Positions 1-42,573 of a stretch of DNA of 42,573 bases are shown piece by piece; positions within the stretch are counted from its first letter, which is position 1, and every line of letters starts with the position of its first letter. The notes below the pieces were generated by a model. The model searched no databases and was not told the origin of the DNA. It saw nothing but the letters and a program-made list of their open reading frames with translations. Origin of the DNA: Bacteroidaceae bacterium. GTDB lineage: Bacteria; Bacteroidota; Bacteroidia; Bacteroidales; Bacteroidaceae. The stretch spans positions 1 through 42,573 of the forward strand of contig JAFUFK010000015.1 in the NCBI GenBank assembly GCA_017469925.1. Direction: 5' to 3'. The position numbers and the translations under genes were made by a program.

Positions 1-1
1 C

Positions 2-73
2 ATCCACGTCGGCGTGCCTGCCGACTTCGAGCCCGTGGATATTAAGGTTGTGCAGGCCGGAGGAGGTATTTGA
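2..73 (+). CDS. C-terminal end of an unidentified protein (partial)
   Basis: An open frame runs in from the left edge and stops at a TGA at 71-73, giving 23 residues that end VVQAGGGI. The fragment is too short to assign to a family. It is reported only because the frame is open to the edge and the following 200 bp is AT-rich intergenic-looking sequence, as expected downstream of a gene. It could be a chance open frame. Confidence 0.4.
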   Translation: MHVGVPADFEPVDIKVVQAGGGI

Positions 74-285
74 AAAGTGAGTTTTTTTCTTTTTTCACAA
101 ATTGGGCCAAATTTAGTTAAAATCGCCCCCAGTCAATTTTTGACAGCAAAAAATTTGGTGGTTTTTTTCTTTATTCCGAAATTTGCTGCCGGAAATAGTA
201 TTACTAAAGAGCAAATCAAAAGAATCACTTACCTGCAACCCTGGCGGGCAATAATCCTATTTTGAAATCATTATTCAGAAAATAT

Positions 286-645
286 ATGAAAAAGCTTCTT
301 ATCTTCATTTGTCTATGGGCTTTAGTTTCGTGTGTAGAAAGTCCCCCCAAGGGTAATTTCGGTTATCCTGAGCATGTCACGTTTGGCCCAGAAGGTGGCG
401 AAAAACTGGTGGAGGGAGTTCAGCGTTTCTACGGTTTGCAAATAGGAAATACGGGCGAGGCCACCTGGGACTCTATTGCAGTGGTAACTAACCAGTGGCT
501 AACCGTAAAGGGCCAACGCTATTCCCGTGAGTTACAATTCGTGGCGGAGCCCAACACAACGGGAAAGGAACGCACGAAGATCGTGTGGGTTTCTACGGGG
601 CAATTCGATGCAGGGATTAAAGTCAAGCAAACTGCAGACCTGTAG
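286..645 (+). CDS. Small lipoprotein with a BACON-like domain
   Basis: This 119-residue protein starts MKKLLIF, then a hydrophobic stretch and the lipobox LVSC, so it should be a lipoprotein exported through Sec. I chose the ATG at 286 over an in-frame TTG at 262 because it gives a standard lipoprotein signal. The mature part has the pattern of BACON/Ig-like domains of Bacteroidetes: a VTFGPEGGEK strand near the start, a WLTVKG motif in the middle, then N-T-T-G-K-E-R-T and a final I-K-V-K-Q-T-A strand (compare the N.T..eRt...v..Q.a ending of BACON domains). BACON domains are usually carbohydrate- or mucin-associated accessory modules; a single free-standing one gives no specific function. No clear TAnnTTTG box lies in front of it. 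The 167 bp after it, up to the end of the convergent hflX gene, shows nothing I can identify. Confidence 0.75.
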   Translation: MKKLLIFICLWALVSCVESPPKGNFGYPEHVTFGPEGGEKLVEGVQRFYGLQIGNTGEATWDSIAVVTNQWLTVKGQRYSRELQFVAEPNTTGKERTKIVWVSTGQFDAGIKVKQTADL

Positions 646-812
646 ATTCACCTTTTCTCTCTTATAGCCCAACTTGCCTATATCAGATAATGTAAAAAAT
701 AGAAATTGCTCAATTTTATGTTCGGACATCAAAATCCGTAACCGCAGCTTCTCGCTCGGACTTACCTTTATGTTCTGAGGCAACACGTTTCAGTTTCCAG
801 ACCCCCCAAGGC

Positions 813-2081
813 TCAGTTGGCCTCCTCCTCCTCGTAGTGGTTGAAGAGGAAGTCGTTGTAGGGGTACTTCTGGACGTGGAGCTCGCGTACCTTATTATAT
901 AGGGTGCGGCGGAGTTCGTCGATGTTGGTGCGCTCGCGGGCGGAGATGAAGAGACAGTCGCCCTGGAGCCGGGCCATCCAGGTGTGCATGAGGTCGGAGA
1001 GGGAGAGGTTCTCGCGCGTGGGCTCGGTGAGGTCGTCGGGGTCCTTCTCCACCCAGCGGTAGGCATCGACCTTGTTGAAGACTATCATCAGGGGGCGGTC
1101 GGCGCAACCAAGGTCGGCGAGGGTCTTATCGACGACGCGAATCTGGTCTTCGAAGTCGGGATGGGAGATATCGACGACGTGGAGCAGGAGGTCGGCCTCG
1201 CGCACCTCGTCGAGGGTGGATTTGAAGGAATCGACGAGGTCGGTGGGCAACTTGCGGATGAAGCCGACGGTGTCGGAGAGCAGGAAGGGCAGGTTGTCGA
1301 TGATGACCTTGCGCACGGTGGTATCGAGGGTGGCAAAGAGTTTGTTCTCGGCAAAGACTTCGCTCTTGGCCAGCAGGTTGAGGAGGGTGGACTTGCCGAC
1401 GTTGGTGTAGCCTACGAGGGCTACGCGTATCATGCGTCCGCGGTTGCCACGCTGGGTGGTCTTCTGGCGGTCGATGTCGGCCAGGCGTTGCTTGAGGAGC
1501 GACATGCGGTTGAGGATGATACGGCGGTCCATCTCGAGCTGAGTCTCACCGGGGCCACGCAGTCCGACGGAGCCCTTGCCGCCTCCGCCGCCCGAACCGC
1601 CGCCCTGACGCTCGAGGTGGGTCCAGAGGCGTTGCAGACGGGGCAGCATGTAGCGGTATTGGGCCAGTTCGACCTGGGTCTTGGCCGAGGCCGTCTGGGC
1701 GCGCATGGCGAAGATGTCGAGGATGAGGCTGGTGCGGTCGAGGATTTTCACCCGCAGTTCGGCCTCGATGTTGCGCAGTTGCTTGGCCGAGAGTTCGTCG
1801 TCGAAGATGACCATGCCGACCTCGCGCTCGGCCTCCTCCTCGGCCTCGATGAACTGGCGTATCTCCTTCAGTTTACCGATGCCGAGGTAGGTGACGCTGC
1901 TGGGCCCGTTCATGCGCTGGGTGAACCGACGAATGGTCTGGGCCCCGGCCGTGGTGGCCAGGAACTCCAGTTCGTCGAGGTATTCGCGCGTCTTGCGCTC
2001 GTTTTGTTGGGGTGTGATGAGTCCCACAAGGACGGCCGTCTCGGCCTGCGCCTGTGTGATTACTTCGGTGTTTTGCTTCAT
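813..2081 (-). CDS. hflX: GTPase HflX, ribosome-associated
   Basis: A 422-residue GTPase of the HflX (Obg-HflX) family, which binds the 50S subunit and splits or rescues stalled ribosomes. The N-terminal HflX domain contains a conserved FDDELSAKQLRNIE segment, then the Gly-rich linker GGGSGGGGGKG and the family motif LRGPGETQLE. The G domain follows from about residue 215: G1 GYTNVGKST, G3 DTVGFI and G4 NKVD. The C-terminus is short and ends in EEEEAN. The frame stays open well upstream, but MKQNTEV is the natural start because its ATG overlaps the stop of the upstream coiled-coil lipoprotein gene (ATGA, 4-bp overlap), so translation is probably coupled. It is the last gene of a rsmI / lipoprotein / hflX operon. 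Confidence 0.95.
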   Translation of the reverse strand: MKQNTEVITQAQAETAVLVGLITPQQNERKTREYLDELEFLATTAGAQTIRRFTQRMNGPSSVTYLGIGKLKEIRQFIEAEEEAEREVGMVIFDDELSAKQLRNIEAELRVKILDRTSLILDIFAMRAQTASAKTQVELAQYRYMLPRLQRLWTHLERQGGGSGGGGGKGSVGLRGPGETQLEMDRRIILNRMSLLKQRLADIDRQKTTQRGNRGRMIRVALVGYTNVGKSTLLNLLAKSEVFAENKLFATLDTTVRKVIIDNLPFLLSDTVGFIRKLPTDLVDSFKSTLDEVREADLLLHVVDISHPDFEDQIRVVDKTLADLGCADRPLMIVFNKVDAYRWVEKDPDDLTEPTRENLSLSDLMHTWMARLQGDCLFISARERTNIDELRRTLYNKVRELHVQKYPYNDFLFNHYEEEEAN

Positions 2082-2932
2082 TTTACGCGGATGACCAGGT
2101 ACTTCGAGACACTCCAGAAGCGGTTGGCATCGACGATGCGCAGTACGTACTCGCCCTTCTGATCCTTCTCCAGTGTGTAGGAGCCCTTGGGGTGGGAGGT
2201 CAGCAGTTCGGCACTCTTGCTGTAGAGCTTGATTTCCTTGACGACACGGATGTCGATTTGCGTGAAGTAGTCCTTGTTGAAGTCGCCCGACTTCAGTACG
2301 TCGCCGTCCTTCAGGATTTTTTGTTCCTTCAGTTCGGCCTTGGTGCCGAAGACGAACCATGCGGCGTGGAGGTCCTTGTCCTGCTGGGCCACGGTCTCGG
2401 CCTTCTCACGGTTCTCCTGGGTGAGGTTGTTGACGTTGCCGGTGAGGTTGTCGATTTGTTCGCCCTGCTCGGCGATGACGATGTCCTTCTCGGCCAGCGA
2501 GGCTTCCATCTCCTGGATGCGCTGGTTCTGGGTCTCGAGCTGTTCCTGCAACTGGCCGATGGTGCGCTCGAGGGCCTTGGCGTTGAAGGTGCTGGTCTTC
2601 AGTTTCTCCTGCAACTGGGCGATGAGTTCGCGGTTCTGCTGCATGGCTTGCTGGATGTACTCCATGTTCTCCTGGATGATGCCGCGCGAAGAAGCGCTCT
2701 CGGGGCTGCCGTCGGCCAGGGTGATGCGGCCTTCGGCCTCGTTGATGCGGCGGAATCCGTCCTGCACCTCATTGACGCAGTCCATGATTTCGTTGAGTTC
2801 GTCGTCCTTCTGGTTGATGACTTGCATGAGTGAGTCGCGTTCGCGAAGGGTTTCGTCGGTGCTGTGCCTGCCAAATTGGTCGCACGATGCCAGTGTCACT
2901 GCGGACAGGGCAAGAATAAGAATCTTTTTCAT
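2078..2932 (-). CDS. Coiled-coil lipoprotein, Cbp1 (collagen-binding adhesin)-like
   Basis: This 284-residue protein has a lipoprotein signal (MKKILILALSAVTLASC, lipobox LASC), a long heptad-rich coiled coil over roughly residues 30-185 (many E, Q, N, L, I repeats) and a compact C-terminal domain starting near DLHAAWFVFGTKAELKEQ. From memory, the layout and the C-terminal motifs (FNKDYFTQIDIR, ELLTSHP, FWSVSKYLVI) match Bacteroidales lipoproteins annotated as Cbp1-family collagen-binding glycoprotein adhesins. The adhesin role was shown for a Bacteroides fragilis protein; for this homologue it is inference. It sits between rsmI and hflX and overlaps both by 4 bp (ATGA), so it is cotranscribed and probably translationally coupled with two ribosome-linked genes. 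That is odd company for an adhesin and suggests a general envelope role instead. Confidence 0.8.
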   Translation of the reverse strand: MKKILILALSAVTLASCDQFGRHSTDETLRERDSLMQVINQKDDELNEIMDCVNEVQDGFRRINEAEGRITLADGSPESASSRGIIQENMEYIQQAMQQNRELIAQLQEKLKTSTFNAKALERTIGQLQEQLETQNQRIQEMEASLAEKDIVIAEQGEQIDNLTGNVNNLTQENREKAETVAQQDKDLHAAWFVFGTKAELKEQKILKDGDVLKSGDFNKDYFTQIDIRVVKEIKLYSKSAELLTSHPKGSYTLEKDQKGEYVLRIVDANRFWSVSKYLVIRVK

Positions 2933-3708
2933 ACAGAATTTTCTTTATTCAGTTGTTTTCGTTGATATTTCGATAATGGGCGGGGGGTCGGAGCATCCTG
3001 AGGGTCCTGAGCGTCTTGAACATCCGGAGCATTCGGAATTTCGCAGCCGCCAAGGACTATCACAAACTCGCCGCGGGGCTCCTCCGACCGGAAGTGGGCG
3101 AGCAACTCGGAGAGTGTGCCGCGAAGGCTCTCTTCGTGCACCTTCGATATCTCGCGACAGACTGCGGCCTGGCGCTCGGGACCGAAGACCTCGACGAACT
3201 GCTCGAGGGTACGAAGAAGGCGGTGGGGGCTCTCGTAGAAGACGATGGTGCGCGCCTCCTGCCGCAACTCCTGAAGACGGGTCATGCGCCCCTTCTTCTG
3301 GGGCAGGAAGCCTTCGAAGCAGAACTTGTCGCAGGGCAGGCCCGACGAGACGAGGGCCGGCACAAAGGCTGTCGGCCCAGGCAGGGTGATGACTTCTACC
3401 CCAGCCCGAATGGCTTCGCGCACGAGCAGATAGCCGGGGTCGCTGATGCCCGGTGTGCCCGCATCGCTGACAAGGGCTACAGTCTCGCCGCCACGTAGGC
3501 GTTCGACAAAGTTAGTGACGACCTGATGTTCGTTGAATTTGTGGAAGGATTGCATGGCATTCCGTATGTCGAAATGTCGGAGCAAATTGCCCGAGGTGCG
3601 CGTGTCCTCGGCAAGGATGAGGTCGGCCTCGCGCAGGATACGCAGAGCCCTGGCCGTGATGTCCTCCAGATTGCCAACCGGAGTCGGTACAACGTATAAC
3701 GTTCCCAT
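2929..3708 (-). CDS. rsmI: 16S rRNA (cytidine-1402-2'-O)-methyltransferase RsmI
   Basis: This 259-residue protein matches RsmI, which uses SAM to 2'-O-methylate C1402 in the decoding centre of 16S rRNA. It starts with the family signature MGTLYVVPTPVGNLEDIT; an upstream in-frame Met would add seven atypical residues. Further hallmarks are LAEDTRTSGNLL, SDAGTPGISDPG (SAM pocket) and LPGPTAFVPALVSSGLPCD. The tail after about residue 225 is a lineage-specific extension with an acidic DVQDAQDPQDAP run encoded by imperfect 9-bp repeats (about 2990-3030), ending in a basic SKYQRKQLNK. It is the first gene of the rsmI / Cbp1-like / hflX operon, and its TGA overlaps the next ATG. A TAnnTTTG box ends only 8 nt before the ATG, so the leader is very short. 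Confidence 0.96.
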   Translation of the reverse strand: MGTLYVVPTPVGNLEDITARALRILREADLILAEDTRTSGNLLRHFDIRNAMQSFHKFNEHQVVTNFVERLRGGETVALVSDAGTPGISDPGYLLVREAIRAGVEVITLPGPTAFVPALVSSGLPCDKFCFEGFLPQKKGRMTRLQELRQEARTIVFYESPHRLLRTLEQFVEVFGPERQAAVCREISKVHEESLRGTLSELLAHFRSEEPRGEFVIVLGGCEIPNAPDVQDAQDPQDAPTPRPLSKYQRKQLNKENSV

Positions 3709-3716
3709 TTTCTGTG

Positions 3717-3724
3717 CAAATGTA
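3717..3724 (-). promoter_or_regulatory. -7 promoter element of the rsmI operon
   Basis: On the minus strand this reads TACATTTG, matching the Bacteroidetes -7 consensus TAnnTTTG. The G lies 8 nt from the rsmI ATG, so the transcript would be leaderless or nearly so. It faces away from the promoter at 3758-3765, making this a divergent control region of about 90 bp. Confidence 0.65.
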
Positions 3725-3757
3725 CGCAATATTTTCCGTTTAGCAAGAAATTTTTAC

Positions 3758-3765
3758 TATCTTTG
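3758..3765 (+). promoter_or_regulatory. -7 promoter element of the FMN-binding protein / tdk / permease operon
   Basis: TATCTTTG matches TAnnTTTG and is followed by CA, with a leader of about 30 nt to the ATG at 3797, a normal arrangement for this phylum. Confidence 0.7.
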
Positions 3766-3796
3766 CACCGAAAACACTTAATATTAACATATTCGT

Positions 3797-4195
3797 ATGA
3801 AAACATTTCAAACAATTCTGACACTGGCCATCGCCCTGATGCTGACGAGCGCAAAGCCCGCCGACAAGGTGATGACCAAGGAAAACGGCACCTACATCGT
3901 CAACACGACCACGCTGGCAGCCGACGTCGATGGGTACGTCGAGACTACTCCGCTGAAGATTTATATCAAGGGCGACAAGATAGACCACATCGAGGCACTG
4001 CCCAACCAGGAGACGCCGAAGTATTTCTATCAGGTGAAGAAGAACATGCTGACGAAGTGGGACGGCAAGAAGGTGAAGACCGTGCTGCGCGACATGAAGG
4101 CCGAGACCGACGGCGTGACGGGCGCCACCTACTCGTCGAACGCCGTCTTCGAGAACGTCAAGCGCGGCCTTCAGTACTACCTGAAGAACAAGTAA
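3797..4195 (+). CDS. Exported FMN-binding domain protein with flavinylation motif
   Basis: A 132-residue protein with a short Sec-type N-terminal signal (MKTFQTILTLAIALMLTSA) and a single FMN_bind domain. The domain contains the sequence DGVTGATYSS (residues 105-114), which fits the motif D..(S/T)GAT used by ApbE to attach FMN covalently to a threonine (here Thr111), as in NqrC and RnfG. Family knowledge therefore predicts a flavinylated periplasmic redox carrier; no ApbE is encoded in this window. It is very small, essentially one domain with no membrane anchor, and lies 25 bp upstream of tdk, with which it is probably cotranscribed. Its electron donor and acceptor cannot be told from the sequence. 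Confidence 0.85.
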   Translation: MKTFQTILTLAIALMLTSAKPADKVMTKENGTYIVNTTTLAADVDGYVETTPLKIYIKGDKIDHIEALPNQETPKYFYQVKKNMLTKWDGKKVKTVLRDMKAETDGVTGATYSSNAVFENVKRGLQYYLKNK

Positions 4196-4220
4196 AAACT
4201 CACCTAACTCGTAACTCCAA

Positions 4221-4805
4221 ATGTCCCTAACGATAGCAGAGCGTAATGGCGAAATCATGCGCCAAGGCCGCGTAGAAGTCATCTGCGGTTCGATGTTCTC
4301 GGGCAAGACCGAAGAACTCATCCGCCGCATGAAACGGGCCAAGTTTGCCAAGCAACGGGTGGAAATCTTCAAGCCAGCCATCGACACACGCTACTCCGAC
4401 GAGGACGTGGTGAGCCACGAGGGCAACTCCATACCGAGCACGCCCGTCGATTCCTCGGCCAGTATCCTGCTGATGTCGGCCGACAACGAGGTAGTGGGCA
4501 TCGACGAAGCACAGTTCTTCGACCCCGGCATCGTCGATGTATGCAACGAACTGGCCAGCCGTGGTGTGCGCGTCATCGTGGCCGGGCTCGACCTCGACTT
4601 CCAGGGGCGTCCCTTCGGTCCCATGCCTGCCCTTTGTGCCATCGCCGACGACGTCAGCAAGCAGCACGCCATCTGTGTGCGTTGCGGTGCCCTGGCTTAC
4701 GTGAGCCACCGCACCGTGGCCGGCGATAAGCAGGTGATGCTGGGCGAAAAACAAGAGTACGAACCCCTCTGCCGCCATTGCTATCAGGAAGCAACTAAGG
4801 GTTAA
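4221..4805 (+). CDS. tdk: Thymidine kinase, type II
   Basis: A 194-residue type II thymidine kinase, which phosphorylates thymidine to dTMP with ATP in the salvage pathway. The P-loop is [11 protein letters not shown] (about residues 23-33). The Walker B-like segment [11 protein letters not shown] and the [14 protein letters not shown] segment are family signatures. A structural zinc site is visible as CVRCG in the middle and CRHC near the C-terminus. The length is typical. The ATG at 4221 lies 25 bp after the stop of the FMN-binding protein gene; a second in-frame Met ([13 protein letters not shown]) at residue 13 is closer to the usual family start and may be the real one. Confidence 0.95.
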
Positions 4806-4808
4806 TGG

Positions 4809-4867
4809 AAAAAGACCTAAGACCCTAAACAAAAAGGCTTAAGGCCCTAAACAAAAAGACTTAAGGC
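4809..4867 (+). repeat. 22-bp tandem array between tdk and the permease gene
   Basis: Three copies in exact 22-bp register (4809, 4831 and 4853; the third cut to 15 bp) of a unit with consensus AAAAAGRCYTAAGRC followed by CCTAAAC. Each unit contains a CTTAAG or CCTAAG core. The array fills almost the whole 63-bp gap and stops one base before the ATG at 4869. Confidence 0.85.
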
Positions 4868-4868
4868 A

Positions 4869-5939
4869 ATGTTGGAAAAGAAGATTACGTTCGACAGTTT
4901 CATCCGCGGCGCCATGGTGGTGGCCGTCATTGTAGCCATCATCCTGTTGGTCAACAGGCTTAGTTCCGTCCTGCTACCCTTCTTTATTGCATGGTTGCTG
5001 GCCTACATGCTTTATCCGCTCGTGCGCTTCCTCCAATATAAGTGTCGCCTGCGCAACCGCGTGCTAAGCATCGCCGTGGCCACCCTGCTCGTGCTGGGCA
5101 TCATCACGGGCACGCTGTTCCTCATCATCCCCCCCATCATCGACGAAATCACGAAACTCAGCCAGTACGTGGCCCCCTTGGCCCAGCGCTATCTGGGGCA
5201 GTCGGGCATTGCCGAAACCCTCGAACGCTTCTTCACCAACTTTGTCCGCGACAACGACATCGTGAAGCTCGTGCAGCAGAACAACGTCATGGACGCCCTG
5301 CAGACGGGCTTGGCACAGGTATGGAACCTCATCGCCCAGACGCTTGGCTTCATCTTTGGTATCTTCACCGTATTCGTCGTCTTCCTCTACATGTTCTTCA
5401 TCCTCTACGACTACGAGAAGCTTTCCAATGGTTGGGTACAGCTCATCCCGCAGAGCCAGCGCGCCTTTGCCACTGAACTTGTGAGCGACGTCGAGCGTGG
5501 CATGAACTCATACTTCCGCGGCCAGTCGCTCATTGCACTCATCGTGGGTATCCTGTTCAGCATCGGGTTCCTTATCATCGACTTCCCACTGGCCATCGGT
5601 CTCGGGCTGTTCATCGGATTCCTCAACCTGGTGCCTTACTTGCAGCTTATCGGATTCATTCCCACCATCATCCTGGCCTTGATGAAGAGCATCGAGACGG
5701 GACAGAACTTCTGGATTATCCTGCTCATGGCGCTGGCCGTCTTTGCCGTCGTGCAGGCCATTCAGGACATGTACCTGACGCCTCGCATCATGGGTCAGGT
5801 CATGGGGCTCAACCCGGCCGTCATCCTGCTCTCGCTCTCCGTATGGGGTTCGTTGCTGGGCTTCATCGGCCTCATCATTGCCCTGCCGCTTACCACGCTT
5901 TGCCTCTCGTATTATCGTCGCTTTGTGCTGAAAGAGTAG
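4869..5939 (+). CDS. AI-2E family transporter (PerM/TqsA-type membrane protein)
   Basis: A 356-residue polytopic membrane protein of the AI-2E/PerM family. It begins with two hydrophobic helices (VVAVIVAIILLV and the following LLPFFIAWLLAYMLYPLVRF), then a hydrophilic domain with IPPIIDEITKLSQYV, and a second half of tightly packed helices with the family motif FIGFLNLVPYLQLIGFIP and the closing LTPRIMGQVMGLNPAVILLS segment. Family members include the E. coli autoinducer-2 exporter TqsA and other permeases, so the substrate here is unknown. It follows tdk after a 63-bp gap filled by the 22-bp repeat array and probably belongs to the same transcript. Confidence 0.9.
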   Translation: MLEKKITFDSFIRGAMVVAVIVAIILLVNRLSSVLLPFFIAWLLAYMLYPLVRFLQYKCRLRNRVLSIAVATLLVLGIITGTLFLIIPPIIDEITKLSQYVAPLAQRYLGQSGIAETLERFFTNFVRDNDIVKLVQQNNVMDALQTGLAQVWNLIAQTLGFIFGIFTVFVVFLYMFFILYDYEKLSNGWVQLIPQSQRAFATELVSDVERGMNSYFRGQSLIALIVGILFSIGFLIIDFPLAIGLGLFIGFLNLVPYLQLIGFIPTIILALMKSIETGQNFWIILLMALAVFAVVQAIQDMYLTPRIMGQVMGLNPAVILLSLSVWGSLLGFIGLIIALPLTTLCLSYYRRFVLKE

Positions 5940-5962
5940 TTTTTAGGGCTCCCCTCTACACA

Positions 5963-5997
5963 TTTTTAATCTTTAATTTTGAATTTTGAATTAAAAC
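5963..5997 (+). repeat. 7-bp tandem repeat upstream of tRNA-Lys
   Basis: Five 7-mers in register (TTTTTAA, TCTTTAA, TTTTGAA, TTTTGAA, TTAAAAC) end just before the tRNA promoter. They belong to the same 7-bp-period repeat class seen at several other sites in this window. Confidence 0.6.
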
Positions 5998-6000
5998 TAC

Positions 6001-6008
6001 TACCTTTG
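6001..6008 (+). promoter_or_regulatory. -7 promoter element of tRNA-Lys
   Basis: TACCTTTG followed by CA is a perfect TAnnTTTG box, 37 bp before the tRNA. Confidence 0.7.
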
Positions 6009-6045
6009 CACCCGCAAAGGCGATGAGAGCCATGCTTTTTGGGCT

Positions 6046-6118
6046 GACTCGCTAGCTCAGCTGGTAGAGCACAACACTTTTAATGTTGGGGTCTCGGGTT
6101 CGAACCCCGAGCGAGTCA
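6046..6118 (+). tRNA. tRNA-Lys (anticodon TTT)
   Basis: A 73-nt cloverleaf. The acceptor stem GACTCGC pairs with GCGAGTC and is followed by discriminator A. The D-arm contains AGCTCAGCTGGTAGAGC. The anticodon stem CAACA/TGTTG holds loop CTTTTAA with anticodon TTT at 6079-6081. The T-arm is CTCGGGTTCGAACCCCGAG. CCA is not encoded and must be added after transcription. Confidence 0.97.
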
Positions 6119-6125
6119 CAAAAGG

Positions 6126-6154
6126 AAGGAGACTGTGGAGGTCTCCTTTTTTTT
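6126..6154 (+). terminator. Intrinsic terminator after tRNA-Lys
   Basis: AAGGAGAC (6126-6133) pairs with GTCTCCTT (6141-6148) around a 7-nt loop and is followed by a run of T to 6154. Confidence 0.85.
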
Positions 6155-6206
6155 ATCAGAACATCAGCTACATGGCTCAGTTGCTCGAGAGAGGAGACGG
6201 ACCTTA

Positions 6207-7082
6207 CTACACGCCGCTCATGACGCGCTTCATCCGGTTGCGATACTCCTGCGGCGTGACTCCACAAACCTTCTTAAACAGACGGATGAAGTACGAGTGG
6301 TCGAGAATGCCTATGACGTACGACACCTCCTGCACCGTCTTGTCGGTGGTAATGAGGAGCAGTTGGGCCTTCTCCACCTTCTTCTTGTTGATGTACTGCA
6401 TCGGCGTCGTATCGAGTGCAGCCTTGAAGAGTCGGATGAAGTAAGGCTTCGTCACGCACGAGAGGTTCGACAGGATGTCGAGGTTTATCTCGTTGCAGAT
6501 GTTGCGGTCGATGTATTCCAGCGCCTTTTCTATGCGTTTGTCCATGACCGACGAACGATAAGTGGCCTGCTTGAGGAAGCGCGAAAGCAGGATGAAGACC
6601 AGCCCCTTCAGCAAGGCCTTCTCGTGCAGTGGCATCTCGGAATAGCGGCGGACATAACTCTCGAACAGGTCGCCCTCCTCGTAACTACTCGGGTCGCTGC
6701 TTGGCAATTTAGCCTCGGGGTGGCGCTGACACATGTGCATGAATATCTCCTTGTCCATGTGTTCGGCAGGCACTTCGGTGGGCAGGTCGTAGTAGTTGAA
6801 GAGATTGATGTATCCCTCGGAACTCGTGAAGGCATGCAGGTAGTAGTGGGCAAAAGGCCCGTCGCATTCGTAACTGTGGACCGTGTTTGCCGGGATTATG
6901 TAGAGGTGGTCGGGGCGCAGCCGCACACTCTTCTCGGGCAGGCGAATCGTAGCTTCGCCCTCCGTAACGTAGTAGATTCGGGTGATAGGAGAACAGACGT
7001 TCTTCCAGTTCCAGTCGCCATCGTGCCAGGCATAGCCGACATTAAGCATGCGCACATCTACGGATTCCAATGATACTGACAT
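6207..7082 (-). CDS. AraC family transcriptional regulator
   Basis: A 291-residue AraC-type regulator. The N-terminal half is a cupin-like sensor domain with ITRIYYVTEGEATIRL, a PDHLYIIPANTVHSYECDG segment and a HYYLH motif. The C-terminal 100 residues carry the double helix-turn-helix: the segment INLDILSNLSCVTKPYFIRLFKAALDTTPMQYI, then VQEVSYVIGILDHSYFIRLFKKVCGVTPQEYR. The ligand is unknown; the domain resembles sugar-responsive AraC proteins. A TACTTTTG box ends only 4 nt before the chosen ATG, so either the message is leaderless or translation starts at the in-frame Met 12 (7049). It lies 97 bp downstream of a second AraC gene in the same direction. Confidence 0.92.
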   Translation of the reverse strand: MSVSLESVDVRMLNVGYAWHDGDWNWKNVCSPITRIYYVTEGEATIRLPEKSVRLRPDHLYIIPANTVHSYECDGPFAHYYLHAFTSSEGYINLFNYYDLPTEVPAEHMDKEIFMHMCQRHPEAKLPSSDPSSYEEGDLFESYVRRYSEMPLHEKALLKGLVFILLSRFLKQATYRSSVMDKRIEKALEYIDRNICNEINLDILSNLSCVTKPYFIRLFKAALDTTPMQYINKKKVEKAQLLLITTDKTVQEVSYVIGILDHSYFIRLFKKVCGVTPQEYRNRMKRVMSGV

Positions 7083-7086
7083 GGCT

Positions 7087-7094
7087 CAAAAGTA
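7087..7094 (-). promoter_or_regulatory. -7 promoter element of the first AraC gene
   Basis: TACTTTTG on the minus strand matches TAnnTTTG, 4 nt from the ATG at 7082. It shows that this gene can be transcribed separately from the upstream AraC gene. Confidence 0.55.
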
Positions 7095-7179
7095 GTCCTT
7101 TTTATTCGGTTTTACAAAAATTACACTCCCTTTAGTCTCTTTTATCCTATTTATCTATCATTTTGTCGTATATCCCCTA

Positions 7180-8055
7180 TTAACCCCGCCCGATACTGTG
7201 GCGATACTGGCCGGGGGTCATCCCCGTCTCGCGCTTGAAGAATTTCGTCAGCGAGGCAGGGCACGGGAAGTACAGCCGTTCCGAGATTTGGGCCGCCGTC
7301 TCGTCGCTGTAGGCAAGCCACACCTTCACCTCCTTCACGGCCGTTTGGTTGATCCACTGCATGACGGTGCGCCCGCTGCTTTGCTTGACGAACGTGCTCA
7401 GGTAGTGGGGGGCCATGCACAGGCGGTCGGCATAGAAGGGGATGTTGCGCTCCCGGCCCGCGTACTGGCTGACGAGCGACACGAACCGGCGCAGCACATC
7501 GTCGCGACGGTTGACGACGGGCTTGGCCGACTGGGGGGCGTGCTTCCGGTTGGCATAGAGCAGGAGCGAACGGGTCAGCAGCCGCACGTTATCGACGGGG
7601 AAGGGCTTCTGGTGTACCAGTTGCCACATCAGGTCGAAGTGTTGGCTCACCACCCTCTGCGAATCCTCGTCGAGGCGCAGGCGGATGAAGCTCGCCTGGC
7701 CGTTGCTGCGCACCCTCTCGTCCTCCAGTTGTTCGGGTTCGTAGCGGAAGGCGTCGAACTGGAAGTCGGGCGAGTGCCACTTCTTCTCGACCAGCGTGTC
7801 GGCATAGAAGACCACCAGGTCGCCCTCCTCGAAGACGTAATCGACCAGGTTGAACGAGTAACTGGCCCTGCCCTTCCGCACCCAGACGACGCGATTCTCC
7901 TGCATGCGGTAGGGTTGCGACGAGAAGAGGAACTCGCGGTTGCGGATGTCGAACAGGCGCAGCATCCAGAAGTCCTCGTGCAGGAACATCTGTCCGTTCC
8001 GGCGCCAGTCTTCGGTGTGGGCATAGAGCTCCAGAGAGATGGTATCGACTAACAT
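7180..8055 (-). CDS. AraC family transcriptional regulator
   Basis: A 291-residue protein with a C-terminal AraC-type double HTH: RNIPFYADRLCMAPHYLSTF, the segment ending in VMQWINQTAVKE, then AAQISERLYFPCPASLTKFF and the family signature GMTPGQYR. The N-terminal 180 residues form a putative sensor domain without a clear assignment (VWVRKGRASYSFNLVDYVFE and GDLVVFYADTL look cupin-like). It is divergent from the FadL-type outer-membrane gene with a 123-bp shared control region, so that gene is a plausible target; this is inference. It is not a close paralogue of the AraC protein downstream despite equal length. A TAACTTTG box ends 8 nt before the ATG; Met 23 is an alternative start. Confidence 0.9.
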   Translation of the reverse strand: MLVDTISLELYAHTEDWRRNGQMFLHEDFWMLRLFDIRNREFLFSSQPYRMQENRVVWVRKGRASYSFNLVDYVFEEGDLVVFYADTLVEKKWHSPDFQFDAFRYEPEQLEDERVRSNGQASFIRLRLDEDSQRVVSQHFDLMWQLVHQKPFPVDNVRLLTRSLLLYANRKHAPQSAKPVVNRRDDVLRRFVSLVSQYAGRERNIPFYADRLCMAPHYLSTFVKQSSGRTVMQWINQTAVKEVKVWLAYSDETAAQISERLYFPCPASLTKFFKRETGMTPGQYRHSIGRG

Positions 8056-8063
8056 AACAAGGG

Positions 8064-8071
8064 CAAAGTTA
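8064..8071 (-). promoter_or_regulatory. -7 promoter element of the second AraC gene
   Basis: TAACTTTG on the minus strand, 8 nt from the ATG at 8055, again implying a very short leader. Confidence 0.6.
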
Positions 8072-8136
8072 GCAATTTCTTACAATATGGCAATAAAATA
8101 AACCGAAATGTTAACGCCCTTACCCTAAAAATCGAC

Positions 8137-8144
8137 TAATTTTG
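8137..8144 (+). promoter_or_regulatory. -7 promoter element of the FadL-type gene
   Basis: TAATTTTG followed by CA matches TAnnTTTG, with a leader of about 34 nt to the ATG at 8179. Confidence 0.65.
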
Positions 8145-8178
8145 CAACCAATTTAATAACACTTAATACCTTTTTGTT

Positions 8179-9504
8179 ATGAAAAGAAGATTCCTCATCC
8201 TCGCACTTTCCCAACTCCTCGTTCTCTCGCTCCACGCCGGTGGACTGATGACCAACACCAACTACCACATCGCCTTCGACCGCATGATGGCCCGCGGCGC
8301 CTCGTTCGACGTCGATGCCATCTACAGCAACCCGGCCGGCCTGGCCTGGGGCCACGAGGGCTGGCAACTCAGTTTCAACGTACAGAAGCCCTTCCAGTAC
8401 CGTAACATCGAGGCTTCGCTCGAGCAGCCCTACGCCTCGCTGATAGGTTTCGAGCAGCATAAGTTCAAGGGCAAGGCCTCGGCCAATCCCTTCGTGCCCG
8501 CCCTCTTCGGCTCCTACAAGCACGACCGCTGGGCCATCGGGCTCATGGCCGGCATCGTCGGCAGCGGTGGCAAGGTGAAGTACGACGAGGGCGTGCCCAT
8601 GTTCGTCGTGCCCGTAGCCGGCATGATGGCAAAGAACGGACTGATGCCCGGCAGCTACACGACAGACGCCTTCATGGAGGGCAAGCAGTACATCTATGGC
8701 ATCCAGGCCAACTTCTCCTACCGCTTCAACGACCACTGGGCAGCCGCCGTCGGCCTGCGCGGCAACATCTACAGCGGCTTCAACCGCGGACACGTAGTGG
8801 CCACGATGCCCACGCCGCTTGGGACGGCCGAGTTGTTGAACATGCAAATCGACGTTGACCAGAAAGGCTTTGGCATCTGCCCCATACTTAGCCTCGACTA
8901 TCGGCTCGACCGCCTCGTCGTCACCGGTCGCTACGAGTTCCGTTCGAAGCTCAACATTCCTAACGACACGAAGACCCTCAGCGTCACCCCGCCCGCCGTC
9001 GCCGCCGCTGTTGGTCCGATGGCCGCTGCTTACCAAGATGGGGTCAAGACGCGCTACGACATGCCGGGCCTGCTCTCCCTGGCCATCGGCTATGAGTTCA
9101 TCCCCGAGAAGTTCCGCGGCACGCTCGAGTACCACTGGTTCGACGACAAACGGGCCAAGATGTCGGGCGACCGTCAGGACCAGTTGAGCCACGGCACCCA
9201 GGAAATCCTCGTCGGCCTGGAGTACGACGTCAACAAGGTGCTGACCGTCAGCGCCGGTGCCCAGCGCACCGACTACGGACTCGAGGACCAGTACCAGACC
9301 AACACCTCCTTCGCCTGCGACAGTTACTCCGTAGGCTTCGGCGTAGGCATCAACTGCACCAGCCAACTGCGCATCAATGCCGGCTACTTCTGCTCCATCT
9401 ACAGCGACTACAAGCGCCAGACCGAGTACTCGGGCATCCCCGTCGGCGAGACCTACTCGCGCACCAACCACGTCTTCGGCATCGGTATCGACTATAAGTT
9501 CTAA
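8179..9504 (+). CDS. Outer-membrane protein of the OmpP1/FadL family
   Basis: A 441-residue beta-barrel protein with an N-terminal signal (MKRRFLILALSQLLVLSLHA). Shortly after it come an AFDRMMARGAS segment and the family hallmark IYSNPAGLAW (compare YSNPAALA in FadL). The rest alternates aromatic and polar residues as in barrel strands, and the final strand ends in Phe (IGIDYKF), the usual outer-membrane assembly signal. FadL proteins pass hydrophobic molecules such as fatty acids through the outer membrane by a lateral opening; the substrate here is unknown. The gene has its own promoter and a strong terminator, so it is monocistronic, and is divergent from an AraC regulator. Confidence 0.88.
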   Translation: MKRRFLILALSQLLVLSLHAGGLMTNTNYHIAFDRMMARGASFDVDAIYSNPAGLAWGHEGWQLSFNVQKPFQYRNIEASLEQPYASLIGFEQHKFKGKASANPFVPALFGSYKHDRWAIGLMAGIVGSGGKVKYDEGVPMFVVPVAGMMAKNGLMPGSYTTDAFMEGKQYIYGIQANFSYRFNDHWAAAVGLRGNIYSGFNRGHVVATMPTPLGTAELLNMQIDVDQKGFGICPILSLDYRLDRLVVTGRYEFRSKLNIPNDTKTLSVTPPAVAAAVGPMAAAYQDGVKTRYDMPGLLSLAIGYEFIPEKFRGTLEYHWFDDKRAKMSGDRQDQLSHGTQEILVGLEYDVNKVLTVSAGAQRTDYGLEDQYQTNTSFACDSYSVGFGVGINCTSQLRINAGYFCSIYSDYKRQTEYSGIPVGETYSRTNHVFGIGIDYKF

Positions 9505-9534
9505 GTCACAGCGTTCGGTCTAAAGAAACGTAAC

Positions 9535-9567
9535 GCCCTGTTTATCAACGATAAACGGGGCTTTTTT
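9535..9567 (+). terminator. Intrinsic terminator after the FadL-type gene
   Basis: GCCCTGTTTATC (9535-9546) pairs with GATAAACGGGGC (9550-9561) with one wobble pair around a 3-nt loop, followed by six T. Confidence 0.92.
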
Positions 9568-9594
9568 GTCATGCCTCAGAAGGGGTCGCCGGAA

Positions 9595-9674
9595 GTTATG
9601 TTAACCTACGCCCCCAGATTATGTTAACCTGTGGCCGAAAGTTAACATTATCTTGGCCGATAGGTTAACATAAC
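9595..9674. repeat. Nested dyad array of four GTTAAC sites
   Basis: GTTAAC occurs at 9600, 9623, 9641 and 9664, placed symmetrically about one centre. The outer arms GTTATGTTAACCT (9595-9607) and AGGTTAACATAAC (9662-9674) are perfect inverted repeats. The inner arms at 9616-9628 and 9641-9653 pair with one mismatch, and the two internal spacers are both 8 nt. Read linearly, the units follow a 22-23 bp period. It could form a long cruciform or hairpin, or bind a dimeric regulator at several sites. Confidence 0.85.
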
Positions 9675-9683
9675 ATAAATCGT

Positions 9684-9830
9684 GAAGTTACTGCCACTCG
9701 ACATAAAAAGGAATAAATTTCTTTGTTCTGCCCTCGTTTTTACGTAACATTGGCTTCGCCGAAATTACTTTCACTCGGCATAAAAAGAAATAAATCTCTT
9801 TGTTCTGCCCTCGTTTTTCCGTAACTTTGC
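9684..9830 (+). repeat. 77-bp tandem duplication carrying a promoter
   Basis: About 70 bp starting at 9684 is repeated at 9761 with an exact offset of 77 bp. Both copies contain ATAAAAAG and, further on, CTTTGTTCTGCCCTCGTTTT. The second copy ends in an intact -7 box TAACTTTG; the first has TAACATTG at the same place, so its promoter seems to have decayed. Confidence 0.88.
9822..9829 (+). promoter_or_regulatory. -7 promoter element of the DUF3298 lipoprotein gene
   Basis: TAACTTTG followed by CC, 30 nt before the ATG at 9860, inside the second copy of the 77-bp duplication. Confidence 0.65.
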
Positions 9831-9859
9831 CCCGAAGAAATACTATATTCCTTAATATT

Positions 9860-10654
9860 ATGAATACGAAAACGCTGCTGACGGGGGTGGCCACGATGGT
9901 GGCAGTGGCCCTGTGCATGGCCCTAACGGGTTGCGAGAAGGAGAACGATAACGTACTGAAAACCAATACACTGAACGTCAAAAAGACAGAAGGGAAGAAC
10001 ACGGCGGAGATAAAGGTGGACTTCCCCCTGGCTGCCAACCCCTGGCTGCAGACCGCCATCACGGAGTACATCAGCGAGACACTGGGCGGAACCTACGAGG
10101 GCGAAATGGACGATGCGGAAGCCCTGGCCAATCATTATGCCCAAGACTACCTGCGCCAGATGGCAGAAGTGCGCAGCGAGGTGGAGGGCGATGAGATGGA
10201 ATACAGCCACGAGGCACGGATTACGAAAATCTACGAAACGGAGCGGCTGGTAACCTACTCGACCGCGACCTATGCCTTCTACGGCGGTGCCCACGGGTCG
10301 AGCACGGGCACGGGCATGACCTTCCGCAAGAGCGACGGCCGTCGCGTGGGCATGAACCTGCTCAACGACAAGGTCGGCGACGAGGAGTGGATGGATATGG
10401 TCAGGGGCGCACTGAAGAATTACTTCGAGGTGAAGACCGACGACGAACTGCACGACTGCCTGCAACTCGACCCCGACTACTTCCCCTACATCCCCATGCC
10501 CGAGTCCGAACCCTGGTTCAGCGAGGAAGGCATGGTGTTCTCGTATCAGCAGTACGAGATAGCCTGCTACGCCGCAGGTATGCCCGCCTTCGTCGTTCCC
10601 TACGAAAAGTTGCATAAATACCTGAACGTCACGGGGCGGCGACTGGTGGAATAA
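9860..10654 (+). CDS. RsiV/DUF3298-type lipoprotein
   Basis: This 264-residue protein starts at MNTKTLL, which gives a lipoprotein signal ending in LTGC (lipobox); the open frame reaches further upstream across the promoter. The body resembles the DUF4163/DUF3298 (RsiV-type) proteins: an N-terminal part with VDFPLAANPWLQTAITEYIS, then LVTYSTATYAFYGGAHGSS with the characteristic GGAHG, and a C-terminal FSYQQYEIACYAAGMPAFVV matching the DUF3298 ending (f.p.YeIapya.G.p...ip). In Bacillus RsiV is a lysozyme-binding anti-sigma factor, but this protein is a plain lipoprotein without a cytoplasmic segment, so that role should not be transferred. It appears to be a single-gene unit. Confidence 0.82.
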   Translation: MNTKTLLTGVATMVAVALCMALTGCEKENDNVLKTNTLNVKKTEGKNTAEIKVDFPLAANPWLQTAITEYISETLGGTYEGEMDDAEALANHYAQDYLRQMAEVRSEVEGDEMEYSHEARITKIYETERLVTYSTATYAFYGGAHGSSTGTGMTFRKSDGRRVGMNLLNDKVGDEEWMDMVRGALKNYFEVKTDDELHDCLQLDPDYFPYIPMPESEPWFSEEGMVFSYQQYEIACYAAGMPAFVVPYEKLHKYLNVTGRRLVE

Positions 10655-10700
10655 TGCAGTTTACCCTGTTTGGGGTATTGCACACGAGTGGATAAGGCCG

Positions 10701-10708
10701 TAACTTTG
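10701..10708 (+). promoter_or_regulatory. -7 promoter element of cysK
   Basis: TAACTTTG followed by CA, with a leader of about 40 nt to the ATG at 10749. A TTG about 20 bp upstream (in TATTGCAC) may serve as the -33 element. Confidence 0.65.
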
Positions 10709-10748
10709 CAGTCGAAATCATTCACAAACAAACGAAAAAAGCAAAGTT

Positions 10749-11690
10749 ATGATTTACAAGAATTTGACAGAACTGGTAGGCAACACCCCTCTGGTGGAGT
10801 TGCAGCGACTGGCCGAGGCCAAGGGTGCGCAGGCACAGGTGGTGGCCAAGGTGGAGTACTTCAACCCGGGCGGTAGCGTGAAGGACCGCATTGCCCTGAA
10901 CATGATAGAGGACGCCGAACGTCGCGGACTGCTGAAGCCCGGCAGCGTCATCATCGAACCGACGAGCGGAAACACGGGCGTCGGACTGGCCTGGATTAGC
11001 CGTGTGAAGGGCTACGAGGCCATCATCGTCATGCCCGAGACCATGAGCAAGGAGCGCCAGAACCTCTTGCGCGCTGCCGGAGCCCGTCTGGTGCTGACCG
11101 ACGGCACGAAGGGCATGAAGGGTGCCATCGAAGAGGCTAACCGACTGCGCGAAGAGACGCCCGGAGCCGTCATCTTGCAGCAGTTCCAGAACCCCGCCAA
11201 TCCCGAAATCCATCAGCTCCGCACGGGTGAGGAAATCTGGCGCGACACGGACGGCCAGGTCGATATCTTCGTGGCCGGCGTAGGCACGGGCGGAACCGTG
11301 ACAGGCGTGGGCCGCACCCTGAAAAAGTACAACCCCGACGTAAGAATTGTAGCCGTAGAACCCCAGAGCAGTCCCGTGCTAAGCGGCGGCAAGCCCGGTC
11401 CGCACAAGATTCAGGGCATCGGTGCCGGATTTGTGCCCGACACGTATGGCAGTGAAGTGATTGACGAAATAATCACCGTCAGCGACGACGATGCCATCCG
11501 CACGGGTCGCGAACTGAGTCTCCAGGAAGGTCTGTTGGTAGGTATCTCGAGTGGGGCAGCCACGTTTGCCGCCTTGCAGTTGGCCCAGCGCCCCGAGAAC
11601 AAGGGTAAGCGCATCGTAGTCCTGCTGCCCGACACGGGCGAGCGCTACCTCTCCACCCTGCTCTATGCCTTTGAGGATTATCCTCTGTAG
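10749..11690 (+). CDS. cysK: Cysteine synthase A (O-acetylserine sulfhydrylase)
   Basis: A 313-residue PLP enzyme that makes L-cysteine from O-acetylserine and sulfide in the cytosol. The PLP lysine is Lys45 in [13 protein letters not shown], the substrate loop is [13 protein letters not shown], and the phosphate-binding glycine loop is [12 protein letters not shown]. The motif [16 protein letters not shown] and the closing [13 protein letters not shown] are typical of CysK. No cysE is next to it, and it has its own promoter. It converges with the LuxR-type gene, leaving 19 bp between the stops. Confidence 0.96.
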
Positions 11691-11709
11691 CGCCCTACCA
11701 CACTCTATA

Positions 11710-12357
11710 CTAAATATAGTATTCCAAGGGGTCAACGATACCTGCCCGCAAGGCATATCGTATGGCCTCTTGGGCGTTATTTACCCCAAGTTTGCGGAAG
11801 ATATTCTTGCGGTGGGTCATGACGGTGTGGACCGATAGGAAACGCTCGGCAGCAATGTCTTTCGACTTCTTTCCCAAGGCCAACAGGCGAAGGATGTCCT
11901 TCTCGGTCTTCGTCAGCGGCGAGCGGTCGGCGTCGTGCTGTTCGGGTGTGTTGATAAGGCTCTGGGCATCGGTGCAGATGTACTGTCGGCCCTTTGCCAC
12001 CGTCTGCAAGGCCTCTACGATTTCGCACAGGGGAGAGTCCTTCAGGACTACGCTGAACTGACTGTTGCCCAATAGCATGCGACGCAGAAAGTCGCGACTC
12101 AACTGCTCGCTGAATAAGAGAAAATGCACCCCCGGATGGCGCAGGTGGAGGAGCAGGAGTTCCTCCTCCGAGGTGTTCAGTTCCGAATAGTCGAGCACGA
12201 CGACGACCCCGTCACTCTGGCGATTCAGTTCCTCCTTGATGTTGCTAATGCCCAACGCCTTACGGATGTCGGTGAATCCCAGTTCCTCGGCCATGCGACG
12301 TAGGGCAAAACGGGTGATGTCCTGCGGGTCGGACAACAAAAATAGGGGCTGTCCCAT
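11710..12357 (-). CDS. Response-regulator-like protein with LuxR-type HTH
   Basis: A 215-residue protein with a receiver-like N-terminal domain and a C-terminal LuxR/NarL helix-turn-helix. Asp10, Asp56 (VVVLDYS) and Lys106 (VLKDS) sit where an acidic pocket residue, the phosphoacceptor and the conserved lysine are expected, but the usual acidic pair is reduced (SDPQD), so phosphorylation is uncertain. The HTH from about residue 145 reads LTKTEKDILRLLALGKKSKD, then LSVHTVMTHRKNIFRKLGV, a clean NarL-type match. No histidine kinase is nearby. It follows the antiporter gene by 29 bp and is probably the last gene of the nadA / antiporter operon, so it may sense ion or redox stress; that is inference. 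Confidence 0.88.
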   Translation of the reverse strand: MGQPLFLLSDPQDITRFALRRMAEELGFTDIRKALGISNIKEELNRQSDGVVVVLDYSELNTSEEELLLLHLRHPGVHFLLFSEQLSRDFLRRMLLGNSQFSVVLKDSPLCEIVEALQTVAKGRQYICTDAQSLINTPEQHDADRSPLTKTEKDILRLLALGKKSKDIAAERFLSVHTVMTHRKNIFRKLGVNNAQEAIRYALRAGIVDPLEYYI

Positions 12358-12386
12358 TGTCTTTTTACCTAATACCTTTACTACTA

Positions 12387-14624
12387 CTACTTTATCAAAA
12401 TCTTTTTCAGTTCCGACAGTTTGTCGCTGCTGCCGGCCAGCCAGATGATGTCGCCCTGCGTAATCTTGTGGTCGGCATTCGACACGCGCATGTTACCCTT
12501 GCGGTCCTCGAATCCCACCACCATGCAGCCGTAGCGGTCGCGAATGCCGCTGTCCTTCAGCAATATGCCCTCGAGCGACGTACCCTCGCCGACCACGATG
12601 CGTTGCAGTTCCATGGGGTTGCCGTCCTCGCCCTGTTGCTGGGTCACCTCGCTACGGAGTCGTTGCGAGAAGTTCTCGATACTCTCGTCGTCGCCCACTA
12701 CCTCTATGATGTCGTGCGGAAAGAGCATAGCCCCGCCACCAGGCACGTTCAGCCGATGATGGTCGCGCACGATAGCCGCCACATGTACTCCACTGCGACC
12801 CAATCGCAGTTGGGACAGCGTCTTTCCACCCCACATGCTGCCCTCGGGCAGGGTAAGCCGGGCGATGTGGAGGTCGCGACCCTTCAGTTCTCGGGCGTAG
12901 GCCGGACCGTTTTGCAGGCGGGCCTCCTCGCGCCGCGTAAGGTTTTCCATGAAGGTGCGTTCCATCTGCATGCTCCAACGCTTCACCAACTGACTGCGCA
13001 CTATCAGCAGTGTCAGGCCGAAGGCCACCAATACGTGCAGGTACCAAGGATAGGGCGACAGGAAGTCGATGACATAATAGATAAACCCGACGGCCAATAG
13101 GAAGCGGAGAAATACGGTCAGGTGATAGATGGCCGCATACATGCCTCCACGCTTACGCAGATACTTGGCCTCGCGCGAGTTGTTGGCCTTCATGACGATA
13201 GGCCGCAGGAGCATCGACAGCAACAGGATGACCAGCACGCCGCACACGGCATTGCCCACCCAATGGCCAAACAATTTCCGACACATGAGCAGCAACGACA
13301 CGAAGAGTAACGAAATGACCGCCACGCTGAGCACACCGTAGATAAGCGTCTGGAGGAACAGACGACGCAGGAAGGTGGAAAGCGGATTACTGATCTGAGC
13401 AACACGCCTTCTGCGATTTTCGCCCTGCTTCAGTGCACTGCCGTCACTGCTCTCCACCATCCACTTGCCACAGACGAAGTTAGCCAGCTTTATCATGTAG
13501 GGCGTCAGGAAGGTAGTAATAATGCTGACGGCCACTACGATGGGCATAAGCATACCGTCGGTCACGCCCAGCGATTCGCCAAGGGCGGCGATGATGAAGG
13601 CAAACTCACCAATCTGCGCCATCGAGAATCCGCTCATCATGGCATCCCTGCGCGACGAACCCGACAGCAGATAGCCCATCGTGCCGAATATGGCCTGACC
13701 AAGCAGGATGGCACCCACCAGGACGACGATGGGCAACCAATGTATCACCAAATCGCTGGGCGACACCATCATGCCGACCGATACGAAGAAGATGGCACCA
13801 AAGAGGTCTTTTATCGATGAAATGGCCGAATCTATGCGTTCGGCCTCCACCGTTTCGGCCAGAATACTGCCCATTATGAAGGCTCCGAGTGCCGTACTGT
13901 AGCCCACCGAGTCGGCTACGACAACCATCAGAAAACACAGTCCGATGGAGACGATGACAAGTGTCTCCTTATTAATAAACGAGCGATTGCGATGGAGGAA
14001 AGTCGGCACGGCCCACATGCCCACGACGAACCACAAGAGCAGGAAGAAGCCCAACTTCAGTAGGCTTAGTATCAATTCCATGCCCTGTAACTTGTTGCTC
14101 ACCGCTACGGCCGAGAGCAGAACCATGACGACGATGCCCAGGATGTCCTCCAGAATGAGTACCGACATCACCTTGCCGGCAAAGCGGCGTGCCATCAGAC
14201 CCATGTCCTCGAAGGCCTTATAGATAATCGTCGTACTCGACATGGCCAGCATGCCACCGATGAACATGCAGTTGATGGTCGTCCACCCCATCAGATAGCC
14301 CACGCCACAGCCGATGCCCCACATCGACGTCATGATGAAGCAGGCCGCAATGATGGGCGAAGCGCCTCCCTTCAGAATCTTCTTGAACGAGAACTCCAGA
14401 CCCAGCGAAAACATCAGGAAAATTACACCAATCTGGCTCCATACCTCTATGCTTTCGCTCTCCTCAATGCTCGGCGTATAGGGCATGTGAGGCCCAGCCA
14501 GGAAGCCAGCCAGGATGTAACCCAAGACCAACGGCTGCCTGAGGCGCTTGAAGACGATGGTCGTCAGCCCGGCCACTATCAGTATGAGCGCCAGGTCGCT
14601 GATGAGTTGGGGAAGTTCGGACAC
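12387..14624 (-). CDS. CPA2-family cation:proton antiporter with C-terminal TrkA-C domains
   Basis: A 745-residue membrane protein. The first 390 residues form a CPA2 (KefB/KefC/GerN-type) Na+/H+ exchanger domain with about a dozen helices; typical motifs are PLVLGYILAGFLAGPH, VIFLMFSLGLEFSF and GYSTALGAFIMGSILAE. A second membrane segment follows at about residues 420-535, then a soluble tail with two RCK-C/TrkA-C-like domains: DLHIARLTLPEGSMWGGK to HDIIEVVGDDESI, and IVVGEGTSLEGILLKDSGIR to GDIIWLAGSSDKL. These domains usually gate transport in response to ligands. The ATG lies 16 bp after the nadA stop, and a LuxR-type gene follows by 29 bp. The transported ion (K+ or Na+) cannot be decided from the sequence. 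Confidence 0.92.
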   Translation of the reverse strand: MSELPQLISDLALILIVAGLTTIVFKRLRQPLVLGYILAGFLAGPHMPYTPSIEESESIEVWSQIGVIFLMFSLGLEFSFKKILKGGASPIIAACFIMTSMWGIGCGVGYLMGWTTINCMFIGGMLAMSSTTIIYKAFEDMGLMARRFAGKVMSVLILEDILGIVVMVLLSAVAVSNKLQGMELILSLLKLGFFLLLWFVVGMWAVPTFLHRNRSFINKETLVIVSIGLCFLMVVVADSVGYSTALGAFIMGSILAETVEAERIDSAISSIKDLFGAIFFVSVGMMVSPSDLVIHWLPIVVLVGAILLGQAIFGTMGYLLSGSSRRDAMMSGFSMAQIGEFAFIIAALGESLGVTDGMLMPIVVAVSIITTFLTPYMIKLANFVCGKWMVESSDGSALKQGENRRRRVAQISNPLSTFLRRLFLQTLIYGVLSVAVISLLFVSLLLMCRKLFGHWVGNAVCGVLVILLLSMLLRPIVMKANNSREAKYLRKRGGMYAAIYHLTVFLRFLLAVGFIYYVIDFLSPYPWYLHVLVAFGLTLLIVRSQLVKRWSMQMERTFMENLTRREEARLQNGPAYARELKGRDLHIARLTLPEGSMWGGKTLSQLRLGRSGVHVAAIVRDHHRLNVPGGGAMLFPHDIIEVVGDDESIENFSQRLRSEVTQQQGEDGNPMELQRIVVGEGTSLEGILLKDSGIRDRYGCMVVGFEDRKGNMRVSNADHKITQGDIIWLAGSSDKLSELKKILIK

Positions 14625-14640
14625 GTCAGAAAATTAATAG

Positions 14641-15651
14641 TTACAGTCCAAGTTTTGCCGAAATCTCCAGCATGCGATTGATGGGTCGCACGGCCTTCTC
14701 AGCTACCTCCGGGTCAACTTCTACCGTTGGCCATTCGTACTTCAGGCAATTGTAGAGCTTCTCCATCGTGACCATTTTCATGTAGTTACACTCGTTGCAG
14801 GCACACGTCGAGTCGTTAGGCGGAGCGGGGATGAAGGTCTTCTCCGGACAGCGCTTCTGCATTTCGTGCAGGATACCGCTCTCCGTGGCTACGATAAACT
14901 TCGTGGCCTCGTCCTGGACGGCGAATTTCAGCAGGGCAGCCGTACTGCCTACCTTATCGGCCACACGCACGATGGGACCCTTACACTCCGGATGCACCAG
15001 TATCTTTGCATCGGGATGCTCAGCCTTCAAGGCCAGAATCTTCTCCAGCGAGAATTTCTCGTGGACGTGGCAAGCACCATTCCAAAGCAACATCTCCCGA
15101 CCCGTAATTGAGTTGATGTATCCACCCAGGTTCTGGTCGGGAGCAAAGATTATCTTCTCGTCCTGCGGGAACGACTCCACAATCTGACGCGCATTGCCCG
15201 AGGTCACCACCACATCCGTGACGGCCTTCGTGGCGGCAGTCGTATTGACGTAACTGATTACCGTATGGTCGGGATGAGCCTTTACGAAAGCTTCGAACTC
15301 CTCAGCCTTACAACTCTCGGCCAGCGAACAGGTGGCACCCAGGTCGGGCACCAAAACCAACTTGTCGGGACACAGTATCTTGTTGGTCTCGCCCATAAAG
15401 TGCACGCCACACATGACGATAATCCGTGCGTCGGTCCGTGCCGCCTGCTGAGCCAGTGCCAACGAGTCGCCTACGAAGTCGGCCAGGTCCTGAATCGCGC
15501 CATCCACGTAGTAGTGGGCCATAATTACGGCATTCTTCTCCCGAGCCATCCGGCGAATCTCGGCCCTGAGGTCGGTACCTTCGGGAATGAGTTCGTCGGC
15601 ATAACCCTTTGCCATCCACTTTTTCTTCGGTTTCGTCTGAGTTTTCATCAT
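14641..15651 (-). CDS. nadA: Quinolinate synthase A
   Basis: A 336-residue NadA, the [4Fe-4S] enzyme that condenses iminoaspartate with dihydroxyacetone phosphate to quinolinate for de novo NAD synthesis. Cluster ligands are expected at Cys81 (CGVHFMGETNKI), Cys194 (WNGACHVHEKF) and Cys288 in the CACNECNYMKM motif. Other signatures are AHYYVDGAIQDLADFVGDS near residue 45-63 and the GSTAAL loop. nadB and nadC are not in the window. It seems to head an operon with the antiporter and the LuxR-type regulator. Two TAnnTTTG boxes lie about 200 bp upstream, so the message has an unusually long leader. Confidence 0.96.
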   Translation of the reverse strand: MMKTQTKPKKKWMAKGYADELIPEGTDLRAEIRRMAREKNAVIMAHYYVDGAIQDLADFVGDSLALAQQAARTDARIIVMCGVHFMGETNKILCPDKLVLVPDLGATCSLAESCKAEEFEAFVKAHPDHTVISYVNTTAATKAVTDVVVTSGNARQIVESFPQDEKIIFAPDQNLGGYINSITGREMLLWNGACHVHEKFSLEKILALKAEHPDAKILVHPECKGPIVRVADKVGSTAALLKFAVQDEATKFIVATESGILHEMQKRCPEKTFIPAPPNDSTCACNECNYMKMVTMEKLYNCLKYEWPTVEVDPEVAEKAVRPINRMLEISAKLGL

Positions 15652-15764
15652 TTTATTATCATTTACGTTTTTATATTTTTTATTAAAAGAATTTCTAATG
15701 ATGATGATGATAGCCTGTCGATTTGGTGAATAAATTTTTAGCCAGAAATTTGCTCATAAAGTTA

Positions 15765-15839
15765 TTATCTCGGGGTCACTGAGTTATGAATTAGATATTT
15801 ACAATCTCCACGGCTTACTATCTTTTTCTGTATGAGCAT
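15765..15839 (-). CDS. Possible 24-residue leader peptide upstream of nadA
   Basis: An ATG lies 17 nt after a TAACTTTG promoter box on the minus strand and opens a frame of 24 codons ending in a double TAA. The peptide starts MLIQKKIVSRGDCK and ends HNSVTPR, and is basic. It matches nothing I recognise. Its position, as the first ATG in the long nadA leader about 110 bp before nadA, is the only support; it may be a chance ORF. Confidence 0.3.
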   Translation of the reverse strand: MLIQKKIVSRGDCKYLIHNSVTPR

Positions 15840-15856
15840 GGTATCGCTCTCTTTCG

Positions 15857-15892
15857 CAAAGTTATCAACAGGTATTGATAACTGCAAAGTTA
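15857..15892 (-). promoter_or_regulatory. Two tandem -7 elements for nadA
   Basis: TAACTTTG occurs twice on the minus strand, at 15857-15864 and 15885-15892, 28 bp apart. Both would produce a nadA leader of about 200 nt. The dyad GTTATCAA-N6-TTGATAAC overlaps the inner box, suggesting operator control. Confidence 0.5.
15861..15882. repeat. Perfect 8-bp inverted repeat with 6-nt spacer (operator candidate)
   Basis: GTTATCAA at 15861-15868 and TTGATAAC at 15875-15882. It overlaps the proximal nadA -7 box and lies between the two tandem boxes. Confidence 0.6.
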
Positions 15893-15979
15893 AGAATTAT
15901 TTTTGTTTTTCATGCCGATAACTCCCCAAAATCGTGTCGATAATTGTTAATAATTATCTCGGGGTGTCAATAATCGTGT

Positions 15980-16003
15980 ATTGTGAATTGTGCATTGTGA
16001 ATT
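15980..16003 (+). repeat. 7-bp tandem repeat upstream of the RNA methyltransferase gene
   Basis: ATTGTGA, ATTGTGC and ATTGTGA in register, then ATT; same 7-bp class as the in-gene arrays elsewhere in the window. It ends just upstream of the -7 box at 16010. Confidence 0.65.
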
Positions 16004-16009
16004 TATTTG

Positions 16010-16017
16010 TACTTTTG
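16010..16017 (+). promoter_or_regulatory. -7 promoter element of the RNA methyltransferase gene
   Basis: TACTTTTG followed by CA matches TAnnTTTG, 32 nt before the ATG at 16050. Confidence 0.65.
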
Positions 16018-16049
16018 CACACGGTTATTAACAAAGATTGTTGATAAGT

Positions 16050-16580
16050 ATGCAGAAACTCAAGATTACGGAGATGCAACGCCTTTCGGTCGAGGAATAT
16101 CGCGATAGCCGGAAGACTCCACTTGTGGTAGTGCTCGACCACGTGCGTTCGCTCTACAACGTAGGCTCCATATTTCGCACGGCCGATGCTTTTCGGCTCG
16201 AAGGCGTCTGCCTGTGTGGCATCACGGCACGTCCTCCCCATCCCGAGATTCACAAGACCGCCCTCGGCGCCGAGGATTCCGTCCCCTGGCAATACTTCGA
16301 GCGCACGGAGGATTGTGTTAGATATTTGAAACAGAGTGGCTATACTATCCTTGCTGTTGAGCAATGTGACAAGAGCACTATGCTGAGTTCAGAGTTCAGA
16401 GTTCAGAGTTCAAAGTTGGCCGTGGTCCTGGGCAACGAGGTCAAGGGTGTGCAGCAACAGGTCGTCGATATGTGCGACGGTTGTCTCGAGATTCCACAAT
16501 TTGGCACCAAGCACTCGATGAACGTCAGCGTGGCCGCCGGCATCGTCATCTGGCAACTCTTTAATGCACTCAAAAAATAA
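16050..16580 (+). CDS. TrmH/SpoU-family RNA 2'-O-methyltransferase
   Basis: A 176-residue SPOUT enzyme. Motif 1 is NVGSIFRTADAF (about residues 41-52), motif 2 is VVLGNEVKGV and motif 3 is GTKHSMNVSVAAGI, the knotted SAM-binding region. It consists essentially of the catalytic domain, so whether it modifies tRNA or rRNA cannot be read from the sequence. The ATG at 16050 is preferred over a TTG 12 nt upstream. Just before motif 2 the protein has an SSEFRVQSSKL insert encoded by four perfect GAGTTCA 7-mers, a repeat expansion accommodated in frame in a surface loop. Confidence 0.92.
   Translation: MQKLKITEMQRLSVEEYRDSRKTPLVVVLDHVRSLYNVGSIFRTADAFRLEGVCLCGITARPPHPEIHKTALGAEDSVPWQYFERTEDCVRYLKQSGYTILAVEQCDKSTMLSSEFRVQSSKLAVVLGNEVKGVQQQVVDMCDGCLEIPQFGTKHSMNVSVAAGIVIWQLFNALKK
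16385..16412 (+). repeat. In-frame 7-bp tandem repeat inside the RNA methyltransferase gene
   Basis: Four perfect copies of GAGTTCA, encoding part of the loop before SAM motif 2. Copy-number change by one unit would shift the frame. Confidence 0.9.
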
Positions 16581-16626
16581 GGTTTCGAACAGTTTTGCTG
16601 TATTATTGGCTCTGTGTACATTTATT

Positions 16627-18216
16627 TCAAGGGCACTCAAGACGAAATATTATTATTTCTGCTTCGCCTTTTATTTTTCTCACGGAAGGCGATTTCTTAA
16701 TCTTTACAGGTTTATTTACTATTATTTGGGCTATACGATATGCATTAATTTTATCTCCTTCTTCTTCATAAATTATCATTTCGTAATATAATGGAAGAAA
16801 TTTTGATGGAATCATGGCATTTGCATATTCAAAAATTTCTATGGCCAATTTAGTTTCTTTTAATTGTCTATAATCATCAGCTATCAATAATTCCACATTA
16901 TAGTCATCATAAATATCTTTACATTCGGAAAGAATATTCAGGCTTTCTTTATAGTAATCATTATGATGCAACCAAGCCCCATAGTTGTATAGAAACGAGG
17001 GGTTTTTACTTAAACTCTTATACAGACTGGCGTATTTTTGGTGAATAATTTCAATAGGAGCCGATGACGCCTGCAACTTATGCCATTGCCATTCGTCGTA
17101 AATGTGTCTGTTTTGAAGAAGTGTCCACAAGATACAAAAGGAAAGTAGGAGTATCATCGATATATGCACTTTTTGGGAGTTAATGTAATAAGTGCTAACG
17201 ATTGAGCATAACAAAAAGGTACTGACCAGCCATATTATAGGAATTGTGTATGGAAAGGAAAACATGGACAATATAAATAATGTCAAAAAGATACTGAGGT
17301 AGAGATTTCTATATGGGCTCTTGATTTTAAGAGCCATTCTTATTAGAAAATACATAGTGCCGAAGAGCATGATAAGCCCCATTACGCCGTATTTGACGGA
17401 GAATAGTAGGAACTCATTGAATGGGTGCGAGGCATTGTCTGCCAAATAGGAGAACCCGATTTCAGGATGTTCTAAGAGGAACTTTGCTTGAAACGGCATG
17501 TATGAGGAAGAGAAACCATGCTCACCCCACCCGAATAGCGGTTTCTCTGCAATCATTTTCAATGAAACTATCCATAACAAAATTCGTCCGTCGGCTGAGT
17601 CACGCTTATAATAGTATAATGCTATCAATGATATTGTGCCGCCGAGAAAAATTGAAAACAGAATCTTACGGTTAAGTAAGCGACGAAATTCTGATATTTC
17701 TGCAAATATAATTGCAAAAGAAGAAAAAGCCCCTGCTATTATACAAGTTCTGGACTCTGACAGAAATAAAAATAAGAAAAAACTTATACTCAGGAAGTAC
17801 CATAGCGTTCTATTTTTTCCTGTAGATTTGATTGCGTAAAAAATGCAGATTGATAGGCAGAGTACCATCATCATGCCAAAGACAGCAGGGTTTCGGAATG
17901 AGCCTGTAAAGCGAAAAAAGGGGTGAAAAGAAGTTAATATTCCCACTATTTGTAAGAAGGCTATTATAATCTCAATAAAGCCTAGCAGGACAAATGTCTT
18001 CAGAGCCTTTTCTGGATGGCTTATTAATGGCTTTCTTTGAAAGATAGATACAATGCACAGAAAAAATAGAATAAGTATCCCGGCAACGGCCCATTTCTCC
18101 ACTATCATTTTCGACATTTCAGAGAAATGATAGGAGATAGGGAATAAACATCCGCTACAAAATAAAAGTGTGGGGAGGTGTATATCTCCCCACACAATTT
18201 TTATTTTTTCTATCAT
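16627..18216 (-). CDS. O-antigen-ligase-like (Wzy_C) membrane protein with TPR-like tail
   Basis: A 529-residue membrane protein with about ten to twelve hydrophobic helices in the first 370 residues. The large loop carries the pattern seen in O-antigen ligase/polymerase (Wzy_C) proteins: SESRTCIIAGAF, DSADGRILLWIVSLKMIAEK, PLFGWGEHGF and the SHPFNEFLLFSVKYGVMGL region with the H-N-E element. The last 150 residues are soluble and TPR-like (PSFLYNYGAWLHHNDYYKES, LSECKDIYDDYNVELLIADDY, TKLAIEIFEYANAMIPSKF). Such proteins transfer or polymerise glycans outside the inner membrane, or occasionally glycosylate proteins. No other polysaccharide genes are present, so the acceptor may be one of the operon's own surface lipoproteins; this is inference. 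The ATG overlaps the preceding stop (ATGA). The gene is clearly more AT-rich than its surroundings. Confidence 0.85.
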   Translation of the reverse strand: MIEKIKIVWGDIHLPTLLFCSGCLFPISYHFSEMSKMIVEKWAVAGILILFFLCIVSIFQRKPLISHPEKALKTFVLLGFIEIIIAFLQIVGILTSFHPFFRFTGSFRNPAVFGMMMVLCLSICIFYAIKSTGKNRTLWYFLSISFFLFLFLSESRTCIIAGAFSSFAIIFAEISEFRRLLNRKILFSIFLGGTISLIALYYYKRDSADGRILLWIVSLKMIAEKPLFGWGEHGFSSSYMPFQAKFLLEHPEIGFSYLADNASHPFNEFLLFSVKYGVMGLIMLFGTMYFLIRMALKIKSPYRNLYLSIFLTLFILSMFSFPYTIPIIWLVSTFLLCSIVSTYYINSQKVHISMILLLSFCILWTLLQNRHIYDEWQWHKLQASSAPIEIIHQKYASLYKSLSKNPSFLYNYGAWLHHNDYYKESLNILSECKDIYDDYNVELLIADDYRQLKETKLAIEIFEYANAMIPSKFLPLYYEMIIYEEEGDKINAYRIAQIIVNKPVKIKKSPSVRKIKGEAEIIIFRLECP

Positions 18217-19718
18217 TTGCTGCGTTCGAGAATCTTATCCACCCGCTCCCCGAAGGGAGTATCTGAAAAAGCCAGGTTGCTTATGTCTTCGCTTGGCGTA
18301 GGAGAAAAATCTACGAGGTGCAAGTTCTTGCAATGGGAGAAGGCGAAATCCTCAATGCTCGGGCTGCACCTCGACATATCTACATAATATAACATGTTAC
18401 ACCCCATGAAGGCATCACTCTTTATGTGTTTGAGCGAGGAGGGCAACTGCACTCGCTCTATGCCACAGAAGCGCGAAAACACATACTTGCCGATGACTTC
18501 CACACCTTCTGGTATGACAAGGCATGGAGGCAGAATCATACGCAAGAAAGAAAAATTGCCCAGTTCCTTCACACTGCCGGGGATGTTGGTTACGCTGCAT
18601 CCCTGTACCAGTTTGTCCGTGGCCGTCTCTATGATGGCGTTGCAGTTGTCGCGCGAGTCAAACACGGGATTCTTGGGATGAACTGTGATGGTGTTGCAGA
18701 ACTGGCAGCCTGAGAAAGCCATTTCGCCAATCTTCTGCACGCTCTTGGGGATGTAGATGCTACGGATACCAGTATCGGAAAACGCCTCTGCGCCAATACC
18801 TTTGATACCCTCCAGAATGACAGAAGCCCCGCAGCCCGCCACGATGGTGTCCTGGGCCGAATCGATGATGGCATTACAGTGGCGGCGCGAGTCGAACGTG
18901 CGGTTCCGCTCATCGACCACGACTTCCTTCAGGCTGTAGCAACCCTGGAACACCCTGCTGCTAACCTTCGTGACATTCCGTGGAATCCTTATAGACTCCA
19001 GACTCGCACAGCCCTCAAACAGACTTCCTCCGATGCTGTCGAGCGTACTGGGCAGTACAACCTCCTTCAGGTTGGTACAATTCCTGAAGGCACAATACTC
19101 AATCTTCCTCACCCCCTCGGGCAGGGCGATGCTCTCCAAGTCCTGACAACCCTCGAAGGCCCTCGGCCCTATGGTCGTGACTGACGAGGGAATCTCCGTG
19201 CCCCGACAGCCCAGCATGAGTGTATTGCTCTCTGTTACGATAAGCCCGTTGCAGCCGTCCCGCGAGTCGAACTCCTCATTGCGCTCGTCCACCGTTATGC
19301 GGCACAGATTGCTGCAGCCGAGGAAAATTCCATCGCTGTCGTAGCAAGACGCACCCTCAAACGTGGAAGGGAAGTGAATGCTCTCCAGCCCTGAACAGCG
19401 ATAGAAGGCATAGGGTTCGATGTCGGTCACGCCCTCGCCGATGACGAGATGTTTGATTTCCCCCCGTCCTGCAAACGCATACCTTCCTATGCGCTCCACT
19501 AGATAGGTCTTCCCCTCGAACGTTACCGAAGTCGGAAGCACCAGCGTACCGTCCCCAGTCAGGGGTATGGGTTCCCCGAAATCTGCATCCGAAATGACGA
19601 CAGAGGTGTCGCTCCAAAGGGTAAACTCATAGCCGTCTTGCTTGAAACTCTCTTCATTCCTGCCGTATGCAGGGGAGAGAAGCAGGAACACGAATAGTGG
19701 TGTCAGAAAATTCTTCAT
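18213..19718 (-). CDS. BspA-type leucine-rich repeat surface protein
   Basis: A 501-residue exported protein. The start MKNFLTPLFVFLLLSPAYG gives a Sec signal; an upstream in-frame start would overlap the previous gene. After a short head domain it consists of LRR_5 (BspA-type) repeats with the recurring pattern of SIALPEGVRKIEYCAFRNCT and LPSTLDSIGGSLFEGCASLE, about 23 residues each, interrupted three times by a conserved inter-repeat block with the pattern V-D-E-R-N..FDSR..CN.II (or VHPKNPVFDSRDNCNAIIET). BspA-type LRRs act in adhesion and host-protein binding in Bacteroidetes; the ligand here is unknown. It lies 11 bp after the C39-like lipoprotein gene and overlaps the O-antigen-ligase-like gene by 4 bp. 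No anchor or sorting tail is visible. Confidence 0.88.
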   Translation of the reverse strand: MKNFLTPLFVFLLLSPAYGRNEESFKQDGYEFTLWSDTSVVISDADFGEPIPLTGDGTLVLPTSVTFEGKTYLVERIGRYAFAGRGEIKHLVIGEGVTDIEPYAFYRCSGLESIHFPSTFEGASCYDSDGIFLGCSNLCRITVDERNEEFDSRDGCNGLIVTESNTLMLGCRGTEIPSSVTTIGPRAFEGCQDLESIALPEGVRKIEYCAFRNCTNLKEVVLPSTLDSIGGSLFEGCASLESIRIPRNVTKVSSRVFQGCYSLKEVVVDERNRTFDSRRHCNAIIDSAQDTIVAGCGASVILEGIKGIGAEAFSDTGIRSIYIPKSVQKIGEMAFSGCQFCNTITVHPKNPVFDSRDNCNAIIETATDKLVQGCSVTNIPGSVKELGNFSFLRMILPPCLVIPEGVEVIGKYVFSRFCGIERVQLPSSLKHIKSDAFMGCNMLYYVDMSRCSPSIEDFAFSHCKNLHLVDFSPTPSEDISNLAFSDTPFGERVDKILERSK

Positions 19719-19729
19719 TAGAATACTTG

Positions 19730-20368
19730 TTAATACCAAACATCTTTAATTTCACTCATATCAACGGTCTTTGCTCCTCCACCAGGGAGTGCATAACTTA
19801 CCTTCCCGCTATTACGATATATATTGGTGACATAGCCCACATGAGGCTCCATCAGGCCCGTTTTCTTGTTCAATATTTCAACTTGAATCATTTTGGGACG
19901 ATTTTGGGTATTAGAAAAATAATTAACTATTTCATCTTCACTGTTAAAATGTTGTCTCTCGTTAAAAGCGTTGTATTTTTTACCTAACTCAAGAAACACT
20001 TCAAGATCCATAGCTCCTCCGTTATACATAGAATTGCCATCTTCATCTTTAATACCTTTTGCATCATCCATAACGTTATTGTAACAATCTGTTGCGCTAT
20101 AGCCGCTGTTGAAATTATGATTGGGCATTTCTCGCTTTTTCATTTCTACGAAGGCGATTATACAACATTCGTTTTCTCCATAACTATACTCATTATAATT
20201 AAGTTCCAAGCCAGATTGGTCACTTTCACTTGTTATCAACGGAACTTGTGAATTGAGACTCAAATCACTCTCCATTAGAAAATCATCATCGTTCGAGCAA
20301 CTCATAAAAGGAATAATGCTTGCAATTACTAAACACGATGTCAAAGATACAAATTTTTTGTTTCTCAT
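19730..20368 (-). CDS. Lipoprotein resembling a C39/papain-fold cysteine peptidase domain
   Basis: A 212-residue lipoprotein (signal MRNKKFVSLTSCLVIASIIP, lipobox Cys24 in FMSC). I cannot assign a family with certainty. The mature part has the order expected of a small papain-fold domain: a Cys near the start of the domain (Cys68/Cys69 in GENECCIIAFVEM, compare N.CG in C39 peptidases), a helical middle (MDLEVFLELGKKYNAF) and, 107 residues on, a His in EPHVGYVTNIY followed by VSYALPGGG and MSEIKDVW, like the H-V..V.G....DP.GG.....el..W ending of C39-like proteins. Activity is inference. It sits in the middle of the lipoprotein operon, next to a transglutaminase-like protein with an analogous Cys-His fold. 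Confidence 0.6.
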   Translation of the reverse strand: MRNKKFVSLTSCLVIASIIPFMSCSNDDDFLMESDLSLNSQVPLITSESDQSGLELNYNEYSYGENECCIIAFVEMKKREMPNHNFNSGYSATDCYNNVMDDAKGIKDEDGNSMYNGGAMDLEVFLELGKKYNAFNERQHFNSEDEIVNYFSNTQNRPKMIQVEILNKKTGLMEPHVGYVTNIYRNSGKVSYALPGGGAKTVDMSEIKDVWY

Positions 20369-20402
20369 ACGTAATTTTTTTGTTGTTATTTGGCAATATC
20401 GC

Positions 20403-22526
20403 CTATTTCTTATTTTCTTGCTTTAAGATATCATGATAAATGAACAATTGCCGGCCATCCTTGATGATGAAGGGAAGTTCCTCTTTTCCCTCATCCTTGT
20501 TGCGGAGCCAGTAGAGTTTGTTCTTGGGGACATTGTTGAAGACGACATATTCGTAGCGGGCCTTGGCCGTGGCGACAAATTGCCAACCACGGTTCCAGTA
20601 GTATAGTTCATAAGTGTCGCCAGCATGTATTCCGTTGTCGGCATTAAGCGGGGCAAAGCGGACACGCGTAACGACCTGGGGCTCCTTGAGCCAGAGCGTG
20701 ATATTAGGATACGCCCCGGGAGAAGTCTGCATGTTGCCGTCGTACTCGGCCTTCCATTTCATTTTGTCCCAAGAATCATCATCCAACAACTTCACCAGTC
20801 CCGCTTCTTTCTGCAAAAGCAGGGTGTCTGCCGGGCAGAGCACGTGCGGTGGAGTGGGAGGCATGACATTCTGATACTTGTAGGATGCAGGGACAATCCA
20901 CTCCAGCATGGAGATGTTCGCATGGGGATATTCTTCGGGAGCCTGAAAGCGATAGAACTGGAAGCGTCCTCTCCGCGTGAGCGAATACTCGCGGAAAAGG
21001 GGGAGTGGCGCTTCGGGTATCTCATAGAGCGTCGTGGCATCGCTGAAGTCGCGCTTGTTGGCTCCTAAGATGCGACCACCCACGAGTTCCTCGGCCACCT
21101 TTATCATACTCTCCTTACGGGGGAACTTCCGGGTCAGGAGCAGGGAATTCCACGTATCCGCAGAGGCATCGGTGTCAGTCAGCGAGCAGATTTTGTCCTG
21201 CCCGCCCTCTCTTATTATGTAGAAAGGCTCACCGAAAGTCTCGTACTCTTCTGAAGGATAATATACAGGGAAGTAAAGTACGTCGTAGAGCACATTCGGA
21301 ATGGTGACGGAGTGATGCTCTTGGTCAATGACTCCCCAGGTTACGGGCATAAGGCCGTCATCGTTAAAGTTGTACGAGGCCAGGTAAGCCAGACGGTTGG
21401 GATGGCCTGTGCGGATAGGGAGCGTAATGGACGTGGTGGGCTTGTATAGCGACGTGACGTCCTTGAAGCAAGGATTGTCCATGACGGGCGGCACAAACTC
21501 GCCCTCGCTACGGAGGAAATAAGGGGAATCGGGCTGTGCCCCATAGGTGATACGGTGGATGTTTAGGGTAGGCTCGAACGACCAACTTCCGTCGTCTGGC
21601 AAGGAACTTTCGGGGTTGAAGCACGACCAGGTGTGAGTGGAATCGTTGTAGGCACTGCAATGGTAATGCCGACCAGCCCACTCGCGATAACTGACATTGT
21701 ACTCCACGACAACAGGGATTCCGCACGAATGGAGTATATTACAACCGTAGCTGGCAATATCTACACAGTCATGGAAGTCGCGTGAATATAGGTCATAGAC
21801 TCCTGCAAGTTTTTTTCGGTGTGTCTTTCCGTTGAGGTCGCGAAGCCCGTTGATGGTCTTGTTATAGTAATCAACCGATGAGGCTATGCTGTCGGAGTCT
21901 GTCCGCAGGATGTACTTTCCGAACAGGTCGTCGTAGTATTGACCCGTCTCCAGGAACCCATATCCATGCACGGACTGATAGGGCAGAATGTACTCCTTGA
22001 ACTCTTCGAATGTAAGATGGCGGGCATAGGGGGATTCGTGCCAGACCCTGAATGCGTGGTCGATGTGCTCCTTGAGGAAACGGAAGGACAGTGTTTCGAT
22101 GTCTTGCACAATCCCCATATCTACCTCTACATCGGGAAGCGTGTCGGCCTCGATAAGCGCGCGGCGGTTCTTCTGCTGGGCACTTAGGCTATCCCAGGGA
22201 AAGTTACTGATGGTGTGCCCACCGACTATTGAGGAATAGATGCTGTCTGTCTCCGACCTCCAGGCCTCCAGTGTAGAGTCGTTGCCTACTATCCTGCCAC
22301 GAGAATAGTGGTACTTCATGTTCTCTATCAAGAACTTGGCGGCCTCGTACTTCTCAGTATCCCAACGAATATACTTATAATAGAAGAGAAGTCTTTTCAG
22401 TTCGAAGGCATTGTCGCCTGCATAGCGGGTTACATCCGAATAGCAACTACTGAGCAGAAGCAGACTCAGGGATAGAATCATGCTTCTGCCAGTAATTTTA
22501 AGTGCTTCTGCAAGGTGCAAATTCAT
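20403..22526 (-). CDS. Transglutaminase-like lipoprotein
   Basis: A 707-residue lipoprotein (lipobox LLSSC, Cys28). The MNLHLAEALK start is kept because the next Met would leave too short a signal without a basic residue. A transglutaminase-like core lies at about residues 230-310: the nucleophile is Cys254 in FHDCVDIASYGCNILHSCGI and the histidine is in GRHYHCSAYND (287 or 289), followed by the WSCFNPE strand. The C-terminal half has beta-rich regions; the last 130 residues, including NITLWLKEPQVVTRVRFAPL and YELYYWNRGW, look like a discoidin-type (F5/8C) carbohydrate-binding fold. Relatives in Bacteroidetes are mostly uncharacterised; peptidase or cross-linking activity on peptides or glycoproteins is possible. 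It is the largest gene of the operon. Confidence 0.78.
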   Translation of the reverse strand: MNLHLAEALKITGRSMILSLSLLLLSSCYSDVTRYAGDNAFELKRLLFYYKYIRWDTEKYEAAKFLIENMKYHYSRGRIVGNDSTLEAWRSETDSIYSSIVGGHTISNFPWDSLSAQQKNRRALIEADTLPDVEVDMGIVQDIETLSFRFLKEHIDHAFRVWHESPYARHLTFEEFKEYILPYQSVHGYGFLETGQYYDDLFGKYILRTDSDSIASSVDYYNKTINGLRDLNGKTHRKKLAGVYDLYSRDFHDCVDIASYGCNILHSCGIPVVVEYNVSYREWAGRHYHCSAYNDSTHTWSCFNPESSLPDDGSWSFEPTLNIHRITYGAQPDSPYFLRSEGEFVPPVMDNPCFKDVTSLYKPTTSITLPIRTGHPNRLAYLASYNFNDDGLMPVTWGVIDQEHHSVTIPNVLYDVLYFPVYYPSEEYETFGEPFYIIREGGQDKICSLTDTDASADTWNSLLLTRKFPRKESMIKVAEELVGGRILGANKRDFSDATTLYEIPEAPLPLFREYSLTRRGRFQFYRFQAPEEYPHANISMLEWIVPASYKYQNVMPPTPPHVLCPADTLLLQKEAGLVKLLDDDSWDKMKWKAEYDGNMQTSPGAYPNITLWLKEPQVVTRVRFAPLNADNGIHAGDTYELYYWNRGWQFVATAKARYEYVVFNNVPKNKLYWLRNKDEGKEELPFIIKDGRQLFIYHDILKQENKK

Positions 22527-22553
22527 TTTTTTTATTCGTGATAGAGCCTATGC

Positions 22554-22670
22554 TCAGATGGGCATGATGCCATAATAGACCGTACCGCCGTCTTCGTTGT
22601 GACACGAGGACAACAGGCACGCAATGAATATTATGAAAATACCAAAGAAGAAAGTGGTTCGTTGCTGCAT
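22554..22670 (-). CDS. 38-residue lipoprotein peptide
   Basis: A short ORF fills the gap between the DUF3244 gene and the transglutaminase-like gene. It begins MQQRTTFFFGIFIIFIAC, has the lipobox LLSSC (Cys23), and leaves only 16 mature residues: CHNEDGGTVYYGIMPI. The basic n-region, hydrophobic core and lipobox are all intact and the start lies 4 bp after the upstream stop, which argues for a real gene. The product would be a tiny acylated peptide anchored to the inner or outer membrane. Function unknown. It could be an accessory subunit, a substrate of the neighbouring transglutaminase or C39-like proteins, or a signal peptide precursor; these are guesses. Confidence 0.7.
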   Translation of the reverse strand: MQQRTTFFFGIFIIFIACLLSSCHNEDGGTVYYGIMPI

Positions 22671-22674
22671 ATTA

Positions 22675-23040
22675 TTATAATTCAATGTAGCAATAGAAAG
22701 TTATGCTTCCACATATTATATGAAGTTCATAAGTTCCAGAGAGGCTACTTGGGAATGTCAGGTCCGTCTGATTTTCTTCGATGGAATCGGTAAAAATAAT
22801 GTTTTCGTCCTCATCCAGCAGTTGTACTACACAACCATCTAATGCTTCATCGAAAAGCAGGGTATGACCATTCTGATAAACAACAGGAGCAAGGATGGGG
22901 GATTTTGCAGGCTTCCCACCAGCATCTAAAGGTCGTGTTACTTTGATAGTAAAGGGTAAATTACAACCTCCATCACCTGGGTCTGCAGTCATTGTTCCCA
23001 TAGCTAAAAGGAACACCAAAGATAATAAATACTTTTTCAT
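22675..23040 (-). CDS. DUF3244-type exported protein
   Basis: A 121-residue exported protein with a Sec signal (MKKYLLSLVFLLAMGTMTA, cleaved before DPGDGG). The mature part fits the DUF3244 pattern common in Bacteroides and Prevotella: a PILAPVVYQNGHTLLFDEAL segment, then VVQLLDEDENIIFTDSI, then LTFPSSLSGTYELHII and a terminal FYCYIEL strand, i.e. one Ig-like beta-sandwich. Three or four Cys residues may form disulfides. Function of the family is unknown. It is the first gene of the operon that continues with the 38-residue lipoprotein, 4 bp downstream, and has its own TACCTTTG promoter. Confidence 0.82.
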   Translation of the reverse strand: MKKYLLSLVFLLAMGTMTADPGDGGCNLPFTIKVTRPLDAGGKPAKSPILAPVVYQNGHTLLFDEALDGCVVQLLDEDENIIFTDSIEENQTDLTFPSSLSGTYELHIICGSITFYCYIEL

Positions 23041-23082
23041 TTTTGAATTTAATAGATTTAGTTAGGCATAAACAAACGGTTG

Positions 23083-23090
23083 CAAAGGTA
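23083..23090 (-). promoter_or_regulatory. -7 promoter element of the DUF3244 / transglutaminase operon
   Basis: TACCTTTG on the minus strand, 42 nt before the ATG at 23040. It separates the operon from the regulator gene, whose stop is at 23165. Confidence 0.65.
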
Positions 23091-23164
23091 TTACTTTACA
23101 ACCGATACAACCAAACCTAAACGAAGAATTTATTTCACCACGTTTTCACATTTTACGTGTTTAT

Positions 23165-24850
23165 TTACTTATTCTCAGATATATATAAAATTTTTACCTC
23201 GTTTTCACATTCGAGGTCAATCAGTCTTTCTCGCAGTTTTCTACTGTCTTCTTCAGCAAAAAGTTTTCGACAAACGTTCTTTTTCGCATTTGAAACTCTC
23301 GAGCAACTAGTTCCTAAAAGATGGGCGATGACACTTGGATTGACCTTTAGATAGGTGAGGATGGTGACAAGCCGTTCTTGTTTGGAAAGCTCCGCCTTGT
23401 CCATTTTGGCAACAACATGAGGCATATATTTTGCATAAACGTCCATGAGAGATTTCCACTTTTCAGGTCTTGGGACTTCCCAATTGGGAGTAATATCCTT
23501 TTTATTGTTAAAGTATGTTATCACCTCATTTCTCGTTAGCAGTTCTTCTCTCTTTTTATAGCTTAACAGATTGAGTTCAGATTGATATTTTTTCAAGTTT
23601 TTTTCAAGTTGGGCGATATGCTGTTGCTTTTTCTCCATCAATGCCATAGTTTCTGCATTTTTATCTGAGTTATTATAGTTGCGTTTGAGGATCTGAAATT
23701 CTTCTACGAGTAGTTCATGTTCCCTCGTGGCATCCAAATATTGCTGATTAAGCAGTTGGAGTTTTTCTTTTTCTTGTTTGATTCGTTTTCTATAATGCCT
23801 GAATAAAAAAAATACCAGCAAAAGGATAAAGAGTGAACAGACTTTGTACCTTTCTGCTCTTTGTGCACTCCTTATCGCCGCATTCTGGTTTCTCTCGTAC
23901 TTGTACATGGCCGATGACTGGATAACAGCATTAGCTTGTCTTTTTGTCTCCCATTGTATAAGTGCATCTATTGTGGTTGATGCATATTTAATAACAGAGT
24001 CTACATTCTGTTTTTGTTGATATATGGCGAAAAGTCCCTTATTCGCTTCGTAGTGATAATCGGTTGTGCTTAATTTGCGATAGAAATACTCTGCGGAGTC
24101 TATTTTATTTGTTCCTAGATAGTATAACCCTTTAAAACTGTAATATAGTTCACGTCCTGATTCTATGTTTCCATCCTTGTCAAAAACTCCAGATTCCTTT
24201 TCAAAGGAATCCATAAGAGGTTTCGCATCCTCATTTTTTCTATTTTTAAGGTATATATAAATTATATTATGGTATACATCCGAGGCCTGTTTGACATATC
24301 CATGTTTTAGATACATCTCATGTGCATTATTTGCAATATGGACAACCATCATTGTATCATTTAATACATAATATGGTCCACCCTTCATCGCATACCCATA
24401 TATATTGTTTAAGGTGTCACCAGATAGGAGCGCATACTTAGAATAGGCATCCCACGCACTAAGTTCTTCCTGTGGCATATTTTGTTGTCCGTATATCATC
24501 GCCATCTGGCCATAGACACGGAACAGGGTTGCATAGTCACATTTTTTACTTGTGGTATCAGCTTGCTCGGCTGCTATATTATAATAATGTATGGCGGCCG
24601 GAGCCTCGCCCATATCGCGGTAGGCGCAGCCGAGCATGTAGTAGGCGCGCATGCGGAGGTTTCGGCTGTGCCACCAGTGGTCGTAGTGGCGGACGAGTGC
24701 CTTCCCGATGGAGTCGGAGAGAAAGGGCTGGTCGGTCCGGTTCATCTCCTCTGCTTGCTCCAGCAGGGCCTGCATGCGGCGGCTCTCCCCCGTGCAGGCA
24801 GGGAGCAGGAGCAGGGCGGCGATATAGAGTAAAAGGTATTGCTTTTTCAT
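23165..24850 (-). CDS. Membrane-anchored TPR protein with C-terminal HTH-like domain (putative regulator)
   Basis: A 561-residue protein beginning MKKQYLLLYIAALLLLPAC, a lipoprotein-like signal with LPAC. The periplasmic part (about 30-330) is built of TPR-like helices, including RMRAYYMLGCAYRDMGEAPA and AIHYYNIAAEQADT. A single membrane helix (VCSLFILLLVFFLF, about residues 345-360) is followed by a cytoplasmic coiled coil rich in E, K and Q, and a C-terminal segment LSKQERLVTILTYLKVNPSV then IAHLLGTSCSRVSNAKKNVC that looks like an HTH with a recognition helix. This layout is common in Bacteroidetes one-component or sigma-like regulators (DUF6377-like). It lies directly upstream of the lipoprotein operon in the same direction and is the obvious candidate for its control. 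Start at 24850 chosen because it gives the signal sequence; the frame is open to 24901. Confidence 0.78.
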   Translation of the reverse strand: MKKQYLLLYIAALLLLPACTGESRRMQALLEQAEEMNRTDQPFLSDSIGKALVRHYDHWWHSRNLRMRAYYMLGCAYRDMGEAPAAIHYYNIAAEQADTTSKKCDYATLFRVYGQMAMIYGQQNMPQEELSAWDAYSKYALLSGDTLNNIYGYAMKGGPYYVLNDTMMVVHIANNAHEMYLKHGYVKQASDVYHNIIYIYLKNRKNEDAKPLMDSFEKESGVFDKDGNIESGRELYYSFKGLYYLGTNKIDSAEYFYRKLSTTDYHYEANKGLFAIYQQKQNVDSVIKYASTTIDALIQWETKRQANAVIQSSAMYKYERNQNAAIRSAQRAERYKVCSLFILLLVFFLFRHYRKRIKQEKEKLQLLNQQYLDATREHELLVEEFQILKRNYNNSDKNAETMALMEKKQQHIAQLEKNLKKYQSELNLLSYKKREELLTRNEVITYFNNKKDITPNWEVPRPEKWKSLMDVYAKYMPHVVAKMDKAELSKQERLVTILTYLKVNPSVIAHLLGTSCSRVSNAKKNVCRKLFAEEDSRKLRERLIDLECENEVKILYISENK

Positions 24851-24870
24851 GGCTTTGCCTATAATCGAGG

Positions 24871-24878
24871 CAAATTTA
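24871..24878 (-). promoter_or_regulatory. -7 promoter element of the TPR regulator gene
   Basis: TAAATTTG on the minus strand, 20 nt before the ATG at 24850. Confidence 0.6.
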
Positions 24879-24937
24879 CGAAAAATTATTGGAAACGGCA
24901 AATCTGTCTGCCCTGGACGAGAAACTGCTTCCCCGGC

Positions 24938-25025
24938 AACCAGTCACTGGTTAAATTTTAACCAGTCACTCCTTTCGGCGAAACCAGTGACTGGTTTCGG
25001 CTTAACCAGTCACTGGTTTCCAACG
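24938..25025. repeat. Four-unit 22-bp array of AACCAGTSACTGGTT palindromes
   Basis: Units start at 24938, 24960, 24982 and 25004, an exact 22-bp period. Units 1, 3 and 4 hold a complete 15-bp palindrome AACCAGTSACTGGTT; unit 2 keeps only the left half (AACCAGTCACT) followed by CCTTTCGGCGA. The linkers of units 2-4 share TTTCGGC or TTTC. A two-turn spacing puts all sites on one face of the helix, as expected of a cooperative operator array. Confidence 0.92.
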
Positions 25026-25100
25026 CGCATGTGCGAGCGTACGCGTGGGCGCGCACACGATAAATAAGAATCGGTATAATCCTTCGGCGGCAACGTCTGT

Positions 25101-25170
25101 TATGGAAATCCGGTCAAATCCGGTCAAATCCGGTCAAATCAGGACAGATCCGGTCAAATCCGGTCAACCG
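25101..25170 (+). repeat. 10-bp tandem array upstream of the HU-like gene
   Basis: Units of CGGTCAAATC in exact register at 25111, 25121, 25131 and 25151, with degenerate units at 25101, 25141 (AGGACAGATC) and 25161. The array ends 16 bp before the -7 box, so it covers the region where the -33 element and activator sites should lie. Confidence 0.92.
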
Positions 25171-25186
25171 TGTGGCGCACTTGTCG

Positions 25187-25194
25187 TAACTTTG
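25187..25194 (+). promoter_or_regulatory. -7 promoter element of the HU-like gene
   Basis: TAACTTTG followed by CA, about 100 nt before the ATG at 25296. Confidence 0.65.
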
Positions 25195-25295
25195 CAATGG
25201 ATTTCAGAGGAAGTCCAACGTCAGAGGCCAATGACACCAGAGAACAAAAACAAAAAAGTATTAATCATCTAATCAAAAAGAAAGGAAAACAAATT

Positions 25296-25823
25296 ATGAT
25301 TAACTATTCATTATCAGCACACCCCAGTAATCCTTCCGAGGAGAATTCGGAAAAGAAGGTCTATGCCGTAGCACAGTACAACCATCTGCTCGACCTCAAC
25401 GACATCGCTAAGCACATTACAGAGCACAATTCACCCTTCTCGAAGGGTACCATCATGGGCATCCTGACCGATACGGTCAGCTGTATCCGCGAGAACCTGT
25501 TGCTTGGCAACAAGGTAAGGTTGGGCGACATGGGAGCCTTCCACGTCAGCCTGTCGAGCGAGGGTGCCGATTCGGTAGAGGACTTCAGCACGTCGCTCAT
25601 CCACAAGGTGAATGTCTGCTGGACTCCCAGTGAAGAACTGAATGCCCTGCTCAATCAGGCCAAGTTCCAGATGGTGGATACTCGCAAGTTGCAGGCCCAG
25701 GGCCGTAAGACGATGCTTGCCGAGGTGGCCGAGGCCGTGAGCGGTAGTGCCAACTCCGATGGTGGCAGCTCGGACAATCAGGGCGGCAGCGGACAGGGTG
25801 ACCCCGGCGACGTAACGCCTTAA
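25296..25823 (+). CDS. HU-family DNA-binding protein with Gly-rich tail (HU-HIG type)
   Basis: A 175-residue protein. Residues from about 20 to 125 form the Bacteroidetes-type HU-related domain: KVYAVAQYNHLLDLNDIAKH, then SFSKGTIMG-like PFSKGTIMGILTDTVSCI, LLLGNKVRLGDMGAFHVSLS and the DNA-arm region around SLIHKVNVCWTPSEELN. The tail (SGSANSDGGSSDNQGGSGQ and onward) is low-complexity and Gly/Ser/Asp-rich, as in the HU-HIG subgroup (HU fused to wHTH, Ig or Gly-rich motif). It should bind DNA non-specifically or bend it. The start at MINYSLSAH is chosen because the open frame upstream spans the promoter. It has an unusual repeat-filled upstream region and its own terminator, so it is monocistronic. 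Confidence 0.9.
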   Translation: MINYSLSAHPSNPSEENSEKKVYAVAQYNHLLDLNDIAKHITEHNSPFSKGTIMGILTDTVSCIRENLLLGNKVRLGDMGAFHVSLSSEGADSVEDFSTSLIHKVNVCWTPSEELNALLNQAKFQMVDTRKLQAQGRKTMLAEVAEAVSGSANSDGGSSDNQGGSGQGDPGDVTP

Positions 25824-25874
25824 TGCCCCTCCCGTAAGTTAGTGTATGTAAGAAACGAAACTGAAACTATGTGT

Positions 25875-25915
25875 AGCGTGGCGAGTCCAACAGAGGGCCC
25901 GCCACGCTCGTTTTT
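25875..25915 (+). terminator. Intrinsic terminator after the HU-like gene
   Basis: AGCGTGGCG (25875-25883) pairs with CGCCACGCT (25900-25908), followed by CG and five T. Confidence 0.88.
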
Positions 25916-25959
25916 AATATTTTTCCGCTCAAAGAAATATCCACTTATTCCGTTTTTAT

Positions 25960-26607
25960 TCACAGTATCCCCGCCTCTACCTGGCGCACGACGCGCTCGG
26001 TCAGTCGGTCGTCGCCCTCGGGGTCGTATTCCTTCTTCAGGCTGGCCTTGAAGGTCCAGGCAAATACCTGATAGAACGAGGCGCGGGCCGGTCCCATGAA
26101 TGCCTTCACCACTTCGTAGCCCGACTGGTTGCACTCACGATCGACAAGTTTAATCAGCAGTTTGCCCTGTGCGTAGGTCAGTTTCTTCATCTCAGGCTTA
26201 TAGGTTTTCATGATTTCCTTCTCTACCTGCTTGATGTGTTCCTGCTTTGCCTTCTTGTCGGGCAACTGTTCCATTACCTTGTAGGTCTCCTGTATCATGG
26301 CGTTGGCCTGCTGGGCAATGGGCAGCACCTTCTTCACGTTATATACCAGTCGGTTGTAGCGTTGCTGTTGTTTTTTCGATTTGAAGACAAGTGCCTGATA
26401 GACTGGCATCTCGGGCATCAGTATGGTCCAGATGGTGTCGCCCTGGAAGACGTAGTTCCTACCCGCCCAGTACCAGGTCTGGTTACGGGCACTTTTGAAC
26501 TCCTCGCCCAAGAAGTCCCGAATGTCCATGCCCGGGTCTTCTTCGTTTTGTGCTACACAGAGGAGCGGCAGACACAGTGCGAATAATATAGAAAATCGTA
26601 CCTTCAC
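25960..26607 (-). CDS. DUF4294 exported protein
   Basis: A 215-residue protein of the DUF4294 family, widespread in Bacteroidetes and of unknown function. Family hallmarks seen are WYWAGRNYVFQGDTIW, MPEMPVYQALVFKSKKQQQR, YNVKKVLPIAQQANAMI, LLIKLVDRECNQSGYEVVKA and a closing YDPEGDD. I place the start at a GTG (26607) so that the signal peptide reads MKVRFSILFALCLPLLCVAQ; the open frame reaches 26640, but that part contains the -7 box TACCTTTG. With the GTG start only five bases separate the box from the start codon, so the mRNA would be leaderless. It is convergent with the HU-like gene. Confidence 0.85.
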   Translation of the reverse strand: MKVRFSILFALCLPLLCVAQNEEDPGMDIRDFLGEEFKSARNQTWYWAGRNYVFQGDTIWTILMPEMPVYQALVFKSKKQQQRYNRLVYNVKKVLPIAQQANAMIQETYKVMEQLPDKKAKQEHIKQVEKEIMKTYKPEMKKLTYAQGKLLIKLVDRECNQSGYEVVKAFMGPARASFYQVFAWTFKASLKKEYDPEGDDRLTERVVRQVEAGIL

Positions 26608-26612
26608 GGGGG

Positions 26613-26620
26613 CAAAGGTA
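26613..26620 (-). promoter_or_regulatory. -7 promoter element of the DUF4294 gene
   Basis: TACCTTTG on the minus strand. The start GTG follows after CCCCC, implying a leaderless message. Confidence 0.6.
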
Positions 26621-26626
26621 CGATTA

Positions 26627-26647
26627 AATTCACAATTCACAATTTAC
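26627..26647 (-). repeat. 7-bp tandem repeat upstream of the DUF4294 gene
   Basis: Three units in register: AATTCAC, AATTCAC, AATTTAC, directly upstream of the promoter. Same family as the array at 28687-28714. Confidence 0.7.
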
Positions 26648-26763
26648 AGAGCCTACATTGTGTGGAATTTTAAGAAAGATTAAGGCTTCCTCACTCCTCG
26701 CAGCGGAAGGTTATAACCCCGATATCCTGCGAGATATAGTCTCGATGTTTGCGTAGCAAGGAA

Positions 26764-27822
26764 TCATTGCCGGGAAAGACTGAGAATGAGGTTTACGAGG
26801 GTAGTAACGTCTGCTATGGTAATTTGTCCGTCTTGATTCACGTCGGCATTCCTTTTCTCGGGGGCTTTGCCAAGCAGAATGTTCACGAGGGCAGTAACGT
26901 CTGCTATGGTAATTTGTCCGTCTTGATTGACGTCGCCGAGGAGAAGGGAGTGGGTTTCCTGTATGTAGGTCAGTTCGGGCAACCTTTCTTCGGCAAAACT
27001 CCATACCGAATAGTCGCCTGCCGTGTTCAGCCCGCCGTCCAGCGCAAAGCCCGTCATATCCCCTGTGGCGTAAGTTCCCACGGGCTGGGGGGCTACGATG
27101 CTGTAAGTGGCGATGCCGTCCACGACGGCGGCCTGACTGATTTCGGCATTACTATAGACGTGTTGCACCAGTCCGTCGCTGATGCCCGCGATGCCGCCCA
27201 GATAGTTCTGGTCGCTGTACTCGGTCTTGTTGGTGAAGATTCGTCCCAGGTTGTAGCAGTCCTCGATGGTGGCACTGGTCTCGCCGCCCATTATGTTGCC
27301 GTTCGCCCCTGCAATGCCGCCCACGAAGGTCATGATATAGTTGCCCACCACGGTGGCCAGGTTGGCACATTGCTCGATGTGTCCGCTGTTCAGGCCCGCG
27401 ATGCCGCCCACGTAGCAGTTAGCCACATCGCTACTCTTGGCGGCAATGTGTATGGAACCACTCTGCACACCAACGCAGCGGACGATGCCCGTCGTGCCGA
27501 TGCACCCGAAGAGGCCCGCCACGTCGCCCGTCGCGCGTCCGTCCACGTCGACATAGACGTTGCTCACCCAATGTCCCTGCCCATCGAAGATTCCGCAGAA
27601 GGGCGCGTCGGTCGTCCCGATGGGCATCCAGTCGTCCGCCTCGTCAAGCACGATGTCGGCGGTGAGTATTACGGTTTCTCCCTCAAAACTATTCCCTGCA
27701 TTCACAGCCGTGGCAAATTGGGCAAGTTCGGTGGCATTACTGATGCGGAGCACTTCGTCGGAAGCCCCAAGCGCAATACTCGCGAACAAGGAACAACAGA
27801 TAATGAATAAAATGCGTTTCAT
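26764..27822 (-). CDS. Secreted GLUG-like repeat protein with C-terminal dockerin-type pair
   Basis: A 352-residue exported protein (signal MKRILFIICCSLFASIALG). Residues 25-270 form a GLUG-like, probably beta-helical domain: LRISNATELAQFATAVNAG, ILTADIVL, APFCGIFDGQGHWVSNVYVD, then AGLFGCI, VGGIAGLN, VGGIAGANG and LGGIAGIS repeats. The C-terminus has two dockerin type I Ca-binding units, GDVNQDGQITIADVTALVNI and ADVNQDGQITIADVTTLVNL, with the D-x-N-x-D-G pattern. Dockerins dock to cohesins in cellulosomes; here no cohesin is seen, and such pairs are common as C-terminal modules of Prevotella surface proteins. It is the last gene after the giant protein and small lipoprotein genes, and its N-terminal module matches three modules of the giant protein. 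Confidence 0.85.
   Translation of the reverse strand: MKRILFIICCSLFASIALGASDEVLRISNATELAQFATAVNAGNSFEGETVILTADIVLDEADDWMPIGTTDAPFCGIFDGQGHWVSNVYVDVDGRATGDVAGLFGCIGTTGIVRCVGVQSGSIHIAAKSSDVANCYVGGIAGLNSGHIEQCANLATVVGNYIMTFVGGIAGANGNIMGGETSATIEDCYNLGRIFTNKTEYSDQNYLGGIAGISDGLVQHVYSNAEISQAAVVDGIATYSIVAPQPVGTYATGDMTGFALDGGLNTAGDYSVWSFAEERLPELTYIQETHSLLLGDVNQDGQITIADVTALVNILLGKAPEKRNADVNQDGQITIADVTTLVNLILSLSRQ
26791..26935 (-). repeat. 90-bp-period duplication encoding the two dockerin units
   Basis: 55 bp at 26791-26845 and 26881-26935 differ at only three positions, so the two Ca-binding units are a recent duplication or are being homogenised by gene conversion. Confidence 0.92.
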
Positions 27823-27824
27823 GC

Positions 27825-27845
27825 TTAATTCTTAATTATTAATTA
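27825..27845 (+). repeat. 7-bp tandem repeat spanning the end of a lipoprotein gene
   Basis: TTAATTC, TTAATTA, TTAATTA in register. The last unit supplies the stop codon and final Asn codons of the gene ending at 27839. Confidence 0.6.
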
Positions 27846-28348
27846 TTCACAGGTATGAACTTCACAACGTAGGGCTGTCCGTCCTGTGTCGGCGAAATGC
27901 CTGGGGTGAAGGGCATCCAGCCATCCAACGTATAGGTGCGGCGCAGTTGGGCGCAGTAATACCGCAGGCTGACCTTGCCGCTGCCACTGCTGCCGGCAAT
28001 GACCAAGGGGAAGTAAACCTCGCCGCCCGTGCGTTGCAGCGTGGTGACCGCCCGCACCTCGTCGCCAATGGTGGCGCACATGAGGTCGTCGTCCGAGGCG
28101 TAGGGTAGCAGTTCGTCCTGCAAGGTTACCTGTACCGCCATCGTAAACTCAAATATCTGATACATGTCCGAAGGAATCGACCACGTCGGTCGTGCTTCGT
28201 TGCCCCGAGTCAGGTACTGCTTCCAATCGTCGTTGTCGTCGTCACAGGAAACACAGAGCACGCAGAGAAGGAGCACCAACGACCCCACCCCCATTCCCCT
28301 CCCGAGGGAGGGGAGTATAAACTTTCGCAAATTCTTTGAATTCCTCAT
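27839..28348 (-). CDS. Small lipoprotein of unknown function
   Basis: A 169-residue lipoprotein (signal from MRNSKNLRKF to lipobox CVSC, then DDDNDDWKQYL). The mature part is probably one beta-sandwich domain: TWSIPSDMYQIFEFTMAVQV, LCATIGDEVRAVTTLQRTG-like MCATIGDEVRAVTTL, VYFPLVIAGSSGSGKVSLRY and the C-terminal PYVVKFIPVN. I do not recognise a family with confidence, though similar proteins accompany large LamG-containing surface proteins in Prevotella. The signal peptide is unusually long because it includes LPSLGRGMGVGS, encoded by a GC-rich 36-bp repeat element. It lies between the giant protein gene (70 bp) and the dockerin protein gene (16 bp) and is probably cotranscribed with both. 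Confidence 0.72.
   Translation of the reverse strand: MRNSKNLRKFILPSLGRGMGVGSLVLLLCVLCVSCDDDNDDWKQYLTRGNEARPTWSIPSDMYQIFEFTMAVQVTLQDELLPYASDDDLMCATIGDEVRAVTTLQRTGGEVYFPLVIAGSSGSGKVSLRYYCAQLRRTYTLDGWMPFTPGISPTQDGQPYVVKFIPVNN
28280..28316 (-). repeat. 36-bp GC-rich hairpin element, copy inside a lipoprotein signal sequence
   Basis: On the minus strand it starts ACTCCCCTCCCTCGGGAGGG, a near-perfect hairpin, and continues with a G-rich GGGGGTGGGG end. It encodes LPSLGRGMGVGS in the signal region of the gene at 27839-28348. Confidence 0.85.
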
Positions 28349-28382
28349 ATTATCATAATTTATATAGTTCCAATTAGTAACC

Positions 28383-28417
28383 ACTCCCCTCCCTCGGGAG
28401 GGGAAGTGGGTGGGGTC
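28383..28417 (+). repeat. 36-bp GC-rich hairpin element, intergenic inverted copy
   Basis: It starts ACTCCCCTCCCTCGGGAGGG on the plus strand, i.e. inverted relative to the copy at 28280-28316, and fills the end of the 70-bp gap after the giant gene. It may also act as a hairpin at the 3' end of the giant gene transcript. Confidence 0.85.
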
Positions 28418-28418
28418 T

Positions 28419-31400
28419 CTATTTTACTGTTACTTTCTTTCCATTGTGGATGTACACGCCCTTCTGGTAAGGCTTCGAACTGAGGCGGCGTCCGCTGAGG
28501 TCGTACCAGCCCTCGCTGTCGAGGCCGTCCATCGAGATGAAGTTTATCACCGTGGGCTCGTCGAGGCTGCCGTGAACGGCATTATCCACGTAAGGCATCC
28601 GCTGGCTCGTAGTGGCCACAATCTCGCCGTCGCGCTCTATGGCAAAGCCTATCGCGCCCTCGCTACGCCCTATACTGAGGAAGAATAATTGTGAATTGTT
28701 AATTATGAATTGTGAATCGCCTTCGGCCACACCACGTGTCTCGCCCATCTCGCCGTAGGCTACCAGCTGGTCGCCGTCCATGAGTTCGAAGCCCTCCACA
28801 CGGGCAATGACGTTCATTGACGCGCCCGACGTGTTGCGGAAGAGCGGCACTGTGCACTTTGCACTTTGAACTGTGAACTGGCCTTCGCCCTTCACGTTGT
28901 TATACTTCGTGCCTGTCGAGTAGTACGGATACCAGAAGGTGTGCTCCGATGGGGCATTGCGCTTGAGCATGTAGCCCTCGCCCGTGCGCAAGTACTCCAG
29001 CGTGCCCTTCCACAGGCGGTTGCCCGAGGCATCGATGCTGAGTACGGCAAACTCGCTCTGGCTCTTGATGATGTCGCCTTCAGAGGCTGCGTCGGTGTAG
29101 TCCGACAGGGCGGTGGCGATGGGCAAGTTCATGGGCGACAGGTAGCCGATGCGGTTCCATCCCTGGTGTACCGTGATGCCCTCGTACGCCACGTTCTCGC
29201 CCGAGATGTAGATGTTCTTCGGACTCTGCACATAGAAGCGGTACATACGCTGCGGATAGAGTTGTGTCGTCTTTTCGCCGTTGTCCCAGTAGTAAACGTT
29301 GCTGTACGTCGTGCGGTCGTAGATAGACTTATAGGTAATCAGGTAGGGACGTTCGTCGTCTTCCATAAGTTCCAGCCCGTCGCCAACCTCCCAAGTGGCC
29401 ATGCCATCCAGCAGGTCATTGACGGTGCTGATTCCAGGCTGCACGTAGGTGGAAGCCCAGTTCCAGCCTTTCTCTAACCTTACGGTCTGCACTTCCTTCT
29501 GGCGGGCATAAAGGACGACGGGATTCGTCGCCGTGCCCAGGATGGCATCGGCTTGGAAGAGTATGGTGTCGGGAGTGAAAGTGATGTCGGCCTGTTCCAT
29601 GTTCTGTTTCTCCACAACGTAGATGCGGCCCGTCGAGGCATCGTAGAACTCGAAGTGTACAGGTGTGCCGTCGGCTCCGGCCGTGTTGTAGATGGTCAGG
29701 AAGACCAGTCCATCGTTTTCCGTCGTTCCCTGCTTCACGTTAGCTGTGCCAAGTGTGCGGTGCCCCGAGCCTATGGCCGCCAGGATGTCGTCCGTGTCGT
29801 GGGCAACCTCATTACCCACCATCACGCGAGCTACCATGTGCATCGTCACGTTTCCGGCCTTCAGTTGGTCATCCACCGTCCAGTCGGGCACCTCGCCGCG
29901 CACGCGGATGGTCAGCGGTAAGGGTTCCGTCATGCCGTTCTCACCCACGATATAGACTATCTCCTCGAAGTCGCCGATGTTGATGTACGGTGAGATGGTC
30001 AGCGTGACGGGCTCCTCGTCCAAGGGACCAATCTTGCCGCTCGTTTGCGAGGCCGTTATCCACTGAGGCAGGCCCTCCAGCGTATAGTCCTTTGTCTTGC
30101 CGCTCAAGTTCTCGATGGCCACCTCCACGGTCGTACCTTCGCCGTATCGCATGTCCACCGTCTTGCGCTTCACGTTCCAGCGCAGCGGGTTACGATAGAC
30201 ATAGAGGTCCATGGCCAGCGGCGAGGCCATCAGGTTGCCCTGCAGGTCGGCCACCTCCTTCACGGTCACATAGACGTTCGTCTTCTCTATCTGGTAGTCG
30301 GGCACGTCGAGGTTGATGTAGAGTTCGTTGTCCTTGGCCACGTAGGAGTACTTGATGTTCTCCAGTTTGCCCGCGTTCACCATCGGCGCGTAACTCTGGC
30401 GGTCGGCATGGAGGTCGATAATCTCCTGGCTGACGATGGTGTCCACGTGGCTCTCTACGATGTTGCCGTGGTTGTCCTTGTATTTGCGCAGGCTCAGGCC
30501 CGTTGGCATCAGTCGCTGCGAGTTGTCCAACTGCCGCTCCGAACGACTGAAGGGCAGGTAGGCCAGCAGCCCCATCTCCTCGCCCGACGGCGAGTTCTTG
30601 CTGATGAGTTTCAGCACGTTCTCGGGCAGGGCCATCTCGAACATGGCGACTTCGTCAATGTTGCCCGTTAACTGTGAACTATGAACTGTGAACTGTGAAC
30701 TATAAGTGGCTCCCAGCATCAGCGCATTGCCGCCGATGCCGCCCAGGGTGTCAACGGGGAAAGTCTGTTCCAGTTTTTCATCGACGTAGAGGCGACCCAC
30801 GTTCAGCGGACGGTTTACGCTCACGGCCAGATGGTGCCACGAGCCGTCGTGGTAGTAGCCGCTGGCGTTCACCTGCTGACCGCCGGAGCGGAAGAACAGC
30901 GTGCCGTCCTCCAGACCGATGTTGAAGTGGTTCTTGTAGCCAGCCTCGTCCCTTGCCTCGCCATTGCTCATCAGCGTCGCGTTGAGGTCACTGGTGCGGA
31001 ACCACAGCATCAGCGTATAGTCCTCATAGTCCGTACGGTTGAACAGGTTGGGATTCAGGCTGATGCCTTCCGTGCCGTCCAGTTTCATACTGATACCGTC
31101 GGGCACCTTCCAGGTTGTGCCCACCAGTCGCAGGTCGTTGCTGCCCACCGCCTTGTCGTAGGCGTAGTCGCCGCTGCCCTCGTTCATGGGGTAGTTGTCC
31201 AGCAGACCCAGTTCGTAGCCCGTCAGTCGCTTCTGGGCGTAGGTGCCCAGTTCGGCACTCGTCATGGCCTTGTTCCAGAGGCGCACCTCCAGCATCTCGC
31301 CCTCGAAGTTGTTGCCCAGGACGAGATTGCTCGTGCCGTTGTACATACCCTCGAACGAACTCCGTCCGATGTTCTTCGTACCGTCGTAGAAGGTCACGTT

Positions 31401-34400
31401 CGTCAGGTTCTCCTCCTCGTCCACGTCGAAGACGTATGCCACATGGTGCAGGTCCTCGAAGTTCACCGCCTCCGTGCTCAACATCTCTATGCCGTTGACG
31501 TTCGCCCAGAGTCGGCTGTCGGCGGTAACGCCCAGGTTCAAGTAGGCGTTTTCGTCCATCGAGTGGGTCAGCACGGTCATTTTATTGCCATTCTGGCGAG
31601 GCTTCAGCATCAGGTCGAGCGTGAAGTCCTTGCCCGCCAGGTTGCGGTTGGAGAGGGAGACGGCTGCCCCCTGTCCGTTGAATTGCAGGGCGGTGGCCAG
31701 CGAGATGCTGCTCTGGTTCGTCAGGCCAAGCACCTCGAAGTTGTTCACCTCCGACAGGTAGTTGCCCGCAATCTGTTCCGAGAAGGGAATCCTGATGTCG
31801 TCGCCGATGCCCAGAATGCCGTTCGTCGGCTGCGGCGTGCCGAAGGGTTGCGGACGGCGCGTGTCCTTGATGCCCGTGAGGATATTTGAAGCATTGGTCA
31901 GGTAACCATTGCCGTGACGACAGTAGCATACGGCGCGCAGGTCGTACCGCTGTTCCACGGGGTCGTTCTCGCCGTAGAACGTGGCATCGATGTAGCCGTC
32001 GTGCTCCATCAGTTTCCTTTCACCCGAGGCTAAGGCCATCAGCCGCCGGCCCTCCTCCGTGTCCGGATAGTAGGAGCAGACGTTCACCCAGTCCTTGTCG
32101 CCCTGCGTCGAGAGTTTGTATTGCAGTTCGATGTGGTCGAAGTTGCGGAAGTTCACGTTGTAGCCGTCGATGTGTACGGGCAGGTAGTAACCCTGTCGGT
32201 CGCTGTCGTAGGGCGATTCGGTGTTCACTACCCACTTGTCGCCTGGGGTGGATATGTTCACCTTACCGGCAGCGGGCACGAAGTGTGCCGAGAGGCTGAC
32301 CGTCCAGGTGTGCTTCACGTCCTCCTCGTCGAAGAGCGTGATGCCCAGGTCCTCATAGTCATACTCTTCTCCGGCATACACCTCCACGTGTTTCTCGTAG
32401 ATGACGTTCGGTTCCATCCAGAGGTCGATACCCGTGCCCGTCAGCGGCATACCGTCCACGTAGATTTTGGCTCCCTTCGGGTTCATGGCATCTTCCAGAT
32501 AGAACTTAAACTCGTTGCTGATGCGTTCGGGCATTTCGCTCTCGTTGGTCATGTAGATGGTGAAGCGAGCGGCTTCGCCGTAGGGCACGTTCGACACGCT
32601 TGGTTCCTTGGCCCAGATGCGCAGTTTGTTGATTTGCTGCGTCGCCTGGTCAAGGATGGTGCCGGGGTTGTAGAACATCGTTCTGCGCTCCTCCTCCCAC
32701 GGGCTTGCCGTGGCACCGGCCAGCGTGCGGAACACGAAGTTACGGTAGCGCGGTGTGTTGCTCAGTCCGTCCAGATAAGTCATGGCATTCACCGCGTCGG
32801 CCTGTCCGCCGTAGATTTTCGAGAGGTTGTCCTCCACGTTCTTGTAGAAGAGGTCCAGTCCGCCCAGTTCTGCCAACTTGGCGATGCTGTCGGTGCCCAG
32901 TTCGCGGGTGCGATAGACGGCTACCGTCAGGCTCGACTTGCGGCTACATGCCAGCGTGAAGCCTGTCTCCTTCGAGTACCCGGTCTCCTTACCGCTCAGG
33001 TAGTTGAAGTCGAAGCCCACCTTGGGCACGATTTCCAGAGAGAACTTGGTGCCGCCGGCCTCGAAATAGACATAGTCCGAGCCGTTGTCTTTTTCATGTT
33101 CAGCGCTTCCCTTGCTGCTTTGGTGGTCAACAACACCGAATGTGTCGCCACCGAACTCAGGACTGATGCCCGGATAAGCCACATAGCGGTGCAGCCCATC
33201 GGTGGTGGTGAACGACTCGCTGTATTCCACATTGGTGCGGCCGTCGAAGTCGTAGGTCTTCACGAGATCCATGGCTTGAAGTTTCTCCTTCTCGTTGGCA
33301 GCGATGAAGCCCGCCCATGTGCGGGCCAGGTTGTTCAGCACCTGTATGGTGTCGCCCCACACGTCCTGCTGCCCTTTGGGCACAAAGCGCTGGTAGTAGC
33401 CTGTGCTGGAGAAGTGGTCGTCGTCCGCTGCCACGGTGCTGCGGTAGGCGGGCATCCCAGTCTGGTCGGCCACCTGCTGGGCATATTCGGGTGTGACAGA
33501 CACGTCGAGCAGCAGGGCGTTGCGCGCCTTCAGCAGGGAGGGAATCAGTTCATCCAGGAGGTAACTCTGCGAGTGGGCAAAGGTGGTATTGACGTTGGTC
33601 GATACGGACAGCACCTCGTCGCGGACGAGATAGACGGAATCCTCCTTCACGGGGTCCCAGCCACGGGCCAGCACCTTGGCCGTGCCCGATACGTCGAACT
33701 CATGCCCGTTGACCTCCATCGTACCGCCCATGCCGGGGCGCAGCCGCTTCATGGCCTCGCTGCCCACGGCGCGCACGGCGATGGCATCCTCCACGAGGAT
33801 GTTGTCCGTCACGCCGATATAGACGTCGCTGTTCATGCCCACTTCCTTCACGTTGTCGCTGGTGGAGATTTTCTCCTTCGTCTCCAGTTCGTATTCGTAA
33901 CTCCAGTCGGTGTAGTACTTGGTAGTCAGGTCGAGTCCGATGGTCGTAGTCTTGTCGCTCGATATGGTGCTTCCAGCCGTGGTGCCACTGCCCGCACCGG
34001 CCCAGATACCCGTGTAGTAGTTGCTACCCGAGCCCCACTCCAGGCTGATGCCTATGCCCGCCTCGGCGGTCAGGTCGGCGGAGTAACTGTAACTTATCTT
34101 CGAGCCCTTCTCGATGTAGGCCGAGGAGCCGGAGCCTGGGGGGTCGCGCAGGATATCCACGAGGTGGACGTTCTGTCCGGCCAGGATGTGGCGGCCCTGC
34201 TTTTTGGCCTGGGAGGCCATGACATAGCCCCGGATGGGGGTGATGTCGTAGAACGAGCCGTCGTGCTCGAGGGTGAACTTCAGTGTGCGCAGGGCCATGT
34301 CATCCTCCAGTTGGAAGGTCAGGTTCTGCGGCGTGAAGACGTAGGTGGCCTGACCGAGGCTGTCCAGTTCCAGTTCCTCGCTCTCATCGACGCCTACCAG

Positions 34401-37400
34401 TCCGTTGCCGACGATGACGCGACCGCTGTGCAGCGACACCACGTCGGGCGCACCCAGCACTTCATTGTTATAGTAGTATTCCTCGCGGGCGGAGAGCAGC
34501 ATGGGCACGGGGCTGCCTGCCATGAAGACGGGATGGCCCAGCGTGTAGCCCACGTCCTTGCGCCAGAGGTAGATGGTGTCCTGTCCGCCGGCATTGTCGC
34601 GGGCGGTGTATTGCTTCACGCCATAGAAGCGGTCCTGAGCGCCTGTGAATTGCCAGATGTCGAGCGTAGGCAGGGCGTGGTAGATGCGGCTCCACGTGGC
34701 GGTGTCGCCCTCGATGTAGTTGCCCAGGTCGAGGGTCTCGCTCACCGTGCCCGTCTGGAAGAGTGTCGGGTAGCCCGTGGCATAGACCTCCGTGACCTTG
34801 AACTTCACGGGGTACATGGGCACCTGGTACTCGCCCGTCACGGGGTCGGGATGTACGACGATGCGGTGGCGGTAGGCATCGACCAGGGTGGTGTCCTTGT
34901 CCTGCTTGCCGTGCGCGACGTTGTAGTGTCGTTCGGTGATGTTGTCGTCCAACTGGTCGCGGACTATCCACGACGTGTTGTCGCCCTCCAGTTGGAAGAC
35001 GATGGTCACGTCGTCGCCCAGGTTGTTACGGGAAAGGCTCTCGCCCAGCGGAAGCAGTCCCTGGTCGTTGCCGCCCACGACGCGACCTTGCAGGGTGACG
35101 CGGGTCTGGTCCCAGAGGTAGATGCCGGCGAGGTCTTTCTGCCAGTTCACGTTGGCAGACTCCTTGTCGAGGTCGATGTAGTAGCCGTCGTTGAGGAACT
35201 TATGCCCCTCCTTCACGGCCTGTATGGTGTGGGTGCCCTGCGGGATGCTCACCGTGAAGGCTCCCTGTGTGTTCGTCGTCACGGGATTGCCCTTGGCATC
35301 CACCACCGGCACACCGTCGCGCAGGAACTGTACGCCCGAGACGGGAATGCTCGAGCCCTCATAGAGCACAAAGCCCGAGAAGTCGTAGTAGAGGGTGCTG
35401 GTGAAGATGATGCCCGAGACGAGGTTGCTGGTTTCATCGAAGGTCACCGTCTGCGGCGGGAAGGCACCGTCGGTGCCCACCTGCAAGGTGTAGGTACCCT
35501 CGCGCTGGTAGATGAGGCTGTCTATCTCGAAGTAGCCCGTGGAGTCGGTCACGCACGAGAGTTCCACGCCGCCCGTAATACCATTGGGGGTGGCCGTGAC
35601 GGTCAGGTCTGGCAGGCCGATGCCGTTGGCCAGGCGCACATAGCCGCGCACCAGTCCCGTCTTCTTGCAACAACCGTCCACAGTCAGGCGACTGACGTGC
35701 TCGCCCTCGCACTGCGTCACGGCCTCGATGGTGTAGGTGTAGTCGTGCTGCGGGCGCACGGTCTGGTCGATGTAGGCCGTCTGCGTGTAGTCCGCCTCCA
35801 GCGTGTCGACACGTTCGGGAGTCATCTTGTCGTAGCGCAGGATGCGGTAGAAGTCGGCCTCCACGCCCTCCCGCGTCGTCCATTCCAGCGATACGGAACT
35901 CTGCAAGGTGTCGGCCTTGACGGAGGCCAGTTGCACGTTGTTGTCGAAGATGTAGTATTTCAGTTCCCCCTGGTCCTGCTTCTCGGCCACGCTGCCTCGC
36001 GTGTTAATCAGTGGCAGGGAGGCATCGCCCGGCTCCACATGGAAGCGGAAGGAATGGTCGAGGCAGGGGGTGACGACTTCCACTTGCAGTTTGCCGCTCT
36101 CGCGCTCTTCCTTGGTCAGTTCGCGCTTCTCGATGTAGTCGTACCCGGCATCGGGGTCTGTGCCGTCGGTGCCTGCCACCTGTATGGGCACGATGTTGCC
36201 GCTGGTGTCAATTTGCCAGTTCTTGCTCTCCAGAAGTTCCAACACGGTGAGGGGATTCCTGCCAATCAACTCATTGCTGTTATTGTCGGCAGACAGACAA
36301 TTAACCCCATCTTTTCCTGTGTTTCCTTCAAAGTAAGCAGACTTGTGCCCACTAATATAGTTGATGCTGGGAGCCGAACCATAGTTCAGGCAACTTATCA
36401 CTTGGCAATTTCCGTTGAAGCCATGCGCGACGAAGAAGCCGACGTAGCCATTTTTGGTGTCGGTGCAGGTAATCGTGCCGTCGTAGCGGCAGTCGCGCAC
36501 GACGACTTTGGCTCCCTGTCCGCTACCCACGAAGCCGCTGGCCTCGGTGCCGCTGGCTGTGACATCGACCATGACGCGAGTCCTCTCTATGGTGAGTTCG
36601 CCGCCTGGAAGGACTTTTCCCACGAGACCCGCAGAGCCGTTGGGGCCCTTCACTGTGCCCTTCACGTTCAGGTTGCGTATGACGGCCTTGTCGCCTACGT
36701 TCATGAAGAGGGCGTAGGGAGCATCAATGCCTACCTCCCGTTCGAACTGGAAGGTGATGGTGTGGCCCTGACCGTCGAAGGTGCCGCGATAGTAAGCCTC
36801 CTCCAGTGGAGCGCAAGGGAAGCCGCTCACTCTCGTCATTACGTCAATGTCGGCATTAAGTACGGCGTTGACGTCCTTCTTACCTTCAGCCGCATTGACT
36901 GCGTAATAGAAATTCACCCAGTCTTGATAATTGTTGATGACAAAACTTTCCTCGAGTTGGTTGGTATCGAGAGCCTTCTTGCCCGTGGTGAGGACCACCT
37001 TGGCGCGGTCGTCCCAGAGCAGGGTCTGGTGCTCGGCGCTGGTGGACGGCGTGGCAACGGGCACCAGGTTGCCTGCCTGTACCGTCCAGTGAATTTGGTC
37101 TGTAGCCGTATTAAGCGTGTGCAGCAATTCGGAGGTGGACAAGAAGTTGGCCGCCTTGCCCTGCGAGACGGGGAGGTAGTCGGCTGTCTGGCTCACCCGG
37201 GGGAGGATGTCGCTTGTGCCATATTCATCGACATTATACCAGTTTGCCGTGCCCAGTTTATTAACCAATTCCGAAATAGTCATGCCAATGGCATTGTTAG
37301 CCGGATTGCTGCCTCCGGTGGCATGGAAGGCCCAGTTGTTCTTGTTGTCGCCCGTGTTGCCATAACTGATGATGGAGCCGCTGTTGTAACTCCAGTTCAT

Positions 37401-39989
37401 GGCCAGGTTTTTTATATTCTGGAACGCCGCTCTTTCGAGGCAGTTCTGTATGCGGTTGCTGTTGCCGCCCTCTTCCCAGCCGATGAAGGCTCCACCGTAG
37501 TTGTTGTTGCCCTCGGTGCACACCAGCGCACCGTCGAAGAGGCAGTTGGTGATGTCGGTGTTGCTCTCCTCGTTGTGGCCGATGAAGCCGCCCACATGGG
37601 TGCTGCTGCACGTCACTTGGGCATTGACACGGCAACTGCTGATGACGTTGCGCTTGCCCGAGACGTAATCGCTGCGGCCCACGAGTCCGGAAGCATGCTG
37701 ACCGCCATAGACGTAGCCGCGGACCGTAAGCCCCTTGATGGTGTAGCCCTTGGCATACTGGAAGGGAGCCGCAAAGCGTTCGCCCGACAGGTTGGCATAG
37801 AGAGTGTGGCCGTTGCCGTCGAAGGTGCCCCGGTAGGGGGCCGTCTCCGTGCCGACGGAGTTGGTGATGGTGATGTCGTTGTATAGGATGGCGTTCACGT
37901 CCGTCTGGCCGCCCGCCAGTTGCACGGCCATGGAGAAGTTGAGCCAGTCCTGTGGCGAGCGCAGGACGTAGCGGCCCTGGCTGTCGCGCTCGGTCACCAC
38001 GGCAGCATTGTTGTAGGCCGTGGTGTAGTAGGCTTGGGTGAGGGTGAGGTTGCTGTCATCGGACATGCGGGCGAAGGTCTGGCAACCTTGCGTCTGCGTC
38101 GTAATGTCGATGGGGGCGAACAGGCTGTATTCTATGGTGACATGGCCACGGCTCCAACCGACCATGCCGCCATTGTTGTAGCACGACTCGCCCGACATGC
38201 GCCCGTCGAAGAGGCAGTAGCGCAGGGTGACGGACTGGCTGTAGGCAGCATTGGCCACGAAGCCGCCGTTGGTGGCATCGCCGCTGACCGTGCAGTCTAC
38301 GTCCACCGACGAGCGGCACGACTCAATCCATACGCTGGCATCGTTGGCTGCCCAGCCTATGAGTCCGGCGGTGAACTTCTGGCGGCTGACGAGGTGCCCC
38401 TGCGTGTGCAGTTTGCGGATGGTGGCGCTCCCGACATAGCGGAAGGGAGCCAGGTATTGCTCGTTGAGGGTGTCCTTGGGGTTGAAGGTGAGCGTGTGGC
38501 CGTTGCCGTCGAAGGTGCCGTTGTAGAGGTGGTCGCTCGTGCCGACCATTACGAGTGGCTCGTCGCCCAGGTCGATGTCGGCTGCCATGATGGCGTTGGT
38601 GGAGGTCTGTCCGCCGTTCACCAGTTTGGCAAACTTCTTCCAGTCCGCTGCCGAGCGCAGTATCAAGCGCCCCTGGCTATCCTTCTCGGGGCCGCCGATG
38701 GTGAAGCCGAGGGAGACGGGGTGTGAGGTTTCCGTCCAAGTCCGTGCGCGCTCGGCAGTGGCCGTGGTGATGGTGGGCAGAGCCAGCGTGGCGGGCAACG
38801 AGGCGAGGGCATAACCGCTGCCCTCCACCCAGTTCCAGGTGGCGGTGTTCATGCGTCGCACACGATAATAAACGGTCTTTCCCTCGTAGTTCTGGAGCAG
38901 GTTGGCATCGATGAAGGTGTAGGTGAGCGTCTGCTGGTCGTAGTCCGTCTGGCCGATGTTGCGCCAGTTGGGGTCGGTGGGCTCACTGTTGCCGCTGGTG
39001 TTGCGCTGCACCTCCCACATGTCGTCGGGCGCAATCTCGGTCCATCGCGTCCAGGGCACCGACCAGGTGAGGCGGGCACTTCCGTCCGCCTGCATCTCGG
39101 CGGTCAGCGCCTGTGCCGTATGCAGCAGGGGCAGGTCGATGGTGGGCGACTGCGTGGTGACGGGGTCGTCCTCGTTGTTGCGGTACTTGGCCTCGATGCG
39201 GAACGACTGGATGCGGTGGTCGGCGGGCAGATAGACGTAGCCCGACGAACTGGTGCCCAGGTCTGTCTCCTTGCGCGTGGTCATGGAACCGTTCACGTCA
39301 TTATAATAGGCGCGGATGCTCTCGATGTTGCTGGCCCCGAGCATGTACATGACCATCTGCTGCCCGGCGTGTGCCGCATCGTAGGCGAGGATGGGGTCCA
39401 TGACCATGGGCACGTGCTCCTCCTCGGCGGAGGGGATGCGCAGGGTGGTGGCCGAGACATCGACGGTGACCTTGTCGAGCAGGTTGCCGTCGGTCTTCAC
39501 CGACCACGAGATGGTGACGTCCTTGCCTCGGAACTTCGCGGGCACGGTCCAGACGACGTTCATGCGCGTGTATTCCTGCCCCGAGACGCAGGGCACAGCC
39601 CACGTCTGCGACTGGTTGATGCCCGTGATGGTGTAGTTGCTGTAGCCTCGGTCGCGCTCGTGCACCATGGTGCCCTCCACGCCCTTCCAGCCCGTCACGT
39701 TCGGGGCGTAGTCGCTGCCCGAGATGTCCTCCTCGGACTTCAGGTAGAGCACCGTCTCCTTGGCTCCGCCCGTCGGGGTGATGTAGATATAGACTTCCGT
39801 GTCCCAGCAGTCGTAGTTTCGTTTCTCGTACGTGGGGATGGTGAAGCGTAGTTTGTTCGTCCCCTCCAGCCGCACGCCGTAGTGACTGGCGTCGCGGTTG
39901 TACTTCTCTTCGGCTCGCGCCGTCTGCGGCCACAGCCCCGCCACCAGCAGGACCGTGAGTGCCGCGAATCTAAGCATTTCTCGTTTCAT
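28419..39989 (-). CDS. Giant multidomain surface protein (3,856 aa) with LamG-like domains and T9SS-type tail
   Basis: Signal peptide MKREMLRFAALTVLLVAGLW, then AEEKYNRD; chosen over two earlier in-frame Mets because it gives a proper Sec signal. Modules in order (approximate residues): beta-rich head with an FN3-like part (330-430); three GLUG-like modules opening LILRSAADWKKFAKLVNGG (440), YVLRSPQDWLNFSMAV (675) and FVINNYQDWVNFYYAV (1015), each with GTFDG.GHT; an FN3-like domain (1350); two carboxypeptidase-regulatory-like domains, RGYVRLANGIGLPDLTV (1440) and SGFVLYEGSSIPVSGV (1535); a long unassigned middle (1700-2600); two LamG-like jellyrolls (2765 and 2965); an Ig-like domain (3290); and the C-terminal signature WYDLSGRRLSSKPYQKGVYI...GKKVTVK typical of T9SS cargo. 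Probably an adhesin or glycan-binding surface protein. Two small genes follow it. Three 7-bp repeat arrays lie in frame inside it. Confidence 0.9.
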   Translation of the reverse strand: MKREMLRFAALTVLLVAGLWPQTARAEEKYNRDASHYGVRLEGTNKLRFTIPTYEKRNYDCWDTEVYIYITPTGGAKETVLYLKSEEDISGSDYAPNVTGWKGVEGTMVHERDRGYSNYTITGINQSQTWAVPCVSGQEYTRMNVVWTVPAKFRGKDVTISWSVKTDGNLLDKVTVDVSATTLRIPSAEEEHVPMVMDPILAYDAAHAGQQMVMYMLGASNIESIRAYYNDVNGSMTTRKETDLGTSSSGYVYLPADHRIQSFRIEAKYRNNEDDPVTTQSPTIDLPLLHTAQALTAEMQADGSARLTWSVPWTRWTEIAPDDMWEVQRNTSGNSEPTDPNWRNIGQTDYDQQTLTYTFIDANLLQNYEGKTVYYRVRRMNTATWNWVEGSGYALASLPATLALPTITTATAERARTWTETSHPVSLGFTIGGPEKDSQGRLILRSAADWKKFAKLVNGGQTSTNAIMAADIDLGDEPLVMVGTSDHLYNGTFDGNGHTLTFNPKDTLNEQYLAPFRYVGSATIRKLHTQGHLVSRQKFTAGLIGWAANDASVWIESCRSSVDVDCTVSGDATNGGFVANAAYSQSVTLRYCLFDGRMSGESCYNNGGMVGWSRGHVTIEYSLFAPIDITTQTQGCQTFARMSDDSNLTLTQAYYTTAYNNAAVVTERDSQGRYVLRSPQDWLNFSMAVQLAGGQTDVNAILYNDITITNSVGTETAPYRGTFDGNGHTLYANLSGERFAAPFQYAKGYTIKGLTVRGYVYGGQHASGLVGRSDYVSGKRNVISSCRVNAQVTCSSTHVGGFIGHNEESNTDITNCLFDGALVCTEGNNNYGGAFIGWEEGGNSNRIQNCLERAAFQNIKNLAMNWSYNSGSIISYGNTGDNKNNWAFHATGGSNPANNAIGMTISELVNKLGTANWYNVDEYGTSDILPRVSQTADYLPVSQGKAANFLSTSELLHTLNTATDQIHWTVQAGNLVPVATPSTSAEHQTLLWDDRAKVVLTTGKKALDTNQLEESFVINNYQDWVNFYYAVNAAEGKKDVNAVLNADIDVMTRVSGFPCAPLEEAYYRGTFDGQGHTITFQFEREVGIDAPYALFMNVGDKAVIRNLNVKGTVKGPNGSAGLVGKVLPGGELTIERTRVMVDVTASGTEASGFVGSGQGAKVVVRDCRYDGTITCTDTKNGYVGFFVAHGFNGNCQVISCLNYGSAPSINYISGHKSAYFEGNTGKDGVNCLSADNNSNELIGRNPLTVLELLESKNWQIDTSGNIVPIQVAGTDGTDPDAGYDYIEKRELTKEERESGKLQVEVVTPCLDHSFRFHVEPGDASLPLINTRGSVAEKQDQGELKYYIFDNNVQLASVKADTLQSSVSLEWTTREGVEADFYRILRYDKMTPERVDTLEADYTQTAYIDQTVRPQHDYTYTIEAVTQCEGEHVSRLTVDGCCKKTGLVRGYVRLANGIGLPDLTVTATPNGITGGVELSCVTDSTGYFEIDSLIYQREGTYTLQVGTDGAFPPQTVTFDETSNLVSGIIFTSTLYYDFSGFVLYEGSSIPVSGVQFLRDGVPVVDAKGNPVTTNTQGAFTVSIPQGTHTIQAVKEGHKFLNDGYYIDLDKESANVNWQKDLAGIYLWDQTRVTLQGRVVGGNDQGLLPLGESLSRNNLGDDVTIVFQLEGDNTSWIVRDQLDDNITERHYNVAHGKQDKDTTLVDAYRHRIVVHPDPVTGEYQVPMYPVKFKVTEVYATGYPTLFQTGTVSETLDLGNYIEGDTATWSRIYHALPTLDIWQFTGAQDRFYGVKQYTARDNAGGQDTIYLWRKDVGYTLGHPVFMAGSPVPMLLSAREEYYYNNEVLGAPDVVSLHSGRVIVGNGLVGVDESEELELDSLGQATYVFTPQNLTFQLEDDMALRTLKFTLEHDGSFYDITPIRGYVMASQAKKQGRHILAGQNVHLVDILRDPPGSGSSAYIEKGSKISYSYSADLTAEAGIGISLEWGSGSNYYTGIWAGAGSGTTAGSTISSDKTTTIGLDLTTKYYTDWSYEYELETKEKISTSDNVKEVGMNSDVYIGVTDNILVEDAIAVRAVGSEAMKRLRPGMGGTMEVNGHEFDVSGTAKVLARGWDPVKEDSVYLVRDEVLSVSTNVNTTFAHSQSYLLDELIPSLLKARNALLLDVSVTPEYAQQVADQTGMPAYRSTVAADDDHFSSTGYYQRFVPKGQQDVWGDTIQVLNNLARTWAGFIAANEKEKLQAMDLVKTYDFDGRTNVEYSESFTTTDGLHRYVAYPGISPEFGGDTFGVVDHQSSKGSAEHEKDNGSDYVYFEAGGTKFSLEIVPKVGFDFNYLSGKETGYSKETGFTLACSRKSSLTVAVYRTRELGTDSIAKLAELGGLDLFYKNVEDNLSKIYGGQADAVNAMTYLDGLSNTPRYRNFVFRTLAGATASPWEEERRTMFYNPGTILDQATQQINKLRIWAKEPSVSNVPYGEAARFTIYMTNESEMPERISNEFKFYLEDAMNPKGAKIYVDGMPLTGTGIDLWMEPNVIYEKHVEVYAGEEYDYEDLGITLFDEEDVKHTWTVSLSAHFVPAAGKVNISTPGDKWVVNTESPYDSDRQGYYLPVHIDGYNVNFRNFDHIELQYKLSTQGDKDWVNVCSYYPDTEEGRRLMALASGERKLMEHDGYIDATFYGENDPVEQRYDLRAVCYCRHGNGYLTNASNILTGIKDTRRPQPFGTPQPTNGILGIGDDIRIPFSEQIAGNYLSEVNNFEVLGLTNQSSISLATALQFNGQGAAVSLSNRNLAGKDFTLDLMLKPRQNGNKMTVLTHSMDENAYLNLGVTADSRLWANVNGIEMLSTEAVNFEDLHHVAYVFDVDEEENLTNVTFYDGTKNIGRSSFEGMYNGTSNLVLGNNFEGEMLEVRLWNKAMTSAELGTYAQKRLTGYELGLLDNYPMNEGSGDYAYDKAVGSNDLRLVGTTWKVPDGISMKLDGTEGISLNPNLFNRTDYEDYTLMLWFRTSDLNATLMSNGEARDEAGYKNHFNIGLEDGTLFFRSGGQQVNASGYYHDGSWHHLAVSVNRPLNVGRLYVDEKLEQTFPVDTLGGIGGNALMLGATYSSQFTVHSSQLTGNIDEVAMFEMALPENVLKLISKNSPSGEEMGLLAYLPFSRSERQLDNSQRLMPTGLSLRKYKDNHGNIVESHVDTIVSQEIIDLHADRQSYAPMVNAGKLENIKYSYVAKDNELYINLDVPDYQIEKTNVYVTVKEVADLQGNLMASPLAMDLYVYRNPLRWNVKRKTVDMRYGEGTTVEVAIENLSGKTKDYTLEGLPQWITASQTSGKIGPLDEEPVTLTISPYINIGDFEEIVYIVGENGMTEPLPLTIRVRGEVPDWTVDDQLKAGNVTMHMVARVMVGNEVAHDTDDILAAIGSGHRTLGTANVKQGTTENDGLVFLTIYNTAGADGTPVHFEFYDASTGRIYVVEKQNMEQADITFTPDTILFQADAILGTATNPVVLYARQKEVQTVRLEKGWNWASTYVQPGISTVNDLLDGMATWEVGDGLELMEDDERPYLITYKSIYDRTTYSNVYYWDNGEKTTQLYPQRMYRFYVQSPKNIYISGENVAYEGITVHQGWNRIGYLSPMNLPIATALSDYTDAASEGDIIKSQSEFAVLSIDASGNRLWKGTLEYLRTGEGYMLKRNAPSEHTFWYPYYSTGTKYNNVKGEGQFTVQSAKCTVPLFRNTSGASMNVIARVEGFELMDGDQLVAYGEMGETRGVAEGDSQFIINNSQLFFLSIGRSEGAIGFAIERDGEIVATTSQRMPYVDNAVHGSLDEPTVINFISMDGLDSEGWYDLSGRRLSSKPYQKGVYIHNGKKVTVK
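28687..28714 (-). repeat. In-frame 7-bp array near the C-terminus of the giant protein
   Basis: AATTGTG, AATTGTT, AATTATG, AATTGTG in register. Encodes SQFIINNSQL at about residue 3,760. Confidence 0.88.
28847..28881 (-). repeat. In-frame 7-bp array in the giant protein gene
   Basis: GCACTGT, GCACTTT, GCACTTT, GAACTGT, GAACTGG in register. Encodes GQFTVQSAKCTV at about residue 3,704. Confidence 0.88.
30670..30704 (-). repeat. In-frame 7-bp array in the second LamG-like domain
   Basis: AACTGTG, AACTATG, AACTGTG, AACTGTG, AACTATA in register. Encodes YSSQFTVHSSQLT at about residue 3,096, in a loop just before the NIDEVAMF strand. Confidence 0.9.
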
Positions 39990-40021
39990 TGTATGATAGT
40001 TTTGTTGCATTATTTTCGCAG

Positions 40022-40029
40022 CAAAGGTA
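40022..40029 (-). promoter_or_regulatory. -7 promoter element of the giant surface protein gene
   Basis: TACCTTTG on the minus strand followed by CTG, 32 nt before the chosen ATG at 39989. Confidence 0.65.
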
Positions 40030-40059
40030 GGCAAAAATCTTCGCGCGCATATATAAAAG

Positions 40060-40099
40060 AGGTATGTCAATTTGGTACAAAAGCCAAATTGACATACCT
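40060..40099 (-). terminator. 16-bp perfect hairpin after the dipeptidase gene
   Basis: AGGTATGTCAATTTGG (40060-40075) and CCAAATTGACATACCT (40084-40099) pair without mismatch around an 8-nt loop. On the minus strand the hairpin is followed by CTTTTATATA, so it can work as a terminator for the gene ending at 40124. It also lies 30 bp upstream of the giant gene promoter and could be an operator. Confidence 0.75.
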
Positions 40100-40123
40100 A
40101 CGATGCCTTTGTGAGGGTCTTTT

Positions 40124-40861
40124 TTACTTGTTCAGTTGCCGGACGGGGAAGGTGAAATAGGTGTCGGGGAAAGGTTCGTCGCGCAGGGTGAAGTGCCACC
40201 ACTCCGTGTCGAGAGGTTTGAAGCCGTGGGCGAGCATGGCGCGGCGGAGAATCATGCGGTGCTCGAACTGCTCTGGAGTAATGCCTGTATAGTCAGGATG
40301 ACTCTCTGGGCCGAACCAGTCGAACGTGCCGCCCATGTCGAGTTCCTTCTCCGTCGCCATGTCGAAGAGGGTCAGGTCAACGGTCGAGCCGCGCGTGTGA
40401 CCGCTCTTCAGGCAGATATATTCCTGGGGGAAGAGCACGCTCTTCGGGAGGTCGGGATAGAAGTAGGGCTTCATCAGCGTGTCGGCCACGTCCTGCGCCC
40501 AGCGCACGAAGTGGTCTACGGCCTGTTGCGGACGATAGGCATCGTAGATTTTCAGTCGGTAGCCCTGGCGCATCACGTCGTCGCTCACAGCCTTCAGGCT
40601 GTCGGCGGCCTGCTTCGTCAGCAGTGCCGTCGGCTCCTCGTAACCGTCGATGCGACTGCCCACAAAGTTGTATGTGCCGAAGTAGCGAATCTCCAGAATG
40701 ACATCGGGCACCACATCGGTCAGGGTCACAAACTGGCTGCTGTCTTCGGTCGGACTGACGGTAATTTCGGCTTCTTCTTTGTTGCTCTTACAACTGGTAA
40801 TTACACTTGTGCCGCAAATGGTCAGGATGGCGGCAAGCATCCATAATTGTACCTTTCTCAT
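40124..40861 (-). CDS. D-alanyl-D-alanine dipeptidase (VanX/DdpX type, M15D) lipoprotein
   Basis: A 245-residue zinc dipeptidase that cleaves D-Ala-D-Ala. Zinc ligands are His155, Asp162 (SGHTRGSTVDLTLF) and His223, with catalytic Glu220 (EWWHF), and Arg110 in IYDAYRPQQAVDHF. The spacings Arg-45-His-7-Asp-58-Glu-3-His equal those of VanX as I recall them (R71, H116, D123, E181, H184). Unlike cytoplasmic VanX it has a lipoprotein signal (lipobox ITSC, Cys24), so it should act in the periplasm, on D-Ala-D-Ala released from cell-wall turnover, as proposed for DdpX-like enzymes. No vanA, vanH or vanR/S genes are nearby, so it is no evidence of vancomycin resistance. It follows the arginine-deiminase-family gene by 18 bp. 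Confidence 0.92.
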   Translation of the reverse strand: MRKVQLWMLAAILTICGTSVITSCKSNKEEAEITVSPTEDSSQFVTLTDVVPDVILEIRYFGTYNFVGSRIDGYEEPTALLTKQAADSLKAVSDDVMRQGYRLKIYDAYRPQQAVDHFVRWAQDVADTLMKPYFYPDLPKSVLFPQEYICLKSGHTRGSTVDLTLFDMATEKELDMGGTFDWFGPESHPDYTGITPEQFEHRMILRRAMLAHGFKPLDTEWWHFTLRDEPFPDTYFTFPVRQLNK

Positions 40862-40879
40862 ATTTTCCGTTATTACATG

Positions 40880-42280
40880 TTATTTCATACTTTTGCGCCC
40901 GTCCTCTATGACGATGCCACGGGTTGCGCCGGTGGCGGGTGTGCCGTCGAGGCGATAGCGACGGATGGGCGACTGTCCCGTGGCTTCTTGGCGGACAGCA
41001 CCGATGCCGGTCGTCTGGTCGTCGAAGGCCTCGCGCTGCAAGACCTGTGTCATGCAGTGGGCAGCACCGTAGCCGTCAATCAGACTCTCCAGGGGAATCC
41101 ACTCCACGGTGACACCTGCCTCGCGGAGGCGCTGCTGCAGGGCCTCGCTCTGACCGCCAACAGCCATAATGTGGCGCGGCGCGATGGTCAGGAAGTTGTT
41201 GGCGTAGTGCATCTCGTCGTCGAAGTCGATGGGGATAATCTCGAAGCCACGGCTCTTGATATACTCCACAAAGGGCACGTCTTGCCGCCAAAGGGAATAG
41301 TCGAGCGTGCCGGGCTTGCGTGCCCAGATGTCGCAGGTGTTGTATTCGGGCTGTCCGGGCAGCGCCTCGTAGCGGCTGCGCACCATGGTGCAGAGATTGC
41401 GGTCAATGATGTTGAAGTGGGTGTCGAGGTGCATTTGCATCTGCCACAGTTTGTGGTCGCGCACTACGACGATGGTGTCATGGCCGAAGGCGTCGGCCTC
41501 CATCAACTGGCGGATTCCCTCGTCGTTGGTGCGCATGCCGCAGCCGATGAGCGAGACAGTGCCCGCCGGAATGTAGTCGCCGCCCTCCAGCCGCCCGTCG
41601 CCCTCAATGCGGAGGATGGGCTTCAGGCCGAGGTGCTCGTAGCAGAGCGAGATGATGTTGGTCTCGGGGGAGCGCTGGCTGGAGTTCATCCGACAGATGA
41701 CGTGGCCGCGCGGCGTGGTGATGCTCTGGTCGCGGGTGAAGTAGAGGTTCATCAGCGGGTTCTGGAGGTACTGCGCCTCGTAGCCCGTGTTCGTGTCGGT
41801 GCGCGAGAGTTTCACCGTGGGCTGCAGCAGGATGCAGCGTATGAGGTCGTTGCGGCTCATCTTCGTGAGCACGTTCTGTCGGTAGGCCTCGGTCTCGTCG
41901 GCGCTCTCGTCGGGGATGCTGCTGATGTCGTACGTCAGCACGTCGGCGGCGAGCCTGCGCAGACTGTCGATGCCCACCTCGGCCAGGATGTCGGCCACGG
42001 TGTGTACGCGGATGCCGTTCTTCCGCAGCATCTCGATGTAGCCGCGATGCTCCTCGGCGGCCTTGTCCACGTCGAAGTAGTCTTCGAAGAGCCCCGCCGA
42101 GGGATGGATGACACCGTTGAACAGTTCATGCCCGGGGGTATGCATCAGGATGTCGCCCGCCCGCGACCATTCCGCCTGCGGACAGGCCATCGCCGACCCG
42201 GCTCCCTGCTGCGCCCGGCATACACTTGCGCCGCAGAGTGTCAGGATGGCGGCCAGCATCCATTGCATGATTTTCTTCAT
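40880..42280 (-). CDS. Exported arginine-deiminase-family protein with T9SS-like C-terminal tail
   Basis: A 466-residue protein of the arginine deiminase (ADI) branch of guanidino-group-modifying enzymes. Landmarks: ILMHTPGHEL, the NPLMNLYFTRDQ motif, RIEGDGRLEGGDYI (EGGD), MQMHLDTHFNIID (HLDT), NNFLTIAPRHIM, and the nucleophile Cys409 in YGAAHCMTQ, all in ADI order. Two things are unusual. It has an N-terminal signal (MKKIMQWMLAAILTLCGASV, cleaved near RAQQ), whereas ADI is cytoplasmic. And it extends about 45 residues past the usual ADI end near the catalytic Cys, finishing with RYRLDGTPATGATRGIVIED and GRKSMK, which resembles the T9SS tail YDLSGR...KG.YI..GK...K. It may deiminate arginine or peptidyl-arginine outside the cell. 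It is cotranscribed with the dipeptidase gene. Confidence 0.88.
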   Translation of the reverse strand: MKKIMQWMLAAILTLCGASVCRAQQGAGSAMACPQAEWSRAGDILMHTPGHELFNGVIHPSAGLFEDYFDVDKAAEEHRGYIEMLRKNGIRVHTVADILAEVGIDSLRRLAADVLTYDISSIPDESADETEAYRQNVLTKMSRNDLIRCILLQPTVKLSRTDTNTGYEAQYLQNPLMNLYFTRDQSITTPRGHVICRMNSSQRSPETNIISLCYEHLGLKPILRIEGDGRLEGGDYIPAGTVSLIGCGMRTNDEGIRQLMEADAFGHDTIVVVRDHKLWQMQMHLDTHFNIIDRNLCTMVRSRYEALPGQPEYNTCDIWARKPGTLDYSLWRQDVPFVEYIKSRGFEIIPIDFDDEMHYANNFLTIAPRHIMAVGGQSEALQQRLREAGVTVEWIPLESLIDGYGAAHCMTQVLQREAFDDQTTGIGAVRQEATGQSPIRRYRLDGTPATGATRGIVIEDGRKSMK

Positions 42281-42301
42281 ATTCCTTTGAACTTCTCCTT
42301 A

Positions 42302-42394
42302 TTATTTAAATAGTTGCTGGCTATCGTTTGCCAAACTATAGGATTGTCTCTCTCCATCGATGTTAAAGGTCAGTGTCTTCTTACCTTTATACAT
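42302..42394 (-). CDS. Possible 30-residue peptide
   Basis: A short ORF between the T9SS-tailed gene and the arginine-deiminase-family gene, starting 17 bp after the upstream stop and ending 21 bp before the next ATG. It begins MYKGKKTLTFNIDGERQSYS and ends DSQQLFK. The composition is protein-like and the strand pattern beta-hairpin-like, and it fits the operon spacing, but there is no signal peptide and no recognisable family. It may be a remnant of a larger gene. Confidence 0.35.
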   Translation of the reverse strand: MYKGKKTLTFNIDGERQSYSLANDSQQLFK

Positions 42395-42411
42395 AACCGT
42401 TCAATCTTGTG

Positions 42412-42573
42412 TTATTTTATCACGACCTGTTTCCCGCTCTTGATGTACAGACCCTTCTGCGGGTTCTGCACCTTGCGGCCGGAGAGGTCATAGACGGCGT
42501 TGTCTGTTGACAAGAGTCCATCAGTAGCCATACTGGTGTTGCGGATGGCCGTCACGTCTCCACCATCGACCAC
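42412..42573 (-). CDS. C-terminal end of a T9SS-type secreted protein (partial)
   Basis: The last 53 codons of a gene that enters from the right edge. It reads AIRNTSMATDGLLS, then AVYDLSGRKVQNPQKGLYIK and ends GKQVVIK before TAA. This is the same C-terminal signature as in the giant protein and marks a protein exported by the type IX system. The rest of the gene, and so its function, lies outside the window. Confidence 0.85.
   Translation of the reverse strand: MVDGGDVTAIRNTSMATDGLLSTDNAVYDLSGRKVQNPQKGLYIKSGKQVVIK

Follow-up and report, generated by a model that had tools for sequence, protein, structure and literature searches.

Seven genes packed tightly on the - strand of a gut-type Bacteroidales bacterium look like a system, apparently not described before, that would modify proteins or peptides of the cell surface. 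Judged from sequence, the operon is two joined modules: one consists of a regulator and a DUF3244-like protein, the other of a transglutaminase-like (TG-like) lipoprotein and a Wzy_C ligase. This reading is suggested by the recurrence of these parts together, in related bacteria, as exchangeable modules. No description of this gene set was found in the open-licence PMC literature, and print beyond it may differ.

Organization and expression of the operon

The cluster starts with the regulator and ends with the ligase. The genes and nearby elements, numbered within the window (the whole stretch of DNA analysed, 42,573 nucleotides), are as follows.

24872..25100, - strand: dispersed repeat copy adjoining the regulator on its upstream side; four AACCAGTSACTGGTT-type palindromes spaced by 22 bp
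24850-23165, - strand: regulator, 561 aa; lipobox-like N-terminus, TPRs and one transmembrane segment (residues 332-350)
23083..23090, - strand: promoter-like TAnnTTTG box, TACCTTTG, whose start lies 50 bp before the ATG of DUF3244
23040-22675, - strand: DUF3244-like protein, 121 aa; small, secreted, Ig-type
22670-22554, - strand: 38-aa lipoprotein-like ORF; signal peptide, LLSSC and a short tail
22526-20403, - strand: TG-like lipoprotein, 707 aa; C254 and H287
20368-19730, - strand: Cys-His lipoprotein, 212 aa; C68 and H176; acidic CSNDDDF after a lipobox-like Cys
19718-18213, - strand: LRR protein, 501 aa; BspA-type, secreted; LRR_5 match (E 3.6e-68) above the Pfam cut-off
18216-16627, - strand: Wzy_C ligase, 529 aa; membrane protein of the WaaL/O-OTase superfamily, with TPRs at the C-terminus
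16539..16607, - strand: ~70-bp sequence, 87% identical to the stretch directly after an orphan LRR gene on contig C17

The intergenic gaps are, in order, 124, 4, 27, 34 and 11 bp, and the final LRR/ligase junction is a 4-bp ATGA overlap. These coordinates bear out the tight same-strand cluster of the preliminary description, and the 124-bp gap sets the regulator apart from the six downstream genes. The G+C content is patchy: it is low in the ligase (35.6%), the Cys-His lipoprotein (35.2%), the regulator after codon 90 (36.9%) and the DUF3244 gene (39.1%), and near the window's 54.3% in the TG (51.4%) and LRR (53.6%) genes. Thus, the AT-richness previously ascribed to the region holds for the ligase, the Cys-His lipoprotein, DUF3244 and most of the regulator, but not for TG and LRR, which rules out a uniform AT-rich island.

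The TPRs and the single transmembrane segment agree with the proposed TPR regulator at the membrane. TPR_2 was matched in 11 of 14 members of the regulator family, the TPR matches of the window protein being weak. By eye, a coiled-coil-like stretch and, at the C-terminus, an HTH-like segment were recognised; Pfam assigned none of the 14 regulators to an HTH family. The gene is chimeric: positions 24820-24581 are 92-95% identical per 60 bp to the own-genome paralogue L044, after which the value is 0.3-0.7, and codons 1-90 have 61% G+C, the remaining codons 37%.

TAnnTTTG is the -7 box of Bacteroidota. In addition to the box listed above, a second one starts 79 bp before the DUF3244 ATG. One or more boxes lay at most 130 bp before the gene in 11 of 15 DUF3244 genes, compared with a mean of 1.2, and never as many as 11, in 2000 mononucleotide shuffles. 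These boxes, together with the spaced-off regulator, make it probable that the six genes from DUF3244 onward have their own promoter. Copies of the palindromic repeat adjoin six regulator genes (C22, C28, C1, C15, C3 and C27), at either end, and are also found at about twelve sites away from these genes, so that a function as the regulator's operator is unsupported.

Properties of the encoded proteins

The window TG-like protein has no significant Pfam match, and its family was assigned through its relatives, of which 9 of the 18 aligned match Transglut_core at E<=0.01 (best 1.6e-5). C254 and H287 are invariant in all 18, and the transglutaminase-like protein anticipated in the cluster is supported. 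The third residue, placed by eye, is not Asp in the window protein (N304) and is N, D, M or G in relatives. Relatives of the C-terminal third are a carbohydrate-binding module (PDB 2yb7) and F5/8-type domains.

An O-antigen-ligase-type membrane protein had also been proposed, and the evidence agrees: the Wzy_C domain (E 1.7e-15) scores 57.5 bits against a Pfam cut-off of 31.7, the protein is polytopic, with 11 partly overlapping hydrophobic windows, and the loop residue R211, present in 12/12 relatives, aligns with WaaL R265, in a marginal alignment. Comparison with WaaL (7tpg) gave E 4.7e-4 for the whole protein and E 0.76 for the N-terminal part alone. In the latter, marginal alignment, WaaL EHAHN lies opposite SHPFN of the ligase, with the WaaL His residues facing H264 and F266. 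H264 is found in 8 of 12 relatives, the other four having N, Q or R, and it is missing in NVEALA-linked relatives; the identity of the catalytic His is thus uncertain. The ligase shares with WaaL, PglL and PglS the Wzy_C domain, the polytopic architecture and the conserved loop Arg, along with the weak 7tpg profile match, but differs from them in its C-terminal TPRs, its His pattern and its genetic partner, a TG-like lipoprotein.

The DUF3244-like protein likewise has no significant Pfam match of its own and was assigned to DUF3244 (PF11589) via relatives: in an alignment of 13 proteins, 7 match the profile at E<=0.1, the best at 4.8e-6. Against the PDB, the family profile matched 4g5a at E 0.0011, whereas 3sd2, a DUF3244 structure, was matched at E 0.37 and the inhibitor potempin A only at E 0.56. 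Across 30 loci, 24 larger proteins match the DUF3244 profile at their C-terminal ends, which offers an alternative to an inhibitor role. In the excerpts cited here, BT2221 appears among the DUF3244 proteins (PMC10434189) and is proposed as BtiZ, a staphostatin-like inhibitor (PMC3462683); 14 bp separate the end of btiZ from the downstream C10 protease gene btpZ, the two genes are co-transcribed, BtpZ has no catalytic Cys, and the evidence given for BtiZ is co-transcription, not inhibition (PMC3462683). The btp/bti and bfp/bfi operons, as these excerpts present them, have in common with the window a small exported protein (BtiZ, that is BT2221) encoded immediately before a papain-like protease gene (PMC3462683, PMC10434189). 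Unlike these C10 operons, the window encodes TG-like and Cys-His proteins, plus a TPR regulator and a ligase.

Among the loci compared, the 38-aa ORF was met again in the nearest relative alone (37 codons aligned, 86.5% identity, dN 0.066, dS 0.283, ~11 changes); the idea that it is a conserved substrate is therefore unsupported. In that relative the lipobox reads LPWC, making lipidation of that copy doubtful. The Cys-His lipoprotein has no significant Pfam match, and its family too was defined through relatives: C68 and H176, the candidate papain-like Cys and His, are kept in 3/3 close relatives; in a wider set of six, the His alone stays aligned. It had been described as C39-like. The Cys-His protein is indeed present, but C39 membership is rejected by profile, as peptidase C39 (PF03412) gave no match at E<=1 and the PDB none up to E 10.

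Related loci carry small, varied lipoproteins near TG and the ligase, diversified into Cys-His, HxH..D (JAMM-like by eye), glycine-zipper-like and Cys-rich forms. Evidence is weak that the lipoproteins grouped as F3 form a single family whose N-terminus is invariant (median identity 28% N-terminal versus 22% over the rest, 105 pairs). All that links them are two features recognised by eye, an acidic start and a T/G-R motif.

For the LRR protein, 19715-18213 was analysed, i.e. without the Met. A second LRR copy, the orphan mentioned above, lies on contig C17 of the same genome, with 95.6% DNA identity and no ligase there.

Recurrence and exchange across Bacteroidales

The preliminary description had made its proposal depend on a conserved neighbourhood, and one was found, with TG-ligase and regulator-DUF3244 pairs recurring in several families. 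In raw counts, 16 of the 34 fetched TG loci contain the ligase, 15 of them with both genes on one strand. Half of the 44 ligase loci (22) contain TG, and in 21 of these it shares the ligase's strand and lies within 7 kb. The fetched stretches of the remaining 18 and 22 loci, several of which are short contigs, lack the partner. The two genes overlap by 4-29 bp in seven loci (L087, L090, L102, L118, L126, L142 and L146). L087, from another family, has just regulator, DUF3244, TG and ligase in a row; L122 has regulator, DUF3244, TG, lipoproteins and ligase, and L134 regulator, DUF3244 and TG. In L076, TG also adjoins radical-SAM genes. A scan of named genomes, with the ligase alignment as query, found the ligase family in Paraprevotella, Tannerella forsythia and Proteiniphilum, and in many genomes from gut and rumen.

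Regulator and DUF3244 genes are 77-191 bp apart in 10 of 12 loci examined, a count that includes L043, reached through its DUF3244 gene (9/11 without it). Across 30 order-wide loci, a regulator match adjoins five of the six stand-alone DUF3244 genes, one match being weak. The pair precedes very different cargo, including C25, M6 and S8 peptidases; the 3' end of the DUF3244 gene is conserved (TFYCYIEL, then stop) and the cargo differs beyond that point. Because the regulator-DUF3244 and TG-ligase pairs occur apart as well as together, they are not one ancient unit. Which small lipoproteins and which large proteins (LRR or MG2-like) accompany TG and the ligase varies, and a small lipoprotein adjoins a large MG2-like/LRR protein once or more in L103, L124, L141, L142, L110, L112 and the window.

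In the nearest relative, the genes from the 38-aa ORF through the ligase are 81-91% identical to those of the window, compared with 48% for DUF3244 and 34.5% for the regulator, and identity breaks at the 3' end of DUF3244. The five distal genes have similar dS (.26-.38) and dN/dS (~.12-.32; 414 of 501 codons for the LRR gene), indicating that they were inherited together and are constrained. The identity break and the chimeric regulator support horizontal exchange and, with the mosaic G+C, uphold the transfer first suggested by base composition.

A model for surface-protein maturation and its alternatives

The preliminary scheme, in which a small peptide would be cross-linked by the Cys enzymes and glycosylated by the ligase, with the regulator sensing the result, is speculative. 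Our tentative preference is for a cassette, regulated and exchangeable, that would mature surface proteins and in which DUF3244 would be an inhibitor-like partner. The regulator would read an envelope signal through its periplasmic TPRs and, with its cytoplasmic end, activate the operon at the promoter that precedes DUF3244. The DUF3244 protein might protectively inhibit or chaperone the Cys enzymes expressed with it until these are outside. The TG-like enzyme would cleave or transfer amides while its C-terminal modules hold it to glycans, and the ligase would transfer a lipid-linked glycan while its TPRs hold the acceptor, so that together they might attach or finish exported cargo at the cell surface. 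This cargo could be the small lipoprotein plus the LRR or MG2-like protein. A broader form, possible though we hold it with less confidence, is a widespread Bacteroidales surface-modification system in which the TG-like carbohydrate-binding enzyme and the Wzy_C/TPR transferase would be one machine acting on exchangeable cargo, the cassettes being swapped at the DUF3244 3' end and the regulator N-terminus itself exchanged.

Elsewhere, TG and ligase relatives sit with NVEALA peptides (PF14055), beta-propeller (DUF5128) lipoproteins and, often, Lep-like S26 peptidases, or with RND/TolC-type genes in some cases; one such locus belongs to a genome of the same genus (G004), whose TG is 53-54% identical to that of the window. 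The word NVEALA had no match in the open-licence PMC literature, and DUF3244 occurred in two papers there. Given these neighbours and the diversified small lipoproteins, TG, ligase, signal-peptidase-like and exporter genes might instead mature small diversified peptides or lipoproteins that are secreted and act on neighbouring cells. We regard this as unlikely, and equally so that the peptides would be NVEALA elsewhere and the 38-aa ORF and Cys-His lipoprotein in the window. While these loci have the TG and ligase families in common with the window, no NVEALA match was found in window ORFs of at least 22 aa between 13 and 28.5 kb, no propeller or Lep match in the operon and no recognised toxin/immunity pair there, and the 38-aa ORF was seen in a single relative among the loci compared.

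The conserved Wzy_C domain and R211, and the carbohydrate-binding modules of the TG partner, could also fit an envelope-glycan system, in which the ligase would join polysaccharide to lipid or peptidoglycan and the TG-like protein would trim or anchor glycoproteins, LRR and Cys-His being separate surface proteins under a shared promoter. This is improbable, since Pfam detected no glycosyltransferase or flippase among the seven genes and neighbouring small lipoproteins and large proteins recur in ligase loci. That unrelated accessory genes were gathered by horizontal transfer and do not work together is very improbable: the mosaic G+C and the occurrence of modules apart (about half of the loci are without one partner) are in its favour, but in several families TG adjoins the ligase and the regulator is paired with DUF3244, which, like the dS and dN/dS values of the five distal genes in the nearest relative, argues against it.

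The maturation cassette that we favour resembles the general protein O-glycosylation of Bacteroidales (Tannerella, Prevotella), known from the same order, in that glycan would be transferred to exported proteins; it differs in that the seven genes include no glycan-synthesis gene. If TG and the Wzy_C ligase do act as a pair, Bacteroidales would gain a further route to modify exported proteins or peptides, beyond known O-glycosylation and T9SS anchoring. Families that have been without a function (DUF3244, NVEALA, the propeller lipoproteins and the TG family of this operon) would then acquire one, and the regulator would have a defined partner gene.

Gene layout and the transglutaminase-ligase neighbourhood

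The seven genes of the preliminary description, their strands and their spacing in the window were confirmed: 124 bp separate the TPR regulator from the DUF3244 gene, subsequent gaps measure 4, 27, 34 and 11 bp, and the last junction is a 4-bp overlap. Pfam gave confident assignments for the ligase (Wzy_C, 1.7e-15) and the LRR protein (LRR_5, 3.6e-68), and the window's transglutaminase-like (TG), Cys-His and DUF3244-like proteins were without a significant match of their own in the Pfam search. An open reading frame of 3883 aa lies at window 28419-40070 (- strand). The source assembly comprises 28 contigs (2.87 Mb, 85.8% completeness), and Prevotellaceae and Bacteroidales MAGs are its closest relatives among titled genomes. 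Throughout, we infer the HTH of the regulator, promoter function, the inhibitor role and every catalytic step.

One-sequence searches, own genome counted, found TG in 6 and the ligase in 16 of 61 genomes. The TG profile matched 184 of 393 Bacteroidales genomes, many through short matches to other TG proteins. Among 34 TG-bearing stretches, picked by hand from the top and lower down the match list, 16 contained a ligase gene (same strand in 15, same strand and <500 bp in 10). Scanning named genomes for the ligase gave 44 loci, partly non-independent since L111, L138 and L145 are contigs also reached by earlier genome searches and L120 and L122 are near-copies. With identical ORF calling, TG was present in 22 of the 44, on the same strand within 7 kb in 21 and within 500 bp in 6; about one TG-ligase case is expected by chance, a rough estimate assuming a few TG genes per 3-Mb genome. 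Many ligase or TG loci are cut off by contig ends, and L134 has TG plus a ligase that ORF calling missed. In L087, a locus from another family, regulator, DUF3244, TG and ligase are consecutive, the last two overlapping by 10 bp, and the order regulator, DUF3244-like, TG, small lipoproteins, ligase is retained in L122, L120 and L115. Two loci titled as Roseburia MAGs (L124, L128) resemble Bacteroidales ones and are probably mis-binned.

Small lipoproteins surround TG and ligase; several loci place them next to a large BLAST family F2 protein (18 loci) or an LRR protein (family F5, 6 loci). Five F2 members taken as typical matched MG2 at 1.5e-6 to 4e-3, all under the Pfam cut-off. The Prevotellaceae/Paraprevotella cargo (window, L110, L112) is the Cys-His lipoprotein plus LRR; elsewhere, the C-terminal type of the small lipoproteins varies, JAMM-like, glycine-zipper and similar labels being assigned by eye. 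A C11-type peptidase family (F14) occurs in four loci, with Pfam backing one member (3e-26).

A related branch holds NVEALA peptides, propellers, a Lep-like peptidase and RND genes; seed sequences for its NVEALA and propeller profiles were chosen by eye in L035, L036 and L039, with Pfam confirmation for one locus, L077. NVEALA peptides and beta-propeller lipoproteins accompany TG, often as repeated pairs, in L035, L036, L166-L169, L077, L079, L083 and L096, several of which add ligase, Lep-like S26, MauE-like or RND/TolC genes. No mention of the word NVEALA was found in open-licence PMC papers. In Bacteroides thetaiotaomicron, BT0662-BT0669, listed in a table of PMC10434189 with an O-antigen ligase, propeller, lepB and RND adaptor, is perhaps an NVEALA/propeller-type locus.

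The transglutaminase-like protein and the ligase

C254 and H287 were invariant in TG alignments, first of six relatives and then of 18; the third catalytic residue varied among the six. Transglut_core was found in 9 of the 18 aligned members and F5/8-type domains in 11. The C-terminal third of the TG profile matched PDB 2yb7, an entry annotated as carbohydrate binding family 6, at 1.6e-30, in permuted order, and the profile matched human TG2 around the catalytic Cys only at 0.14, E-values of our home-made profiles being computed on small sets. We take 2yb7 to be CBM62, which is galactose-binding. Given the invariant residues and the Transglut_core, F5/8-type and 2yb7 matches, the protein probably combines a TG-fold with carbohydrate-binding modules. 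In L076, L081 and L172, radical-SAM maturase-like genes adjoin TG relatives (L076 by Pfam, L081 and L172 by eye) and ABC transporter genes lie nearby, a possible RiPP setting.

Aligned ligase relatives keep R211, a GxG..F..YM..Q block and an NE pair. In a comparison with WaaL (7tpg) the Arg aligned, and WaaL EHAHN stood opposite SHPFN of the ligase (E 0.76, a marginal alignment). H264 was present in 8 of 12 relatives and absent from NVEALA-linked ones. The active site of PglS has been hypothesised, from the WaaL structure, to comprise Arg residues and one His (PMC12800693). From R211, the conserved blocks and the WaaL Arg correspondence, with H264 only partly kept, we assign the window ligase to the ligase-superfamily fold, as a predicted transferase.

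The regulator-DUF3244 pair

Queried with the window regulator, 24 of 61 genomes yielded 54 matches. Twelve regulator loci were read, 11 from this search and L043, reached via its DUF3244 gene; DUF3244 lay 77-191 bp from the regulator in 10 (9 of 11 without L043). Within the own genome, five of six regulator loci carried DUF3244, or six of seven counting L043.

An order-wide PF11589 search had matches in 107 of 149 genomes. The 30 loci read (L241-L270) held six stand-alone small proteins and 24 larger ORFs matched close to the C-terminus, match offsets in L243, L258 and L264 being worked out by hand. A regulator match stood beside five of the six stand-alone genes (one weak, 4e-6), the sixth being without upstream sequence. 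The 24 C-terminal matches (of 30) coincide in position with T9SS sorting domains, to which DUF3244 may thus be related. BT2221, listed as a DUF3244 protein in PMC10434189, has been proposed as the inhibitor BtiZ (PMC3462683).

Gene products downstream of the pairs include SpvB and C25, M6 and S8 peptidases. On own contig C3 (L222), the genes after regulator and DUF3244 encode a protein of 150 aa and one with an SpvB domain. On own contig C28 (L044), a paralogous regulator and DUF3244 are followed by a VKOR/C39/thioredoxin protein and a GT25/methyltransferase protein; this RiPP-like gene set also encodes a Gly-Ser-rich 108-aa protein, whose leader is GG-type by eye, and an outer-membrane barrel protein.

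Mosaic breaks and probable cassette exchange

Upstream of the regulator lies one further feature:

24872-25100, - strand, dispersed repeat of ~200 bp with four palindromes at 22-bp spacing

Four palindrome matches were observed in this repeat vs 0.06 expected from shuffles. The own genome has 39 repeat segments at about 18 sites, mostly intergenic, six of them by regulator genes.

The nearest relative, G429, carries its locus on two contigs (L165 and L107), with the LRR gene broken by contig ends. Protein identity to the window was 86% for the 38-aa ORF, 91% for TG, 81% for the Cys-His lipoprotein, 91% for LRR (414 codons) and 84% for the ligase, with dS of.26-.38 across these five, vs 48% for DUF3244 and 34.5% for the regulator. 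High identity sets in at window 22706, inside the DUF3244 3' end. Read from the alignment, the cassette of L165 is preceded by, in order, an intact DUF3244, a GIY-YIG-like gene and a ~90-bp second copy of the DUF3244 3' end. The GIY-YIG-like gene, at the cassette junction, spans L165 7699-8257 (Pfam 7.9e-4, under cut-off).

Window regulator positions 24820-24581 share 92-95% identity per 60-bp stretch with L044, the paralogue in the own genome, after which identity dropped to 0.3-0.7; G+C falls from 61 to 37% at this break, and part of the upstream repeat likewise matches L044.

A second LRR copy, 95.6% identical, lies on own contig C17 (L226 3633-5211, vs window 19724-18212 and 16607-16539), adjoining the dispersed repeat. 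The copy runs directly into the sequence that trails the ligase in the window, so the ligase is missing on C17. By sequence comparison, the breaks at DUF3244, the regulator and LRR/ligase fit repeated cassette exchange.
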